From assembly GCA_007694005.1 (NCBI GenBank), contig RECN01000056.1, positions 1-55,121 on the forward strand: 55,121 bases of DNA, given 5' to 3'. Each line of letters opens with the position of its first letter. The stretch's first letter is position 1. This document shows, one piece after another, positions 1 through 55,121 of this stretch. Position numbers and translations under genes: made by a program. The DNA comes from Spirochaetaceae bacterium. Lineage in GTDB: Bacteria > Spirochaetota > Spirochaetia > DSM-27196 > SKKC01. The notes under the pieces are model-generated. The model saw nothing but the letters and a program-made list of their open reading frames with translations. It ran no database searches and was not told the DNA's origin.

Positions 1-419
1 AAGCGGATGTGCCTGATCGGGTAGCTGTGGTGTGCGGGTGCGAAGGTGCAGTAGAACTTCGCTCCTGCACCGGAAAGCGTGACCTCGCCGGAACCTTTGC
101 CGATGTACAGACCGTCGTTCGAGTTCATTGGATAGTGTGTGCCGTCAATGGTGATTTCTCCTGGTTCGCCCAGGTTCACCACGCCCATTTCGCGGCGTTC
201 GAGTAGTGGTTCAGGCCCGAGCGCGTCGGGTACCTGCAGCAGAACCGGAGTATCCGGGCATATACCGCATAGTAGCAGCTGGTTCTCCGCACAATAGTGC
301 CAGTGGCTCTGACCGGGCTCGAACAGGGTTTCTATGAGAAAGCGGTCGCGCAGCGTTTTCGTGTCGTAGCCTGCGTAGTCGTCGGGATGTACCGACGGGT
401 GAATGGTGCATGGTTTCAT
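1..419 (-). CDS. kduI: 5-keto-4-deoxyuronate isomerase (KduI), 5' part only
   Basis: The minus strand is open from an ATG at 419 to the left edge, so the C-terminal half lies outside the window. The roughly 139 visible residues match the N-terminal half of KduI closely: LLERREMGVVNLGEPGEI, then a DGLYIGKGSGEV stretch, then APAHHSYP. KduI interconverts 5-keto-4-deoxyuronate and 2,5-diketo-3-deoxygluconate in the cytoplasmic breakdown of unsaturated galacturonate released by pectin or oligogalacturonide lyases. The zinc-binding His/Glu cluster of the family falls in the missing half, so activity cannot be judged. The gene is divergent from the AraC regulator beginning at 495, and the 75-base gap between them must hold both promoters. 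No clear Shine-Dalgarno precedes the ATG. Family identification is confident; the functional state is unknown. Confidence 0.9.
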   Translation of the reverse strand, partial: MKPCTIHPSVHPDDYAGYDTKTLRDRFLIETLFEPGQSHWHYCAENQLLLCGICPDTPVLLQVPDALGPEPLLERREMGVVNLGEPGEITIDGTHYPMNSNDGLYIGKGSGEVTLSGAGAKFYCTFAPAHHSYPIRHIR

Positions 420-494
420 AATGTATTCATGGTAAACCGGATGCTGCAGAACGCTATGGCCAGAACCACTATCTTTTTGCATTATACAACTGTT

Positions 495-1295
495 ATGACA
501 CGCACCACGGTTCATCTGGACAGGAGGGGGTTTCACAGCGATCCGCGTATCTTTTTTTGCGAGCGAGGCTGGTCCTGGGCTCCAGCCCCGCTCCCGGATC
601 TGGACTGCTGGTGCGTGCTCGAGGGTGAGGGGCTCCTGAATCTTGACGGGCACAGCTATGTCCTGTGCGCAGGATTCTGTTTTCTCTTTCCTCGTGGCTC
701 CAGACCGACCGCAACCCACAATCCGGACCACCCGCTCACCGTATTCGCGGCGCATCTGAACCCACACGCGCCATGTGGAGTCGGCAACTCAGTGTCCGGA
801 ATGCCGCCAGTGAGGACGCCGATTTTCGTTGCCGACACGCAACGCCTCCGACGGCTTACCGATCTGGTTCTCGATTCTGTTCCGCTTGATTCCGACTTTC
901 GGTGTGAAGAAGCGTCACTGGCCATGCGCCAGCTGTTTCACCTGCTTGCACATCCCGACTCCCGGCGTCCGTCTGCCGATCCCCGTCTCGAGCGCGCCCG
1001 ACAGAGTGTGCTGCAGCGTCTCGCGTATCCCTGGTCGGTGGAGGAGATGGCGACGGCAGCATCCCTGTCGCCGAGTCGTTTTAATGCCTTATTCAAGGCT
1101 CATTACGGAGAAAGTCCCGTACGCTACCTGATTCAGGCGAGAATAGACCGGGCAAAGGCCCTGTTGCGGGAAACACGCATGAGTCAGCAGGACATCGCCG
1201 ACGCTCTCGGCTACCGGGATATCTACTTCTTTAACCGGCAGTTCACCAAAGAAACCGGTGTTCCGCCGGGACGGTACCGAAGCGGGTCACCATGA
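495..1295 (+). CDS. AraC-family transcriptional regulator (cupin plus AraC DNA-binding domain)
   Basis: A 266-residue AraC-type regulator. The N-terminal half has the glycine-rich pattern of a cupin sugar-sensing domain (VLEGEGLLNLDG, then FLFPRGSRP). The last hundred residues carry two helix-turn-helices and the AraC signature (DIADALGYRDIYFFNRQF, ending GVPPGRYR). The reading frame is open upstream to 297, but I chose the ATG at 495 because homologues begin shortly before a similar stretch and the upstream codons overlap the kduI start region. No Shine-Dalgarno precedes it, but a TATACA box lies exactly six bases upstream, so the message may be leaderless. Being divergent from kduI, it probably regulates uronate catabolism. 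The domain call is firm; the ligand is inference. Confidence 0.88.
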   Translation: MTRTTVHLDRRGFHSDPRIFFCERGWSWAPAPLPDLDCWCVLEGEGLLNLDGHSYVLCAGFCFLFPRGSRPTATHNPDHPLTVFAAHLNPHAPCGVGNSVSGMPPVRTPIFVADTQRLRRLTDLVLDSVPLDSDFRCEEASLAMRQLFHLLAHPDSRRPSADPRLERARQSVLQRLAYPWSVEEMATAASLSPSRFNALFKAHYGESPVRYLIQARIDRAKALLRETRMSQQDIADALGYRDIYFFNRQFTKETGVPPGRYRSGSP

Positions 1296-1321
1296 CCCGC
1301 CGATCCGCTGTACCGTCGGTA

Positions 1322-1345
1322 AGCGGTTTTCCCGCGAAAGCCGCT
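1322..1345. terminator. Stem-loop between convergent araC and lplC-like genes
   Basis: AGCGGTTTTC and GAAAGCCGCT form a ten-pair stem (one G-U wobble) around a CCGC loop. It lies between the stop of the AraC gene and the stop of the convergent permease gene. Neither strand has a clear T-tract, so it could be a weak bidirectional terminator or just a 3'-end-protecting hairpin. Confidence 0.5.
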
Positions 1346-2312
1346 ATCCCTTAATCGCTCCGATCATGACGCCGCTCGCGAAGTACTTCTGCAGGAAGGG
1401 GTACACGGTGAGTATGGGAAGCGTCGATACGATTATCGTCGCGTAGCGTATGCTTTCGGTCAGGCTCACCATGTCGTCACCACTGACGCCCTGCGTCATT
1501 GAAGAAAGGTCGTTAATGATCAGAATCTCCCGCAGGATCAGCTGCAGCGGAAACAGCGAACGGTTTCGAATGAATACGGATGCCCAGAACCATCCGTTCC
1601 ACAGGCCGACGCCGTAGTACAGAACCATAACGGCGATAACGGCCTTGCTCAGCGGCATGACGATTCGTGCATACACCGTGAAGTGCCCGGCTCCGTCCAT
1701 GCGGGCTGATTCTTCAAGCGATTCCGGTATCGCCTGAAACGACGTGCGCATGATTATCAGGTTAAACGCGTTGACGGCGAAGGGAAGCACGACCGCGAGC
1801 AGGTTATTCATGAGTCCAAGATCGCGTACGAGCAGGAACATCGGGATCATACCGCCCTGGAAGAACATCGTGAACGCAATAAAGAACATTACGGCATTTC
1901 GCAGACCAAAGGTTTTTCGTGACAGTACATACGCGCCGAGTGAGGTCACAAAGACCTGCAGCGGAATGCCGACGGTCAGAATGTACAGGGTGTTCCGGTA
2001 ACCCATGGCGATATTCGGGTTCTGTAGAACCGCTCGGTACGCATTCAGCGTCACTTCGCCTATGGGCAGAAGGAGAAAACCGGAGTGCCGCATGAGTGCA
2101 CGCCCGTCACTCACCGAACCTATGAGCACGTGCCACATTGGATACAGCGTCAGGAATGCAAGGCTTGCCAGCATCAGGTAATTAAAGAACTGAAAGGTCA
2201 TGTACCCTTTCGATTCCTTGATCCCCTTCGACTTCAGAGGGACCGATCCCGTCGCTCCTGAAAGACCTTTTTTTCGGAATGGTAGAATTAATGTACTCAT
2301 ATTGGTTACCAC
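1344..2312 (-). CDS. Carbohydrate ABC transporter permease, LplC/YtcP type
   Basis: An inner-membrane permease of about 320 residues with six predicted hydrophobic segments. It has the MalG-like EAA loop (ESLEESARMDGAG) that docks the ATPase, and a C-terminus of the LplC/YtcP kind (FLQKYFASGVMIGAIKG). It pairs with the upstream LplB-like permease. The GTG at 2312 overlaps the upstream stop (2306-2308), while an ATG at 2300 lies five bases after it. Neither has a good Shine-Dalgarno, so translation is probably coupled and the exact start is uncertain. Together with the LipO-like binding protein at 3310-4875 it forms a sugar importer of the CUT1 group. The operon has no ATPase gene, which is usual because an MsmK/UgpC-like ATPase is often shared. 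Pectin or rhamnogalacturonan oligosaccharides are the inferred substrate, from the neighbouring kduI and rhamnose mutarotase. Confidence 0.92.
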   Translation of the reverse strand: MVTNMSTLILPFRKKGLSGATGSVPLKSKGIKESKGYMTFQFFNYLMLASLAFLTLYPMWHVLIGSVSDGRALMRHSGFLLLPIGEVTLNAYRAVLQNPNIAMGYRNTLYILTVGIPLQVFVTSLGAYVLSRKTFGLRNAVMFFIAFTMFFQGGMIPMFLLVRDLGLMNNLLAVVLPFAVNAFNLIIMRTSFQAIPESLEESARMDGAGHFTVYARIVMPLSKAVIAVMVLYYGVGLWNGWFWASVFIRNRSLFPLQLILREILIINDLSSMTQGVSGDDMVSLTESIRYATIIVSTLPILTVYPFLQKYFASGVMIGAIKG

Positions 2313-3241
2313 AGACTCGTTTCGCTGTAGCGCTTGCTCAAGCGGTTGGCCAGCAGGAGCATCGCGAAGTTCAGCACGGAGTTGAACAGACCGACGGCTG
2401 TGCTGAAACTGAAGTTCATTTCCAGCAGACCAGACCGATACACGAAGGTCGATATGACGTCTGCGACGCTGTATGTCGACGGGTTGTACATGAGGATGAT
2501 CTTCTCGAATCCTATGGTGAACATGCGACCCATTCTCAGAATGAGCAGGATGATGATGGTACTCTGTATGCCGGGCAGCGTGACGTGAAGCGTCTGTTTC
2601 CAGCGATTTGCGCCATCGATCCGGGCGGCTTCGTAAAGCTGAGAATCAACACCCGATAACGCAGCAAGGTAGATTATGGAGTTCCAGCCTATGGTCTGCC
2701 AGATTTCGCTCGCTACATACAGCGTCCTGAAGTACTCCGGAAGCTGCAGCATTGGTATTCGCCGAAACCCGAGAAAAACCCGGATATCGTTCACCAGGCC
2801 TGAGGTTATCGTAAACTCTCGGAGCAGCCCGACAATGACGACGAGCGAAATAAAGTGGGGCAGGTAGGTAATCGTCTGTACCGAGTTCTTGAACCACTTC
2901 GTTTTTATTTCGTTGAGCAGGAGTGCGAGGATTATGGGCGCTGGAAATCCGAACACCAGGGCAAGCACATTCAGAAGAATGGTGTTCACCATGAGTCGCT
3001 CGAAATAGACGCTGCGAAAGAAGCGGGTGAAGTGCACAAAGCCGACCCAGGGGCTGCCTGCAAAGCCTCTGGCAGGACTGTAGTTCCTGAATGCAATGGT
3101 CGCTCCGTACATGGGAATGTAATGGAACACAAAAAAATACGCGACCACGGGAACGAGCATGAGAAGGAGTTCCTTGTCCCGGAGAAAACCTGTCTTTACT
3201 CGGGAAGGCAGACTCATGGATCGCGGCGGCTTTTTTCTCAT
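2306..3241 (-). CDS. Carbohydrate ABC transporter permease, LplB type
   Basis: A 311-residue membrane permease with an LplB-style N-terminus (LLLMLVPVVAYFFVFHYIPMYG) and an EAA loop (LYEAARIDGANRWK). A GGAG Shine-Dalgarno lies just upstream of the ATG at 3241. It is the second gene of the minus-strand operon, separated from the binding-protein gene by a 68-base spacer containing a perfect stem-loop, and it overlaps the next permease gene slightly. It forms the membrane channel with the LplC-like partner. LplB/YteP family members serve uptake of complex plant-derived oligosaccharides; the specific substrate here is inferred from context only. Confidence 0.92.
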   Translation of the reverse strand: MRKKPPRSMSLPSRVKTGFLRDKELLLMLVPVVAYFFVFHYIPMYGATIAFRNYSPARGFAGSPWVGFVHFTRFFRSVYFERLMVNTILLNVLALVFGFPAPIILALLLNEIKTKWFKNSVQTITYLPHFISLVVIVGLLREFTITSGLVNDIRVFLGFRRIPMLQLPEYFRTLYVASEIWQTIGWNSIIYLAALSGVDSQLYEAARIDGANRWKQTLHVTLPGIQSTIIILLILRMGRMFTIGFEKIILMYNPSTYSVADVISTFVYRSGLLEMNFSFSTAVGLFNSVLNFAMLLLANRLSKRYSETSLW

Positions 3242-3268
3242 TTGACTGATCTCTCCTCGGAGGTAATA

Positions 3269-3294
3269 GCGAGGGATGCTGGTGCATCCCTCGC
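3269..3294 (-). promoter_or_regulatory. Intercistronic stem-loop between binding-protein and permease genes
   Basis: An eleven-pair perfect inverted repeat (GCGAGGGATGC / GCATCCCTCGC) with a four-base loop lies in the 68-base spacer. It is not followed by a T-run in the direction of transcription. By analogy with the malE-malF spacer it probably protects the 3' end of the binding-protein message and lowers downstream permease expression. Similar structures occur at 18874-18903 and 43840-43867. Confidence 0.65.
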
Positions 3295-3309
3295 CGATAC
3301 GGTTACGGT

Positions 3310-4875
3310 CTAACGGGCGTTGAACCGCTCGAGGGCGGCGGTATAGATCTCGATTGCCCGGTCTATACCCATGTTGTTGATGTTCTGTACGTAGCGGTCA
3401 AAGCTATCAAGGCTCTCGATACCAAGGATATATCGTACCCGCATCTCGTCGCGATACGTGTTGACATCACTCATGATCGTCGCGAGCTCACTGCTTTCTT
3501 CCGGAGTTGGGGTTACCGGAGGCATGCGGTGATTTTCAACGTTTGTTATCTGCCAGTTTTCATTGGACTCCCGCTGTTGCTCGAAGGTAAACCCGTACTG
3601 TTCAAAGTACTCGGCTCTCTGTACGAAGGGCCCGTTGTAGGACGAGCGGACATACATGCCCATGGCTTCGGGTCTGCTCATGTTCGGGTTGTTGAAAATC
3701 AGATCGGTATAGGTGGGATATCCGTCGACCCACTCGAAGGATTCGCCTTCGATACCGAAGTTGAACAGAACGTTCCCTTCCTCTGAGTACGCGTAGTCCA
3801 TGTAGCGCATGATGCCTGGAATGTCGCGTGCACGCGGGTTAATGTGCGCATGACCCGCACTCGACTGAATCGGGAAGTCCATCTGGGTGAACATGGGAAT
3901 GTCACCGCGATTCAGTACGGGATATCGTACGCCGACAAGATCATAGTCCGGGTCGCCGTCGACTGCTTCGAGCCACGCGCCGAGGCGGGAGGCTGCAAAG
4001 CCTATGGACGCACCCGACTGTCCGGTGGTCATTTTTGCTGCTACCTGCTGCCGGTCCATCGATTCGATGTTCACGTCGAGCAGATCTTCCGCATACCAGC
4101 GGGCGAAGGTCTCGAGGAAATCCCGGTACCCGGGTTGAATCGGGCCGTACTGAACGTCGCCGTTATCGTCGATAAAGAAATCGAAGGTCGCTCCGAACGC
4201 ACCGACAAAAGTGTTGTTGTTATTGTTCAACAGACCCGGTTCGTAGGTCAGTGGGGCTTCAGCGCCCATTTCGTCGCGGAAGAGGGTGAGCATTTCTTCC
4301 CAGTCGTCGATAGTTTCCGGCATATCCAGCCCGAGTTCGTTGAGCCATGAGCGGTTCACCACGGGGCCAAAGAACACCATGAGGGACTCATCGCCACGGA
4401 CGAACGGGAAGCTGTAGTAGCGTCCGGTATCGGTCCGGGCAAAGAGAGCGACGTCAGGGTTATCCTGATAATACTGCCAGAGGTTTGGCGCGTATTCCGG
4501 CAACAGATCCGTCAGGTCGAGAATGACGCCGTCGTCGATCGCCTTCTCGGGTCCTCCGGGGTAGCTGCCGATGATGTTGTGCTCGAAGATGTCGGGCAGG
4601 TCACCGGCTGCGACCATGAGGTTAAACGCTTCGTCGGCCTGACCGGCGAGCGGATGCTGGTAGACCGGATTCACGCCCGTTCGCCGTGCGAGTTCCTGGG
4701 CAAGCGGAGTATCTCCGAAGTTGGTAACGACCTGAGTCAACGAGGCCGTTATCTGCATGTGGTAAGAGTACGAAGCAGGAGCGGACGGATCCTGCGCCTG
4801 TTCGCCCCGGCCTCCACCGAACAGGGCCATGGAAACGAAGATCGACAGTGCGATCACAGCAGTAATCTTTTTCAT
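3310..4875 (-). CDS. Extracellular solute-binding protein, LipO/YtcQ-like
   Basis: A 521-residue family 1-type binding protein that delivers oligosaccharides to the LplB/LplC permeases. The N-terminus is a signal sequence (KKITAVIALSIFVSMALFG) followed by GGGRGEQAQ. There is no lipobox Cys, which is typical of spirochaete periplasmic binding proteins and unlike Bacillus LipO. The ATG at 4875 has an excellent AAGGAGGT Shine-Dalgarno seven to eight bases upstream, and I prefer it to the TTG immediately before it. It is the first gene of the operon, with an AraC-type direct-repeat site in its promoter, so it is probably induced by the YesS-like regulator encoded upstream. The substrate is inferred to be a pectic or rhamnogalacturonan oligosaccharide. 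Confidence 0.9.
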   Translation of the reverse strand: MKKITAVIALSIFVSMALFGGGRGEQAQDPSAPASYSYHMQITASLTQVVTNFGDTPLAQELARRTGVNPVYQHPLAGQADEAFNLMVAAGDLPDIFEHNIIGSYPGGPEKAIDDGVILDLTDLLPEYAPNLWQYYQDNPDVALFARTDTGRYYSFPFVRGDESLMVFFGPVVNRSWLNELGLDMPETIDDWEEMLTLFRDEMGAEAPLTYEPGLLNNNNNTFVGAFGATFDFFIDDNGDVQYGPIQPGYRDFLETFARWYAEDLLDVNIESMDRQQVAAKMTTGQSGASIGFAASRLGAWLEAVDGDPDYDLVGVRYPVLNRGDIPMFTQMDFPIQSSAGHAHINPRARDIPGIMRYMDYAYSEEGNVLFNFGIEGESFEWVDGYPTYTDLIFNNPNMSRPEAMGMYVRSSYNGPFVQRAEYFEQYGFTFEQQRESNENWQITNVENHRMPPVTPTPEESSELATIMSDVNTYRDEMRVRYILGIESLDSFDRYVQNINNMGIDRAIEIYTAALERFNAR

Positions 4876-4912
4876 CAATGATTACCTCCTTGTGGTAGGT
4901 GATGATGAGATG

Positions 4913-4972
4913 ATTCTATGGGCGGGTCGGAAAACCCGTATATGAACAGTTTCAGAGATTCATAAACAGTTT
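4913..4972 (-). promoter_or_regulatory. Promoter with two AraC-type direct repeats upstream of the LipO-like gene
   Basis: On the minus strand a TAGAAT -10 box (4913-4918) has no recognisable -35. Just upstream are two direct repeats, read on the plus strand as ATGAACAGTTT (4942-4952) and ATAAACAGTTT (4962-4972), exactly 20 bp apart. The promoter-proximal copy abuts the -35 position. This is the layout expected for activation by an AraC-family protein at a weak promoter, and the gene for such a regulator (5060-7321) is immediately upstream. The rest of the 4876-5059 gap shows only a weak CGGGT/ACCCG hairpin. Confidence 0.6.
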
Positions 4973-5059
4973 ATGCACAGAGACAGAACAGGTCACACAT
5001 TGTTCATGCGGCGAAAAATCGTCTATTCCGCCGGAGGGCCAGAGGGCCGATACAGGCCA

Positions 5060-7321
5060 TTACGTTTCGGATTTGCCGTGCAGGGTGCGGTACTGTCCCG
5101 GGGTAACCCCGGTATGGCTCTTGAAGAAGCGTATAAACGCGTTCGAGTAGTAGTAGCCGACTTCATCTGCGATTTCTGCGACGCCTTTGTCTGTCTCGAG
5201 GAGCATCTTTTCCGCAGCGGCTACTCGTACCGTGTTTATGGCTCTCGAAACCGTATCGCCTGTCTCTTTTTTGTATACGCGCGACAGGTATGCAGGAGTT
5301 ACGCCGAAAACGTCCCCGATCTTCGAGACGTTCAGGTTCATGTCCGAATAATTCTCTCGTATGTAGGTGTCGATCCGCTCAGTGACATTCGTCGACTGTT
5401 TGTCCGAATCCACATCCGCGTATACTTCGCAGGCGATGCTTACGACCTCGAGCACGACTTCTTTCATGGTATCGAGGCTGTCGGCCTTCATCATCCTCTG
5501 TACGGGGTCATTCTGGTTAATCAGTTCGTAAAAAACCTCGTGATGCACCGACTTTATGATCGCACTGACCAGATCGAACATGAGGCATTGTAGAAAACCC
5601 ATTTTTATCTGATGGGTCTCGCGATTCTGCTGTATGATCGCGTCGATGTGAAGGACTGCCTGTTCGAGGTCTCCACGTTTGATAAAGTGGAAGAGCTTGT
5701 ACTCGTCTTCCAGATCGAACTTATACAGCGCCTTGAGTTCCTGAAGTTCCTCGTGCTGTATGATCTGGGCATCTTCAAGGATTCCGCTGTTCTGTACCGC
5801 TTCCAGGCTCTCGTGGTACGCGGTCGACATGGTCAGGACGCTCCGGTGCGTCTGACTGATACCAGCTTCACCGATGATCTGAAAATTATCGCGCAGCATG
5901 TCCAGCGCACTCTGAACCTTGGCGGTTATTCTCAACAGGCTTCCTTCGGGTCGAACGGGACTCACGATCAGGGCAATGCGATCTTCTATTTCGACCGCAT
6001 AGGCGTTCAGATCGGGCGACAGGATCTCTTCAAGCAGGTTCTGTGCGAGGAAGCGGGGAACTCCGGACTCGTTAAATCGTGTATTGCTTTTCCGGAGCCT
6101 GAGCAGCAGAATTTTATATCCGGCGTCTGAGAGTACAATTCCGTAACGGGTGAACTTTTTCTGAAGCTCGTCGGGATCGTGAATGAACCCCCTGAGCGCA
6201 CGGCTGAGGAAGGCCTGCTGTATCTCGAGCGTCTGCGTCTCGATTTCCGTTTTCATGCGTAGCTGTTCCGAGCGGCTTTTCGTGACAGTCTGTTCGATAG
6301 CTTCGTACTCCGACTGATCAAGCTCCATTCCGCTGTCGTTTATGGAGATCATGAGTTTCTTGACGGGCTGATACATGCGATTTGCGAAGAAATACGCGAG
6401 TATAAGGTTTACGCCAAAGAACAGAAAAAGTGTCAGCAGCGCAATTCTTCCGATGTTGTTGATGGGATGCATGAAGGTCGTGCGCGGTACAAAGCTGGCG
6501 TACGACCAGCCGCGCGCGTCGGTCTCGTGAAACAGGAAGTAGTCCCTGCCGTCCAGCGAGATTTCTGTCTGCAGGCTCCTGTTCATGGCCTCCAGATAGG
6601 TCTCGACTGCCGTATAGAAGTGCTCCCGATTTGTGTAGACGACGTTCCCGCTATCGTTTCGAACGAGGACTATGCTGTCGAGAAACCAGGCATCCTGACC
6701 CCAAGCACCGAGCACCTGCTCGTTGATCTGAAAAATAACCGCCCCGCGCGGCATTTCTCCGAGGTTCGTTGGAATAGTCTGTATGTACAGGAGTGGATTT
6801 GTCGGTGCACGAGCGCCGCTCCAGTCTGCGAGGCGAATGACCTTCTGATCGTAGCGATTGTGTATCAGGGACCGGAAGTCCTCAGCCGGCAGGTGGTATG
6901 CGTCGCGTGTGCGAAGCTCTATGAGATCCCCGAAGTATGCGCTCTGAACGGTGAGAAGCAGATCAGCGCGGGAAGCATACAGGCTGATATTGTCGATTCC
7001 GCTGTTCGAGACAGACAGGAGAGACAGACTGTTGTGCAGGTTATAGATCTGGAATCGGTCGAAAGCCGAGATGTCTGAATCGAGATTTGTGATGCGGGTG
7101 ATTCGTGGGTCACGGGCAAGACTGTAGGCGAGCTGGTTGAGCGACTGATAGGTATAGTTGAAGTGGTTTACGATCTGCTGAAGATACGATTCGTTTGTCC
7201 GACGCAGATTGTCCGTAACGCCGTTCAGATACACCAGGTATGTGCCGGCTATGAAGGTTACCGATACGAGAATAAACGCGAGATATGTTAAGAGCCATTT
7301 GGTCAACAACCGTCTTTTCAT
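5060..7321 (-). CDS. Membrane-anchored AraC-family regulator, YesS-like
   Basis: A 753-residue protein. A first transmembrane helix lies at about residues 10-32, followed by an extracytoplasmic sensor region to about 285 and a second helix (about 288-312, ALLTLFLFFGVNLILAYFF). A long cytoplasmic linker leads to a C-terminal AraC DNA-binding domain in the last hundred residues (VSKIGDVFGVTPAYLSRVYK, then GVTPGQYR). The size and layout resemble Bacillus YesS, which controls rhamnogalacturonan genes in response to extracellular oligosaccharide. It is encoded directly upstream of the LipO-LplB-LplC operon, in the same direction, and divergent from the rhamnose mutarotase. It is likely the activator that binds the repeats at 4942-4972. 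Architecture is confident; ligand and target are inferred. Confidence 0.9.
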   Translation of the reverse strand: MKRRLLTKWLLTYLAFILVSVTFIAGTYLVYLNGVTDNLRRTNESYLQQIVNHFNYTYQSLNQLAYSLARDPRITRITNLDSDISAFDRFQIYNLHNSLSLLSVSNSGIDNISLYASRADLLLTVQSAYFGDLIELRTRDAYHLPAEDFRSLIHNRYDQKVIRLADWSGARAPTNPLLYIQTIPTNLGEMPRGAVIFQINEQVLGAWGQDAWFLDSIVLVRNDSGNVVYTNREHFYTAVETYLEAMNRSLQTEISLDGRDYFLFHETDARGWSYASFVPRTTFMHPINNIGRIALLTLFLFFGVNLILAYFFANRMYQPVKKLMISINDSGMELDQSEYEAIEQTVTKSRSEQLRMKTEIETQTLEIQQAFLSRALRGFIHDPDELQKKFTRYGIVLSDAGYKILLLRLRKSNTRFNESGVPRFLAQNLLEEILSPDLNAYAVEIEDRIALIVSPVRPEGSLLRITAKVQSALDMLRDNFQIIGEAGISQTHRSVLTMSTAYHESLEAVQNSGILEDAQIIQHEELQELKALYKFDLEDEYKLFHFIKRGDLEQAVLHIDAIIQQNRETHQIKMGFLQCLMFDLVSAIIKSVHHEVFYELINQNDPVQRMMKADSLDTMKEVVLEVVSIACEVYADVDSDKQSTNVTERIDTYIRENYSDMNLNVSKIGDVFGVTPAYLSRVYKKETGDTVSRAINTVRVAAAEKMLLETDKGVAEIADEVGYYYSNAFIRFFKSHTGVTPGQYRTLHGKSET

Positions 7322-7439
7322 GCGAGTCCACCGAGTATAGATGAAATGGTCTCTAACCGCAAAGTCGAACCCGTTCTGCAGAGTTTCTCGGCTTGCATCG
7401 GTCTTGCCGTTCTCCTATGATGCGACCGGAGTACACTTT

Positions 7440-7775
7440 ATGGAAGTTCTACGATTCGGCATGGTTATCGGTATACGCGAAGACAGGCTCGACGAATACC
7501 GGGCGCTGCACGCTGACGACCATCCGGGTGTCCGGGATCTGTTGTCTGCAGCCAACATACGGAACTTCTCGATTTTTTTCGAACGCCTCCCGGACGGCTC
7601 ATCCTATCTGTTCGGGTACTACGAGTACCACGGAAGCGACTTTGAAGCCGACATGGCCTACCTCGACGCCGAACCACGTAACCGCGAATGGATCGAAATG
7701 ACCGCTCCCATGCAGATTCCGTTGCCGGGCGAGAAGGCGTGGAAGGTCATGGAAGAAGTCTATCACAACGGGTAG
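7440..7775 (+). CDS. rhaM: L-rhamnose mutarotase (RhaM/YiiL family)
   Basis: A 111-residue protein matching the L-rhamnose mutarotase family, which interconverts alpha and beta anomers of L-rhamnose (some members also accept L-fucose). Family features are the N-terminal RFGMVIGIREDRLDEYRALH segment containing the conserved His, then NFSIFFE, YYEY and the Trp-containing WIEMTAPM region. The frame is open further upstream, but the ATG at 7440 has a GGAG Shine-Dalgarno eight bases before it and gives the usual family length. It is divergent from the YesS-like regulator, which supports induction during rhamnogalacturonan growth. It could equally feed the deoxyhexose genes to its right, since an aldo/keto reductase and a GH29 fucosidase follow in the same block. 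Confidence 0.9.
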   Translation: MEVLRFGMVIGIREDRLDEYRALHADDHPGVRDLLSAANIRNFSIFFERLPDGSSYLFGYYEYHGSDFEADMAYLDAEPRNREWIEMTAPMQIPLPGEKAWKVMEEVYHNG

Positions 7776-7811
7776 CGGCACGCGGCCGCTTGCCGTCGTG
7801 GGCCGGGCTGT

Positions 7812-8885
7812 CTACCGCCAGTCGTCCGGGATAATCAAGTGCGCGTAGCGTGGGAAGCAGGCAAGCAGATCCGCCGTCGCCTGTATGTCCCGTACGTGAC
7901 ACATCTGCACGGTTGAGTGCATGTATCTGGTCGGGGCGCCTATTGTAGTCGCCTTCGCCCCGAATCCAGCTCGCTGTACCGCCGACGCGTCAGTTCCACC
8001 GCCGATGTTGCGCTGGTAGGGAATACCGTGCTTCTCGCAGGTTTCCATGAGCCCGCGCAGCAGGTCGCGATCGCCAATCGTCCGGTTATCCATAAGATAG
8101 ATGCCGGTTCCACCGCCGAGCGGGCATTGCTCCTGAGTCGTTTTTGCAAAGGGGATGTCGCCGGGCAGGCTGCCGTCTATCGCGACGCAGATATCGGCCT
8201 CGATCGCGTGGGCCGCAGTCGGGACTCCGCGCACACCGACTTCTTCCTGGACGCTGCTTACCGCATAGACGTCGACGGTGTTGTCCTCGATCCTTCGAAA
8301 CGAATCGATGAGCGAGTACGTTCCGATGCGATCGTCGAAGTTGCGGCCTGTGACAATCTCGTCGTTCAGTATTTCGAAGGTCTTAGACAGACTGATGGCA
8401 TCGCCAACCTGCACGACCGCGCGAACGCGCTCGGCGGAAAGGCCGGTGTCCACGAAGAGTTCGTCGATCGGTATGACACGTTTCCTGTCTTCGGGGTCGG
8501 TCAGCCAGCCTGGTTTGGTTGGAATGACGCCCTCGAGGCGTGTCGTCTTTCCGCCGGAAGTGCCGTGTATGGTCACACGGTGACTTGGAAGCGTGCGTGC
8601 GTCGAAGCCGCCGACGGTCGCAAAAGAGATGAAGCCCCGCTCATCAATGTGTCTGACCATGAATCCGATCTCGTCAATGTGCGCCGAGTAGAGCAGGCGC
8701 AACGGCCTTTCACGGCTGGGTTTGCGCGCCTTCCTGAGCGCAATGACGTTCCCCATGCGGTCGGTCCATATCTCATCTGCGTAGGGACGCAGCTCTTCCC
8801 GCACGAGCTCCTGCGCGTCGTGTTCAAATCCCGATACTCCCGGGATGTTCGATATCTTCTTCAGTAGATCCATTCGTAATTCCAT
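7812..8885 (-). CDS. M42-family aminopeptidase (glutamyl aminopeptidase / endoglucanase-annotated type)
   Basis: A 357-residue cytoplasmic metallo-aminopeptidase of family M42. The two-metal site is recognisable: a first His in SAHIDEIGFM, the bridging Asp in GRNFDDRIG, the catalytic Glu pair in SVQEEVGVRG, an Asp in CVAIDGSLPGD, and a late His in YMHSTVQMCH. M42 enzymes form large self-compartmentalising complexes that trim short peptides. A strong GGGAGG Shine-Dalgarno precedes the ATG at 8885. It is divergent from the aldo/keto reductase (29 bases between starts) and convergent with the mutarotase. It adds to the set of intracellular peptidases in this block. Some family members are annotated as endoglucanases, which is historical. 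Confidence 0.93.
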   Translation of the reverse strand: MELRMDLLKKISNIPGVSGFEHDAQELVREELRPYADEIWTDRMGNVIALRKARKPSRERPLRLLYSAHIDEIGFMVRHIDERGFISFATVGGFDARTLPSHRVTIHGTSGGKTTRLEGVIPTKPGWLTDPEDRKRVIPIDELFVDTGLSAERVRAVVQVGDAISLSKTFEILNDEIVTGRNFDDRIGTYSLIDSFRRIEDNTVDVYAVSSVQEEVGVRGVPTAAHAIEADICVAIDGSLPGDIPFAKTTQEQCPLGGGTGIYLMDNRTIGDRDLLRGLMETCEKHGIPYQRNIGGGTDASAVQRAGFGAKATTIGAPTRYMHSTVQMCHVRDIQATADLLACFPRYAHLIIPDDWR

Positions 8886-8914
8886 TTTTCCTCCCTCACG
8901 AGTAGTCTGTTTCT

Positions 8915-9883
8915 ATGATTCAGTCTGATGTTCGAAGCTGTGGCTCGCGTGGTCTGACCCTCACGCGGCTTGGTCTTGGTGGAGCAGCCCTCGGCCGGGG
9001 ACCCGCATCCCCCGAAGCCGATGAAGCCGGTGCGAAGACGCTTGAAGCCGCGTACCGCCTCGGAATCCGGCATGTCGACACCTCGCCGGCCTACGGCGAA
9101 AGCGAGCGTCGACTGGGAATCGCGCTTCGTCGAAACACGTTCCCGGATCTCACGATCTCTACGAAGGTCGGTACGCATCCGGATCGCCGATTCAGCTACG
9201 TCGCCGACGACATCAGATGGTCGCTCGAGAACAGCCTCAAGACGCTTGGTCGATCGTACGTGGATATCGCGCTCATCCACGATCCGCCGTCGCTTGAGCC
9301 GGCGCTCGCTTCCGGAGACGGCTTCGATGCGCTCCACCGCCTGCGCGAGGAGGGCTTGTGCCGAAACGTTGGACTCGGCGTTCACAGCCACGAGTTTCAC
9401 TACCGCGCGATCGATGCCGGTGCGGTCGACATCATTCTGCCCTACGGCGACTTCAATATCGTCCGGCGTACGGGTACCCGGCTCATGCAGTACGCACAGG
9501 ACCACGGCGTCGGCGTTCTGCTCGGGTCGCCGATGATGCACGGTCTGCTCGCGGCCGACGAAGAACCGGCAAAGGTGCTCGAACGGCGTCCGAACCTTCT
9601 GAACTGGTATACCGAGCGTGATATTGCGGTCGCTCAGGAGTGGTACGGTTGGTGCCGGGACCGCGAGGTCTCCATGCGACACCTCAATATGCAGTTTGTC
9701 CTGGGCTCCGGTCTCGCAGATTGTGTGCTGACCGGTGCTCTGGACGCCACGGAGATCGATACCAACGTTCACGAAGCGGTGACCCCCGTGCCGCAGGAGA
9801 TCTGGTCCGCGGCCATAGCGCGGATCGCAGATCTTGACGCTGCATCCGGGGAGGCGACACCGGAAGACGGAGATTTCGCCTGA
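8915..9883 (+). CDS. Aldo/keto reductase, D-threo-aldose/L-fucose dehydrogenase-like
   Basis: A 322-residue NAD(P)-dependent aldo/keto reductase. The AKR tetrad is visible: Asp and Tyr in VDTSPAYGESE, Lys in STKVGTHPD and His in LIHDPP. The barrel begins with TRLGLGGAALG. The short AKR form with this N-terminus includes D-threo-aldose 1-dehydrogenases that oxidise L-fucose to L-fuconolactone. With the lactonase at 26941-27813 and fucosidase at 25493-26944, that role fits but is inference. No Shine-Dalgarno is evident before the ATG. It is divergent from the M42 gene and convergent with the aldehyde dehydrogenase, 16 bases apart. I found no TTGTYGACAA site upstream, so it may be outside the GntR regulon. 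Confidence 0.88.
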   Translation: MIQSDVRSCGSRGLTLTRLGLGGAALGRGPASPEADEAGAKTLEAAYRLGIRHVDTSPAYGESERRLGIALRRNTFPDLTISTKVGTHPDRRFSYVADDIRWSLENSLKTLGRSYVDIALIHDPPSLEPALASGDGFDALHRLREEGLCRNVGLGVHSHEFHYRAIDAGAVDIILPYGDFNIVRRTGTRLMQYAQDHGVGVLLGSPMMHGLLAADEEPAKVLERRPNLLNWYTERDIAVAQEWYGWCRDREVSMRHLNMQFVLGSGLADCVLTGALDATEIDTNVHEAVTPVPQEIWSAAIARIADLDAASGEATPEDGDFA

Positions 9884-9899
9884 AAGCGCAGTACGTCGA

Positions 9900-11426
9900 C
9901 TACTCGAGTCGCGCGTCAATCTCACGCTCACCGAGGTCGAGCCATATGGTTTTCGTTTCCGTGTACTGGTCGAACGCGTGCAGACCGTTATCGCGTCCTC
10001 CGAATCCGGAGAGCTTATAGCCGCCGAACGGAGTCGTAATGTCGCCTTCGCAGTAGGAGTTCACCGTAACCGTTCCCGCCTGTATTCTGCGCGCTGCACG
10101 CAGAGCTTTTTTGCCGTGCGCACAGAACACGGTCGCGTGCAGACCGTATACGGTATCGTTCGCGAGGGTGATCGCCTCATCATCACTGCCGACGCTGTGT
10201 ATCGTGAGCACCGGTCCGAAGATTTCGTCTTTCGCGATCGTCATGTCGGGCGTGACCTTGTCGAAGACCGTGGGGGCGATAAAAAGCCCCGATCCGATGT
10301 CGAGCGCTTCGCCTCCGGCTATGACCTCGGCTCCTTCCTTGCGACCGATTTCGATGTAGCTCATGACATCGTCGAAGTGTTTCCGTGAGACCATGGACCC
10401 GAGTCCGTTCTGCGGGTCAAGCGGATCTCCGATCTTCCAGTCGCGAAGCTTTTCGTGAATGCGGCGGCAGAGTTCGTCCTTGTGTTTCCGGTGAACGATC
10501 AGGCGGGAGTTCGACGAGCAGTTCTCGCCCATGTTCCAGAACATCGCCTTGACGACCTGTTCGGCAACGTAATCCAGCTCTTCCGCGTCTTCGAGCACAA
10601 CCGCCGGGTTTTTCCCGCCGAGCTCAAGCGTCACCTTCTTCAGGTTACTGCCGGCGGAATACTCCAGCACGCGCCGACCGATCGCGGTCGAACCGGTGAA
10701 CGAAATTGCGCCGATGTCCGGGTGCGTGCCGAGCGCTTCGCCGACCGTGGAACCGGGTCCGGTGATCACGTTAAACACCCCGGGGGGGACGCCGGCCTCA
10801 CCGGCAAGTTCTGCCACGCGCAGGGCGCTCATGCTCGTCTCGCTCGCCGGCTTGACTATGACGCTGTTCCCTGCGGCCAGCGCTGGTCCGGCCTTCCAAC
10901 CGAGCATCTGCAGGGGGAAGTTCCACGGGAGGACACAGGCGACAACTCCGATCGGCTCACGGACAATAAGTCCCATGGCGTCGTCGGTAGAGGGTGAGAT
11001 CTGGTCGTACAGTTTGTCGCCCGCCTCAGCGTACCAGGCCAGACACTCGAGTGTTTCCGGGAAGTCTATCGTTGCGATTTCGCGTATCGGTTTTCCGCTG
11101 TCGAGGCTTTCGAGAACCTGCAGCTCGTAGCGGTTCCGCTTCATGAGTTTGACAAGCTTGATAAGAATCTCTTTTCGCTCGCCCGGATGCATGCGGGACC
11201 AGACTCCGCTCTCGAACGCCTGTCGGGCCTTCTTGACTGCGTAGTCGACGTCGGTCTTATCGCAGGAAGCAATCTCGGCGATCACTTCTCCGGTTGCAGG
11301 ATTGGTTGTCGGGTAGGTCTTTCCCGACTTCGCCGAGGTGAACTTCCCGTTGATGTACGAGTTCGTCATTGGCACGATGCCGTCGGCGATTGCATGGTAC
11401 TCGTCGCGAGATAATAGATCATGCAT
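9900..11426 (-). CDS. NAD(P)-dependent aldehyde dehydrogenase
   Basis: A 508-residue aldehyde dehydrogenase superfamily enzyme. The catalytic Cys is in NMGENCSSNSRL (about residue 305), the general-base Glu in VTLELGGKNPA, the cofactor-fold motif in SFTGSTAIGRR, and the PWNFPL and EIFGPVL motifs are present. The GGAG-preceded ATG at 11426 overlaps the upstream lyase gene by eight bases, so I prefer it to an upstream start. It is the second gene of a two-gene unit with the DHDPS-family protein. This pairing is familiar where the lyase yields an aldehyde (lactaldehyde or alpha-ketoglutarate semialdehyde) that the dehydrogenase oxidises to an acid. The actual substrate cannot be read from the sequence; annotation as betaine- or gamma-aminobutyraldehyde dehydrogenase would be overprecise. 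Confidence 0.93.
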   Translation of the reverse strand: MHDLLSRDEYHAIADGIVPMTNSYINGKFTSAKSGKTYPTTNPATGEVIAEIASCDKTDVDYAVKKARQAFESGVWSRMHPGERKEILIKLVKLMKRNRYELQVLESLDSGKPIREIATIDFPETLECLAWYAEAGDKLYDQISPSTDDAMGLIVREPIGVVACVLPWNFPLQMLGWKAGPALAAGNSVIVKPASETSMSALRVAELAGEAGVPPGVFNVITGPGSTVGEALGTHPDIGAISFTGSTAIGRRVLEYSAGSNLKKVTLELGGKNPAVVLEDAEELDYVAEQVVKAMFWNMGENCSSNSRLIVHRKHKDELCRRIHEKLRDWKIGDPLDPQNGLGSMVSRKHFDDVMSYIEIGRKEGAEVIAGGEALDIGSGLFIAPTVFDKVTPDMTIAKDEIFGPVLTIHSVGSDDEAITLANDTVYGLHATVFCAHGKKALRAARRIQAGTVTVNSYCEGDITTPFGGYKLSGFGGRDNGLHAFDQYTETKTIWLDLGEREIDARLE

Positions 11427-12360
11427 AGCGTTTTTCTCCCTGTTCGCCGGCACTGTGCTCGGAGGCGATTTGACGTATGGAGGTTCGCGCGGTCGCTATG
11501 GCGTCGCGCAAGCTTCGTTTCAGTTCTTTTTTCATGGGCCGTAGTGGTAGTCGTACCGTTTCGCCGGCCGGCAGGCCGTCGAGATCGCAGCCGTACTTTA
11601 CACACTGAACGAACTTTCCACCGCGTTCGAGCACCGTCATGACCGGCAGCATTGCCTTCATGATTCTTCGACCGGTGGCGAAGTCGTTGCGCACGACACA
11701 CGCTTCGAACAGCGCAATGGCCTCCTCGGCGAAGAAGTTTCCGGCGGCACATACCCAGCTCTGCGCGCCCCACGCGAAAAATTCGAGAGCCAGATCGTCT
11801 GCGCCGCAGCTGAGCTGCAGATGAGGAAACTCGCGAGCGAGCATGTGTATGCGTCCGATGTCTCCCGCACTTTCCTTGATCGCGACGAAGCTGCTGCTGC
11901 GGCCGACGCGTTCCAGGAACTCGTGGCCCATCTCTGCGCCCGATCGACCGGGATAGTTGTAAAGCATGATCGGCAGACCGGTGGCTCTGTCAACTTTCAA
12001 GGCGTGAGCCGCAAGTTCTTTCTGATCGGGAATCGAGTAAGGGGGGACGGCAAGCAGAAGTGCTGACGCACCGTGTTCGCGTGCAGAGACGGCGAACTCG
12101 CAGACCTGTTCGGTCCGGATGTTGTTGATCCCCGCGATCCAGGGTACGCGCCCGCCGATAAGCTCGTGCGCGAAGGCGAACTGCCGCGTCTGTTCATCGG
12201 GCGTCAGCGCGTAGTTTTCTCCGGTGGTGCCCCCGATGACAAGCCCGTGAACGCCGGCGGCGATCAGGTGCTCAAGCATTATTCCGTACGATTTCTCATC
12301 CACGGAATAATCAGGGTGGAACGGTGTAATTACCGGAACATAGATTCCGTGGAACTTCAT
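11419..12360 (-). CDS. Dihydrodipicolinate synthase (DapA)-family lyase/aldolase
   Basis: A 313-residue class I, Schiff-base enzyme of the DHDPS/N-acetylneuraminate lyase family. The signature GGTTGENYALTPDEQ, the catalytic Tyr in YNYPGRSG and the Schiff-base Lys162 in AIKESAGD are all present. Members cleave or dehydrate 2-keto acids: 2-keto-3-deoxy sugar acid aldolases, 5-keto-4-deoxyglucarate dehydratase, and hydroxyproline-pathway deaminase. Here it is translationally coupled to an aldehyde dehydrogenase, so an aldehyde or semialdehyde product is likely. One candidate route is 2-keto-3-deoxy-L-fuconate to pyruvate and lactaldehyde; another is the alpha-ketoglutarate semialdehyde pathway. 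A biosynthetic dapA is unlikely in this setting. Its promoter carries a TTGTCGACAG site, which suggests control by the GntR regulator at 16223. Confidence 0.9.
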   Translation of the reverse strand: MKFHGIYVPVITPFHPDYSVDEKSYGIMLEHLIAAGVHGLVIGGTTGENYALTPDEQTRQFAFAHELIGGRVPWIAGINNIRTEQVCEFAVSAREHGASALLLAVPPYSIPDQKELAAHALKVDRATGLPIMLYNYPGRSGAEMGHEFLERVGRSSSFVAIKESAGDIGRIHMLAREFPHLQLSCGADDLALEFFAWGAQSWVCAAGNFFAEEAIALFEACVVRNDFATGRRIMKAMLPVMTVLERGGKFVQCVKYGCDLDGLPAGETVRLPLRPMKKELKRSLRDAIATARTSIRQIASEHSAGEQGEKRYA

Positions 12361-12403
12361 GAGAAACCCTCAGTAATAATATTAATGATAACAATAAATA
12401 ACA

Positions 12404-12422
12404 TTGTCGACAGAATAGTATA
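12404..12422 (-). promoter_or_regulatory. Promoter and putative GntR operator for the DHDPS-family/ALDH operon
   Basis: In the 100-base gap upstream of the DHDPS-family gene, a minus-strand TATACT -10 box (12417-12422) is followed by TTGTCGACAG on the plus strand (12404-12413), covering the expected transcription start. The palindrome differs by one base from TTGTCGACAA at 14990-14999. FadR-subfamily GntR proteins bind TNGTNNACNA-like palindromes, so repression by the nearby GntR protein is a reasonable inference. No convincing -35 was seen. Confidence 0.55.
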
Positions 12423-12460
12423 ATTCGGAACGGCGCGCAACTGATTGGTGGCCCGCACGC

Positions 12461-13606
12461 TCAACACCATGAGCCGAGCTCGGTTGTCTCTTCGAGTATG
12501 GCCTGAAGCGTATCCGGATTCAGACGCGAAAGCGCCTCGTCCACGAAAAGACCGTCTTTCCGCCAGAGCTTCCCGTCGAGATAGATCTCTCCACCGCTGT
12601 ACGGGGGGAGGTGACTCTGCACAATGTCCCAGTGAACACTCGACAGGCGACCGCTGCTGTCCCTCCCGCCAGGGGTAAAGTGGAGACTGCCGGCCATTTT
12701 CTCATCGTACAAGGTATCGATCATGTGATGCCGCAGGTAGGGGTTCACACCAATCGCGAACTCGCCGATGTGCCGTGCGCCTTCGTCGGTATCGAGAATT
12801 GCTTCCATGTTCTCCCGTTCATCCGCTTCTACTTCGATGATCTTCCCGTCCTTGAAGGTCAGTGCGATATCGCGAAAGACCAGTCCCTGGTGACTCGAGG
12901 GCACGTTGTAGGCGATTCTCCCGTTTGCAGACTCGCGCACGATGGTCATTGCGGTCTCTCCGTCCGGAATGTTCCAGGTGCCGGCGCTGATATCGGTGGT
13001 CAGACCGGCAATTGAGAACGAAAGATCCGTTCCGGGGGCCACGATGCGCACGTCGTTCGCGTTGTCTATTGCTTCTTTCAGGGGTTCCATTTCACGGTGG
13101 AGCACCGTGAAGTTCATGGTTGAAAGCTTGAAAAAGAGGTCGGTGAACGCATCGGTACTCATTCCACCCTGTTGCGCGAGCGACTTGGAGGGGTAGCGTA
13201 TGATAGTCGTATTGGCGCCGTCTTTACGCCCTTCCTTACCCATGCGAATGTGCAGGTGGCCGAAGTACCGCAGGTTTTCAGGTGGAACGTCAGCGAGTTC
13301 ACTCCAGTTTTCCTGGCCACGGATCTGAAGGACGTGGTCCATCTCGCGACGAATGGCAGCTTTATGCGTAAACCAGAGGTCCATCTGTTCCTTCGTCGCC
13401 TGCCTGAGCCAGTTCGCGCGCACACGGATCGACTCGTGAATCATGTACGGAAGCGCACCGACATCGTTGAGTGCGTCGATTACCTCAATAATAAGTTCCT
13501 CGCACTCGTCGAGCGCGTCGATCATTACTTTTGCGCCGGGTTTAACCTTGAGCGCGTGTCGCACAATGATCCGTGCGGTTGCCGCCATTCTTGGGTCGCG
13601 TAGCAT
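12461..13606 (-). CDS. M29-family metallo-aminopeptidase (AmpS/thermophilic aminopeptidase type)
   Basis: A 381-residue protein of the M29 aminopeptidase family. It has the domain order and conserved acidic/His segments of that family: TWNIPDGETAMTIVRESANG, GEFAIGVNPYL, TLYDEKMAGSLHF and SSVHWDIV, which supply metal ligands. M29 enzymes remove N-terminal residues from short peptides in the cytoplasm. A GGAG Shine-Dalgarno lies nine bases before the ATG at 13606. It lies 14 bases downstream of the M24B homologue, clearly in one operon, and upstream of the DHDPS/ALDH pair on the same strand. Together with the M42 and M24B genes and the peptide-type transporter it points to peptide or peptide-conjugate use. 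Confidence 0.85.
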   Translation of the reverse strand: MLRDPRMAATARIIVRHALKVKPGAKVMIDALDECEELIIEVIDALNDVGALPYMIHESIRVRANWLRQATKEQMDLWFTHKAAIRREMDHVLQIRGQENWSELADVPPENLRYFGHLHIRMGKEGRKDGANTTIIRYPSKSLAQQGGMSTDAFTDLFFKLSTMNFTVLHREMEPLKEAIDNANDVRIVAPGTDLSFSIAGLTTDISAGTWNIPDGETAMTIVRESANGRIAYNVPSSHQGLVFRDIALTFKDGKIIEVEADERENMEAILDTDEGARHIGEFAIGVNPYLRHHMIDTLYDEKMAGSLHFTPGGRDSSGRLSSVHWDIVQSHLPPYSGGEIYLDGKLWRKDGLFVDEALSRLNPDTLQAILEETTELGSWC

Positions 13607-13620
13607 AGTTTTTGTCTCCT

Positions 13621-14979
13621 TCAGCAGAGTGGGATGAGCGGGAAGGCGTCGGCAGGAAACGCCTGCAACAGGCCATCTTCTTTCATGAGGGCTTCAATCT
13701 CGTCGAGTTCCAGCGGAGCGTCTTCAGTGAAGTTCTCAACGCCATTTTCGGTCACGACAATCGTATCCTCGACACGGAGGTACATCTTCTCTTCGGGAAG
13801 TCGTATCTGTGGATCGAGCGCGAGTACAACCCCCGGCACGAGAGGTTTTCCGCGGTAGTGGCCGTCGTCGTGGCAGGCGAGCCCGACCGGATGCGACATG
13901 TGGTAGGGGAAGTCAAGCGACCACTGCGCAGCCCTCTCAAAGCTCGGCCGCTTCCATTTCGTCGCCGAGGCAATCTTTTTCATTCGTGCAGCGACTGTCA
14001 GGCGGATTTCTTCGTCGGTCAGCCCCGGTTTGATCTCTTCGAGGTAGGCCTTATGAAAGTCCACCATGAACCCGTAGAGCTGTCTCTGTTCGTCGGTATA
14101 GCTTCCGTTCACGGGCCACATCCGGGTTATGTCGCTCGCATAGTATCGGTAATCCGGAGCACAGTCGCCGAGCATGAGCTCGCCGTTTTTCAGTACAGAG
14201 CTGTTCGCTGCGTAGTGGCCGTGCCAGGCGTTCGCGCCCGAGGCCATGATCGCGTTGTACGCCCGTCCCCGGGCACCGTGACTCATGTACACGTAGTCGA
14301 GTACCGCCGCGAGCTGATACTCGTAGACGCCTTCACGCGTTGACTTAATGGCTTCGATCAGAGCGCGTGCCGTCAGTTTGCCTGAGCGTCGCAGGAGGTC
14401 GATTTCATGAGCGTCTTTGACGACTCGCATGTCGTTCAGAATGGGCGCGAGGTCGACAATGTCGGCGATCGGGTAGCGTTTCCTGAGCAGCTCGATGAAG
14501 TGCGCAAAACGGTCCAGTGTTCCATCCCAGGGGTCGGAGAAGCGTCCAATTCTCCCGGCGATGTGTGTATCCCAGCTCGTCATCGAAGCAGCGCCTTCGC
14601 GGAATGGCGTGTAGATGCGTGCAACACGCTCGAGTCGAGATGCAAGTTTCTCAACACCGAGCACTTCGTCAACGCCGCTCGCCGCAATTACCTTGTCTGC
14701 CGTCTCCACCGAAGGGATTTCGCCGCTGTTGTCGCGCTCTGTTTCAGACTGATGCGGCAGGAACAGCGTGGTTGTATTATTGCGTGTATCGAAGAGCAGG
14801 TAAGACTGCGGTGACTCAACGCCGCACAGGTAGTAGAAATCGTTTGCCTGACGGAACAGCTTCAGACCGTTCTCTTCCGGTGCACCGGCGACGACAGCGA
14901 CAGAGTTCGCGTCCATCTGCTCGAGTACCCGACGGCGTCGGTCCCGGTACCCGTCGGCAGCAAGTATTGGATTGTACAT
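13621..14979 (-). CDS. M24B-family peptidase (Xaa-Pro aminopeptidase-like), copy 1
   Basis: A 452-residue protein with a creatinase-type N-domain and a pita-bread C-domain. Metal ligands equivalent to E. coli PepP are visible: Asp272 (LGDCAP), Asp283 (ASDITR), His363 (SHPVGL) and Glu404 (RVEDTI). The remaining ligand, Glu in PepP (EPG), is Asp389 (ALDPQI). The same change occurs in the paralogue at 22965. The substrate may therefore differ from ordinary Xaa-Pro peptides. I chose the ATG at 14979, not 14985, because AAGGAG directly abuts the latter. The gene is first in an operon with the M29 peptidase and divergent from an enolase-superfamily gene. A perfect palindromic operator overlaps its leader at 14990-14999. 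Confidence 0.85.
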   Translation of the reverse strand: MYNPILAADGYRDRRRRVLEQMDANSVAVVAGAPEENGLKLFRQANDFYYLCGVESPQSYLLFDTRNNTTTLFLPHQSETERDNSGEIPSVETADKVIAASGVDEVLGVEKLASRLERVARIYTPFREGAASMTSWDTHIAGRIGRFSDPWDGTLDRFAHFIELLRKRYPIADIVDLAPILNDMRVVKDAHEIDLLRRSGKLTARALIEAIKSTREGVYEYQLAAVLDYVYMSHGARGRAYNAIMASGANAWHGHYAANSSVLKNGELMLGDCAPDYRYYASDITRMWPVNGSYTDEQRQLYGFMVDFHKAYLEEIKPGLTDEEIRLTVAARMKKIASATKWKRPSFERAAQWSLDFPYHMSHPVGLACHDDGHYRGKPLVPGVVLALDPQIRLPEEKMYLRVEDTIVVTENGVENFTEDAPLELDEIEALMKEDGLLQAFPADAFPLIPLC

Positions 14980-14989
14980 TAACATCTCC

Positions 14990-14999
14990 TTGTCGACAA
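14990..14999. promoter_or_regulatory. Perfect palindrome TTGTCGACAA, putative GntR operator
   Basis: A ten-base perfect palindrome lies in the 63-base divergent region between the M24B copy 1 and enolase-superfamily copy 1 genes, adjacent to the M24B Shine-Dalgarno. One-mismatch versions are found at 12404-12413 and 17163-17172. It fits the TNGTNNACNA pattern typical of FadR-subfamily GntR regulators, one of which is encoded just downstream at 16223. A second possible half-site, TTGTAC, lies at 15011-15016. Confidence 0.6.
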
Positions 15000-15006
15000 T
15001 GTATCA

Positions 15007-15035
15007 TTGTTTGTACGATGATGTAATGCTAATAT
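15007..15035 (+). promoter_or_regulatory. Promoter of enolase-superfamily gene 1, possibly leaderless
   Basis: TTGTTT (15007-15012) and TAATAT (15030-15035) are separated by 17 bases, a reasonable sigma-70-type pair. The predicted start of transcription, about seven bases after the -10, coincides with the ATG at 15043. No Shine-Dalgarno precedes that ATG, so a leaderless message is suggested. Confidence 0.45.
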
Positions 15036-15042
15036 ACGCGAC

Positions 15043-16218
15043 ATGAAAATAACACAGGTCGAGACTATTCCCGTCAGCCTTCCGGTTGGTAACTTTTCCG
15101 ATGGCTTCAGCAAGGTCGGTGCAGTTCCACCGCCGCCCCGTTTCGACGCAGGCAGGTCTCGACTGCGCCGTTCGGATCCCTCGCAGCAGATCGTCCTGTC
15201 GAACGTCATAGTGAAAATCCATACCGACGAAGGCTTTGTTGGGGTCGGCGAGGCTGCGTGTGACGCCACCGAGCCGGTTCGCAACGTAAAGAACATGATC
15301 GATAGACACATGGCCCCGCAGCTGGTCGGTGAGAATCCGCTGGACTGGGAGTTTCTGATCGATCGTGTATCGTGGGACGCGCCGCGGGGGGCAACACGGC
15401 ACGCTACCGCAGGGATCGATCTGGCGCTTCACGACCTCGTCGGGAAAGTACTTGGCGTTCCCGTGTACGCGCTCATAGGCGGACTGCGGCGCGACAGGGT
15501 TCTCGCCTCCATCGAGGTACCAAAGAATACGCCACAGCTGCAGGTCGAGCACTGTGCCGAGTACTACGAACAGGGGGTCCGCGGATTCAAGCTGAAGGTC
15601 GGTTCGAACGCGTATCTTGACGCGGAGTCGGTTATCGCGGTGAGCGAACGATTCGGACCAGAGATCAGTCTGCGGGCAGACGCCAACTGCGGCTACACGG
15701 TGAAAGACGCCAGAACCTTCTGTCGCATAGTCGAGGCCAGCGGTGTGAAGCTTGAGGTTCTCGAGCAGCCGGTGGCCAAGCTTGATCTCGATGGGCTGCG
15801 AGCGGTCCGTGACGCGACTGATATACCGATTGAAGCAGATGAAAGCGCATTCAGCCTCGGCATGGTCTATAGACTGCTTGCCGCCGAGGCAGTCGATCTC
15901 ATTAATACAAAGTGTGCAAAAGCCTTAGGGATCAAGGGCGTTCGCGAGTGGGCGACCGTTGCGCGAGCTGCCGGTACTGGTATTGTCGTCGGTACCGAGT
16001 GGGGCTGCGCGGGCATCGTCGCGGCAAAGCTGCACTTAGGGGCCGCGATCGTGAATGCGGACCCCGTGGTCGAGTTTACTGAGATCATGATTCACGAAAT
16101 GCTTCATAAGGAGCCTATTGTCCTGGAAGACGGATATATTCGTGTGCCGGTACTACCGGGTCTCGGGATTGAGCTCGACGAGGAGAAGGTAGAGCGCGTG
16201 CGATTGCGCGACGCGTAA
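15043..16218 (+). CDS. Enolase-superfamily enzyme, muconate-lactonizing (MLE) subgroup, copy 1
   Basis: A 391-residue enolase-superfamily enzyme. Catalytic and metal residues are Lys183-x-Lys185 (FKLKVG), Asp213 (RADANCGY), Glu241 (LEQPV), Asp266 (EADES) and Lys290 (INTKCAK). A lysine at the sixth strand, with no Asp-Arg-Gly-Gly or His-Asp dyad, places it in the MLE subgroup rather than the sugar-acid dehydratase (mandelate racemase) subgroup. MLE members include dipeptide epimerases and hydroxyproline/betaine epimerases or dehydratases. The C-terminal DxD motif of Ala-Glu epimerases is not evident, so the substrate is unknown. It is divergent from M24B copy 1 and followed after four bases by the GntR gene. 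The paralogue at 24302 is also next to an M24B gene. Confidence 0.88.
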   Translation: MKITQVETIPVSLPVGNFSDGFSKVGAVPPPPRFDAGRSRLRRSDPSQQIVLSNVIVKIHTDEGFVGVGEAACDATEPVRNVKNMIDRHMAPQLVGENPLDWEFLIDRVSWDAPRGATRHATAGIDLALHDLVGKVLGVPVYALIGGLRRDRVLASIEVPKNTPQLQVEHCAEYYEQGVRGFKLKVGSNAYLDAESVIAVSERFGPEISLRADANCGYTVKDARTFCRIVEASGVKLEVLEQPVAKLDLDGLRAVRDATDIPIEADESAFSLGMVYRLLAAEAVDLINTKCAKALGIKGVREWATVARAAGTGIVVGTEWGCAGIVAAKLHLGAAIVNADPVVEFTEIMIHEMLHKEPIVLEDGYIRVPVLPGLGIELDEEKVERVRLRDA

Positions 16219-16222
16219 ATAC

Positions 16223-17098
16223 ATGAATAATATTAACCGAATGAGTATTGCCGCGTACATCAGCCAGGACCTCAGGCATAGAATTCGCACTGGTGCAACC
16301 CTTCCGTCGCAACTGTCTCTGACCGATCTCTCCCGACACTACGACGTGAGTCTCACACCGGTTCGCGAGGCGATACAGACACTCATCGACGAAGGGTACC
16401 TGCGGAAGCACACGAGTCGACGTATCACCGTTAATCCCGAAATGGTCGGAATTGCTGGGGCCGATGAGCGTACCGGTCTGCCACAGAAACCACCCAACTG
16501 GGAGTCGGTTCTGCTTGACGAGGTCATGCACGCGACCTTAAGTCTGATGCCGATCTATCTCAGGGAGGCCGATCTCGCTGCAAAACTCGGGGTCGGGCGG
16601 TCGATCATACGCGGCAGTTTCAGCCGCTTCGCCGGGGCGGGTCTGCTCGACCACGTGCCACGCAAGGGATGGCGAGTCCACCCCGTACGCGTTGACGACG
16701 TAGAATCGTATCTGCAGGTTCGCGAAGCGCTGGAGCTTACGGCGCTGGAGGCGGCGAAACCGAACATCGAGCGCGCGGAAGTGCTCGGCCTGCTCAAAGG
16801 CGACAATCACGCCCTCGACGATACTCCGCATCGATACATCGTTTCCAAGTCCGGCAATCAGTACATCGAGCGCTTCTTCGACCAGTACGTTGCGCGCTAT
16901 TACACACGACTGCTTCACTACGCCGCACCCGAGGCTCACGTCGCCGATGAGATGGCCGCCGAGCACGATGAGATTCTCAGGGCGATACTCGACCGCGACT
17001 GGTCGAAAGCGAGGGACGTCCTGTCCCGCCACATTCGCGGGCAACGATCAGTGCTTGAGACTGTGCTGATTGCGAGTCGCCGCGAAAAACAACCGTAA
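16223..17098 (+). CDS. GntR-family regulator with two tandem winged-helix domains and an FCD domain
   Basis: A 291-residue protein. Residues 1-72 form a GntR winged helix (LTDLSRHYDVSLTPVREAIQTL, then a wing). Residues 93-156 form a second one in register (LREADLAAKLGVGRSIIRGSFSRF, then LLDHVPRKGWRVHPV). Residues 157-285 resemble a short FCD ligand domain with His residues in the usual metal-site segments (DDTPHRYI, EHDEILRAI, LSRHIRG). Usual FCD-GntR proteins are about 220-240 residues with a single winged helix, so this is a domain duplication. It lies four bases after the enolase gene, with no Shine-Dalgarno, so translation is probably coupled. A second in-frame ATG is at 16241. Likely targets are the three TTGTYGACAA sites nearby. 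Confidence 0.85.
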   Translation: MNNINRMSIAAYISQDLRHRIRTGATLPSQLSLTDLSRHYDVSLTPVREAIQTLIDEGYLRKHTSRRITVNPEMVGIAGADERTGLPQKPPNWESVLLDEVMHATLSLMPIYLREADLAAKLGVGRSIIRGSFSRFAGAGLLDHVPRKGWRVHPVRVDDVESYLQVREALELTALEAAKPNIERAEVLGLLKGDNHALDDTPHRYIVSKSGNQYIERFFDQYVARYYTRLLHYAAPEAHVADEMAAEHDEILRAILDRDWSKARDVLSRHIRGQRSVLETVLIASRREKQP

Positions 17099-17162
17099 TA
17101 CCGATCTTCGTGAGCTAATGTGAGAAACAGGCTAAAACTATTTTCGCCTTCAATGGTTTATA

Positions 17163-17195
17163 TTGTTGACAAAAAAGTATTGTGTACCATAAGGT
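17163..17195 (+). promoter_or_regulatory. Promoter and overlapping GntR operator of the peptide-type transporter operon
   Basis: TTGTTGACAA (17163-17172) is a one-mismatch copy of the palindrome at 14990. It contains a consensus TTGACA -35 (17166-17171), with TAAGGT (17190-17195) 18 bases downstream as the likely -10. Repressor binding there would block polymerase directly. The 137-base gap otherwise holds only AT-rich sequence and the GAGGAGG Shine-Dalgarno of the binding-protein gene. Confidence 0.6.
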
Positions 17196-17235
17196 TTGAG
17201 TGTCATAGGTCTACGATATCCTGAGGAGGTTCACT

Positions 17236-18855
17236 ATGAACACGAAACGTAAACTATTGATGCTGTCGATCGTGGCAGTATTGATTATTGCTGGGGCGTC
17301 TCAAGCGCTTGCCGCTGGACGATCCGAGCCGGCCGCAGCCGCCGGTCCGGTCACGATGAACTATCACATACCGGGGGATCCGACCATCATTGATCCGTCG
17401 GCGAACTGGATCGGTGAGGTCGGCGCCAACTTCTTTACGCCTCTCATCGGGTTCGACGCGAATGCGAACGAGATCTACCCGCGGGGTGCAACCTCCTGGA
17501 CTGTATCCGACGACGGAACGGTCTGGACTTTTGATATTCGCCGCGACTGGCTGTGGTCTGACGGTACTCCGCTCACCGCTGCCGACTACGAGTACGGATT
17601 CCAGGCCATCGTTGATCCTGAGACCGCTTCTCCAACTGCATTCCGCCTCTCCGTTATAGAAAACGCCCAGGCGGTGACAAACGGGAGTATGCCCGTCGAT
17701 CAGCTTGGTGTCAGAGCCCTCGACGATCACACGCTTCAGATTACGCTTGAGGCGCCCGCGTCATGGTTCCTCGTATCGTTGAGTTCCATAGGCTACGCAC
17801 TCCCCCGCTGGGTTCGTGAAGAGTACGGCACGGAGTGGACGAATCCCGAAACCATTGTTGTCAATGGACCATATACCCTGGCAAGCCGCCGGGTGGACGA
17901 CGTATACGTCCTTGAGAAGAACCCGAACTACTACGACGCTGACAACGTTCAGATCGAACGCATCAACCTGATTGTTGTACCGCAGCAGAGTACCGCTATG
18001 GCGATGTACGAGAATGGCGAGCTCGATACGGTTATGGTTCCGATCGAGGATCTCGACCGCGTGCAACGCGATCCTGTTCTCAGTCAGGAGTTCACGAGCT
18101 TTCCGCGTTTGATCTCACAGTTCTACTGGTTCAACGTCGGGCGCGCACCGTTTGACGACGTGCTCGTACGCAGAGCCTTTGCCGCGGCAGTCGACAAGGA
18201 CACGCTGGTAAGTCGGATCACGCGTGGTGGCGAAGTAGCAACTGACACCATAGCTCCCCCGGGTGTGGTCGGGTACGTGGACCCCTCGTTAGGTGTCGGA
18301 ATCTCGTACGATCCTGCACAGGCCCGAGCATGGCTTGCTGAAGCCGGATATCCTGGTGGACAGGGTTTTCCTGCGGTTACCGTCGGATTCAACTTCAACG
18401 AGTTCAACGCGAGTGTCGCTCAGGCCCTGCAGTCAATGTGGCAGACAAACCTTGGTGTTGAAGTGACGCTGAGTGGTGTTGAAGGTGGTGCGTACGGATC
18501 ACTGACCTCCGGTGGTGAGTTCAACATCTACCGCTGGGGTTGGGGCATGGCATATCCCGACGCAAACTACATACACGAAGGCATTTTTCATTCCAAGGTC
18601 ATGTCGGAAACCGAGCGGACACATCGCTATCATTCAGATGAGTTCGATCGCCTGATAGACGAGGCCGCGACCGCTACCGATCAGGCTCAGCGGGAAGCGC
18701 TCTATCTGCAGGCCGAAAGGCTTCTCGTAGAAGAAGATATGGGAATCATTCCGATGTTCTTCCCTGCTGACAACCGTGTAACGAAACCGTACCTGAACCG
18801 GGTACAGGGCCCGTTGATGGTGCAGGAGTTCTGGAACTGGACTATCACACAGTAA
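17236..18855 (+). CDS. Peptide/oligosaccharide ABC transporter substrate-binding protein (SBP family 5, OppA/DppA-like)
   Basis: A 539-residue periplasmic binding protein of SBP family 5. A signal peptide (KRKLLMLSIVAVLIIAGASQALA) is followed by AGRSEPAAAAG with no lipobox Cys. The family core is clear: ATSWTVSDDGTVWTFDIRRD, then WSDGTPLTAADYEYGF. GAGGAGG precedes the ATG at 17236. It is first in the dpp-like operon and is followed by a stem-loop. Family 5 proteins bind di- and oligopeptides, but related transporters in Thermotoga take oligosaccharides. The co-transcribed fucosidase and peptidase homologue make a glycopeptide or modified peptide possible. The ligand is inference; the family is certain. 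Confidence 0.93.
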   Translation: MNTKRKLLMLSIVAVLIIAGASQALAAGRSEPAAAAGPVTMNYHIPGDPTIIDPSANWIGEVGANFFTPLIGFDANANEIYPRGATSWTVSDDGTVWTFDIRRDWLWSDGTPLTAADYEYGFQAIVDPETASPTAFRLSVIENAQAVTNGSMPVDQLGVRALDDHTLQITLEAPASWFLVSLSSIGYALPRWVREEYGTEWTNPETIVVNGPYTLASRRVDDVYVLEKNPNYYDADNVQIERINLIVVPQQSTAMAMYENGELDTVMVPIEDLDRVQRDPVLSQEFTSFPRLISQFYWFNVGRAPFDDVLVRRAFAAAVDKDTLVSRITRGGEVATDTIAPPGVVGYVDPSLGVGISYDPAQARAWLAEAGYPGGQGFPAVTVGFNFNEFNASVAQALQSMWQTNLGVEVTLSGVEGGAYGSLTSGGEFNIYRWGWGMAYPDANYIHEGIFHSKVMSETERTHRYHSDEFDRLIDEAATATDQAQREALYLQAERLLVEEDMGIIPMFFPADNRVTKPYLNRVQGPLMVQEFWNWTITQ

Positions 18856-18873
18856 GGTAAGCGACTGACCTGC

Positions 18874-18910
18874 AGCCCGTACCGTCGTCAGACGGTACGG
18901 GCTCTATTTT
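18874..18910 (+). promoter_or_regulatory. Strong stem-loop with T-rich tail between binding-protein and permease genes
   Basis: AGCCCGTACCGTC and GACGGTACGGGCT form a thirteen-pair perfect stem around a GTCA loop, followed by CTATTTT (18904-18910). This looks like a partial intrinsic terminator inside the operon, which would allow high binding-protein and lower permease expression. It ends just upstream of the permease Shine-Dalgarno. Confidence 0.7.
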
Positions 18911-18926
18911 GCCACTGGGAGGTTGT

Positions 18927-19847
18927 ATGCTCAGCTTTATTTTTCGAAGGATCCTGTGGCTCATTCCTGTACTTCTGGTGATTTCGATGATCACCTTTGC
19001 GCTGATGCTGTCTGTCCCAGGTAACCCATTCGAGGGTACCGGAGAGAGACCGCTACCGCCAGAGACAGTTGCCCGTTTGCGGGCGCATTACGGTCTCGAT
19101 GATTCGATCCCCGTGCAGTACCTCCGATATATGCAGAATCTGCTCCGTGGCGATCTGGGTCCCTCGTATGCAACACGCCGTTCAGTGAACGACATGGTCG
19201 CAGCGGGCCTGCCGATATCAGCGACCCTCGGAATGCTTGGACTCGTCGTGGCACTTTCCATCGGTATCCCGCTGGGGGTGGCCTCTGCCCTGAATCAGAA
19301 CCGAGCTATCGATCACTTCGCGATGTTTTTTGCTATGGCCGGGGTATCCGTTCCTGCGATGACCTCAGCACCTTTGTTTATCTGGATTTTTTCCATCAAC
19401 CTCGGCTGGCTCCCGGTAGCCCGGTGGGGGACCTGGCAGCAGGCGGTCATGCCGGCCATCATCCTCGGTATCGGACCCGCTGCAGTGCTTGCCCGGCTGA
19501 CCCGCGCGAGTATGCTTCAGGTTATCCGCGAGGACTACATCCGGACGGCACGCGCAAAAGGGGTGCCGGAGCGACGCATAACCATCCAACACGCGCTTAA
19601 GAATGCGCTCATTCCCGTTATCACGGTTCTCGGTCCGCTTTTTGCCAGCATGGTAACGGGAGCCGTCGTCGTCGAACGGATTTTTGCCATACCGGGCATG
19701 GGCGGGTACTTCGTCGGTGGCGTTTCGTCTCGGGATTACCCTGTCATAATGGGCATGGTACTTGTGTATACATTTTTTCTTGTGCTTTCTAATCTCGCTG
19801 TCGACCTCGCCTACGCGTGGGTAGATCCGCGTATCAGGCTTGAGTAA
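18927..19847 (+). CDS. Peptide-type ABC transporter permease, DppB/OppB family
   Basis: A 306-residue inner-membrane permease. It has the typical N-terminus (FIFRRILWLIPVLLVISMITFALM), six membrane segments and the DppB-type ATPase-contact loop (YIRTARAKGVPERRITIQHALKNALIPVI). The ATG at 18927 is chosen because GGGAGG lies directly upstream; an earlier ATG-like start at 18909 lies within the T-tail of the stem-loop. It forms the channel with the DppC-like partner 17 bases downstream. Confidence 0.94.
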   Translation: MLSFIFRRILWLIPVLLVISMITFALMLSVPGNPFEGTGERPLPPETVARLRAHYGLDDSIPVQYLRYMQNLLRGDLGPSYATRRSVNDMVAAGLPISATLGMLGLVVALSIGIPLGVASALNQNRAIDHFAMFFAMAGVSVPAMTSAPLFIWIFSINLGWLPVARWGTWQQAVMPAIILGIGPAAVLARLTRASMLQVIREDYIRTARAKGVPERRITIQHALKNALIPVITVLGPLFASMVTGAVVVERIFAIPGMGGYFVGGVSSRDYPVIMGMVLVYTFFLVLSNLAVDLAYAWVDPRIRLE

Positions 19848-19864
19848 GGGTAAAGGGACGCCTC

Positions 19865-20803
19865 ATGGCAAAAATAGTGAAACCGGCAGACAGTCTCTGG
19901 AAAGACGCCTTTCGAAGACTTCTCAAGAACAAGGTGGCCGTGGCAGGCGGAGTGATCATAATCGTGCTCACCTTCATTGCGGTTTTCGCGCCACTGATTG
20001 CGCCATACCATTTCGCCGAAGCGAATTTCGAAGAGACATTCTCTGCCCCGGGCGGGAGATACCTGCTCGGTACCGATTTTCTCGGGCGTGATATGCTCAG
20101 TCGCCTGCTGTACGGGACGAGGATTTCGCTGACGGTCGGAACCCTTGGTGCCATATTCGCGTTTACGATAGGCGTGCTGTACGGAACCCTTTCCGGCTAC
20201 GTTGGCGGTAAAGTCGACAACGTGATGATGCGTATCGTCGACGTTCTATACGCCTTTCCGTCGCTGTTGTTCATCATCCTGCTCATGGTCGTCTTCAAAA
20301 CGAGTTTCAGCGCAGGGGTCGAGATCGTTCGGGGCCCGATTGTGATGGCCATAGCCACCCTCGATCGATTCCTCGGTGGAATGCTCTTTATACTGATCGG
20401 TATCAGCCTGACGTCGTGGATAGGGATTGCACGGCTGTCGCGCGGTATGGCGCTGTCTCTGCGAGAGATGGAGTTCGTACAGGCGGCAAAAGCCCTTGGT
20501 GCAGGACATTTCCGGATTATCGTCCGCTACCTGGCACCGAATCTGGTGGGCCCCCTTATCGTGAATATTACCTTAAGCATTCCCGGCTTTATCGCGACCG
20601 AGGCCTTCCTGAGTTTCATCGGCCTCGGTGTCGACCCTCCGACACCGAGCTGGGGCGCGATGATACAGGACGGTGTCCGCGCCATGCGCGGGCATCCTCA
20701 CCTCGCGATATATCCTGGCATCGCACTGGCGCTTGCGATGCTGTCGTTCGCCTTCCTCGGTGACGGCTTGAGAGATGCGCTTGATCCGAGGCTTAAGCAA
20801 TGA
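19865..20803 (+). CDS. Peptide-type ABC transporter permease, DppC/OppC family
   Basis: A 312-residue permease with the OppC-type N-terminal cytoplasmic tail ([21 protein letters not shown]), the [18 protein letters not shown] motif and the conserved loop ([23 protein letters not shown]). It partners DppB. It ends in an ATGA overlap with the fused ATPase gene, so translation is probably coupled. An insertion around residues 140-165, between the third and fourth membrane segments ([22 protein letters not shown] region), is a little longer than in E. coli DppC. Confidence 0.94.
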
Positions 20804-22854
20804 GCGAACGAGGAGAGTCCGTGCAGAAACCGATTCTGGAAGTTGAAGATCTCAAGACCAGCTTTTTCACCGATGACGGAGAAGTAAAGTCCGTTGACGG
20901 TGTTGACTTCGTGATACATCCGAACGAAACGCTCGGAATGGTCGGAGAGTCCGGTTGCGGTAAGAGTGTTACCTCCCTGTCGATCATGCGGCTCATCGAC
21001 TCACCCGGGAAGATCGTCGGTGGAAGCATACGATTCCGCGGCGAAGAGCTTCTCACGAAATCGCCTGCGGAAATGCGCAAGATACGGGGCAATGAGATCT
21101 CGATGATCTTCCAGGAACCGATGACCTCGCTCAACCCTGTGCACACGGTTGGCGCACAGATCGTCGAGGCCCTCGTTCTTCACCGTAAGCTGACGCGTCA
21201 CGAAGCCATGCTCAAGGCTCTCGATATGTTGAAGCTTGTCGGTATCCCGGCACCCGACCAACGGATCAATGAGTACCCGCACCAGTTGTCCGGCGGTATG
21301 CGACAGCGTGTCATGATAGCCATGGCGCTGTCCTGTGATCCCAAGCTTCTGATTGCTGACGAACCGACGACGGCCCTTGACGTAACGATACAGGCGCAGA
21401 TTCTCGATCTCATGAAGAAGCTCAAGAATACGATCGGCTCTTCAGTCATGCTTATTACACACGACCTTGGCGTAATAGCGGAGCTTGCGGACAACGTCGT
21501 AGTTCTGTACGCCGGAGAGGTTGTTGAGTACGCTGACGTAAAAACGATATTTGAGCATCCGAAACATCCCTATACGATTGCACTCCTTGAATCGATTCCC
21601 CGACTTACCGACGATAGGGGCCGAAAGCTTTTCTCCATTTCCGGCAATATTCCTGACCCGCTTCACAGACCCGGTGGGTGTCCCTTTCATACACGATGCC
21701 GTTTTGCGCAGGATGTATGTGCCTCGGAGCACCCTCCGCTCACCGTGCTCGAAGACGGGAGTAAGGTCCGCTGCTGGATGCATGTTGAGAGCCACGCGCA
21801 TCACTTCGCTCACGTCGATCGTACCTCACCACGGATTGTCGTTGAGGAGCAGCGGCTCGAGCCCGGGAGTGATGACGTAGACGCACAGACTGCGCAGCCC
21901 CTGCTACAGATCCGGAAGCTCGTGAAGCACTTCCCGATTCGCGGGGGCTTTATGCGGAAAGTCACCGGTCACGTCCGCGCGGTTGACAATGTCAGCTTCG
22001 ACATCATGCAAGGTGAGACCTTTGGACTGGTCGGCGAGTCCGGCTGCGGCAAGAGCACCACGGGACGTCTTGCGCTGAGGTTGCTGGAGCCGACTTCCGG
22101 AGAGGTCGAGTTTGATGGAAGGCCGATCGTCGGTCTGAACACGAAAGAGATGCGGCGCGTCAGGCGTGAGATGCAGATCATTTTTCAGGATCCCTTCGCG
22201 TCGCTGAATCCACGAATGACCGTTGGCGACACGATCGCCGATGCCTTTGCGATTCACCACCTGAACCGCAACGGAAGCACGAAGGACAAGGTCGCCGAAC
22301 TCATGAAGCTGGTAGGACTCGAGCCGGATTACATGCGCCGGTATCCACACCAGTTTTCCGGAGGTCAGCGCCAGCGGATCGGTGTCGCGCGCGCGATCGC
22401 GCTTGATCCCAGGCTCATAATCTGCGACGAACCGGTTTCCGCGCTCGATGTGTCGATACAGGCACAGATTATTAACCTGCTCGAAGATCTTCAGAAGAGA
22501 CTGAAGCTATCGTACCTGTTTATTGCGCACGACTTGAGCGTCGTAAAACACATTTCCGACCGCGTGGCAGTGATGTACCTCGGCAAGATTGTCGAACTCG
22601 CCGAAACCGAAGAACTGTTCAGCAACCCGCTCCATCCCTATACCGAAGGACTGCTTGCTGCGGTTCCCGTTCCCGATACGAGCGCGCAGCGCAACCGCAT
22701 CATTATATCCGGCGACGTTCCAAGCCCGAGTAATCCTCCTTCGGGTTGCCGGTTTCATACAAGATGTCCGATCGCCCAGGATATCTGTAAGCGGGTGGAA
22801 CCGGTGCTCGAAGAGAAGTCTCCTGGACACATCGCGGCGTGCCATTTCCGATAG
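20800..22854 (+). CDS. Fused ABC transporter ATPase (DppD-DppF type, two nucleotide-binding domains)
   Basis: A 684-residue cytoplasmic protein with two complete ATPase domains. The first has [18 protein letters not shown] and [11 protein letters not shown]. The second has [18 protein letters not shown] and [10 protein letters not shown]. Each domain ends with the oligopeptide-transporter C-terminal motif ([14 protein letters not shown] and [14 protein letters not shown]). In most peptide importers these are separate DppD and DppF chains; fused forms such as GsiA and YejF are known. The ATG at 20800 overlaps the dppC-like stop. A GTG at 20821, preceded by AGGAGAG, would remove seven residues and is a realistic alternative start. 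It energises the transporter encoded just upstream. Confidence 0.94.
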
Positions 22855-22920
22855 GCATGGCCAGGACCGCCATACCAGACATCGTTCTCACCTTCGCGGC
22901 AAAGCCGCACTGGAGACACA

Positions 22921-22968
22921 ATGAAAAACATAATCGTCAGCGCTACGACTCTGGGAGCGCGCCCATGA
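22921..22968 (+). CDS. Fifteen-codon leader ORF translationally coupled to M24B copy 2
   Basis: In the 110-base gap after the ATPase gene, an ATG at 22921 has a GGAG Shine-Dalgarno five bases upstream. It opens a 15-codon frame (MKNIIVSATTLGARP) whose TGA overlaps the downstream ATG at 22965 as ATGA. It may be a coupling leader peptide or the remnant of a lost gene. It resembles nothing I can name. The short GCGGC-AAA-GCCGC hairpin at 22896-22908 lies just before it. Confidence 0.35.
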   Translation: MKNIIVSATTLGARP

Positions 22969-24305
22969 GTGAATCATCCCCTATGAAGTGGCTTTTATCG
23001 AAAGGCTTCGCCCGCGAAGAGTTTCGCGACCGACGCCGTCGTATCGCACAGACAATAGGACCCGACGCGCACGCGCTCGTCCAGGGTGCCCCTCGCTCGG
23101 CCGGCATGCAGGCGGATCTTGCGCAAAGCAAGCAGTTCTTCTACCTCAGTGGAATGGACATCGAACGTTCGTACCTGCTGATCGAGGGGGGGAGCGGCAT
23201 CTCCACACTCTTCGTCCCGATGGATGAGGTCGGCGAAGGGCATCACGAGACTGCTACGCTCACTGCAGACGACCTGCCCGAGCTTGCGAGGATCGCTTCG
23301 TTCGACAGGGTTCTGCCGGTAGAACAGATGAAGGCCGAACTCGCGGGGGTTGAGACACTGTTCACCCCGCACGAGCCAGCCGAGCACGCCGGTGAGACGC
23401 GTGGAACGGCGCGTCGGGCCGCGCGGCACCGGGCGCAGGACGAGTGGGAGCTTCGTGATACCCGCGAGAAGCGCATGATCAGTCTGCTCGGAAGACGCTT
23501 CCCCGATATGGTCATACAGGATCTTTCGCCTGTGATAGACGAAATGCGGCTCATTAAAAGCCCTGCCGAGATCGAAGTGATGCGGGAGGCGGCGAGAATC
23601 ACGGCGGTAATGGTTAACGAGTGTATGAAGGCGTCATATTCCGGTATGCCCCGCCATCAACTTACGGCAATAGGAAAATACGTCTACTGGATGGAAGGGC
23701 AGTCTTCCGAGGGCTACGGCTGGCTTGTTGAACCGAGCACGCCGGCGTCCGACACACTCGTAGACGGCGATCTGGTCCTCATGGACTGTGGACCGGAGTA
23801 TTGTCACTACACGAGCGACATCGCGCGGATCTGGCCGGTAAACGGAACCTACGACGAGTGGCAGCGGCACACCTACGGATTCATCGTAGAGTACCATAAG
23901 GCACTGATCTCTCGGCTTCGGCCTGGAGTGATCCCGCAGGACGTCTACGATGATACCGCCGACGAAATGCGAAAAAGATTCAAGGGCGATTCGACCGCCG
24001 TCGCTATGATCGAAAATATGGTCGCACGAGGTGTCCGCTACCTCAATCATACCGTTGGCATGAGTGTTCACGACAACGTGAAGCAGTGGCACGGTGATCC
24101 GCTCCGTGAAGGCATGGTTCTTGTCGTTGATCCGATGATCTGGCTCAAAGACGTGTCGCACACCTACGTCCGTGTGGAAGACACGGTGGTCATTACGAGT
24201 GACGGGTGCGAGAGGCTGACGGCCGACGCACCACTTGAACTCGACGAAGTTGAGGCCCTCATGCGGGAGCCGAGCATATTTACCAGTCAGGAGACCCGAA
24301 GATGA
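22965..24305 (+). CDS. M24B-family peptidase (Xaa-Pro aminopeptidase-like), copy 2
   Basis: A 446-residue homologue of the protein at 13621-14979, with the same two-domain form. Ligands are Asp274 (LMDCGPE), Asp285 (TSDIAR), His362 (NHTVGM), Asp389 (VVDPMI) and Glu405 (RVEDTV). As in copy 1, the Glu of the PepP EPG motif is Asp, and the VHE of canonical enzymes reads VHD. The shared substitutions suggest a distinct subfamily with its own substrate. GGGAG lies seven bases before the ATG at 22965, which is preferred to the long upstream open frame. The stop overlaps the next ATG (ATGA). It is in the transporter operon, so an imported peptide or peptide conjugate is the likely substrate. Confidence 0.85.
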   Translation: MSESSPMKWLLSKGFAREEFRDRRRRIAQTIGPDAHALVQGAPRSAGMQADLAQSKQFFYLSGMDIERSYLLIEGGSGISTLFVPMDEVGEGHHETATLTADDLPELARIASFDRVLPVEQMKAELAGVETLFTPHEPAEHAGETRGTARRAARHRAQDEWELRDTREKRMISLLGRRFPDMVIQDLSPVIDEMRLIKSPAEIEVMREAARITAVMVNECMKASYSGMPRHQLTAIGKYVYWMEGQSSEGYGWLVEPSTPASDTLVDGDLVLMDCGPEYCHYTSDIARIWPVNGTYDEWQRHTYGFIVEYHKALISRLRPGVIPQDVYDDTADEMRKRFKGDSTAVAMIENMVARGVRYLNHTVGMSVHDNVKQWHGDPLREGMVLVVDPMIWLKDVSHTYVRVEDTVVITSDGCERLTADAPLELDEVEALMREPSIFTSQETRR

Positions 24306-25480
24306 AGATCACGAATGTCCGTGCCGTTCCGGTCAGAATTCCCTTTGACGGTGAACCGTATCCGGGTGTGAGCTATACAACGTATCAACCCGACCGTACG
24401 GGGCGCCTTTCTCCCAAGCGCCCCAGTCGCGTGCTCGACTACGTGATCGTTTACATCGACACCGATGAAGGGATCACCGGTGTGGGTGAAGCGCAGGCAG
24501 ACATAGGCTTCTTCGGCAATACCGTTGAACAGGTGTTCTACGCCGTTCGCGATTACCTCGGTCCGAACCTCATTGGCCTTGATCCATTCGATCGGGAATA
24601 CATCGCGAGTGCCCTGAACTGGCGGGGGAACAGCTGTTCCCGGGCAGGAATTGACCTGGCGCTCCTTGATATCATGGGAAAAGCTACCGGTCGTCCGGTA
24701 GGTGCGCTCATAGGTGGAGTGCATCACGCACGACTTCCGGTATCGAAGGAAATCGGCGGAGGCAGCCCTGAGGACATGGCCGCCTATTGCGTGGAGCATA
24801 TCGAGAAGTACAACATCAAAGCCTTCAAGGCGAAGATTGGTGGGAACCCGGAAGTAGACGCAATCAGGCTTCGCGCGATGCGCGAAGCGGTTGGCCCCGA
24901 AGTGTCGCTCCGAGCCGACGCAAACCAGGGCTATCGCACAGCGAAAGACGCGATACGATTCTGCAGGTTGTGCGAGAAGTACGACGTGAACCTGGAACTT
25001 CTTGAGCAGCCGGTGGCGTATCAGAACATACAGGGAATGGCCCTCGTACGGCGTTCCGTCGACGTGCTGATCGAGGCCGACGAGGGGTGTTATACGCTTC
25101 AGGACGCGATGATACTGATCCGCAGCGAAGCGGTGGACGTCCTGAACATAAAGATCGGAAAAGCCGGCGGAATCACCAATGCAAAGAAGATCGCTGCCGT
25201 GGCAGAAGCGGCGGGGCTTGTGACCGTGGTCGGAACTGCTCTCGGGCTCGGACCCGAACGCGCAGCGAAGCTGCACCTCGCCTCGTCAACGCCGACCATG
25301 CTCCCACACGTCGAGTTCTCCGAGCTGACCCTGCACGGAGCGCTCCTGATCGATGCGGATGAACAGATATTCTCCGCGCCCATAGACGAAGACGGCTGCC
25401 TTCCGGTTCCGACCGGACCGGGCCTGGGTATTACGCTCGACGAGGCGAAGATCGCGGAGCACGCGCTCACCATCGATTAA
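24302..25480 (+). CDS. Enolase-superfamily enzyme, MLE subgroup, copy 2
   Basis: A 392-residue paralogue of the enzyme at 15043. Active-site residues are Lys176-x-Lys178 (FKAKIGG), Asp206 (RADANQGY), Glu235 (LEQPV), Asp260 (EADEG) and Lys284 (NIKIGKAGG). The two opposed lysines define an MLE-type active site, which supports epimerisation or cycloisomerisation chemistry (dipeptide epimerases, hydroxyproline betaine epimerase, cis-3-hydroxyproline dehydratase). L-fuconate dehydratase belongs to the other subgroup, so despite the fucosidase and lactonase next door I do not assign that role. It is coupled by ATGA overlap to M24B copy 2, which suggests that the two act in sequence. The exact reaction is unknown. 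Confidence 0.87.
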   Translation: MKITNVRAVPVRIPFDGEPYPGVSYTTYQPDRTGRLSPKRPSRVLDYVIVYIDTDEGITGVGEAQADIGFFGNTVEQVFYAVRDYLGPNLIGLDPFDREYIASALNWRGNSCSRAGIDLALLDIMGKATGRPVGALIGGVHHARLPVSKEIGGGSPEDMAAYCVEHIEKYNIKAFKAKIGGNPEVDAIRLRAMREAVGPEVSLRADANQGYRTAKDAIRFCRLCEKYDVNLELLEQPVAYQNIQGMALVRRSVDVLIEADEGCYTLQDAMILIRSEAVDVLNIKIGKAGGITNAKKIAAVAEAAGLVTVVGTALGLGPERAAKLHLASSTPTMLPHVEFSELTLHGALLIDADEQIFSAPIDEDGCLPVPTGPGLGITLDEAKIAEHALTID

Positions 25481-25492
25481 GGCGGAGCGGCC

Positions 25493-26944
25493 ATGCGCTA
25501 TGAAGCGAGCTGGAACTCGATCAGGAAGCACGAACTTCCGCAGTGGTTCCGCGATGCCAAGTTCGGGATCTACGCGCACTGGGGAATCTACTCGGTTCCC
25601 GGGTGCGGACCGAACGGAACCTGGTATCCATACAACATGTACCGTCCGGGTACACCGCAATACGAGCATCACTGCAGGACATACGGGCCTCCGACGAAGT
25701 TTGGCTACAAGGATTTTATTCCGATGTTCACCGCGGAGCGCTTCGACGCCGACGAGTGGGCTGGAATTTTCAAGGACGCCGGAGCCGTTTTTTCAGGACC
25801 GGTTGCGGAGCATCACGACGGCTTTTCAATGTGGGACAGTTCGGTTAACGAGTGGAACTGTGCACGCATGGGTCCGAAGCGCGATGTGACCGGAGAGCTC
25901 GCACAGGCGATCCGAGCGCAGGGAATGCGCTTCATGGTTGCGCTTCATCACGCAGAGAACTGGTGGTTCTTTAATCACAACGATTCGTATGACACGACCG
26001 ATCCGCGCTTCGCGGGACTGTACGGAGAACCTCACGACGTGAACAGGAGCCTTGACGAGCTGCCTCATGACTGGACGCGTCTTACCCGCCCCAGTCGCGC
26101 GTTTCTCGATCAGTGGTTTGCCAAGGTTCGCGAAGTGATCGACGGGTATCGGCCTGACCTGATGTGGTTCGACGTCGGAATCGGACACATACAGGAACAC
26201 TACAAGCGCGAGTTTCTCTCCTCTTACTACAACGCTGCGGTCGAATGGGACACCGAAGTCGTGGTTACCTACAAGCATCACGATCTGGTTCCCGGCAGCG
26301 GTCTTGTCGATCTGGAACTGGGACGCTTCAACGAGATGACCTATAACGAGTGGATCACCGATACAACCGTCGATAGCGGCGAGGGGTGGTGCTATCTCCA
26401 TGACAACACCTATAAGGATGCGACAGAGGTCCTGCACTATCTGATCGATAACGTGAGCAAGAACGGGCACCTGTTGCTGAACGTGGATCCCCGGCCGGAC
26501 GGCACTATTCCCGAACCCTCGCAGCACATTCTGCGGGAAATGGGGTCGTGGCTACGCCTGAACGGCGAGGCCATCTACGGCACGACACCGTGGATGGCTT
26601 ACGGTGAAGGCCCCACGCTCATGCAGACGTCCGGCGGGTTCACCGAGAGCGAGAAACTTGCGTACACGGCTTCCGATTTCCGTTTCACGGTGAACGGTGA
26701 CGTCCTCTACGCGATTGCCCTCGCCTGGCCCGCGAGGGAGGCTGTCATTCGAACGGTCTGGGAGAAGCTCTACCCGGACGAAATCGTTCGAATCACCATG
26801 CCCGGTGTCGACGGCGAGCTTCGATGGACCCTCGACGACAGCGCTCGTGCCCTGAAGATAGAAACCCCGAAACGACCTCCCTGCGAACACGCCTACGTGT
26901 TCCGGATCGAGCGCCGCCGACCATTCGAAGGACGGAGCAGGTGA
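25493..26944 (+). CDS. GH29 alpha-L-fucosidase
   Basis: A 483-residue glycoside hydrolase of family GH29. The N-terminal KFGIYAHWGIYSVPG, the AEHHDGFSMWDS segment and the nucleophile Asp227 in LMWFDVGIG are all diagnostic; the C-terminal part is a small beta-sandwich. It releases L-fucose from alpha-linked glycans. No signal peptide is present, so it should act in the cytoplasm on an imported substrate, which fits its position at the end of the transporter operon (12 bases after the enolase gene). The acid/base is less conserved in GH29 and I cannot place it. Its stop overlaps the lactonase start (GTGA). Confidence 0.93.
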   Translation: MRYEASWNSIRKHELPQWFRDAKFGIYAHWGIYSVPGCGPNGTWYPYNMYRPGTPQYEHHCRTYGPPTKFGYKDFIPMFTAERFDADEWAGIFKDAGAVFSGPVAEHHDGFSMWDSSVNEWNCARMGPKRDVTGELAQAIRAQGMRFMVALHHAENWWFFNHNDSYDTTDPRFAGLYGEPHDVNRSLDELPHDWTRLTRPSRAFLDQWFAKVREVIDGYRPDLMWFDVGIGHIQEHYKREFLSSYYNAAVEWDTEVVVTYKHHDLVPGSGLVDLELGRFNEMTYNEWITDTTVDSGEGWCYLHDNTYKDATEVLHYLIDNVSKNGHLLLNVDPRPDGTIPEPSQHILREMGSWLRLNGEAIYGTTPWMAYGEGPTLMQTSGGFTESEKLAYTASDFRFTVNGDVLYAIALAWPAREAVIRTVWEKLYPDEIVRITMPGVDGELRWTLDDSARALKIETPKRPPCEHAYVFRIERRRPFEGRSR

Positions 26945-27813
26945 ACATAGACGCGCACCAGCATTTCTGGATTTACAATGATCATGACTATCCCTGGATG
27001 GGCCCCCGACACGATTCAATACGGAAGCCCTTTCTTCCTGACGACCTCGCACCGCTTCTCGACTCAATCGGCTTCGATGGTTCTGTGGCTGTTCAGGCGC
27101 GTAGGACGATAGAAGAAACCGAGTGGCTGCTGGAGCTTGCCGCAGTGTATCCTCGCATATACGGTGTCGTCGGGTGGCTTGATTTGTGCTCTCCGAGCGT
27201 CGGTGAACAGATTGACCACTATGCCGCGAACCCGGCCTTTGTCGGCGTGCGTCACTCCGTCCACGACGACCCCGACACGAATTTCGTCCGCCGGGCAGAC
27301 TTCCAGAACGGCGTGTCACTGCTCGAACCGGCCGGTCTGACCTACGACCTCATCCTGTTTCCGCGCCATCTGCGGACTGCTATGGATCTCGTAGACTCGT
27401 TCCCGAACCAGCGCTTCGTAATCGATCACTTCGCGAGGCCTCCGATCGCAACCGGGGTGGTCGAACCATGGGCCCGGGATCTGCGCGACATCGCGCGGCG
27501 GGACAACGTCTGGTGCAAGTTGTCTGGAATGGTGACCGAGGCCGATATTCACGCCTGGAAGGCTGATGATTTCACCCCCTATCTCGAGGTCGTCCTTGAG
27601 GCATTCGGGCCGAATAGACTGATGATCGGCTCTGACTGGCCGGTCTGCACCCTCGCCGGTGCGTACCGCCCGGTCATGGAACTGGTGACAGACTACGCAA
27701 AGCGTCTTTCGCCGGACGAGCAGGCGGCGATACTCGGTGGAACCGCCGTGGAGTTCTACGGCATTACCCGGCAGGAACCGGATCAGACCATGTACTTCGC
27801 GTCTGAGGTGTAA
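26941..27813 (+). CDS. Amidohydrolase, L-fucono-1,5-lactonase-like (COG3618)
   Basis: A 290-residue TIM-barrel amidohydrolase. The opening NIDAHQHFW, VVGWLDL, the central FVIDHFARPP and the late LMIGSDWPVC motif match the sugar-lactone hydrolase group that opens L-fuconolactone or L-rhamnonolactone. I use the GTG at 26941, preceded by AAGGA and overlapping the fucosidase stop as GTGA. Oxidation of fucose by an aldo/keto reductase (8915-9883) followed by this lactonase would give L-fuconate. That route is inferred. The 3' end overlaps the opposite-strand oxidoreductase gene by 31 bases. It is the last gene of the transporter operon. Confidence 0.88.
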   Translation: MNIDAHQHFWIYNDHDYPWMGPRHDSIRKPFLPDDLAPLLDSIGFDGSVAVQARRTIEETEWLLELAAVYPRIYGVVGWLDLCSPSVGEQIDHYAANPAFVGVRHSVHDDPDTNFVRRADFQNGVSLLEPAGLTYDLILFPRHLRTAMDLVDSFPNQRFVIDHFARPPIATGVVEPWARDLRDIARRDNVWCKLSGMVTEADIHAWKADDFTPYLEVVLEAFGPNRLMIGSDWPVCTLAGAYRPVMELVTDYAKRLSPDEQAAILGGTAVEFYGITRQEPDQTMYFASEV

Positions 27814-29117
27814 GTCGGATACGCCCACGGTATCGTGGCGAACTCCTCGGTCGTTACCTTATTCCGTATTGCCAGGGTAAAGACGTTTATCTGTTCGCCA
27901 GCGTGTGGACTGACGATGTGCGCCCCAAGCAGCTGTCCGGTAGCCGCGTCGGCGATCGTCTCGTACCGAACGACAGCGCCCCGAAGGCGGCGAGAGCTCG
28001 GCCAGCGGCCACCATCGCCCGACTTTACGACAACATCGAGGTTTCCGGCCTCCGCTTCTTCCCGCGTGATCCCGACACTCGCGATCTGCGGATTTGTGAA
28101 CACCACCGACGGAATCGCGTCGCGCACTGCTTTTTGCGATTGCGGAGTGATAATGTTCGCCGCGGCGATCTGCGCTTCCATGTCGGAGATGGGCGCAAGC
28201 TGTTTTGTCGCGGCGCAGTCGCCGATTGCGTATACACCGTCTGCGCTGGTCTGCAGGTAGTCGTCGACCACGATGCCCCGGCTTTCCGTGTCTAAACCGA
28301 TTTTTTCGAGCCCGAGTTTCTCGATGTTAGGAACGCGACCGATTGCACTCATGACCCACGCGGCGTCGTACGAGTCCTTCTCCTCTGTCCGGACCGAAAA
28401 CCCGCTTCCGGTTGCGACGATTTCACTGACGTCTGCGTCAGTGACAAACTGTATCCCAAGTTTCTGACCAGCTTCGACCACCGGATCGACGAGCGAAGCC
28501 GGGAACAGGGGGAGCATACGGGGACCGCGTTGCAATACGGTTACCCGGGATCCGGCGATTGCCGCGATGAACGCGAACTCGAGCGAGATATACCCACCGC
28601 CGATGAAGATAATCGATTCGGGAAGCGACTCGAGTTCGAGGAAATCGTCGCTCGTCGCGGCGAGCTCTCCACCAGGGATTGAGAGGGGGCGCGACTGTGC
28701 GCCTGTTGCGATAATGAAATGCGACGCCTGCAGCACTGTTCCCGAGGGCTCAAGTATAAGTTTCCCTGGTTCAGTAAACGCCGCCCGCTCAACAAAGACG
28801 TCGATTCCATCTTCGCGCAGTGATTTGACAACCCCGTCGGGAATCGGGTCGGTAAAATCGCGTTTGAACGCCTGAAGCGCAGGCCAGTCGGTGTGTACCT
28901 GCCCGGCGACGCCGTACCCCGAAAGCGCCCGCGTCTCTGCAACGAGCTGCGTATTTACGACGAAGTACTTCTTCGGCTGGCATCCTCGCAGCGCGCAGGT
29001 ACCGCCGACCGGCCCGTAGTCGACCATGGCGACCGACTTCCCGGCATCCGAAAGCGCCTGCGCGGCGGTTTGTCCCGCAGTACCGATACCGATAATGACC
29101 ACGTCATACTGTTTCAT
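27783..29117 (-). CDS. FAD-dependent pyridine nucleotide-disulfide oxidoreductase (class I, MerA/Lpd-like)
   Basis: A 444-residue flavoprotein. FAD fold GIGTAG is near the start, the redox pair is Cys41 and Cys46 (GGTCALRGCQ), there is a central NAD(P) fold (FIGGGYISLEFA), and YAIGDCA is present. Near the C-terminus the His of the HPT active-site dyad in glutathione reductase is Tyr (WAYPTYTSD), as in mercuric reductase, but the MerA C-terminal Cys pair is missing. It may reduce a small disulfide or another electrophile; no specific name is justified. GGAGG precedes the ATG at 29117. It is convergent with the lactonase gene and appears to be monocistronic. Confidence 0.88.
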   Translation of the reverse strand: MKQYDVVIIGIGTAGQTAAQALSDAGKSVAMVDYGPVGGTCALRGCQPKKYFVVNTQLVAETRALSGYGVAGQVHTDWPALQAFKRDFTDPIPDGVVKSLREDGIDVFVERAAFTEPGKLILEPSGTVLQASHFIIATGAQSRPLSIPGGELAATSDDFLELESLPESIIFIGGGYISLEFAFIAAIAGSRVTVLQRGPRMLPLFPASLVDPVVEAGQKLGIQFVTDADVSEIVATGSGFSVRTEEKDSYDAAWVMSAIGRVPNIEKLGLEKIGLDTESRGIVVDDYLQTSADGVYAIGDCAATKQLAPISDMEAQIAAANIITPQSQKAVRDAIPSVVFTNPQIASVGITREEAEAGNLDVVVKSGDGGRWPSSRRLRGAVVRYETIADAATGQLLGAHIVSPHAGEQINVFTLAIRNKVTTEEFATIPWAYPTYTSDAKYMV

Positions 29118-29212
29118 TCAAAGCCTCCGGTTTCTGTATCGCCCGTTATCGCGTGTTAGCGGCGGGCTCCTTCGTGGAGAATACCGCGCGAGTGACGCGT
29201 GGTCAAGAAAGT

Positions 29213-29224
29213 TTGTAAATACAA
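29213..29224. promoter_or_regulatory. Palindrome TTGTAAATACAA in the divergent gap 29118-29312
   Basis: The arms TTGTA and TACAA flank two bases. The site lies between the oxidoreductase and acetyltransferase genes and resembles an operator. Its four-base centre differs from the TTGTYGACAA sites, so it probably belongs to another regulator. Nothing else is evident in this 195-base gap. Confidence 0.25.
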
Positions 29225-29312
29225 CAGAAAAAATGACACAGTCCCGGCTTTCCAGGGAATTGCGTGAAGTGTGCTGTCTGATATAGAAATGCATCGAGAG
29301 GCAGACGGTAGA

Positions 29313-29819
29313 ATGATTTCTGTACAGATACGACCCGCACAGCTCAACGACCTTGATCAGATAGTACGTATCTACAATCAGGCGGTGGAAGCAGGGGAGA
29401 AGACAGGCGACCTCGAACCGGTAACGGTGAAGCAGCGTCTACAGTGGCTCGCGGCACATCCCTCGGATCGGTACCCGGTGTATGTAGCCGCGATTGCTGA
29501 ACAGGTAATCGGATTCGTAAGCGTCAGTCCCTACAGGCCCGGGCGAGCAGCACTTCGATTTACGGCGGAAGTCAGCTACTATGTCGACAGTGCGTATCAA
29601 GGCAACGGGATAGGGACGAAGCTTCTTTCCGGTGCAATAGCCGACGCGCCGCGTCTCGGACTTCGCACGTATTTTGCTGTCGTTCTCGAGACGAATGACG
29701 CGAGCATACGGCTATTGAAGCAGTTCGGATTCGCCGAGTGGGGGTACCTTCCGGATGTCGCCGATTTCAACGGCCGCGAAATCGGCCAGCGTTATTATGG
29801 GTTGCGGGTTGCTCCGTGA
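29313..29819 (+). CDS. GNAT-family N-acetyltransferase
   Basis: A roughly 168-residue GNAT acetyltransferase. The acetyl-CoA loop is YQGNGIGTKLL, preceded by EVSYYVDSA and followed by a C-terminal TNDASIRLLKQFGF segment, as in phosphinothricin and methionine-sulfoximine acetyltransferases. These acetylate small amino-acid analogues; the substrate here is unknown. The start is uncertain: ATG at 29313 fits the family N-terminus (SVQIRPAQLNDLDQIVRIYN), while ATG at 29289 would add eight residues. The hairpin at 29827 follows directly. Confidence 0.85.
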   Translation: MISVQIRPAQLNDLDQIVRIYNQAVEAGEKTGDLEPVTVKQRLQWLAAHPSDRYPVYVAAIAEQVIGFVSVSPYRPGRAALRFTAEVSYYVDSAYQGNGIGTKLLSGAIADAPRLGLRTYFAVVLETNDASIRLLKQFGFAEWGYLPDVADFNGREIGQRYYGLRVAP

Positions 29820-29826
29820 CGGGGAG

Positions 29827-29856
29827 GTAATCCGCGTACCGGCACCGGTGGATTAC
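29827..29856 (+). terminator. Stem-loop after the acetyltransferase gene
   Basis: GTAATCC pairs with GGATTAC, with an inner ACCGG/CCGGT stem. It begins seven bases after the stop codon. There is no T-tract, so it is a weak terminator candidate. Confidence 0.4.
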
Positions 29857-29909
29857 TGGTTCTGCGATGGAGTCTGCAGAGGCACGTGTGCGTGAGAAAA
29901 AGGAATTAT

Positions 29910-30605
29910 ATGCGTCATTTTCTGAAGATCCTCGTCAGACATACTGTGATATTTACGTCTCTGTTGCTGTTCGTGACTGTGATCGTGTACGTCATGAGCC
30001 ACTTCGTCGAGCTCCACCCCGACGCGTACCGGGACGGTCTATTGAGCATAGTCTACGTCTACCCATTCGTACTCCTGGCGAACGGAGTATACGCTCTCTT
30101 CGTGTGGCAGCGTCGTGGAAAACGCTCCGCCTCGCAGGAAAGCTTCCTGAGCTGGTATCGAGCCCGAGGTGCGTTCGCTAATGTCGCTATTGTGTTTACC
30201 CTGATTACTCTCGTGAACAGTGTGATGATGCTCGCGGGTCTTGATGCGCCTAAGGAAGGATTGCTTACGTATCAGCACATGCTTGTGAGGCTCGCGATCG
30301 TAACAGCAGCGATTGCTGTCTCGATGATCAACGATGTCATGAGACAACTCAAGGCGTTTTCTACCTCCTTTCGCTTTGACGCAGCGGCTCGACGGGAAGC
30401 GCTCAACGCGATATTGCATCGACCAGTTGAAGCGAGCGCAAAGAGCTTCACGGTGCTGACCTTCCTGATCTGCTGTGGCGCCATAATCGTTTCCCCGTGG
30501 CGCGGGATAGCGGGCGGAGCACCGTTTTACAGCGCCCTGCTCATCCTGTATGGGGTGCTTCTGGTCGTGTTTGTTTGCATTAGGCCGGGCGTAACTATGC
30601 GCTGA
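29910..30605 (+). CDS. Six-helix integral membrane protein of unknown function
   Basis: A 231-residue protein with about six hydrophobic segments, near residues 8-30, 42-64, 88-110, 122-142, 175-195 and 205-227. I do not recognise the family. The ATG at 29910 has AAAAGGA six bases upstream and is preferred to the one at 29886. Short basic loops (WQRRGKR, FDAAARRE) lie between helices. Its last 11 bases overlap the convergent jetD stop. Nothing in the sequence shows what it does, and proximity to the Wadjet system may be chance. Confidence 0.75.
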   Translation: MRHFLKILVRHTVIFTSLLLFVTVIVYVMSHFVELHPDAYRDGLLSIVYVYPFVLLANGVYALFVWQRRGKRSASQESFLSWYRARGAFANVAIVFTLITLVNSVMMLAGLDAPKEGLLTYQHMLVRLAIVTAAIAVSMINDVMRQLKAFSTSFRFDAAARREALNAILHRPVEASAKSFTVLTFLICCGAIIVSPWRGIAGGAPFYSALLILYGVLLVVFVCIRPGVTMR

Positions 30606-31809
30606 GGGTTGTCCCCTGAACCGCCATGCGTACGGTGCCAAAGCGTATGCGTTCCTGCTCGAGCCGCACATTGTCCCCGAACGTGTCGCTCGCGAGGTCC
30701 CCATAGAGAGTTCGTTCGTGTTCGGTCAGGCGTTCGAGTGTACCGCGAAACGGGCGTGGCTCCCGGGTCCAATACGTTCTGTGTGCAAGTAAGGTTTCTC
30801 GGTCCATGAGCAGAGACCGGGCGTGTGGAGCGTACTCGCGAAACTGATTCAGGATTGCAAAGCCGTGGGTATCTATGTCTCCCCAGTAGTGCACGTCAAG
30901 ATGTGCGAGCCAGTCTGCCTCAGCGAGATAATCGAAGTAATACCCTCGTCCGAAAACAGCGATGGCGTCGGGCGTATCTGAAAGAGCGAGCGCCGATATG
31001 TCGTTTTCCACGACGAACAATCGCTTCACGCCTCTGTCGATAAACGGACAGTTAGAAAAATCCGTCGCTGTAACGCTCAGATCGGCAAAACCGGCGAACG
31101 CCGGAACAAGCGCTGAATCGAGCAGACGGAATCGAACAAGATCGGGTTTACGTGAGAAGCCGTATCGCTGCTCGAATTGTTTCGCTGCTCGATACGATCT
31201 ATCAATGCGTTCGGCCGGCAACACGAGATCGAGCCAGGCCGAGAGAGTTCCCGTGTACTTCTCGAGAAACTTGGTGTCTATCCCGGGGATATCGACCTGA
31301 CGCAGATACATGCCCGAGGGATAGTTTCCGCGCATCCACTCGACAAAGCGAATAAGGCGATCGAGATCGTCTTCGAGTGGAAGCAGGTCGAAGGGGCGGC
31401 TCCGTATCCAGGCAGCGGTTTCCGGGAGTCGCGAGAGAAGCTGGGTAACTTGCCGACGAAACGACTCGAGTTCGTTCTGAGCCCCGATTATGCTCGCGAC
31501 ATGAGGTATAGTCGGAACGACGAGTGCGATGGGAACATCGTTTCGTCCGAGCTGACGATGATCAACGGTCTTCCACTCGACGTCGCAACCGCGTCTGTCT
31601 GCGAAGCTACGGATCGTCTCGATCCACCTGCGCACATCATCGAAGTGCTCGGTCATTTCCCGCGACGAGGGTCTGCTCAGGCGAATCCGATACGGCAGAT
31701 CGATGTTTGGAACGCTCTCTTCTTCAAGAACGGCACGCAGAAAGTCTCCTCGCTTCCATCGCTTCTCGAGCATATCGCGCACATCTGCCGGACTGGTCCA
31801 TCTGTTCAT
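30595..31809 (-). CDS. jetD: Wadjet system nuclease JetD (DUF3322/DUF2220)
   Basis: A 404-residue protein with an N-terminal DUF3322 region and a C-terminal DUF2220 TOPRIM-like nuclease domain. The acidic residues are visible: Glu268 (VVENDISAL) and the DxD pair Asp311/Asp313 (WGDIDTHGF). In Wadjet systems JetD cuts circular plasmid DNA after the JetABC motor has extruded it. The ATG overlaps the jetC stop by four bases (ATGA). The catalytic residues look intact, so the nuclease is probably active. Confidence 0.93.
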   Translation of the reverse strand: MNRWTSPADVRDMLEKRWKRGDFLRAVLEEESVPNIDLPYRIRLSRPSSREMTEHFDDVRRWIETIRSFADRRGCDVEWKTVDHRQLGRNDVPIALVVPTIPHVASIIGAQNELESFRRQVTQLLSRLPETAAWIRSRPFDLLPLEDDLDRLIRFVEWMRGNYPSGMYLRQVDIPGIDTKFLEKYTGTLSAWLDLVLPAERIDRSYRAAKQFEQRYGFSRKPDLVRFRLLDSALVPAFAGFADLSVTATDFSNCPFIDRGVKRLFVVENDISALALSDTPDAIAVFGRGYYFDYLAEADWLAHLDVHYWGDIDTHGFAILNQFREYAPHARSLLMDRETLLAHRTYWTREPRPFRGTLERLTEHERTLYGDLASDTFGDNVRLEQERIRFGTVRMAVQGTTLSA

Positions 31810-34800
31810 TCAGGTATGGTCTCTGTACGTTGAACGGAGATACGATCATGTGACTGATGGGCGTCGCGTTCGTCGCGGTATTCCTGTATGGACATGCAGC
31901 GAAGCATCGAGCTCGTACCGTCGTCTGTATGAACGAACCCGACCGTCGATACGTAGGGTTCGATTATGTGAATCTTCTGCAGGGGAGTCACAATCAGCAA
32001 CTGCAGGTTCAGACGCGCGAACAGATCGAGTCCGTACCGGGTCGATTCGTCCGAACCCTTTCCGAAGGCCTCGTCTATAACGACGAACCGGAAGCTGCGT
32101 GACCGGATTTCCCCGAACTCCAGACCGAACTGATACGCAAGACTCGCGGCGAGTACCGTATACGCAAGCTTCTCCTTCTGGCCGCCGGATTTACCCCCGG
32201 AGTCAGTGTAGTGTTCGTGTTCACGATCGTCCGCCGTCCACCGTTCAGATGCGGCGAATGTGAACCAGGTGCGCACATCGGTGACCTTTTCTGTCCAGCG
32301 GCGGTCGCTATCCGCTGTGCCCTCACGTCCTTTGAAACGATCAATAATCGCTTTGACCTGCAGGAACTTCTCCTCGGTATACTGATGGTCGCGTGAGCCG
32401 GTAAAGCTTCCTTCGGTGCAGCTCTTCAGTTCCTGTCGGAACGATCGTATTTCCGAGTCGCTCGCCGGTATTACCTCGAGGCGGATGTACCGGTCGCGGT
32501 TGAACTCAATCGCGGACATCGATTGGTTAATGCGTTCGACTCGCTCGCGAATGACTTCGCACTCCTTGTTCAGTTGCGCCTGAAAGTTTGCAATTTCGCG
32601 TATCGTGTTTTCGTTCAGTAGTGACTTGAATCGGGTTTCGAATCTGGGCAAATCGTCTGCACGGAGTCTTTCGAGAATTGCTCGATACTCCGGGCCGGCC
32701 TCGATCGATGTGTCGATCTCTGTTGCTTCGGATGGATAATCCCGGCGAAAATCCTGCATGATCGTGAGGATACGCTCGCGTAAGGTTCCAATTCGCTTTT
32801 CCTCGGCGTCGAGTTTCGCCTGAACCCATTCACGCACATCGCTTTGTCGATTATCGCACGACTCGACGGTCAATCGGTGTTCGCCGAGCGCTTCAACTCG
32901 CACGGGTTCGATTGCGGATGCGAGGTCTTCCAGGGGCTCATTACTCGCTGCGATAATCTCGATACTGTCGGCTTGAAGCTGTTCCGCCTGCTCGTGGCGT
33001 TCGTCGTACTTGGCACGCAAAGCGTTCAGGTCCCGAACCGCACTGTCGATCTCTGCTATCTGGGCGTCGATCGCGTCAAGCTGCTTCCGGAGGTGAGTGA
33101 GTACGTCGGAATCACGTTCGAGTTCAGCGATTTGCCGCTCAATATTCTGTATACGTTCGGCGACAGGCTTCCAGTCCAGTTCGTCAAAGCGCTCGAATGC
33201 GCCCAGTTGTATCAGCACATCACGCTCGTTCTGGATCTCAGTCAGTTTTTCCTGTGCTTGTGAAATGGTGGAGGCCCATTTTCCGATCTCTTCTTCTTTT
33301 TCTTCACGCCGCATCGTCAGCACACGGATCTTCTCTTCATTCCTCCAGCCAAGGATGTAGCGTGACCGGTCATCGATACGATGACGGTCATCTTTTTCGT
33401 GGCGGCTCTTCGATCCCTTTATCTGTCCAGATCGAGTTACCGCCCGGGAGGCGCGACGGAATTCGTCCATGCTTTCCGCACAGAGATAATCGAATCGCTT
33501 CCGTAGTTCCCGTTCAACCCACGGTGCAAGGTCATGGTCCGGTCTGACGGCGAGCTTGTATACCAGTGAAGCGGTGTCGATCTCGGGTTGCAGATCGTCC
33601 TCTACGGTGCTTACGCGATAATAGACGAGTCTGCCGCGCAGATGCGTGCGATCGACCCACTCGGCCACAGTCTCGTACAGCCCGGCCGGGACAAGCAGTG
33701 ATAGACCGAAACTTCTGAGTACGCGTTCAAGTGCACCCTCCCAATCCCGGGCTTCTTCGCGCACACTGATCAGTTCGCCGGCAAACGGGATATGCGCTTC
33801 ATCGATTCCCGTCGCTTCGCACAGCTGTCGACGAAGATCAAGCTGTCGCGAATCTATGTTGCTGGTCCTCCCTTTCAGCGAATCGATTTCAGTTGCGAGT
33901 GCCGCGTGCTCTTCGCGCAACTGACGGAACGTAAACTCTGCCTCGCTCCGTGAGCCCTGTAGCGAATCAGCTTTTTCGCGAAGCGCTGTCATGTGGGATT
34001 CGAACGCTTGTCGTGTTTCCGAAAAGGTATCCGCATCAGTGGGCGTCTCATATCCGAGCTGTCTGCACAGTGAGTCGTAGCGTTCCCAGCGTTTGAGCGC
34101 ACGGTTACGTTCTTCTTCGGCCCGAGCCCGGTCGGCACGAAGGTTTTCAATACGGTCACCACCGTTGTCTGCGATTGCCTGTCGGATCGAATCCCGTTCA
34201 CCGCGGAGTCGACTCAGCTCGTTGTTTCGGGCTTCGTAGCGCTCCTGTGTGCGTCGGCGTTCGGTTGCTATTATCGCGAGGCGCGCATCAAGAAGATCCC
34301 TTTTGAGCGCAGCAAAGTGGACCCGCAGACCATTGCGACAATACCGCCACTGTTCGCTCTGTTGTACCGCTGCCTCGTGTGCGTCAAGGCGCTCAACGAG
34401 CGGGGTAAGCCGCGAAATCTGGTCCTTTGCCCGCAGTACCGCTTCGTGTGCCCGACTCAAATCATCAAAATGCTGAATAAGTGCTTCGATCCTCGGTGAG
34501 ACGTCGAAGGCTTCCAGCATGTGCTCGCGGACGAAGCTCGTAAGGTTTCCGACTGTTTTTAATGAGACCGTCTGGTGAAACAGCTCGAGCGCCTGTTCGC
34601 TCTGCAAACCGAAGCGCCTGCGGAATGCCGCTCCGTATTGCGGAAAGCTGTCAAACAGTGTTTCGATTGCCGGATGGGTCCGCAGTCGTTTTCGCAGCTG
34701 TGTCAGATCCCGTCCGAATCCGCTGAAATGCTCGGCGATAGAAAGGTCGTCATCGGCAACCACGTAGAAGCGGGCCGGTTGACCACGCTGTTCTTTCTGA

Positions 34801-35219
34801 TGGAACACCTGTGCGAGGGTGACCGTCTGATCGAACCCTTCGTTGTGAAAGACCCCGAGAATAACCGAGTATGAGGTGTGATCGCGCAGCGAAACCGGCT
34901 TGCCGGACATTCCGGTTTCACCGCGTTCAGACTTATAGTATCCGAGTACGTACGATCTCAAGTCGCGTTCGCGAAACTCCGCTCCTGCCGCTTTGTTATA
35001 CGTGACACGATGCGCGGGCACCAGAAGCGTCGTGAGCGCATCGACGAGCGTTGATTTTCCGCTTCCAATGTCCCCGGTGAGCAGGGTGTTGCGACCGTGC
35101 GCTGGAATCGTCCATATCCTGCGATCGAAGGTCCCCCAGTTGAGTACCTCCATGCGACGAAGTCTGAAGCCTGCGTGCATGTCATCCGTAGAAAAATCCA
35201 GGAGCTCAGTGTCAATCAT
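31806..35219 (-). CDS. jetC: Wadjet SMC-like ATPase JetC
   Basis: A 1137-residue SMC/MukB-like ATPase. Walker A is at residues 49-57 (GDIGSGKST). Long coiled coils run from about 250 to 450 and 600 to 850 around a hinge-like region. The C-terminal head has the signature KSGGQKEKLA and Walker B FRFVVIDEAFGKG. JetC dimerises and extrudes loops of DNA, which discriminates small circular plasmids from the chromosome. The ATG at 35219 overlaps the jetB stop by eight bases; a longer open frame to 35297 is not needed. All head motifs look intact. Confidence 0.94.
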   Translation of the reverse strand: MIDTELLDFSTDDMHAGFRLRRMEVLNWGTFDRRIWTIPAHGRNTLLTGDIGSGKSTLVDALTTLLVPAHRVTYNKAAGAEFRERDLRSYVLGYYKSERGETGMSGKPVSLRDHTSYSVILGVFHNEGFDQTVTLAQVFHQKEQRGQPARFYVVADDDLSIAEHFSGFGRDLTQLRKRLRTHPAIETLFDSFPQYGAAFRRRFGLQSEQALELFHQTVSLKTVGNLTSFVREHMLEAFDVSPRIEALIQHFDDLSRAHEAVLRAKDQISRLTPLVERLDAHEAAVQQSEQWRYCRNGLRVHFAALKRDLLDARLAIIATERRRTQERYEARNNELSRLRGERDSIRQAIADNGGDRIENLRADRARAEEERNRALKRWERYDSLCRQLGYETPTDADTFSETRQAFESHMTALREKADSLQGSRSEAEFTFRQLREEHAALATEIDSLKGRTSNIDSRQLDLRRQLCEATGIDEAHIPFAGELISVREEARDWEGALERVLRSFGLSLLVPAGLYETVAEWVDRTHLRGRLVYYRVSTVEDDLQPEIDTASLVYKLAVRPDHDLAPWVERELRKRFDYLCAESMDEFRRASRAVTRSGQIKGSKSRHEKDDRHRIDDRSRYILGWRNEEKIRVLTMRREEKEEEIGKWASTISQAQEKLTEIQNERDVLIQLGAFERFDELDWKPVAERIQNIERQIAELERDSDVLTHLRKQLDAIDAQIAEIDSAVRDLNALRAKYDERHEQAEQLQADSIEIIAASNEPLEDLASAIEPVRVEALGEHRLTVESCDNRQSDVREWVQAKLDAEEKRIGTLRERILTIMQDFRRDYPSEATEIDTSIEAGPEYRAILERLRADDLPRFETRFKSLLNENTIREIANFQAQLNKECEVIRERVERINQSMSAIEFNRDRYIRLEVIPASDSEIRSFRQELKSCTEGSFTGSRDHQYTEEKFLQVKAIIDRFKGREGTADSDRRWTEKVTDVRTWFTFAASERWTADDREHEHYTDSGGKSGGQKEKLAYTVLAASLAYQFGLEFGEIRSRSFRFVVIDEAFGKGSDESTRYGLDLFARLNLQLLIVTPLQKIHIIEPYVSTVGFVHTDDGTSSMLRCMSIQEYRDERDAHQSHDRISVQRTETIPE

Positions 35220-35808
35220 TCGTCGAATCCTGTCCGGCGTAGTCCTGGTATTCCTGCAGGCGTTGATCGAACTCGCGGAGCCACTGAGCATCGACAAATG
35301 CCGCGAGAATGCGTTTCACCTCTATGCGTTCACCGGAATCGTCGAGAAACCGGATAAACCCAAGATCGGCGATGCGCTTCAGATGTGCACCGATACGGTC
35401 TTCGACGCGCGCCTCACTGCTCCCTTCCGGCAGAAAGGTTCTTACCATTTCAATTGCGTCGCCGCGGTCGAGAATCAGTCGCTGTTCACCGCTCAGGGCG
35501 TCGTGTTCGGCGAGTCGACGCCGCAGGAGCGCGAGAACGAGACTAACCTGGTAGGAGAGCCGTCGTCGCGCGATAAGCCGTGGTAGCTCGGGAGCTTCAT
35601 CATCTTCCTGATCCTGCATACGCAGAAAGGCGTATCCGGCATCGGTGTCGTGCACAAGCTCGAGGCCGAGAACTCTAACGTAATCACGTATGCGCGCTTC
35701 GTAGCGATGGATCAGGTTCCAGCGTGCCTCGTTTTCTTCGTGGTGTACGACGCCTCTGAAAAGATGAATGAGGATCGTCGAAAGGCCGTCCGGCGAATCC
35801 GTACTCAT
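35212..35808 (-). CDS. jetB: Wadjet kleisin-associated protein JetB (DUF4194)
   Basis: A 198-residue DUF4194 protein, rich in winged-helix-like and acidic segments (LIHLFRGVVHHEENEARW, then DAIEMVRTFLP). JetB is the small winged-helix (MukE-like) subunit of the Wadjet motor. The ATG at 35808 overlaps the jetA stop as ATGA, with AAGGAG inside the end of jetA as its Shine-Dalgarno, so translation is coupled. This start is preferred to an open frame reaching 35880. Confidence 0.92.
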   Translation of the reverse strand: MSTDSPDGLSTILIHLFRGVVHHEENEARWNLIHRYEARIRDYVRVLGLELVHDTDAGYAFLRMQDQEDDEAPELPRLIARRRLSYQVSLVLALLRRRLAEHDALSGEQRLILDRGDAIEMVRTFLPEGSSEARVEDRIGAHLKRIADLGFIRFLDDSGERIEVKRILAAFVDAQWLREFDQRLQEYQDYAGQDSTND

Positions 35809-37262
35809 GACTGCTCCTTCGCGACAAATACTACTTCGGGTACTGTCGCCTGTCGAACGACTCCCGTCCGGTCTCGCCACGTCAACACGGCCGTCTGGTC
35901 CTCGTGTATCGAGGCATGAGTCGATCCGGCAGCTATCGCAAAGTAATCGATCAGCTCGGCCAGGCCTTCCTCCAGAGGATGTGCAGCGAGGACTGCCGCA
36001 AGGGTAACCTGAGACCGGTCGTGCAACGCATCCTGTATATTCTGTAGCAGGCGACGGCGATCAACGATGATTCGATCGAAGAGCGCAGAGGCATCGATCT
36101 CGACCGTCTCTTCAAGGACCGGCTCGATGGTCAGTTCGCTCGAACGTGGTGGATCGAATAAAGGCCTTGCCATGGGCAGGGTTATCTCAGGGCGCACGTC
36201 ACTCAGCTCCATTTCAAGATCGTCGGGTGGTTCATGCCGGATTGCAATGGCCGCCTTCTCGATGTTTGACAGGATTTCGGTGATGCGGCGATTTTCATAA
36301 TATGCACGGTCGTCGAGATAGCTTCTAAGCTGCCGTGAAAGGCGGGCGACGGTCCGTTGCGTCTGTTCCCCGGCGCTCATCCAGTCGAAATGAATGCGGC
36401 GCAGACGGGTATCCTCTGCTTCAGCAGAGATCGATGCGATTCTGAATACGCGATCGAGCAGATCGGTCAGTTCTTCCTGGCTGGCGGGATCCATAAGAAA
36501 GTCCCAGAAAGCGCGAAAGCTCTGACCCTGTTCTGACTCGCTTATCGCATCGTGTTCGCCGAAGATCCGCTCGAGCATTTCACTCTTCTCGCCGGACCAC
36601 GTGGCAATCTGCTCGCGCACGTTGCGATCGAGTTCGCGAAAATTGTTCTCTACTGCGCGGAAATCGCTCAGGAGCTCGCGTGCTGTTCTGCTGAACTCGA
36701 AGAAGCGCTCGCGCAGCGAGCGATCGTCAAGCTGCCACTCGGTTTCACCCGAAGATATACGGGCGATCTCCTCGGTAATTTCGGCCCTGCGGCGTTTGAG
36801 CTCGGTCAGGCGAAGCTCGCGGTTTTCTTCTACGCCACCGGCTATCTCGCGCAGCAGCTGCACAACCGCGTTCAGGCGGCTTTCGGTCCCGACGAAACGC
36901 CGTTCGAAGAGCCCGTCCAGCCACCGCAGCGTCGTCTCGGTCGCGGGGGTCAGGTCGTAGTGCGCCTCGTCGGAGGCGGGAGGGTAGAACTTGCGCAGCC
37001 AGCCTTTTTCGACGTGAGCCCACTCGTCGAGGTAGGCGCGTGCAGCGCGCGGATACGCCTCGTCGCCCTCGGTCTCGCGCAATGTGAAGAGAAAATCTTC
37101 GAGTCGCATCGAGAGCTCAGACTCCGAAAGCGTACGGTCATTTTCCTCACGAAATGCGCGGTCGAGGAAGGTCGCGATCATAGGGCTGTTATCAGCGTAC
37201 ATAAGCCGCCACGCTGGGTGGCTTTTTCGCATTTCGCGCAGGTCAAAGTAATCGAACGGCAC
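35805..37262 (-). CDS. jetA: Wadjet kleisin-like protein JetA (DUF3375)
   Basis: A 485-residue DUF3375 protein, the MukF-like kleisin of the Wadjet motor. The N-terminus FDYFDLREMRKSHPAWRLMYADN and the central helical region with the LRRIHFDWMSAGEQTQRTVARLS stretch match JetA. I use the GTG at 37262 because the conserved N-terminal segment begins just after it. It has no Shine-Dalgarno but a TATACT box six bases upstream, suggesting a leaderless message. It is first in jetABCD, and the gene set (DUF3375, DUF4194, SMC-like ATPase, DUF3322/DUF2220) corresponds to type I Wadjet. Confidence 0.92.
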   Translation of the reverse strand: MPFDYFDLREMRKSHPAWRLMYADNSPMIATFLDRAFREENDRTLSESELSMRLEDFLFTLRETEGDEAYPRAARAYLDEWAHVEKGWLRKFYPPASDEAHYDLTPATETTLRWLDGLFERRFVGTESRLNAVVQLLREIAGGVEENRELRLTELKRRRAEITEEIARISSGETEWQLDDRSLRERFFEFSRTARELLSDFRAVENNFRELDRNVREQIATWSGEKSEMLERIFGEHDAISESEQGQSFRAFWDFLMDPASQEELTDLLDRVFRIASISAEAEDTRLRRIHFDWMSAGEQTQRTVARLSRQLRSYLDDRAYYENRRITEILSNIEKAAIAIRHEPPDDLEMELSDVRPEITLPMARPLFDPPRSSELTIEPVLEETVEIDASALFDRIIVDRRRLLQNIQDALHDRSQVTLAAVLAAHPLEEGLAELIDYFAIAAGSTHASIHEDQTAVLTWRDRTGVVRQATVPEVVFVAKEQS

Positions 37263-37268
37263 CCTGGC

Positions 37269-37274
37269 AGTATA
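37269..37274 (-). promoter_or_regulatory. Extended -10 box of the jet operon
   Basis: Read on the minus strand, TGCTATACT gives a TATACT -10 with an extended TGN element, six bases before the GTG of jetA. No -35 is evident, as is usual for extended -10 promoters. Transcription would begin at or next to the start codon. The 80-base region 37263-37342 also has to serve the divergent HEPN gene. Confidence 0.45.
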
Positions 37275-37342
37275 GCAGTTATATTCGTGTTGCGCTGCCC
37301 GTGAATTTCCCGCTACCATGAGCCTGGGAAGGTTCAGGGCTC

Positions 37343-37753
37343 ATGGATACACCAGATGTTCGCTGGAAGCAGCGCTTCAGTAATTTCTCGAACAGCGTAG
37401 ATAATCTGGAAGCGGCGGTGGCGATACAGGAACCGAACACCTTCGAGCGGCAGGGCCTGATCAAGGCGTTTGAGCTCGCCTACGAGCTGGCGTGGAAGAC
37501 GCTGCAGGACTATCTGCGAGATCTTGGTATAGAAGACATTGTCGGACCCAAGCCGGTTATCCGCAGGGCATTCTCTGACGGCATCATAAACGACGGACTC
37601 GCATGGCAGGAAATGCATCAGGCGCGGAATGAGAGTGCCCATCTGTACGACGAAGCCCGCGCGCAATCTATCGAGCAGGCGGTGAGGCAGGATTTTGCCT
37701 CGCTTCTTCGCGAACTTCGAGATACCATGAAGACCCGTTATGGCGCAGACTAA
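37343..37753 (+). CDS. HEPN-domain toxin-type protein (HI0074 family)
   Basis: A 136-residue all-helical protein of the HI0074 / nucleotidyltransferase-substrate-binding family. The HEPN ribonuclease motif R-x4-H is present as Arg95 to His100 (RNESAH). In HEPN/MNT modules the HEPN protein is the RNase toxin and the MNT partner neutralises it, in studied cases by AMPylating a tyrosine near the active site. Here Tyr103 (HLYDE) follows the motif at the expected distance. AGGG lies just before the ATG. It overlaps the MNT gene by 14 bases. Confidence 0.88.
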   Translation: MDTPDVRWKQRFSNFSNSVDNLEAAVAIQEPNTFERQGLIKAFELAYELAWKTLQDYLRDLGIEDIVGPKPVIRRAFSDGIINDGLAWQEMHQARNESAHLYDEARAQSIEQAVRQDFASLLRELRDTMKTRYGAD

Positions 37754-38102
37754 GATCGCCGATCCGGCAACAGGGATACCCGAGAAGATTCTCGACCGCA
37801 TCTGTGCAGTTCTTCGTGCGGATGCACGTGTGCAGTCAGCGGTGCTCTTCGGATCGCGGGCAAAAGGAACCTGGCGCGAGGGTTCGGATATCGATATCGC
37901 CGTATTCGGCCGTGACCTTGAACACACCGATGTCTGGCACTGGAAGCACCAGCTGGATGATGAAGTTTTTCCCTGGGCACTCGATATTGTGATTATGGAT
38001 GACCACATCTCCGCACCGCTGCGGGAACACATAGCGCGGGTCGGGCGCCCCTTAGGGTGCAGAACTTCGCCCGACCTTCAATGCAACAGCAGCTCGTGGT
38101 GA
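37740..38102 (+). CDS. MNT-type nucleotidyltransferase antitoxin (HI0073 family)
   Basis: A 120-residue minimal nucleotidyltransferase. GSRAKG (residues 38-43), then Asp50 and Asp52 (GSDIDIAVFG) and a third acidic segment (ALDIVIMDD) form the polymerase-beta-type active site. It should AMPylate and neutralise the HEPN partner whose gene overlaps it. The usual family end is around HIARVGRPL; about 17 further residues (GCRTSPDLQCNSSSW) look like read-through into the convergent DUF5107 gene, with which it overlaps 25 bases. The module borders the Wadjet operon, forming a small defence island. Confidence 0.88.
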   Translation: MAQTKIADPATGIPEKILDRICAVLRADARVQSAVLFGSRAKGTWREGSDIDIAVFGRDLEHTDVWHWKHQLDDEVFPWALDIVIMDDHISAPLREHIARVGRPLGCRTSPDLQCNSSSW

Positions 38103-41100
38103 TCGAGAAGATACAGATGGTCAACCGCGTCGACGTTGTTCGGATCGTCGTTTAGCAGTTCCAGAAGCACTGCGCGGGCGATATCGCGCTCTGCGAGACC
38201 AATAGACCCGAGCGCGATAACGAGCCTGCAGAAACTCCGGTGCCGCTCCGTCAGATCTATCTCGAAGGTTACGAGCTCGGGAAACGAAACTGCGAAGTAG
38301 TCCTGCTGTATGTGATCGCGAATATGTCGTTCCCCGTAGTCACGAAGGCTGAAGAAGCGACGACGAGCCTCGGTCGCGTCGCCGAGTTCCTGGAGTGCAA
38401 GCCCCTGGTAGAGGATTGCGCGTGCCGGGACATCGTTGTAGTACATAGAGAGTGATGGTGTGTGCGAGCCGCTTCCGGCTGCTTCAAAAAAACGCTTTGC
38501 GTCGTGGCCTGCATCCTGTCTTGTCTTACATACCCCGATCCACCAGTCGAGCTCGTTGTCGGAAGTAAACGGAAGTTTACCTTCACAGAGGTTATCCGGG
38601 TATTCACGCGCCGACTCGAGCAGCTTGATCGCATCATCGAACTGTCCACTGCCGATACCGTGGAGTGCGAGACGGATAACCGCGCGTCGATACTCGCCCG
38701 GCACCGCGCCCTCTCCTCCTTCCCATGGCGTGAATCGATGGTTCGCAAGCAGTGACAGCGCTTCCTGTGGACGGTTCTCGGTAGTCTCTATTGCAGCCAG
38801 TTGTATCGTTAGATCGTCCCGCTTTGATACCAGTTCGACTTTACTTTCGAGCGCGACTTTCCGCTGCCTGGGCGACACACCGGAGCGTCTTGCCAACTCG
38901 TCGAACTCGGCAAGGATGCGGGCATCTCCGGGTGCGAGCGTGCATGCGAGTTCCATGTCATTCCTTGCTTCTTCAACATTACCTGCTTTGTTAAACAGGT
39001 AGATCGCCCTGTTGCGATGTGCAGCGGCAAATCCTGGAACATGTCGCGTGGTAAAGGTCCAGAGATCGAATGCTTTGGAGTAGTTCCGGCGATGATACTC
39101 GGCGTTGCCGAGATAGTAGTGCGCCATGGGGCACTGCTCGCCAAATGCGACCGCATAGGCCAGAACTTCCAGCTCAGCTGATCGGACGGGAAAAACACCG
39201 GCTGCAGACTGCTGCTCCGCCTTATTGAGCCAGGCGTTGACGGTGGCCGATGGGCGCATGCTCATACCGGCAGCCCATGCGGCGAAGTAATACGGAATCG
39301 CATCCTTTCGAACATCCTCGCCATCCCATGTTTTGACGGTATCTTCGATGCGTCTGTACTGTGACGCTTCACTCAACTCGCACAGGAGTTCCATAAGGTT
39401 CCATGTGTGGCGGTGCATTGTCCCGGCACCGTGCGGGAGGCAATAGTCTGATACGAGCTCAGCGGGGCCTTTGGCAGGTGCAGATGTCGGGTCCAGAAAA
39501 AGAAGCAAGTTGTTTGCCCGTTCAAGGGATGGGCGTGTTTCAACCGCGCGATCAAGGTTTCTTCTGGCTCGAGAAGGATCATCGTTGTGAAGATGAATCA
39601 GTGTGATTTGAACGTGCGCAGCGGCGCGGCTGTCTTCGCACCACGTCGCTTTGTCGAACGCCCGCTCGGCGTCCGACAGTCGTCCGTTCGCCCGGTAACA
39701 CAGACCGAGGTAGTAGTGTGGCCAACCGGAGGCAGGATTGTTGTTCCAGCTCGTCAGACGCTCGACGGCGCGTTCCGCGTGTTCAAGTGCTTCACCGGGT
39801 CGGTTTGACGATAATGCCAGACGTGCAAGCGCGAGGTGAGCGGCTGAGTAGCCCGGGTCACGCTGGAGTGCTTCCTTGTAGTAGACGTCGGGCGATATTG
39901 TTGCGTGTCTATACTGTTCCAGATGTGCCCCGATCTGGTACAGGACCTCTGCGCTCGGCGCCTCATCCGGCGTCGGAGGTGCGCTTGCCGGCTCGGGTAT
40001 GTCTGCGATCGAATCCTGCGGGATACGGTAGCTCAGAGTCGGACTGCCATCACGCAGCAGATCGATGCCGGTGATTGAGCTTCGTTCGACCGGAAGGTGC
40101 CATTCATGCACCGTATGTGCCTCGAGTCGGCGTGACTCGAGTTCGTGCACTGTGTTTCCTTCGAGTATACGGATAGATGTGGTTTGTCCAATGGCTGCAT
40201 ACACGGTGAGCAGTTCATTACCGTCTCTTGAAACGAAGCCGATTGCGCCGTCTTCGGTCGCACAGAGGACGTGGGGGAGTTCCCAGAACGGGTAAAAGTA
40301 CTGGGTAAACGATGTAGTCTCGCCGGGAGCTATCCACGTAAAGTCCGGCTGATTCTCCGAAAACACGCCGGTCATCAGTTCGATGTATGGACCATCAGCG
40401 TCGGTGAGATTCTGTTCCCAGGCTGATGCGAAGTCTCCGGTTCCCCACGTCCACATTTTCTTTCCGGGGGAAATGCGATTACTCGCTGCGTGGAGAATCC
40501 CGGCGTTGCGTGCATGGTCGTATCCGCCGACGAAGTCGTAGTGCGAGTAGTAGGCCATATACGATGTTGGTACAGGGATATTCCTGTACCACGAGATATC
40601 TACTCCGTGGGCGTAGTCGATCTTGTAGTACGTGCCGGTGGCGATCGGGAACCTCGATACATCTCGTTTGCCGTGGTCAAAAACCGCCTGAACGTCGGGA
40701 GGAAAGATAGCTTGATACTCGTCGTTGACCGAAACTGCTGGATTCGCCCACCAGAGAAAGGTCTGGTGCGTTGCGGTCCGATTCGATACGGTAGCGTCAA
40801 TCCGAATTCGGGTATCTTCCCTGCCGAGCGATACGCGGGTCTCCACTCCAAGGCCATACATCCGATCGACCTCTCGCAGGGAAACGGTAGCGCGCCCGGA
40901 GTCGTCAGTTTCTATCCGATACTCTACGGGCATGCATGTTGACGGTCGGTGGTGCTGCGGCCAGTTGAACTCGATCCCGCCCGCAATCCAGGGTCCGACC
41001 AACCCCACCAGCGCCGGCTTAATAACGCGGTTAAAGTAGACGAAGTGATAGTCCAGTTTCTTGTCATAAGCCATGTGTATTCTGCCGCCTAGCTCCGGCA

Positions 41101-41377
41101 GCACCATGACCTTAATAAACTCGTTCTCGAGGAAAACCGCTTCGTACTCGACCGGCTCGCTTTCGGCCGCAATCTCCTCGGTAATCGGTAACGGGTAGAC
41201 CGCGCCTGAACTACCCTGGTACACACGGTGCTCAAAGTACATCGGGTGCGGACAGGGTTGCCCTGTCTGATATGTCGGAATCACTACACGCTGTGTCCAG
41301 GCGCACGGATCGCTACCCGATGCGCACGGCCGCGGGGCGTCATCAATACTGATTACGTCAAGAGTGTTATCGTTCAT
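38078..41377 (-). CDS. DUF5107 domain protein with C-terminal TPR repeats
   Basis: A 1099-residue protein. The N-terminal half, to about residue 430, is a DUF5107 domain resembling the galactose-mutarotase (aldose epimerase) fold: LPELGGRIHMAYDKKLDYHF, GGIEFNWPQHHRP, ending WELPHVL. The C-terminal half holds many helical TPR-like repeats (for example HLALARLALSSNRPGEALEHAERAVERL). The function is unknown; DUF5107 proteins commonly sit in polysaccharide-utilisation loci and may process or sense glycans. AAGGAAG precedes the ATG at 41377. No signal peptide is seen, so it is probably cytoplasmic. It is divergent from an AraC regulator 38 bases away, suggesting co-control. Confidence 0.85.
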   Translation of the reverse strand: MNDNTLDVISIDDAPRPCASGSDPCAWTQRVVIPTYQTGQPCPHPMYFEHRVYQGSSGAVYPLPITEEIAAESEPVEYEAVFLENEFIKVMVLPELGGRIHMAYDKKLDYHFVYFNRVIKPALVGLVGPWIAGGIEFNWPQHHRPSTCMPVEYRIETDDSGRATVSLREVDRMYGLGVETRVSLGREDTRIRIDATVSNRTATHQTFLWWANPAVSVNDEYQAIFPPDVQAVFDHGKRDVSRFPIATGTYYKIDYAHGVDISWYRNIPVPTSYMAYYSHYDFVGGYDHARNAGILHAASNRISPGKKMWTWGTGDFASAWEQNLTDADGPYIELMTGVFSENQPDFTWIAPGETTSFTQYFYPFWELPHVLCATEDGAIGFVSRDGNELLTVYAAIGQTTSIRILEGNTVHELESRRLEAHTVHEWHLPVERSSITGIDLLRDGSPTLSYRIPQDSIADIPEPASAPPTPDEAPSAEVLYQIGAHLEQYRHATISPDVYYKEALQRDPGYSAAHLALARLALSSNRPGEALEHAERAVERLTSWNNNPASGWPHYYLGLCYRANGRLSDAERAFDKATWCEDSRAAAHVQITLIHLHNDDPSRARRNLDRAVETRPSLERANNLLLFLDPTSAPAKGPAELVSDYCLPHGAGTMHRHTWNLMELLCELSEASQYRRIEDTVKTWDGEDVRKDAIPYYFAAWAAGMSMRPSATVNAWLNKAEQQSAAGVFPVRSAELEVLAYAVAFGEQCPMAHYYLGNAEYHRRNYSKAFDLWTFTTRHVPGFAAAHRNRAIYLFNKAGNVEEARNDMELACTLAPGDARILAEFDELARRSGVSPRQRKVALESKVELVSKRDDLTIQLAAIETTENRPQEALSLLANHRFTPWEGGEGAVPGEYRRAVIRLALHGIGSGQFDDAIKLLESAREYPDNLCEGKLPFTSDNELDWWIGVCKTRQDAGHDAKRFFEAAGSGSHTPSLSMYYNDVPARAILYQGLALQELGDATEARRRFFSLRDYGERHIRDHIQQDYFAVSFPELVTFEIDLTERHRSFCRLVIALGSIGLAERDIARAVLLELLNDDPNNVDAVDHLYLLDHHELLLH

Positions 41378-41415
41378 GGCTTCCTTGACAGTAAGCGAGG
41401 TTTCTCTCCTTGAGA

Positions 41416-42351
41416 ATGGACAACGTCACAAAAACATGGATAGAATTCGCGTACATGCTCTCTTCGAAACGAGCCGAAAAACGGGATGGGTTTCCACAGG
41501 AGACTTTGTACGTTTTGCCACGAAACCACCTCCGACGAGTGCGGGCTAATCCGGCGCTGCACGGTCTGACCGTGACTGACGCCGGGAAGTTTCCTCGTGC
41601 CCGCCTCCACCTGCGCCGACGTGAAAACGGCTGCGACGAGCACGTCTTCATGTTGTATGTACATGGAGCTGGTTTCGTTTCCGTACCTGATGTGGAGGTC
41701 GAAGTGCACAGCGGAGAGGCAATAACCGTACCGGCCGGGGTTCCGCATGAATATGGATCGCGACCGGATAATCCATGGACAATATACTGGATGCACGTGA
41801 CGGGTGATTTTGTGCCCGTGTATGTTCCTCGATCAGACACTGCCCGAACCGTAAGCGTCCCGGAAGCCAAGATCTCGTTTCTGGTGTCTCTGTTCGAAAA
41901 TCTCTTTTCGGTGCTCTCCCGGGGAACCTCCGAACCGTACCTTCTCACCGCAACGTCAGCCGCAGAACTGATCCTCGGTACGGTGTACCTGGATAATCAG
42001 GGCCAGGCCGGAGTCATTGCCGGTGGTGGAGCCCAGGAGATAGAGAACCTTATATCGTTCATTCAGGACCATCTCTCCGAACGAATAACCCTGGACATAC
42101 TCAAATCACGCTCGCATCTGAGTGTATCCCGCATTTCCCAGCTCTTTCGCGAAATGACCGGACACGCTCCCATCGAGTTTATACAGCACCAGCGTGTTCA
42201 AAGGGCGTGCTACTATCTTGACGCGACCAACGACTCAGTCGGTCAGATCGCCTCGACGGTCGGGTTTGAGGATCAGTTCTACTTCTCTCGCGTATTCCGC
42301 CGGGTCACCGGTGTTTCGCCTCGAGAGTATCGTAAACGCATCAGAAACTGA
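41416..42351 (+). CDS. AraC-family transcriptional regulator (cupin plus AraC domain)
   Basis: A 311-residue regulator with a cupin sensing domain in the first third (HVFMLYVHGAGFVSVPD, then EAITVPAGVPHEYGS) and a C-terminal AraC DNA-binding domain (ITLDILKSRSHLSVSRISQLF, then GQIASTVGFEDQFYFSRVFR). The ATG at 41416 is chosen over a TTG two codons earlier. It lies between the divergent DUF5107 gene and the sugar ABC operon, and could regulate both. Arabinose- or galactoside-type sugars are typical ligands, but the real one cannot be read here. Confidence 0.9.
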   Translation: MDNVTKTWIEFAYMLSSKRAEKRDGFPQETLYVLPRNHLRRVRANPALHGLTVTDAGKFPRARLHLRRRENGCDEHVFMLYVHGAGFVSVPDVEVEVHSGEAITVPAGVPHEYGSRPDNPWTIYWMHVTGDFVPVYVPRSDTARTVSVPEAKISFLVSLFENLFSVLSRGTSEPYLLTATSAAELILGTVYLDNQGQAGVIAGGGAQEIENLISFIQDHLSERITLDILKSRSHLSVSRISQLFREMTGHAPIEFIQHQRVQRACYYLDATNDSVGQIASTVGFEDQFYFSRVFRRVTGVSPREYRKRIRN

Positions 42352-42427
42352 CGTGGCTACGATTGTTCGAGGCAGCGAAACTCACGATGCGTTGCGAAGA
42401 TCGTCCATTATTTTGTGATCGACTCCA

Positions 42428-42446
42428 TGTTCATACGTGTAGAACA
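42428..42446. promoter_or_regulatory. Inverted repeat TGTTC-N9-GAACA upstream of the sugar ABC operon
   Basis: In the 133-base gap 42352-42484, the arms TGTTC (42428-42432) and GAACA (42442-42446) flank nine bases. The site lies about 40 bases upstream of the binding-protein ATG and may be an operator. No confident -35/-10 pair was found. Confidence 0.25.
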
Positions 42447-42484
42447 GACATAGCCTGATCAGACATTGTTCCAAGGAGTAGGTT

Positions 42485-43810
42485 ATGAAAGAGAAAAGAG
42501 TGCATGCTCGCAGACGGCGTTTGTTGGCCCCGATCCTGATCGTATTCACGATCGTGCTTTTTTTATCGGCGTGTGGCGACCGCAGCACCGAGGTTGAAGG
42601 CGAAGTGACAATCCGGATGTGGACACACGATGCCCTCTATGTTCAGTTCTTCCAGAAGCGGATCGACGCAATGAACGCAAGCAATCCGGATCTCACTATT
42701 GTGCTTGATGCACAGGAGATGCCCGATCCGATTGTTTCCTTCGTGTCGGCAACCGTCGCAGGCGAACAGTTGCCTGACTTTATCGGGGTTGAGCAGGGAG
42801 ATTTTCCGATTCTTATGGAAGATGGTGTGGTGGAAGACGTGCTCGTAGATCTTACCGACCGCATTGGCGACAGGTTTAGCGATTTCGTCGAAGGCCGGTG
42901 GGCACTGTACACGTACAACGACCGCATCTATGGCGTTGAGAGTGCTCTGAGTGCAGTCGCGTATTATCACCAGCCGGAAATATTCGAGTCACGCGGGTTA
43001 TCGGTTCCGACGACATGGAATGAGTTTGTCGATGTTGGGGAAGTACTCGGTGCCGAAGGTGTATCAATCGGTGTTGCCGACAACATGGCAGATGGTCTAT
43101 TCGGAATGATGTACCTGCAACGCGGTGGCCAGTTTTTTGACGAGAATGGCGAACTGGTCTTCGGTCAAGGCGATAATCGGCGCTATGCGAAAGAAGTCCT
43201 TGAGATCATACGTAGCCTCGTCGATTCGGGTGCATTGTACATTGTCTATGGTGATGAGTTCTGGGGATCAACGATCCCGACTGCATTCAGCCAGGGGCGA
43301 CTTGCCGGGATCATAATGCCTGACTGGTATAATACGTCACTACTCCAGCCTGGTGTGGAGGATATGGCGGGGCAGTGGCGACTGGCGCCAATGCCGCTAT
43401 GGGACGATCCTGATGCACACACTACCAGTGTATGGGGAGGCACGGGGTTTGCCATTACACAGGCATCTGATCACCAGGACCTGGTGTGGGAAATCCTCGA
43501 GGACGGCTATCTTACGCTTGATGGTCAGCTGGACCGGTACGCGACGATAGGGTTTTTCCCGACCATGTATGAAGCTCTGGAACATCCTGATGTAGTCGAT
43601 GTAGAGCACGAGTTTTACGGTGGGCAACGAATTGGAAGAGTTATCTCAGATGTCGCGCTGGATACACCACCGTTGTGGCAGAGTCCAGCCCGAGCATCGT
43701 TTAACTCCGCGCTCGGTGATATGTTAGCACCGTTTATCGACGGAGATATTGACGCCGAAACCTTCATTGATCGTGTCGTCGAGATAACAGAAGCCGACGC
43801 GGGACTGTAA
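42485..43810 (+). CDS. Sugar ABC transporter substrate-binding lipoprotein (SBP family 1)
   Basis: A 441-residue binding protein of family 1. The N-terminus has a basic start, a hydrophobic segment and a true lipobox (LSAC, then GDRST), so it is a lipoprotein, unlike the other two binding proteins in the window. AAGGAG precedes the ATG at 42485. The core is typical (VTIRMWTHDALYVQFF, then DFIGVEQGDFPILMEDG). It works with the MalF/MalG-type permeases downstream and is separated from them by a stem-loop. The sugar is unknown; the GH2 enzyme at the operon end suggests a beta-galactoside- or glucuronide-like oligosaccharide. Confidence 0.92.
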   Translation: MKEKRVHARRRRLLAPILIVFTIVLFLSACGDRSTEVEGEVTIRMWTHDALYVQFFQKRIDAMNASNPDLTIVLDAQEMPDPIVSFVSATVAGEQLPDFIGVEQGDFPILMEDGVVEDVLVDLTDRIGDRFSDFVEGRWALYTYNDRIYGVESALSAVAYYHQPEIFESRGLSVPTTWNEFVDVGEVLGAEGVSIGVADNMADGLFGMMYLQRGGQFFDENGELVFGQGDNRRYAKEVLEIIRSLVDSGALYIVYGDEFWGSTIPTAFSQGRLAGIIMPDWYNTSLLQPGVEDMAGQWRLAPMPLWDDPDAHTTSVWGGTGFAITQASDHQDLVWEILEDGYLTLDGQLDRYATIGFFPTMYEALEHPDVVDVEHEFYGGQRIGRVISDVALDTPPLWQSPARASFNSALGDMLAPFIDGDIDAETFIDRVVEITEADAGL

Positions 43811-43839
43811 GGACCGTGCGGGGCTTATTCCCTTGGACG

Positions 43840-43867
43840 GACCACGCGGGCATGCGCCCTCGTGGTC
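43840..43867 (+). promoter_or_regulatory. Intercistronic stem-loop between binding-protein and permease genes
   Basis: GACCACGCGGGC and GCCCTCGTGGTC pair at 11 of 12 positions around an ATGC loop. GGACG (43835-43839) and CGTCC (43873-43877) extend the stem past a bulge. There is no T-tract. It is the third binding-protein/permease junction in the window with such a structure. Confidence 0.6.
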
Positions 43868-43904
43868 CCGTTCGTCCAGATTCCAGTAAGTGGAAGGTAA
43901 CGCG

Positions 43905-44801
43905 ATGAAGAGATCAAGACCTCCTGTCGCTCGAAGGCCGTGGATCGGCATGACACCTTACGGGTTTATAGCCCCGGCGTATTTGCTGTTTTTTACATTT
44001 ATGCTCGGTCCGGCGGTTTTCGCCATCATAATCAGCTTCTTCCGTTGGGGAGGACTTCGTCCGCCCGAATTTATCGGACTGGCGAACTATGAACGGATTC
44101 TTGGCGACGAGGTATTCTGGATCTCTGTTCGGAATACGGCAATCTACTCGGCAACCAGCATCTTCATCGTGGTTCCACTCGCGCTCTTTCTTGCGGTCGC
44201 GCTGAACTCTCCCAGTCTTCGTTTCAGGAACATGTGGAGAGCAATCTATTTCGCACCAATTGTGACCTCAACCGTAGCGATCTCTCAGAGTTTTCTTATG
44301 TTATTCAGCCGTGAGTTTGGACTGATCAATCTGACGCTTGCACGGTTCGGTATCGCATCTATCGACTGGCTGGGCTCACGCACTCTTGCAATCATCCCGG
44401 TCATTGTTGTGATCATCTGGCGTTGGACGGGTCTGACCTCAATCTACTTCCTCGCAGGTCTTCAGGGGATTCCTGTTGAATTGTACGATGCCGCACATGT
44501 TGACGGTGCCGGGCGTTTTCGTAGTTTCTGGAGTATCACACTTCCACAACTGAGACCGATGTCGCTATTCGTGAGCGTGATAGTGCTCATAGGCTCGTTG
44601 CAGATATTTGATGAGCCACAAGTTCTTACCGGTGGAGGGCCGTCGAACGCGACGCGAAGTGTCGTGCAGTATCTTTACCTGCGGGGTATTACTCAGTTTC
44701 GTCTCGGGTATGGAGCGACAATCGGGTTCATACTCTTTATTTCCATCTTTGTTCTGTCCCTCGTACAGATGGGGGCATTCCGCGGCAAGACGCGGGATTA
44801 G
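43905..44801 (+). CDS. Sugar ABC transporter permease, MalF/UgpA type
   Basis: A 298-residue membrane permease with six predicted segments and the MalF-type loop (LYDAAHVDGAGRFRSFWSITLPQL). GGAAGG precedes the ATG at 43905. The LTGGGPSNATRSVVQYLYLRG stretch near the end is a common feature of this family. It forms a heterodimer with the permease that follows 12 bases downstream. Confidence 0.94.
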   Translation: MKRSRPPVARRPWIGMTPYGFIAPAYLLFFTFMLGPAVFAIIISFFRWGGLRPPEFIGLANYERILGDEVFWISVRNTAIYSATSIFIVVPLALFLAVALNSPSLRFRNMWRAIYFAPIVTSTVAISQSFLMLFSREFGLINLTLARFGIASIDWLGSRTLAIIPVIVVIIWRWTGLTSIYFLAGLQGIPVELYDAAHVDGAGRFRSFWSITLPQLRPMSLFVSVIVLIGSLQIFDEPQVLTGGGPSNATRSVVQYLYLRGITQFRLGYGATIGFILFISIFVLSLVQMGAFRGKTRD

Positions 44802-44813
44802 GAGTCGTCGTAT

Positions 44814-45674
44814 ATGATAGCCCAAAGACGCAGTCGGTTACGGTCGTTCCGAACGCTTCTGGCCGATATTTCTATCAATGGAGCGGTCGCAATCGGAGGA
44901 GTATTCATGGTGATACCATTTGTCTGGATGATTACCGCGTCCTTCAAGACGACAACTGAGATTTTTCGACCCGCGACCATTCTTCCCGCGAGCCTGAACC
45001 TCGAAAACTACATTCGCCTCTTTACGCAATGGCCGTTTGCGGAGTGGTTCGTCAACAGCCTGCTCGTTGCAGGGAGCACTACTATCGCTGTCCTGTTGTT
45101 CTGCAGTATGGCTGGCTTCGCATTCTCCAAGTACCGCTTTCGGGGCAGAACACCGCTTTTCTTCGGATTGCTTGGGTCGGCAATGATTCCGTTTCCTATT
45201 CTTGTTATTCCCCTGTTCGTGATCGTCAGTAATCTCGGGTGGACAAACTCTCTTGTCGCTCTCGTCGTACCTTTCGTCGCTCCGGCGATCGGAATCTTTC
45301 TGATGCGCCAGTACATGGAGTATGTTCCTACAGAACTACTCGATGCCCCGCGAATTGATGGTGCGGGCGAGCTTCGAATCTATCTGCAGATCGTTCTTCC
45401 GACAGTCAGGCCCGGTCTCGCGACGCTCGCGATCATTACGTTTATCAACAGTTGGAACAATTTTCTGTGGCCCCTTGTTGTAATTCGTCGTGAAGCATCG
45501 ATGACCTTGCCGGTTGGTATGGCTAACATGCTGACCGCCGTGTCGGCCGGTTCGGCCCGGCCGTACGGCCCTGCTATGGCCGCGGCGACACTGGTATCCA
45601 TTCCTACGATCGTCGTCTTCCTGCTCGTGCAACGGTACTACATTGCTGGCATCGCCGAAGGCGCCGGGAAATAG
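44814..45674 (+). CDS. Sugar ABC transporter permease, MalG/UgpE type
   Basis: A 286-residue permease with the MalG loop (LLDAPRIDGAGELRIYLQIVLPTV) and a C-terminus of the family kind (LLVQRYYIAGIAEGAGK). AGGAG precedes the ATG at 44814. The usual EAA alanines read DAP rather than EAA, a mild variation. No ATPase gene is in this operon, so a shared MsmK/UgpC-like ATPase elsewhere is presumed. The GH2 gene follows after 63 bases. Confidence 0.94.
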   Translation: MIAQRRSRLRSFRTLLADISINGAVAIGGVFMVIPFVWMITASFKTTTEIFRPATILPASLNLENYIRLFTQWPFAEWFVNSLLVAGSTTIAVLLFCSMAGFAFSKYRFRGRTPLFFGLLGSAMIPFPILVIPLFVIVSNLGWTNSLVALVVPFVAPAIGIFLMRQYMEYVPTELLDAPRIDGAGELRIYLQIVLPTVRPGLATLAIITFINSWNNFLWPLVVIRREASMTLPVGMANMLTAVSAGSARPYGPAMAAATLVSIPTIVVFLLVQRYYIAGIAEGAGK

Positions 45675-45737
45675 TTGTGGCTTCGCGGCGCCGCACTGTC
45701 GACGACGGATTACAGCAATACAGAAAGGATCAGACCT

Positions 45738-48575
45738 ATGCGAACATCATCAAAACGGACACGTATTAATCTGAACGGGACGTGGAAAGCCGTGCTCGAC
45801 CCCGAAGACCAAGGGCGTGACGCGCGATGGTTCCTTGGTACCGCCGGTGCCGAGGAGCATATGGTCGAGCTGCCCGGTGCCATACAAAACCAGGGGATAG
45901 GCGAACCGCCAGGGCCTTCGACCCACTGGATCGGAAGTGAGTTCGGGCGGGAGTACTTCGAAGATCCCCGGTACGAACCATATCGACACGCGGAGTCGTA
46001 CAAGTATCCGTACTGGTTGCAACCGGACCGTCGTTACATAGGCGCAGTCTGGTACACGAGAGAGTTCACGGTACCGTCCGAGCTGGAAGGGAAGGAGCTT
46101 CGGCTCATCCTCGAACGACCTCATTGGGAGACGACCGTCTGGGTCGACGGGAAGTGTCTTGGAAGCGACGACAGCTTGTCTACCCCGCATTGCTACGAGC
46201 TCGGAAGCGGATTTGCGGCGGGTTCCCACGTACTTGCAGTTCGTGTCGATAACAGCATGATTTACGAGGTTGGCCCGAACGCACACAGTGTGTCCGACCA
46301 TACCCAGGGAAACTGGAACGGCATAATCGGTGACATATCCATTGAGGCGCACGACTCGGTGTGGATAGAGTCGATCAACCTGGCTTCGAATCTGCGGAAC
46401 CGTTCGCTGCTGGTCCGAGCAACGATTCGAAACGCTGGAGTTTCGATGGTCGATGCCGGCGTGTGCGTAACTTCGCCTGCGGCAACTCGGGCAGACGCTG
46501 TGGCCTCTGAAAGCCCGCAGCCGACTGTGACCTCGGACACACATGCACTCACGATCCGTCCGCACGCATCAGCAGACGTTTTTCATGAACTCGTGCTCGA
46601 CCCGGAATGTGCGTATTGGGACGAGTTCAATCCCAACACCTTCGAGGTTTCAGTGTCGTTGTCGGATATCTCCGGCGGTGCTGCCTTTGCCGACACCTGC
46701 TCGCTCTCTACTGGCTTACGCGAGATCTCCACCGAAGGCAGGCAACTAAGGGTAAATGGTAACCGTTGTTTCCTCCGGGGAACCCTCGAGTGCTGTGTCT
46801 TTCCGCTGACCGGCTATCCACCAACCGATCTCGCCCATTGGATGAAGGTGATGGGGCGCGTGCAGGAATTCGGGTTGAACCACGTACGCTTTCATTCGTG
46901 GTGCCCACCGGAGGCCGCGTTTGCCGCAGCAGACTCCCTCGGAGTGTACCTGCAGGTTGAAGCGCCTGTCTGGGCGAATCAGGGCGCGTCGGTAGGTCAT
47001 GACGATCGATTCAGCGACTGGCATTTCCGGGAAAGCGAACGTATTATCAGCGAGTTCGGTCATCATCCTTCGTTTGTAATGATGACCGCAGGTAATGAGC
47101 CGTCGGGTCGAATCGATGAGTATCTTGCCCTGTGGGTGTCATACTGGAAGGAACGTGACGGCGGTCGACTGTTCTCAAGCGGTGCCGGATGGCCGGCAAT
47201 TCCCGAAAACGATTACCATAACGTACCCGAACCGCGCGTGCAGGCCTGGGGGCAGGGTCTTTCCTCACGGATAAACGGGAGCCCGCCCGAAACCGTAAGC
47301 GACTATGATGCCTATGTGGCGGCGCAGGATCGAGTCGTCGTGAGCCACGAAATCGGGCAGTGGTGTGTATTCCCGGACTTTCATGAAATGGCAAAGTACA
47401 CCGGTCCACTCAAACCCCGTAATTTCGAAATCTTTCGTGAACTTCTGGAGTCGAATGGACTCGGTGAGGATGCTGATCGCTTCCACTATGCGTCGGGGAA
47501 GCTGCAAGTTCTGTGTTACAAGGAAGAGATCGAATCGGCGCTCCGGACACACAACTTCGGTGGCTTTCAGCTTCTCGGATTGAACGACTTCCCCGGTCAG
47601 GGTACCGCACTGGTTGGGGTTCTCGATCCATTCTGGGACCCGAAAACCTACGTCAGCGCCGAGATGTTTCGTTCGTTCTGTGGCCCGACTGTCCCGCTTC
47701 TTCGCCTGTCGAGGCGATACTACCGCAGCAGTGACGTCCTCTCCGGTACGGTTGAGGTATCGCATTTTGGCGGGTACCGACCCGTGGTGCGCGAGATACA
47801 CTGGAGCGTCCTTGACGATACCGGTACACCGGTACGGTCCGGAACGCTGCAGTTGCAAAGGCGGCTTGAACGGGGACTCGACCGCGTCGGTGCGCTCAAC
47901 GTCCCGCTCGCCGGACTTGCAGCTCCGGCCCGGTACGAGGTTGAAGTCTCGGTTCCTGAACACGAATCGCGCAATACCTGGGACGTCTGGGTGTATCCCG
48001 AGCCGGAGCCGGCTTCGGATGATCCTGACGGCACCGACGGACCCCTCGTCGTGACCGTGCTTGATCAGGATGTCCTTGAAAAACTTGCGCAGGGGGCATC
48101 GATTCTCTATGTACCGACACGCGATCAGATGCGATCCGATATCGCCGTCGGTTTTTCGACGGTGTTCTGGAACACCGCATGGACCGGCGGGCAGGCTCCC
48201 CACACGCTCGGCATTGTGTGCGACCCCGAACACGCAGCTCTTGCGGAGTTTCCAACCGAATGGCACTCGAACTGGCAGTGGTGGGAACTCATGCAAAATG
48301 CAGGGGCATTTGTGCTCGACGGGTTTACGACCGAGCTCAAACCGATCGTATCTGCAGTCGACACCTGGTTTCGCAGCCACCGGCTATGCCTCCTGTTCGA
48401 GGCTCGCGTAGGCCGTGGCAGACTTATCGCTTCGTCGATGGATATCGTCACCGACCTCGATAACCGTATAGTCGCCCGGCAGCTCCGGACGAGTGTCGAT
48501 CGGTACATGGCCGGTCCGGCGTTCGACCCGACCGTCACCCTGGAGGCTTCGGCCGTGCCGAGACTTCTGGATTAA
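45738..48575 (+). CDS. GH2-family glycoside hydrolase (beta-galactosidase/beta-glucuronidase-like)
   Basis: A 945-residue enzyme of GH2. The N-terminal sugar-binding domain (RINLNGTWKAVLDP, then GAVWYTREFTVPSEL) and immunoglobulin-like domain precede the TIM barrel. The acid/base is Glu454 (TAGNEPSG) and the nucleophile is Glu538 (SHEIGQWCVF). The C-terminal 200 residues are extra domains. I use the ATG at 45738 with AAAGGAT upstream. No signal peptide is visible, so it cleaves imported oligosaccharides in the cytoplasm. Beta-galactosidase, glucuronidase and mannosidase activities all occur in this family and cannot be told apart here. It ends the sugar ABC operon. Confidence 0.9.
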   Translation: MRTSSKRTRINLNGTWKAVLDPEDQGRDARWFLGTAGAEEHMVELPGAIQNQGIGEPPGPSTHWIGSEFGREYFEDPRYEPYRHAESYKYPYWLQPDRRYIGAVWYTREFTVPSELEGKELRLILERPHWETTVWVDGKCLGSDDSLSTPHCYELGSGFAAGSHVLAVRVDNSMIYEVGPNAHSVSDHTQGNWNGIIGDISIEAHDSVWIESINLASNLRNRSLLVRATIRNAGVSMVDAGVCVTSPAATRADAVASESPQPTVTSDTHALTIRPHASADVFHELVLDPECAYWDEFNPNTFEVSVSLSDISGGAAFADTCSLSTGLREISTEGRQLRVNGNRCFLRGTLECCVFPLTGYPPTDLAHWMKVMGRVQEFGLNHVRFHSWCPPEAAFAAADSLGVYLQVEAPVWANQGASVGHDDRFSDWHFRESERIISEFGHHPSFVMMTAGNEPSGRIDEYLALWVSYWKERDGGRLFSSGAGWPAIPENDYHNVPEPRVQAWGQGLSSRINGSPPETVSDYDAYVAAQDRVVVSHEIGQWCVFPDFHEMAKYTGPLKPRNFEIFRELLESNGLGEDADRFHYASGKLQVLCYKEEIESALRTHNFGGFQLLGLNDFPGQGTALVGVLDPFWDPKTYVSAEMFRSFCGPTVPLLRLSRRYYRSSDVLSGTVEVSHFGGYRPVVREIHWSVLDDTGTPVRSGTLQLQRRLERGLDRVGALNVPLAGLAAPARYEVEVSVPEHESRNTWDVWVYPEPEPASDDPDGTDGPLVVTVLDQDVLEKLAQGASILYVPTRDQMRSDIAVGFSTVFWNTAWTGGQAPHTLGIVCDPEHAALAEFPTEWHSNWQWWELMQNAGAFVLDGFTTELKPIVSAVDTWFRSHRLCLLFEARVGRGRLIASSMDIVTDLDNRIVARQLRTSVDRYMAGPAFDPTVTLEASAVPRLLD

Positions 48576-48619
48576 TCGGACAGGCTATTATGTGAGTCGG
48601 TCAGGAAGTACCTGGCTGT

Positions 48620-48865
48620 TCAGGCGAGAGATGTGCTCTCACACCGGCGCACGAACACGACCCCTGCAATCAAAAATACGCCAAGCGCGATGTACACCCC
48701 GGGTGCGTGGGTAAAGGCTGGGCCTATGCCGAGGCTTCCGGCACCGATAATGCCCAGTATGCGGATCGGGGTCGTATCGAACTCCACACTCGCGAAGGTC
48801 ATCAGTACCCAGATCAGCGCGTGCGACACATACATCAGAAGCAGGGTGATGATAAGAAAGGTCAC
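48620..48865 (-). CDS. Small hydrophobic membrane protein, hypothetical
   Basis: An 81-residue frame beginning at a GTG at 48865. It has three hydrophobic segments (TFLIITLLLMYVSHALIWVLM, a central IRILGIIGAGSLGIGPAF and GVYIALGVFLIAGVVFV) and a basic C-terminus. The Shine-Dalgarno is weak. It is 42 bases after the homocysteine-methyltransferase-like gene, so it may belong to that operon. Composition and amphipathy look gene-like, but I do not recognise the family. Confidence 0.45.
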   Translation of the reverse strand: MTFLIITLLLMYVSHALIWVLMTFASVEFDTTPIRILGIIGAGSLGIGPAFTHAPGVYIALGVFLIAGVVFVRRCESTSLA

Positions 48866-48907
48866 GTCCGGCGCGTCGGTGGGGTTTTTATGTTGATGTA
48901 AACGCGT

Positions 48908-49882
48908 TCAGGACCGCAGCGGCCGTAGCGCTTGAATATGCTCCGGTGACAGGCCGCAGCAGCCGCCGATGATCTGCGCGCCGTCTGCGGCCCACTGTGA
49001 CGCGTAGCGCTGAAACTCATCCGGAGGAATAATCGCTTCGAACTGCCACTGCGGCATGCGGAAGTACCCGGAGTCCGGGTAGGCGAGCAGAGGTCCGTCG
49101 TAGGTCTCCTTCAGGATCGCGAGTGCCTCGGCCACGAGGTGCGACGGAGTGTGCATGATGCCCGCTGCCGCGACGTCGTAGTCGTCGAGGATCGTGATGA
49201 GTTCCGCGAAGGGGATGTCCCTGTCGGGCGCGAAACTGAGGAGTGTACCGGTGGAATCGACTGGCCCAGTTGGGCTCAGCGGCCCGGCAGCACCCCGACG
49301 CGCGGAGAATCCGGCCCAGACCGGCAGTCCCGTCGCGAGCGCCGCCTCGAACGCGGCAGGCATGCGCTCCGGGTAATACATCATCTCCAGAAGAATCAGA
49401 TCGCAGCCGCTGTCCTTGAGGAAGGTCGCCATTTCTGTAAAGGCCTCGCGCATGGCTGCTTCAGACGGCGCCCGCGAGAGATCGTGCTGAGCGCTGCCCG
49501 CGACAAACGGGGCCATGTGCGAGATGGCCCCTGCCACAAGCACTTCGTCGCGCCCGCTCGCCTCGCGCGCGCGAAACGCAGCGTCGACAGCGGCCTGGTT
49601 AATCTCCGCGAAGCGATCGCCGTAGCCCGCCGGCTCGAGCATGAGCCTCGACGAGGCGTAGGTGTTCGCGGTAATGACATCGGCCCCGGCAGCGACGTAG
49701 TCGCGGTGCACCTGCTCGAGCAGGTCGCCGCTCTCGGCGGACGCCGGCCCGCACCAGGCACCCGGGTCCATGCGCGCGCCGCGGCGTTGCAGTTCGGTGC
49801 CGGTGCCGCCGTCGAGGATGACAGTTTTTCCGGCTTCGAGGCGTTCGTGCACGGCGGTGTATCTCATGGTGTGTCCGTTCAC
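48908..49882 (-). CDS. Homocysteine S-methyltransferase-family protein with an altered zinc site
   Basis: A 324-residue TIM-barrel protein of the MmuM/BHMT family. The N-terminal ILDGGTGTELQRRG, the central ITANTYASSRLML and the C-terminal Cys308-Cys309 pair (IIGGCCGLSPEHI) are family hallmarks. The third zinc ligand, Cys in the GINC motif of BHMT and MmuM, is replaced: the segment reads GIMHTPSHL, with His244 at that point. A His-Cys-Cys site may still bind zinc, but the methyl donor and acceptor could differ. The GTG at 49882, with GGAG five bases upstream, overlaps the sulfatase stop as GTGA, so the two are co-translated. A role tied to sulfur metabolism of the released sulfate is speculation. 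Confidence 0.82.
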   Translation of the reverse strand: MNGHTMRYTAVHERLEAGKTVILDGGTGTELQRRGARMDPGAWCGPASAESGDLLEQVHRDYVAAGADVITANTYASSRLMLEPAGYGDRFAEINQAAVDAAFRAREASGRDEVLVAGAISHMAPFVAGSAQHDLSRAPSEAAMREAFTEMATFLKDSGCDLILLEMMYYPERMPAAFEAALATGLPVWAGFSARRGAAGPLSPTGPVDSTGTLLSFAPDRDIPFAELITILDDYDVAAAGIMHTPSHLVAEALAILKETYDGPLLAYPDSGYFRMPQWQFEAIIPPDEFQRYASQWAADGAQIIGGCCGLSPEHIQALRPLRS

Positions 49883-51327
49883 GAGCGCTCCGGCATTTCG
49901 AGCACGGTGTGCCGAAGGTCGCCGAGAGCGAATTCCTCGGGCAGTGGCTCGAGGCGCTCGCTATACTCGGTCAGACGGTCGGTGACAACACCCTCTGCAA
50001 TGAGCTTGCGTTCGCTTTTCAGACCGAGGTCGTCGGTTCGTGATAGCTCCGCTTCGAGCGCCGCGCGGAGCGCGTCCCGCTGCCCGCTGTACACCGCGTC
50101 ATCCACCAGATTGTGAACGTTCGCAGGATCAGCCTCTACGTCATAGAGCTCTTCGGCAGGTTTCTGCGGCTGCATCCAGAGCATCTGTGCGGTATTTAGC
50201 TGTCCTTCCGCGGCGAGACGGCGGACCTCGTGCGTCGCGGGGTGGCGTTCCATATAGGTCAGCCGCTGCGCGTAAGGGATGTCTGGATAGTCGTTCCGTA
50301 TGTAGAGAAACTGGCGGCTGCGGGCGGCACGCACTCTATCGAAGCCTTCGTCCATGCGGTCTCTGCCGGCGAACGCGATTTCGCGGCGCCGCTCTGCCGG
50401 TTCGCGGTCGGCGGTAAGAAAGGGGAGCCCGTGGTATCCGTCAGGGACAGGAACACCCGCGAGTGTGAGAACCGTCGGGGCTACATCGACCCAGCTGACC
50501 GTCTGCTCGTCGACGCCGGCTGTGATTCCCGGGCCGTGAACGATCAGCGGCAGGTGTATCCCTGCCTCGTAGCACCACCGCTTCTCGCGAACCACACCCC
50601 GCCCGTGGTCGCTCATGTACATCACAATTGTGTTCTCGGCGTAGGGCGAGGCCCGAAGTGCCTCAAGCACCCGAGCGACATCGTGGTCCTGCAGGGTGAG
50701 CGCATCGTAGTACCGTGCAAGACTCGTGCGCACCGCCTCGGTGTCGGGCAGGTAGGGCGGAACCGGTACCCGGGTCGGATCGTGCCGCTCGTCCGGTGAC
50801 AGTTCGTGCTCCCGGGCGAGCCGCTCTTGCACCATGCCTGAGTGCGGGCTTTCGTCCGGCCACATCGTGCTCTCGTGCGTAACTCCGAGGTTGTGAAAGA
50901 CGAAAAACCCGGTTTCCGGTAATCGCCCCGCCCCCAGATCATCGATCCAGTCTGCTGTACCGTCTGCAAAGTCTGTTGGTGGTTCGAAGTTGAAGTCGGT
51001 CTTTCCGGGCCAGCGCACGTGGTATCCGGCGTCGCGCAGCTCGTGTGTGAACAGACGTGGCGGGTCGCATACCGTCGAGCGCATGTGGTGCGCACCAAAA
51101 GACCACTGGTAGCGGCCGGTCACGAGGGCCGCGCGGCTCGGCGCGCAGACTGTGCCGGTAGCGCAGGCGTTTGTGTAGCGAAGCCCCGAGTCCGCGAGCG
51201 CGTCGATCGTGGGCGTGGTGCCTGCGGGGTCACCGTAACACCCGTGTTGCCGTCCGGTATCCTCGCCGACCAGAAGAATGAAGTTCGGGCGGCCCGTGGA
51301 GCGGTTCGACCGCTGTTGTGTGCTCAT
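49879..51327 (-). CDS. S1-family sulfatase
   Basis: A 482-residue sulfatase. The formylglycine site is Cys61 in CAPSR, followed by AALVTGRY; the metal-site start is VGEDTGRQHGCYG; GKTDFN and MYMSDHGRG are later signature segments. The site needs an anSME-type maturase, which is not encoded in the window. No signal peptide is visible, so it is probably cytoplasmic and acts on imported sulfated sugars. The ATG at 51327 is preferred to an upstream open frame. It resembles the N-sulfatase/sulfamidase-like subgroup (EDxxR start), but the specific linkage is uncertain. It is first in an operon with the methyltransferase-like gene. Confidence 0.9.
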   Translation of the reverse strand: MSTQQRSNRSTGRPNFILLVGEDTGRQHGCYGDPAGTTPTIDALADSGLRYTNACATGTVCAPSRAALVTGRYQWSFGAHHMRSTVCDPPRLFTHELRDAGYHVRWPGKTDFNFEPPTDFADGTADWIDDLGAGRLPETGFFVFHNLGVTHESTMWPDESPHSGMVQERLAREHELSPDERHDPTRVPVPPYLPDTEAVRTSLARYYDALTLQDHDVARVLEALRASPYAENTIVMYMSDHGRGVVREKRWCYEAGIHLPLIVHGPGITAGVDEQTVSWVDVAPTVLTLAGVPVPDGYHGLPFLTADREPAERRREIAFAGRDRMDEGFDRVRAARSRQFLYIRNDYPDIPYAQRLTYMERHPATHEVRRLAAEGQLNTAQMLWMQPQKPAEELYDVEADPANVHNLVDDAVYSGQRDALRAALEAELSRTDDLGLKSERKLIAEGVVTDRLTEYSERLEPLPEEFALGDLRHTVLEMPERS

Positions 51328-51383
51328 ACCGTGAATAATACGTGTGACGCCGCTTCGGTCGCAAGGCAACCGGACGGAAGAGC

Positions 51384-51722
51384 CTATATGCCTATGCAGC
51401 GGTGAGATTCAGCTGATACTGTCTCGCGGTCTCCCGCTGATAGTACGCCCCGTCGGCCGTGAATCAAAACACCATCGATCGAGAATACCTTCCAGCGAAC
51501 AACTGACGGTGCCCGAAGACCAGCCTCGCGCCAGTCGACGATCTCGACATCGCTCGCCCACGAGCTTCGCCTCGCGTTTGTAATCATGGCAAGAACAACG
51601 ACTCCGGAGTCCCGGGTCAACTCGGCAGATGATAGTACGAGTGCCGGCCTGAGCTTCTGAACCGGACGTTCAACGAAGGGAAACGGTACCTCAACGATCT
51701 CGCCGGCCTTAAAGCTCGTCAT
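51384..51722 (-). CDS. MazF/PemK-family toxin
   Basis: A 112-residue MazF-like mRNA endonuclease. The N-terminal GEIVEVPFPFVERPVQKLRPALVLSS matches the PemK/MazF core, including the conserved RPALVL strand. The ATG at 51722 overlaps the antitoxin end by 14 bases. Translation is probably coupled to the AbrB-type gene upstream. The catalytic segments look complete. Confidence 0.87.
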   Translation of the reverse strand: MTSFKAGEIVEVPFPFVERPVQKLRPALVLSSAELTRDSGVVVLAMITNARRSSWASDVEIVDWREAGLRAPSVVRWKVFSIDGVLIHGRRGVLSAGDRETVSAESHRCIGI

Positions 51723-51927
51723 CAAGATCGTCCTCCCATTCGCTGAGCGTCGGCTCTACGGCACCCGCCCACTCGAAATCGAGCGCGGGAACCTTCCGAA
51801 GCACGACCTCGTCCTCGCGCACTTCGAACGAGATCGCATCTCCCTCAGCTATGCCCAAAGAGTCCCGGACCGGTTTTGGAATCGTCGTTTGTCCTTTCGC
51901 TGAAAGTCGGGACGTCAAGGATCTCAT
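51709..51927 (-). CDS. MazE/AbrB-family antitoxin
   Basis: A 72-residue SpoVT/AbrB-type DNA-binding antitoxin. The swapped-hairpin signature RLSAKGQTTIPKPVRDSLG is clear, and the acidic tail (EWEDDLDDEL) would bind the toxin. It lies upstream of and overlaps the MazF-like gene, the usual order. It probably autorepresses the promoter in the 57-base gap to 51985. Confidence 0.88.
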   Translation of the reverse strand: MRSLTSRLSAKGQTTIPKPVRDSLGIAEGDAISFEVREDEVVLRKVPALDFEWAGAVEPTLSEWEDDLDDEL

Positions 51928-51984
51928 ACGCTTTACCTTCTTACTGTAGAGATAATGTACATTCGTGGACTCTGCAAGGCAGCG

Positions 51985-53016
51985 CTACCGGATCAGCGCC
52001 GGGAGAACCAGTTCCGCGACTCGTTTCCCGATGAGTTCGTAGCCCTCGGGGTTCGGATGCAGGCCGTCGGGCAAGAGCTGTGCGTCGGCCTCGCCGAAGA
52101 GGTCGGTTCCTTCAAAAAGCAGTAGCGTCTCGTCTCCCGCCCGGCGCAGGCGCTCCACCGCGTCTCGCGTCATTGCCCGGTAATCCTCGAGCGTGCAGCC
52201 GACCGCGTTTGGTGTGCGTTCCCGATCCGGTGAGATGATGGAAGTAATGACGCCTATCGGAATCCGCGGATGCCGCTCTCGTATAATCCGCACGAGTCCG
52301 ATGACGGCGGCCGGATACGAGCGTACGTTCAGTGAGCCTCCTCCGTAGACGTTAATGCCGAGCTTCAGCGTCATGAGGTCGGCCGGCAGGTCGCGCAGCA
52401 CCATCCCGACGAGCGGATCGAGGTGGCACTGCCCGCCGAACCCGAGGGAGGTCAGCGCGAGACCGTGTTCGCGTGCCGCAACCGCCGGCCAGGTGCGCGC
52501 CGGGGAGGCGGCGGTGCGGCACATGCTAATCGAACTGCCGTACGCAACCCAGCGGGGCCGGTCGTCGGGAGGAAGGGCAAAGCGAGCCCCATCGTCAATC
52601 TGCAGGCTCGAAACACGGGTTGGATGCCACTGATGCAGCCAGATCTCGTAGACCGGCAGATCGTTCCCCGAAGCAGACGCGTTCCCGCTGGATGGGTCGA
52701 GTCGAAAATCAACCTGGTCGGAACCGGGTGCTACAGTACGGGAGTCGAGTATTCGCGCGCCGCAGCTAAGGTCGAAAATACACTGTTCCTCGCCGGTGTC
52801 CGCGGGAACGATAGATACGCGGAGCCGCGAGGAGTCGGTCGCGAAGCGCAAGCGCACGCCGGAGGGCGACCACGCGCGCTGCATGAGCATGTCGTCGGGT
52901 GACGGGAAAAGCCCGGCCTGCGCGACGGGTAATCGAACCGGCGCGAGACCTTCGGCTGTCCGGTCGAATGAGACCGCCCCCTGGAAGAGCACCTCGCCTG
53001 CAACGATTGTGGTCAT
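51985..53016 (-). CDS. SGNH/GDSL hydrolase with N-terminal beta-sandwich
   Basis: A 343-residue protein. An N-terminal beta-rich domain of about 150 residues is followed by an SGNH hydrolase domain: catalytic Ser in YGSSIS, Gly in GFGGQCH, Asn in KLGINVYG and the Asp-His pair in DGLHPNPEGY. Such enzymes are commonly carbohydrate deacetylases. The ATG at 53016 is chosen because GGAGG directly precedes it. No signal peptide is visible. It is downstream of the sulfatase at 53110 on the same strand, 93 bases apart, and probably removes O-acetyl groups from the same glycan. The acyl substrate is inference. Confidence 0.85.
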   Translation of the reverse strand: MTTIVAGEVLFQGAVSFDRTAEGLAPVRLPVAQAGLFPSPDDMLMQRAWSPSGVRLRFATDSSRLRVSIVPADTGEEQCIFDLSCGARILDSRTVAPGSDQVDFRLDPSSGNASASGNDLPVYEIWLHQWHPTRVSSLQIDDGARFALPPDDRPRWVAYGSSISMCRTAASPARTWPAVAAREHGLALTSLGFGGQCHLDPLVGMVLRDLPADLMTLKLGINVYGGGSLNVRSYPAAVIGLVRIIRERHPRIPIGVITSIISPDRERTPNAVGCTLEDYRAMTRDAVERLRRAGDETLLLFEGTDLFGEADAQLLPDGLHPNPEGYELIGKRVAELVLPALIR

Positions 53017-53109
53017 ACATCCTCCGTGTGAGCGGTGGCAGAGGCGCGGGAGCGTTCCTGCGTTGACCATTGGGTCGGCCACAGGCTCACTCTTAAGCCT
53101 CTCACCGCG

Positions 53110-54600
53110 TTAAACGTCCTGCATCTCGCTCTCCGACAACCAGTGCAACTCGGGCCAGTGCCTGACGCCGGTATTCGGCTGCGTCGAGCCGGGGGTGCTG
53201 CGGCCGTTCTTGACGTATCGGGTCAGCAGCCGGGTGAGTTCTTCCACGACATCGGGGTAGGTGTCCTGCACATTATTCTTCTCACCGATGTCGGTCGACA
53301 GATCATAGAGCTGTATAGCCGGCAGGCCTTTAGCCTCCTGGGAACCCGGCTTCGGTGAACTCCAGCCACCCGAATCGGGACACATTTCCAGTTTCCACCT
53401 GCCTTTGCGGATCGAAAAAGAACCGTTTATTGAGTGATGAACCACCGCTTCCCGAACCGGCTCCGTAGTGCTCCCGTTCCAGATCGACAGGTTGCTGACG
53501 CTGTCTTCAGCCGCGTTGTCCGGTAGCCTGTATCCCGTAACTTCGGCCATGGTAGCGGTAAGGTCGGTCAGGCAGAATGTCTGATCGCTCACGCTTCCGG
53601 CCTCGATTACATCCGGCCATCGGATCACGAAGGGAATGCGGTGTCCGCCTTCGAATATATCTGACTTCATACCACGAAAGACGTAGCTCGGGTTGTGTCC
53701 GTACGAAGCCAGCTCCGGAAAGTCGGCTTTGGGCGAACAGCCGTTGTCGGAGGTGAATATGACGATCGTGTTTTCGACCAGACCGTTCTTCTCGAGAGTC
53801 TGCATCACCCGCCCGACCGCGTCGTCAACCTGAAGACAGAAGTCCCCATACTCATTGGTCCCGGACGCGCCACGGAACTCCACGGTCGGTAGAATCGGCG
53901 TATGCGGCGCCGGCATCGGGTAATAAATGAAAAAAGGCGTATTCTGATCGGCATAGGCATCGATCAGGTCTTGTACCTTTCCGGTGAGGGTCGGCAGGAC
54001 CTCCTCGGGGTCGAAGTCGTCGCCGATGACGCCGGGGCGCATCATCTTCTTGTCCTCCATTCCCTCGAAGCGCCGAACCGACGTGGTCGTGGCCCGGTCG
54101 TTCTCGATATAGACGTAGGGAGGCATATCCAGCGATGCGCTGATTCCGAAGTAATAGTCAAATCCGTGCTGAATCGGACCGTTGGTAATCGGGGCGCTAA
54201 AATCCACCTGCTCCTCGTCCTGGTACGTGGTTGCGATTCCGCCGTTCTTCAACGGCCATTCGAGACCAAGGTGCCACTTGCCGACACATGCGGTGCGATA
54301 CCCCTGTTCCCGGAGCATCGAAGCCACCGTCAGTCGCTGATCCTCGAGGACAGGACGCGAGTATCCTCCGGTAACCCCCTGTTTGAGCACGGAGCGCCAG
54401 TTGTAGCGTCCCGTGAGCACGCTGTAGCGCGACGGAGTACACACAGCGGAACTCGAGTGGGCGTCGGTGAACCGCATCCCTGCAGTGGCAAGACCATCGA
54501 TATGTGCAGTCTGCCATTGTGCATTTTCATTCAGGCATGACAGATCGCCATAGCCCATGTCATCCGCAAAAATGTAGATCAGATTGGGCGTGGTGCTCAT
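53110..54600 (-). CDS. S1-family arylsulfatase-type sulfatase
   Basis: A 496-residue sulfatase. The N-terminal FADDMGYGD holds the first metal ligands. Cys54 in CTPSR is the formylglycine precursor, followed by YSVLTGRY. CVGKWHLG and a late TSDNGC segment complete the set. GGAG lies nine bases before the ATG at 54600. No signal peptide is visible. It begins 14 bases after the heparinase II/III-like gene, in the same operon. It is the second sulfatase in the region, so at least two sulfate positions on one glycan are suggested. Maturation needs a formylglycine-generating enzyme elsewhere. Confidence 0.92.
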   Translation of the reverse strand: MSTTPNLIYIFADDMGYGDLSCLNENAQWQTAHIDGLATAGMRFTDAHSSSAVCTPSRYSVLTGRYNWRSVLKQGVTGGYSRPVLEDQRLTVASMLREQGYRTACVGKWHLGLEWPLKNGGIATTYQDEEQVDFSAPITNGPIQHGFDYYFGISASLDMPPYVYIENDRATTTSVRRFEGMEDKKMMRPGVIGDDFDPEEVLPTLTGKVQDLIDAYADQNTPFFIYYPMPAPHTPILPTVEFRGASGTNEYGDFCLQVDDAVGRVMQTLEKNGLVENTIVIFTSDNGCSPKADFPELASYGHNPSYVFRGMKSDIFEGGHRIPFVIRWPDVIEAGSVSDQTFCLTDLTATMAEVTGYRLPDNAAEDSVSNLSIWNGSTTEPVREAVVHHSINGSFSIRKGRWKLEMCPDSGGWSSPKPGSQEAKGLPAIQLYDLSTDIGEKNNVQDTYPDVVEELTRLLTRYVKNGRSTPGSTQPNTGVRHWPELHWLSESEMQDV

Positions 54601-54614
54601 TACATCGATCTCCG

Positions 54615-55121
54615 CTACTTCGTAATGGTGTAGACAAGCTGTCCGGTCTTCGCAGGCTTTACCGCGGTGAGCACAACCCGAAACAGACGGTCTCCCCAGA
54701 ACTCTCTGAGCCGCTCGTCGTTCGTTTCAACGGTCTCGACTGAGACGCCGAATACTCCTGCGTCGTACGCGACACGCCCGGAGGCGGACTCGAGTCCGGT
54801 GGCGGTCTCGCGCGCGGAAAGCTTTACGACTCCCTCTTCTGCTATATCGACGGCGCACGGGGTGAGGAAGCCCACGACGAGCTCTGTCCGGTCGGCGGAA
54901 AGCGTATACTCGTCGGTAACGGTCACCTGCTCGTGGCGTTCTAACGCGACGTCGCGCCTCCACGACGCTATCCCTGCCTCCGGTGGGTAGGCCGAAGCGA
55001 TGTCGAGCGAGAATCGCACCGCGTCTTTATCGCTCCTGTAGTCCACATCTGACGCGCAATGCGCGAACCCCGGGGCCTGTTCGACTCCGTCGACGGTCGG
55101 CAGCAGCGTGTGATACGAAGA
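54615..55121 (-). CDS. Heparinase II/III-like protein, C-terminal part
   Basis: The reading frame is open from the right edge to a TAG at 54615, giving 168 visible residues of a protein whose N-terminus lies outside the window. The start of the visible part, SYHTLLPTVDGVEQAPGF, matches the HNTL-type segment that opens the C-terminal beta-sandwich of heparinase II/III and related polysaccharide lyases. The catalytic Tyr/His lie further upstream and cannot be seen. It is the first visible gene of an operon with a sulfatase and an SGNH hydrolase, pointing to a sulfated uronate-containing glycan such as a glycosaminoglycan or algal polysaccharide. Confidence 0.72.
   Translation of the reverse strand, partial: SSYHTLLPTVDGVEQAPGFAHCASDVDYRSDKDAVRFSLDIASAYPPEAGIASWRRDVALERHEQVTVTDEYTLSADRTELVVGFLTPCAVDIAEEGVVKLSARETATGLESASGRVAYDAGVFGVSVETVETNDERLREFWGDRLFRVVLTAVKPAKTGQLVYTITK

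Follow-up and report, generated by a model that had tools for sequence, protein, structure and literature searches.

Genes and palindromic sites of the locus

The window (the whole stretch of DNA analysed, 55,121 bp) encodes a GntR-type regulator surrounded by genes for peptidases, enolase-superfamily enzymes, a lyase/dehydrogenase pair and an ABC transporter, with three short palindromes among them (Table 1). Enolase-superfamily enzyme 1 carries the residues KxK, DAN, DES and NTKCAK, and the genes of the transporter operon overlap by 4-16 bp; transporter orthologues are present in genomes L036, L039 and L042. The conserved protein of the DHDPS-ALDH operon had no match in Pfam, NCBIfam or PDB. 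An AraC-type regulator gene (5060-7321) is located near the cluster. In the PDB, the nearest relatives of the enolase enzymes are of several kinds (dipeptide epimerase, muconate/chloromuconate cycloisomerases, galactonate dehydratase) and the DHDPS gene scores under every curated NCBIfam cut-off; the substrate is therefore left unnamed. An L-hydroxyproline (HypR-type) regulon was considered for the DHDPS and ALDH genes but found no support; no epimerase/oxidase was found among the genes scanned.

Table 1. Predicted features of the locus and their positions in the window
Feature	Position	Strand	Remarks
M42 aminopeptidase	7812-8885	-	last gene of DHDPS operon
Conserved protein	8861-9931	-	DHDPS-ALDH operon; 64% in L036, 38% in L038
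Aldehyde dehydrogenase (ALDH)	9900-11453	-	operon with DHDPS
DHDPS-family Schiff-base lyase	11419-12360	-	YNYP and IKE motifs present
Operator 1, predicted	12404-12413	-	CTGTCGACAA read towards DHDPS; 43 bp before DHDPS start
M29-type metallopeptidase	12461-13606	-	downstream of M24
M24B Xaa-Pro-type peptidase	13621-14985	-	orthologues only in 9 GntR-bearing genomes
Operator 2, predicted	14990-14999	.	TTGTCGACAA; runs into M24 ribosome-binding site (TTGTCGACAAGGAG)
Enolase-superfamily enzyme 1 (MR/MLE)	15043-16218	+	first gene of operon ending with GntR
GntR-type regulator, 291 aa	16223-17098	+	two tandem GntR wHTH domains + FCD domain; Pfam, AlphaFold model, structure matches
wHTH 1, residues 8-72	16244-16438	+	keeps S43, T45, P46, R48
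wHTH 2, residues 93-155	16499-16687	+	both recognition-helix arginines (R126, R130) kept
FCD effector domain, six helices	16691-17086	+	D-x3-H, H, H metal ligands; 3sxy match
Operator 3, predicted	17163-17172	+	TTGTTGACAA; covers TTGACA -35-like box, transporter operon
Oligopeptide-type ABC transporter	17236-22854	+	binding protein, two permeases, 684-aa ATPase; SBP_bac_5, OppA-like
Second M24 peptidase and second MR/MLE enzyme	22839-25480	+	overlapping genes, transporter operon

An earlier note on this DNA had placed three 10-mers in promoter regions, and a position check found TTGTCGACAG, TTGTCGACAA and TTGTTGACAA exactly at the coordinates given there, each within a gene-start spacer: the one upstream of DHDPS on the minus strand (12361-12460), the divergent M24/enolase gap (14986-15042), and the one before the gene for the solute-binding protein (17099-17235). 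Strictly, TTGTCGACAG is a 9/10 palindrome, TTGTCGACAA is perfect, and TTGTTGACAA is a palindrome with a permitted central mismatch. A TATACT -10-like box lies directly upstream of operator 1, and operator 2 falls within the stretch that separates the -35-like box of the enolase-GntR promoter from its -10-like box (TTAACA-17-TATCAT); promoter assignments were made by eye or by consensus scan only.

The core of operator 1 is identical in the sister genome L036, and counterparts with one mismatch were found upstream of DHDPS in L040, L042 and L043. Operator 2 has the same position in L036, L037, L038, L040, L041 and L088, and operator 3 in L036, L039 and, with one mismatch, in L042.

The GntR/FCD regulator

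The GntR gene with an FCD domain that the earlier note had predicted between the sites was confirmed by two Pfam profiles above cut-off: PF00392 (GntR winged-helix domain, wHTH; 57.8 bits against a curated cut-off of 27) in two stretches, and PF07729 (FCD; 44.5 bits against 24.3) over profile positions 4-124 of 125. In the AlphaFold model (pLDDT 81.8), residues 1-74 match the GntR DNA-binding domains 3by6 (Z 10.4), 5kvr (Z 10.1) and 5d4r (Z 10.1), and residues 88-287 adopt the wHTH-FCD fold of TM0439 (3sxy; Z 18.8 over residues 90-284) and PmiR (Z 17.8). The FCD domain is of the six-helix VanR type and keeps the metal ligands, as in the FadR/VanR subfamily (TM0439, PmiR, Atu1419/VanR); H203, H248 and H270 are invariant and the Asp is found in 10 of 11 orthologues. 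The first wHTH has L/I/V at the position of FadR Arg45, and the second is the best-conserved domain of the protein. The Arg at the position paired with TGGT in FadR-type proteins is in neither wHTH, which agrees with TTGT in the sites.

Unlike TM0439, PmiR and Atu1419/VanR, the regulator has an extra, complete N-terminal GntR wHTH and a shortened start of the FCD domain. The single N-terminal wHTH per chain that is usual, and is seen in these solved members, is not strictly defining of the subfamily; here the model and all 11 orthologues have two, and the protein is therefore a variant of the FCD (FadR/VanR) GntR subfamily rather than a standard member. The layout of two wHTHs followed by FCD is conserved in 11/11 orthologues, and the close relatives found, 11 members in all, come exclusively from Spirochaetota genomes of the window's class. 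The tandem winged-helix domains ahead of FCD were absent from the earlier note. No solved structure spanning both wHTHs was found among the PDB matches listed, an absence that is not proof of novelty, and no GntR protein with tandem or two wHTH/HTH domains was found in the open-access literature. An origin of the two wHTHs by internal duplication was unsupported, as blastp between them gave no meaningful match.

Occurrence and conservation of the palindrome

The 3.9-Mb genome has 26 occurrences of the 10-mer pattern (the three window sites and 23 others), and the pattern by itself is non-specific. The earlier note had regarded many equally good sites at chance positions as evidence against its proposal; 23 further sites do exist, but 18 of them are located within ORFs 200 codons long or longer. 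A nineteenth is apparently within a KH-protein gene, three are in short, doubtful ORFs, and one (contig C40) lies 8 bp before a metallo-beta-lactamase-fold gene. Since most of these further occurrences are coding, specificity must come partly from extra context. In the three spacers (294 bases), three sites were seen against 0.0017 expected at genome density (Poisson P about 9e-10, uncorrected for the fact that the motif was chosen post hoc).

The best evidence for the predicted regulon is comparative. Orthologues of the GntR gene and of the M24 peptidase occur in an identical set of nine of the 46 genomes of the order; genomes of the order without GntR are also without the M24 orthologue, and likewise, within contig limits, without DHDPS. 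A genome search found the DHDPS lyase in six of the nine, and a seventh, contig-edge copy is present in G016. Seven rearranged clusters supplied 16 spacers in which the motif was examined, with the window and the sister genome left out. The earlier note had expected the motif next to GntR orthologues in related genomes, and in these independent spacers the same palindrome, TTGTYRACAA, ranked first among 512 palindromes; it was found within one mismatch in 10/16 spacers against a mean of 0.3, and exactly in 5/16, and no runner-up came near its score. Through rearrangement the site is retained before M24, the solute-binding protein (SBP), DHDPS or M42; no good site was found in the L042 M24/MLE1 gap or in several of the spacers directly before GntR. 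In the distant relatives G378 and G578 (GntR 46% and 44% identical, respectively), most cluster genes are different (symporter, serine-dehydratase-like protein, AFOR, DHDPS), and TTGTTGACA stands at the head of the GntR-containing operon, on top of the promoter -35; its TTGACA is followed by a TACAAT box at a distance of 17 nt.

Predicted regulation, alternatives and flanking half-sites

The three sites are probably (at roughly 0.8) operators of the GntR/FCD regulator, which most likely acts as repressor of an inducible peptide/amino-acid pathway. The site stays in gene-start spacers through rearrangement, and with GntR in distant relatives, which argues that the local regulon is real and most likely controlled by repression; a GntR/FCD regulon is thus the best-supported reading of the sequence comparisons. 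The sites, their conservation and co-occurrence, and the domain layout come from computation, and binding, repression, the effector and the role of the first wHTH are inferred. The pathway would comprise oligopeptide import, peptidases, enolase-type enzymes, the DHDPS-family lyase and the aldehyde dehydrogenase. TTGTYRACAA appears to overlap a core element at each of the three sites (the transporter -35; the enolase-GntR spacer and the M24 ribosome-binding site; the DHDPS +1 region), so that bound protein would block RNA polymerase. Release would follow binding of a pathway metabolite, probably a carboxylate at the metal site, in the FCD pocket. As GntR lies within the enolase operon, operator 2 would also give autoregulation. 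The second wHTH retains both arginines with which FadR-type proteins read GT/AC and probably reads the core, and the first wHTH probably contacts flanking AT-rich, ACAA-like half-sites.

FadR acts both ways at different promoters, and with this precedent, and operator positions that range from -35 to +1, the GntR protein might bind the sites and activate, or activate and repress by promoter. We consider this rather unlikely, as every predicted position falls on a core promoter or ribosome-binding element, at which a bound protein normally blocks, and none lies upstream of -35. That the palindromes are operators of another factor, global or neighbouring, with the GntR gene as a bystander, is unlikely: the AraC-type regulator is nearby and the GntR-site pairing is itself predicted from sequence, but GntR is the sole regulator common to every cluster examined, G378 and G578 keep GntR and site together amid mostly different genes, and the site fits the FadR-subfamily consensus; sites elsewhere in the genome, nearly all within coding ORFs, also speak against a global regulator.

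The motif might alternatively be no more than a sigma-70 -35 box (TTGACA) whose palindromic partner arose by chance, since TTGTTGACAA contains TTGACA and the site lies exactly over a -35 at operator 3, before M42 in L038 and L043, and in G378 and G578. This is very unlikely, given that operators 1 and 2 and most M24/DHDPS sites are at the +1, the spacer or the ribosome-binding site, that CG-centred sites are without TTGACA, that conservation covers both arms, and that no other palindrome among the 512 came close. A chance cluster of a common 10-mer, as its genome-wide count might suggest, is extremely improbable in view of the expectation for the three spacers, and is contradicted by independent conservation across families in the 16-spacer test.

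The earlier note had tied all these genes and the fucosidase into one regulatory unit. Site, GntR and targets indeed travel together, whereas the fucosidase is attached to the regulon by adjacency alone: it is located behind a conserved hairpin, and among the other clusters only that of the sister genome has it, as a partial copy. The predicted unit is also larger than had been claimed, because the M42 peptidase and the conserved protein are in the DHDPS operon, and in two relatives (L038, L043) M42 has a separate site before it. These predictions equip a substrate-unassigned pathway in uncultured Spirochaetota with a well-defined candidate regulator, its operator and a set of targets, and knowing the inducer would give a lead to the substrate. 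GntR is one of the largest bacterial regulator families, and the tandem-wHTH layout offers a natural test of the effect of an added reading head on operator length and specificity.

Among known systems, the FadR-subfamily consensus consists of TKGT/ACMA boxes with GT and AC 2-3 nt apart (PMC4494728); in TTGTYRACAA they are 2 nt apart, and TTGT-N2-ACAA resembles the operators of the 2-nt-spaced members GntR, HypR and UxuR (PMC4494728). As with Atu1419, a 10-bp palindrome lies over promoter elements of divergent and neighbouring operons, with several palindromes per regulon (PMC7797058). Atu1419 was described as the first tetrameric GntR (PMC7797058), with four wHTHs from four chains, whereas a dimer of this regulator alone would carry four. 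Tentatively, and with the odds somewhat against it, the two diverged wHTHs per chain may give a dimer with four heads, the inner two for TTGTYRACAA and the outer two for flanking ACAA-like half-sites. If true, this would define a dual-wHTH FCD group with a compound operator without tetramerising. BusR likewise has a GntR-type wHTH and, as a four-headed dimer here would, reads an extended, bipartite operator with four heads; it is, however, tetrameric, with RCK_C as effector domain and a ruler of 22 bp, in contrast to FCD and tandem wHTHs in one chain (PMC8517857).

Flanking ACAA half-sites were counted 12 times against 3.8 expected and, with orthologous duplicates removed, 9 times against 2.6 (p=0.0005); they overlap -10-like boxes (TACAAT), so that the enrichment may be promoter sequence. 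The information content of the flanks (24.3 against 12.3 in shuffles) is inflated by orthologous M24 promoters and ribosome-binding sites and is therefore not taken as proof. In many FadR-subfamily regulons weaker boxes flank the palindrome at 7-12 nt from the site centre (PMC4494728); here the ACAA boxes are farther out, beginning 8-15 nt beyond the core, with box middles about 11-18 nt from the centre.

Predicted operators in the window and in the genome

The three palindromes that the earlier note had placed in promoter regions were recovered exactly, in sequence and position, and all lie in spacers (see the table below). With promoter boxes called from consensus only, operator 1 is placed just after a TATACT -10-like box of the DHDPS-family lyase gene, and operator 3 overlies a TTGACA -35-like box; operator 2 sits between TTAACA and TATCAT (spacing 17 nt) in the enolase-GntR direction, and extends into the GGAG of the M24 peptidase gene in the other. 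A protein bound at these positions, or at the M42 sites of L038 and L043, would block polymerase or translation start, which makes repression by the regulator the preferred reading.

At the genome density of the pattern, the three spacers, 294 bases in total, would be expected to hold 0.0017 matches. The genome (3,902,615 bases, 204 contigs) was scanned for equally good sites elsewhere, as had been proposed, and TTGTYGACAR or its complement was found at 23 additional places. Read in context, 18 of these are within ORFs of 200 or more codons; one further copy, in a KH protein before rimM, appears to be coding by frame reading, and three are in short, doubtful ORFs. The only clear unlinked intergenic copy was found on contig C40, 8 bp before a gene for a metallo-beta-lactamase-fold protein, with flanks that are not AT-rich.

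Coordinates of the sites, genes and domains (window positions, unless a fetched stretch, L, is named)
Feature	Location	Detail
Operator 1	12404-12413	TTGTCGACAG; spacer before DHDPS
Operator 2	14990-14999	TTGTCGACAA; spacer between M24 and first enolase-type gene
Operator 3	17163-17172	TTGTTGACAA; spacer before transporter operon
Intergenic copy, C40	C40:3444 (L051:2045)	
Site before M24	L037, L038, L040, L041, L088	
Site before binding protein	L039, L042	
Site before DHDPS	L040, L042, L043	
Site before M42	L038, L043	overlies TTGACA; spacing of 17 nt to TACAAT or TAGAAT
Perfect site, G037	L043:1822	TTGTCGACAA
GntR operon, G378	L046:7331-14595	
GntR operon, G578	L110:7261-14390	
wHTH 1	residues 9-23, 33-40, 44-56; wing 60-70	helices, AlphaFold model
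wHTH 2	residues 93-105, 115-122, 126-138; wing 142-152	helices, AlphaFold model
FCD		six helices, AlphaFold model
Hairpin	18874-18903	13-bp stem, -27.3 kcal/mol
Second M24	22839-24305	
Alpha-L-fucosidase	25493-26944	
Partial deletion, sister genome	L036:16612-18728	
356-aa protein	8861-9931 (-)	
AraC-type regulator	5060-7321 (-)	753 aa

The site beside orthologues of the regulator

Of the 46 genomes in the order, 9 have a GntR orthologue, counting the window's own (51-92% identity in the others); two more distant orthologues (46% and 44%) occur in the same class. Within the order, the set of genomes with an M24 peptidase orthologue is identical to these nine; a DHDPS orthologue was found in six by genome search and in G016 at a contig edge by tblastn, and contigs end early in the remaining two. 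Cluster gene order varies between families.

As an independent test, all 512 palindromes fitting NNNN(Y/R)(R/Y)NNNN were scored in 16 spacers from seven clusters of related genomes, with the window and its sister genome left out. TTGTYRACAA ranked first of 512, with at most one mismatch in 10 of the 16 spacers (exact in 5), whereas the runners-up reached 3 and palindromes of the same composition averaged 0.30. The perfect copy in G037 lies directly before a second oligopeptide-type transporter operon, about 11 kb from the GntR gene.

The strongest link of site to regulator comes from the distant relatives G378 and G578. Their operon encodes an SDF (sodium:dicarboxylate-type) symporter, an iron-sulfur serine-dehydratase-like protein, GntR, an aldehyde:ferredoxin oxidoreductase, and a DHDPS-family lyase; the fetched stretches showed no peptidase or enolase-type gene of the window's set, yet TTGTTGACA(A/G) heads both operons, followed by TACAAT 17 nt after TTGACA. 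It is thus the regulator, rather than the peptidases, that the site accompanies. To the extent that computation can establish it, the regulon claimed for a GntR protein with an FCD domain exists, and it is of an ordinary type. Judged from family names, the two gene sets would share a common logic (importer, dehydratase/epimerase, DHDPS-family lyase, aldehyde-oxidising enzyme), and the G378/G578 operon is possibly an amino-acid fermentation route.

Domain layout of the regulator

The unusual part of the system is the regulator's domain layout. Pfam reports a GntR match in two stretches and a single FCD domain, and the AlphaFold model (pLDDT 81.8, pTM 0.59) has two winged helices (wHTH) before the FCD domain. 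On structure comparison of the model, residues 88-287 resemble FCD regulators (TM0439, Z 18.8, rmsd 2.8; PmiR, Z 17.8), and residues 1-74 on their own resemble GntR DNA-binding domains (3by6, Z 10.4; PdhR fragment 5kvr, Z 10.1; AraR domain with operator, Z 10.1). The regulator is an FCD-type GntR by fold and operator, but differs from solved members in its second complete wHTH. Atu1419 (PMC7797058) and BusR (PMC8517857) obtain four reading heads through a tetramer, whereas here two wHTHs are in one chain; no paper on such a tandem-wHTH GntR layout was found in the open-access literature.

Both wHTHs are conserved: mean identity across 11 orthologues is 0.63 for wHTH 1, 0.74 for wHTH 2, and 0.35 for the linker. 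R126 and R130 are kept in wHTH 2; wHTH 1 keeps R48 and has L/I/V in place of FadR Arg45, so that the palindrome core is more likely to be read by wHTH 2. Arg at one wHTH position goes with TGGT operators (PMC4494728), and its absence from this position in both wHTHs agrees with TTGT.

Flanking ACAA boxes, in the same direction as the far arm, are enriched (12 vs 3.8 expected; 9 vs 2.6 with orthologous duplicates removed, p = 0.0005). They coincide in part with -10-like TACAAT, and for this reason four-head operator reading by the regulator is put forward as a hypothesis.

Genes of the predicted regulon

The transporter operon comprises genes for the binding protein, permeases, ATPase, second M24, second enolase-type protein, fucosidase, and amidohydrolase, and no gap in it is longer than 53 bp. 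The strong hairpin that separates the binding-protein gene from the first of the permease genes is kept in L036 (sister genome), L039 and L042 (relatives); it probably gives the binding protein a higher level of expression, and the genes distal to it may thus have lower expression. The second M24 and fucosidase genes are intact in the window, but G001, the sister genome, has lost part of them; the fucosidase was not found in the other clusters examined, the sister genome having it in part only.

The DHDPS operon extends via the aldehyde dehydrogenase gene and an uncharacterised protein to M42. The 356-aa protein of this operon had no match in Pfam, NCBIfam or PDB, and has counterparts in L036 (64%) and L038 (38%). 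Adjoining the cluster is an AraC-type regulator that has a long N-terminal region.
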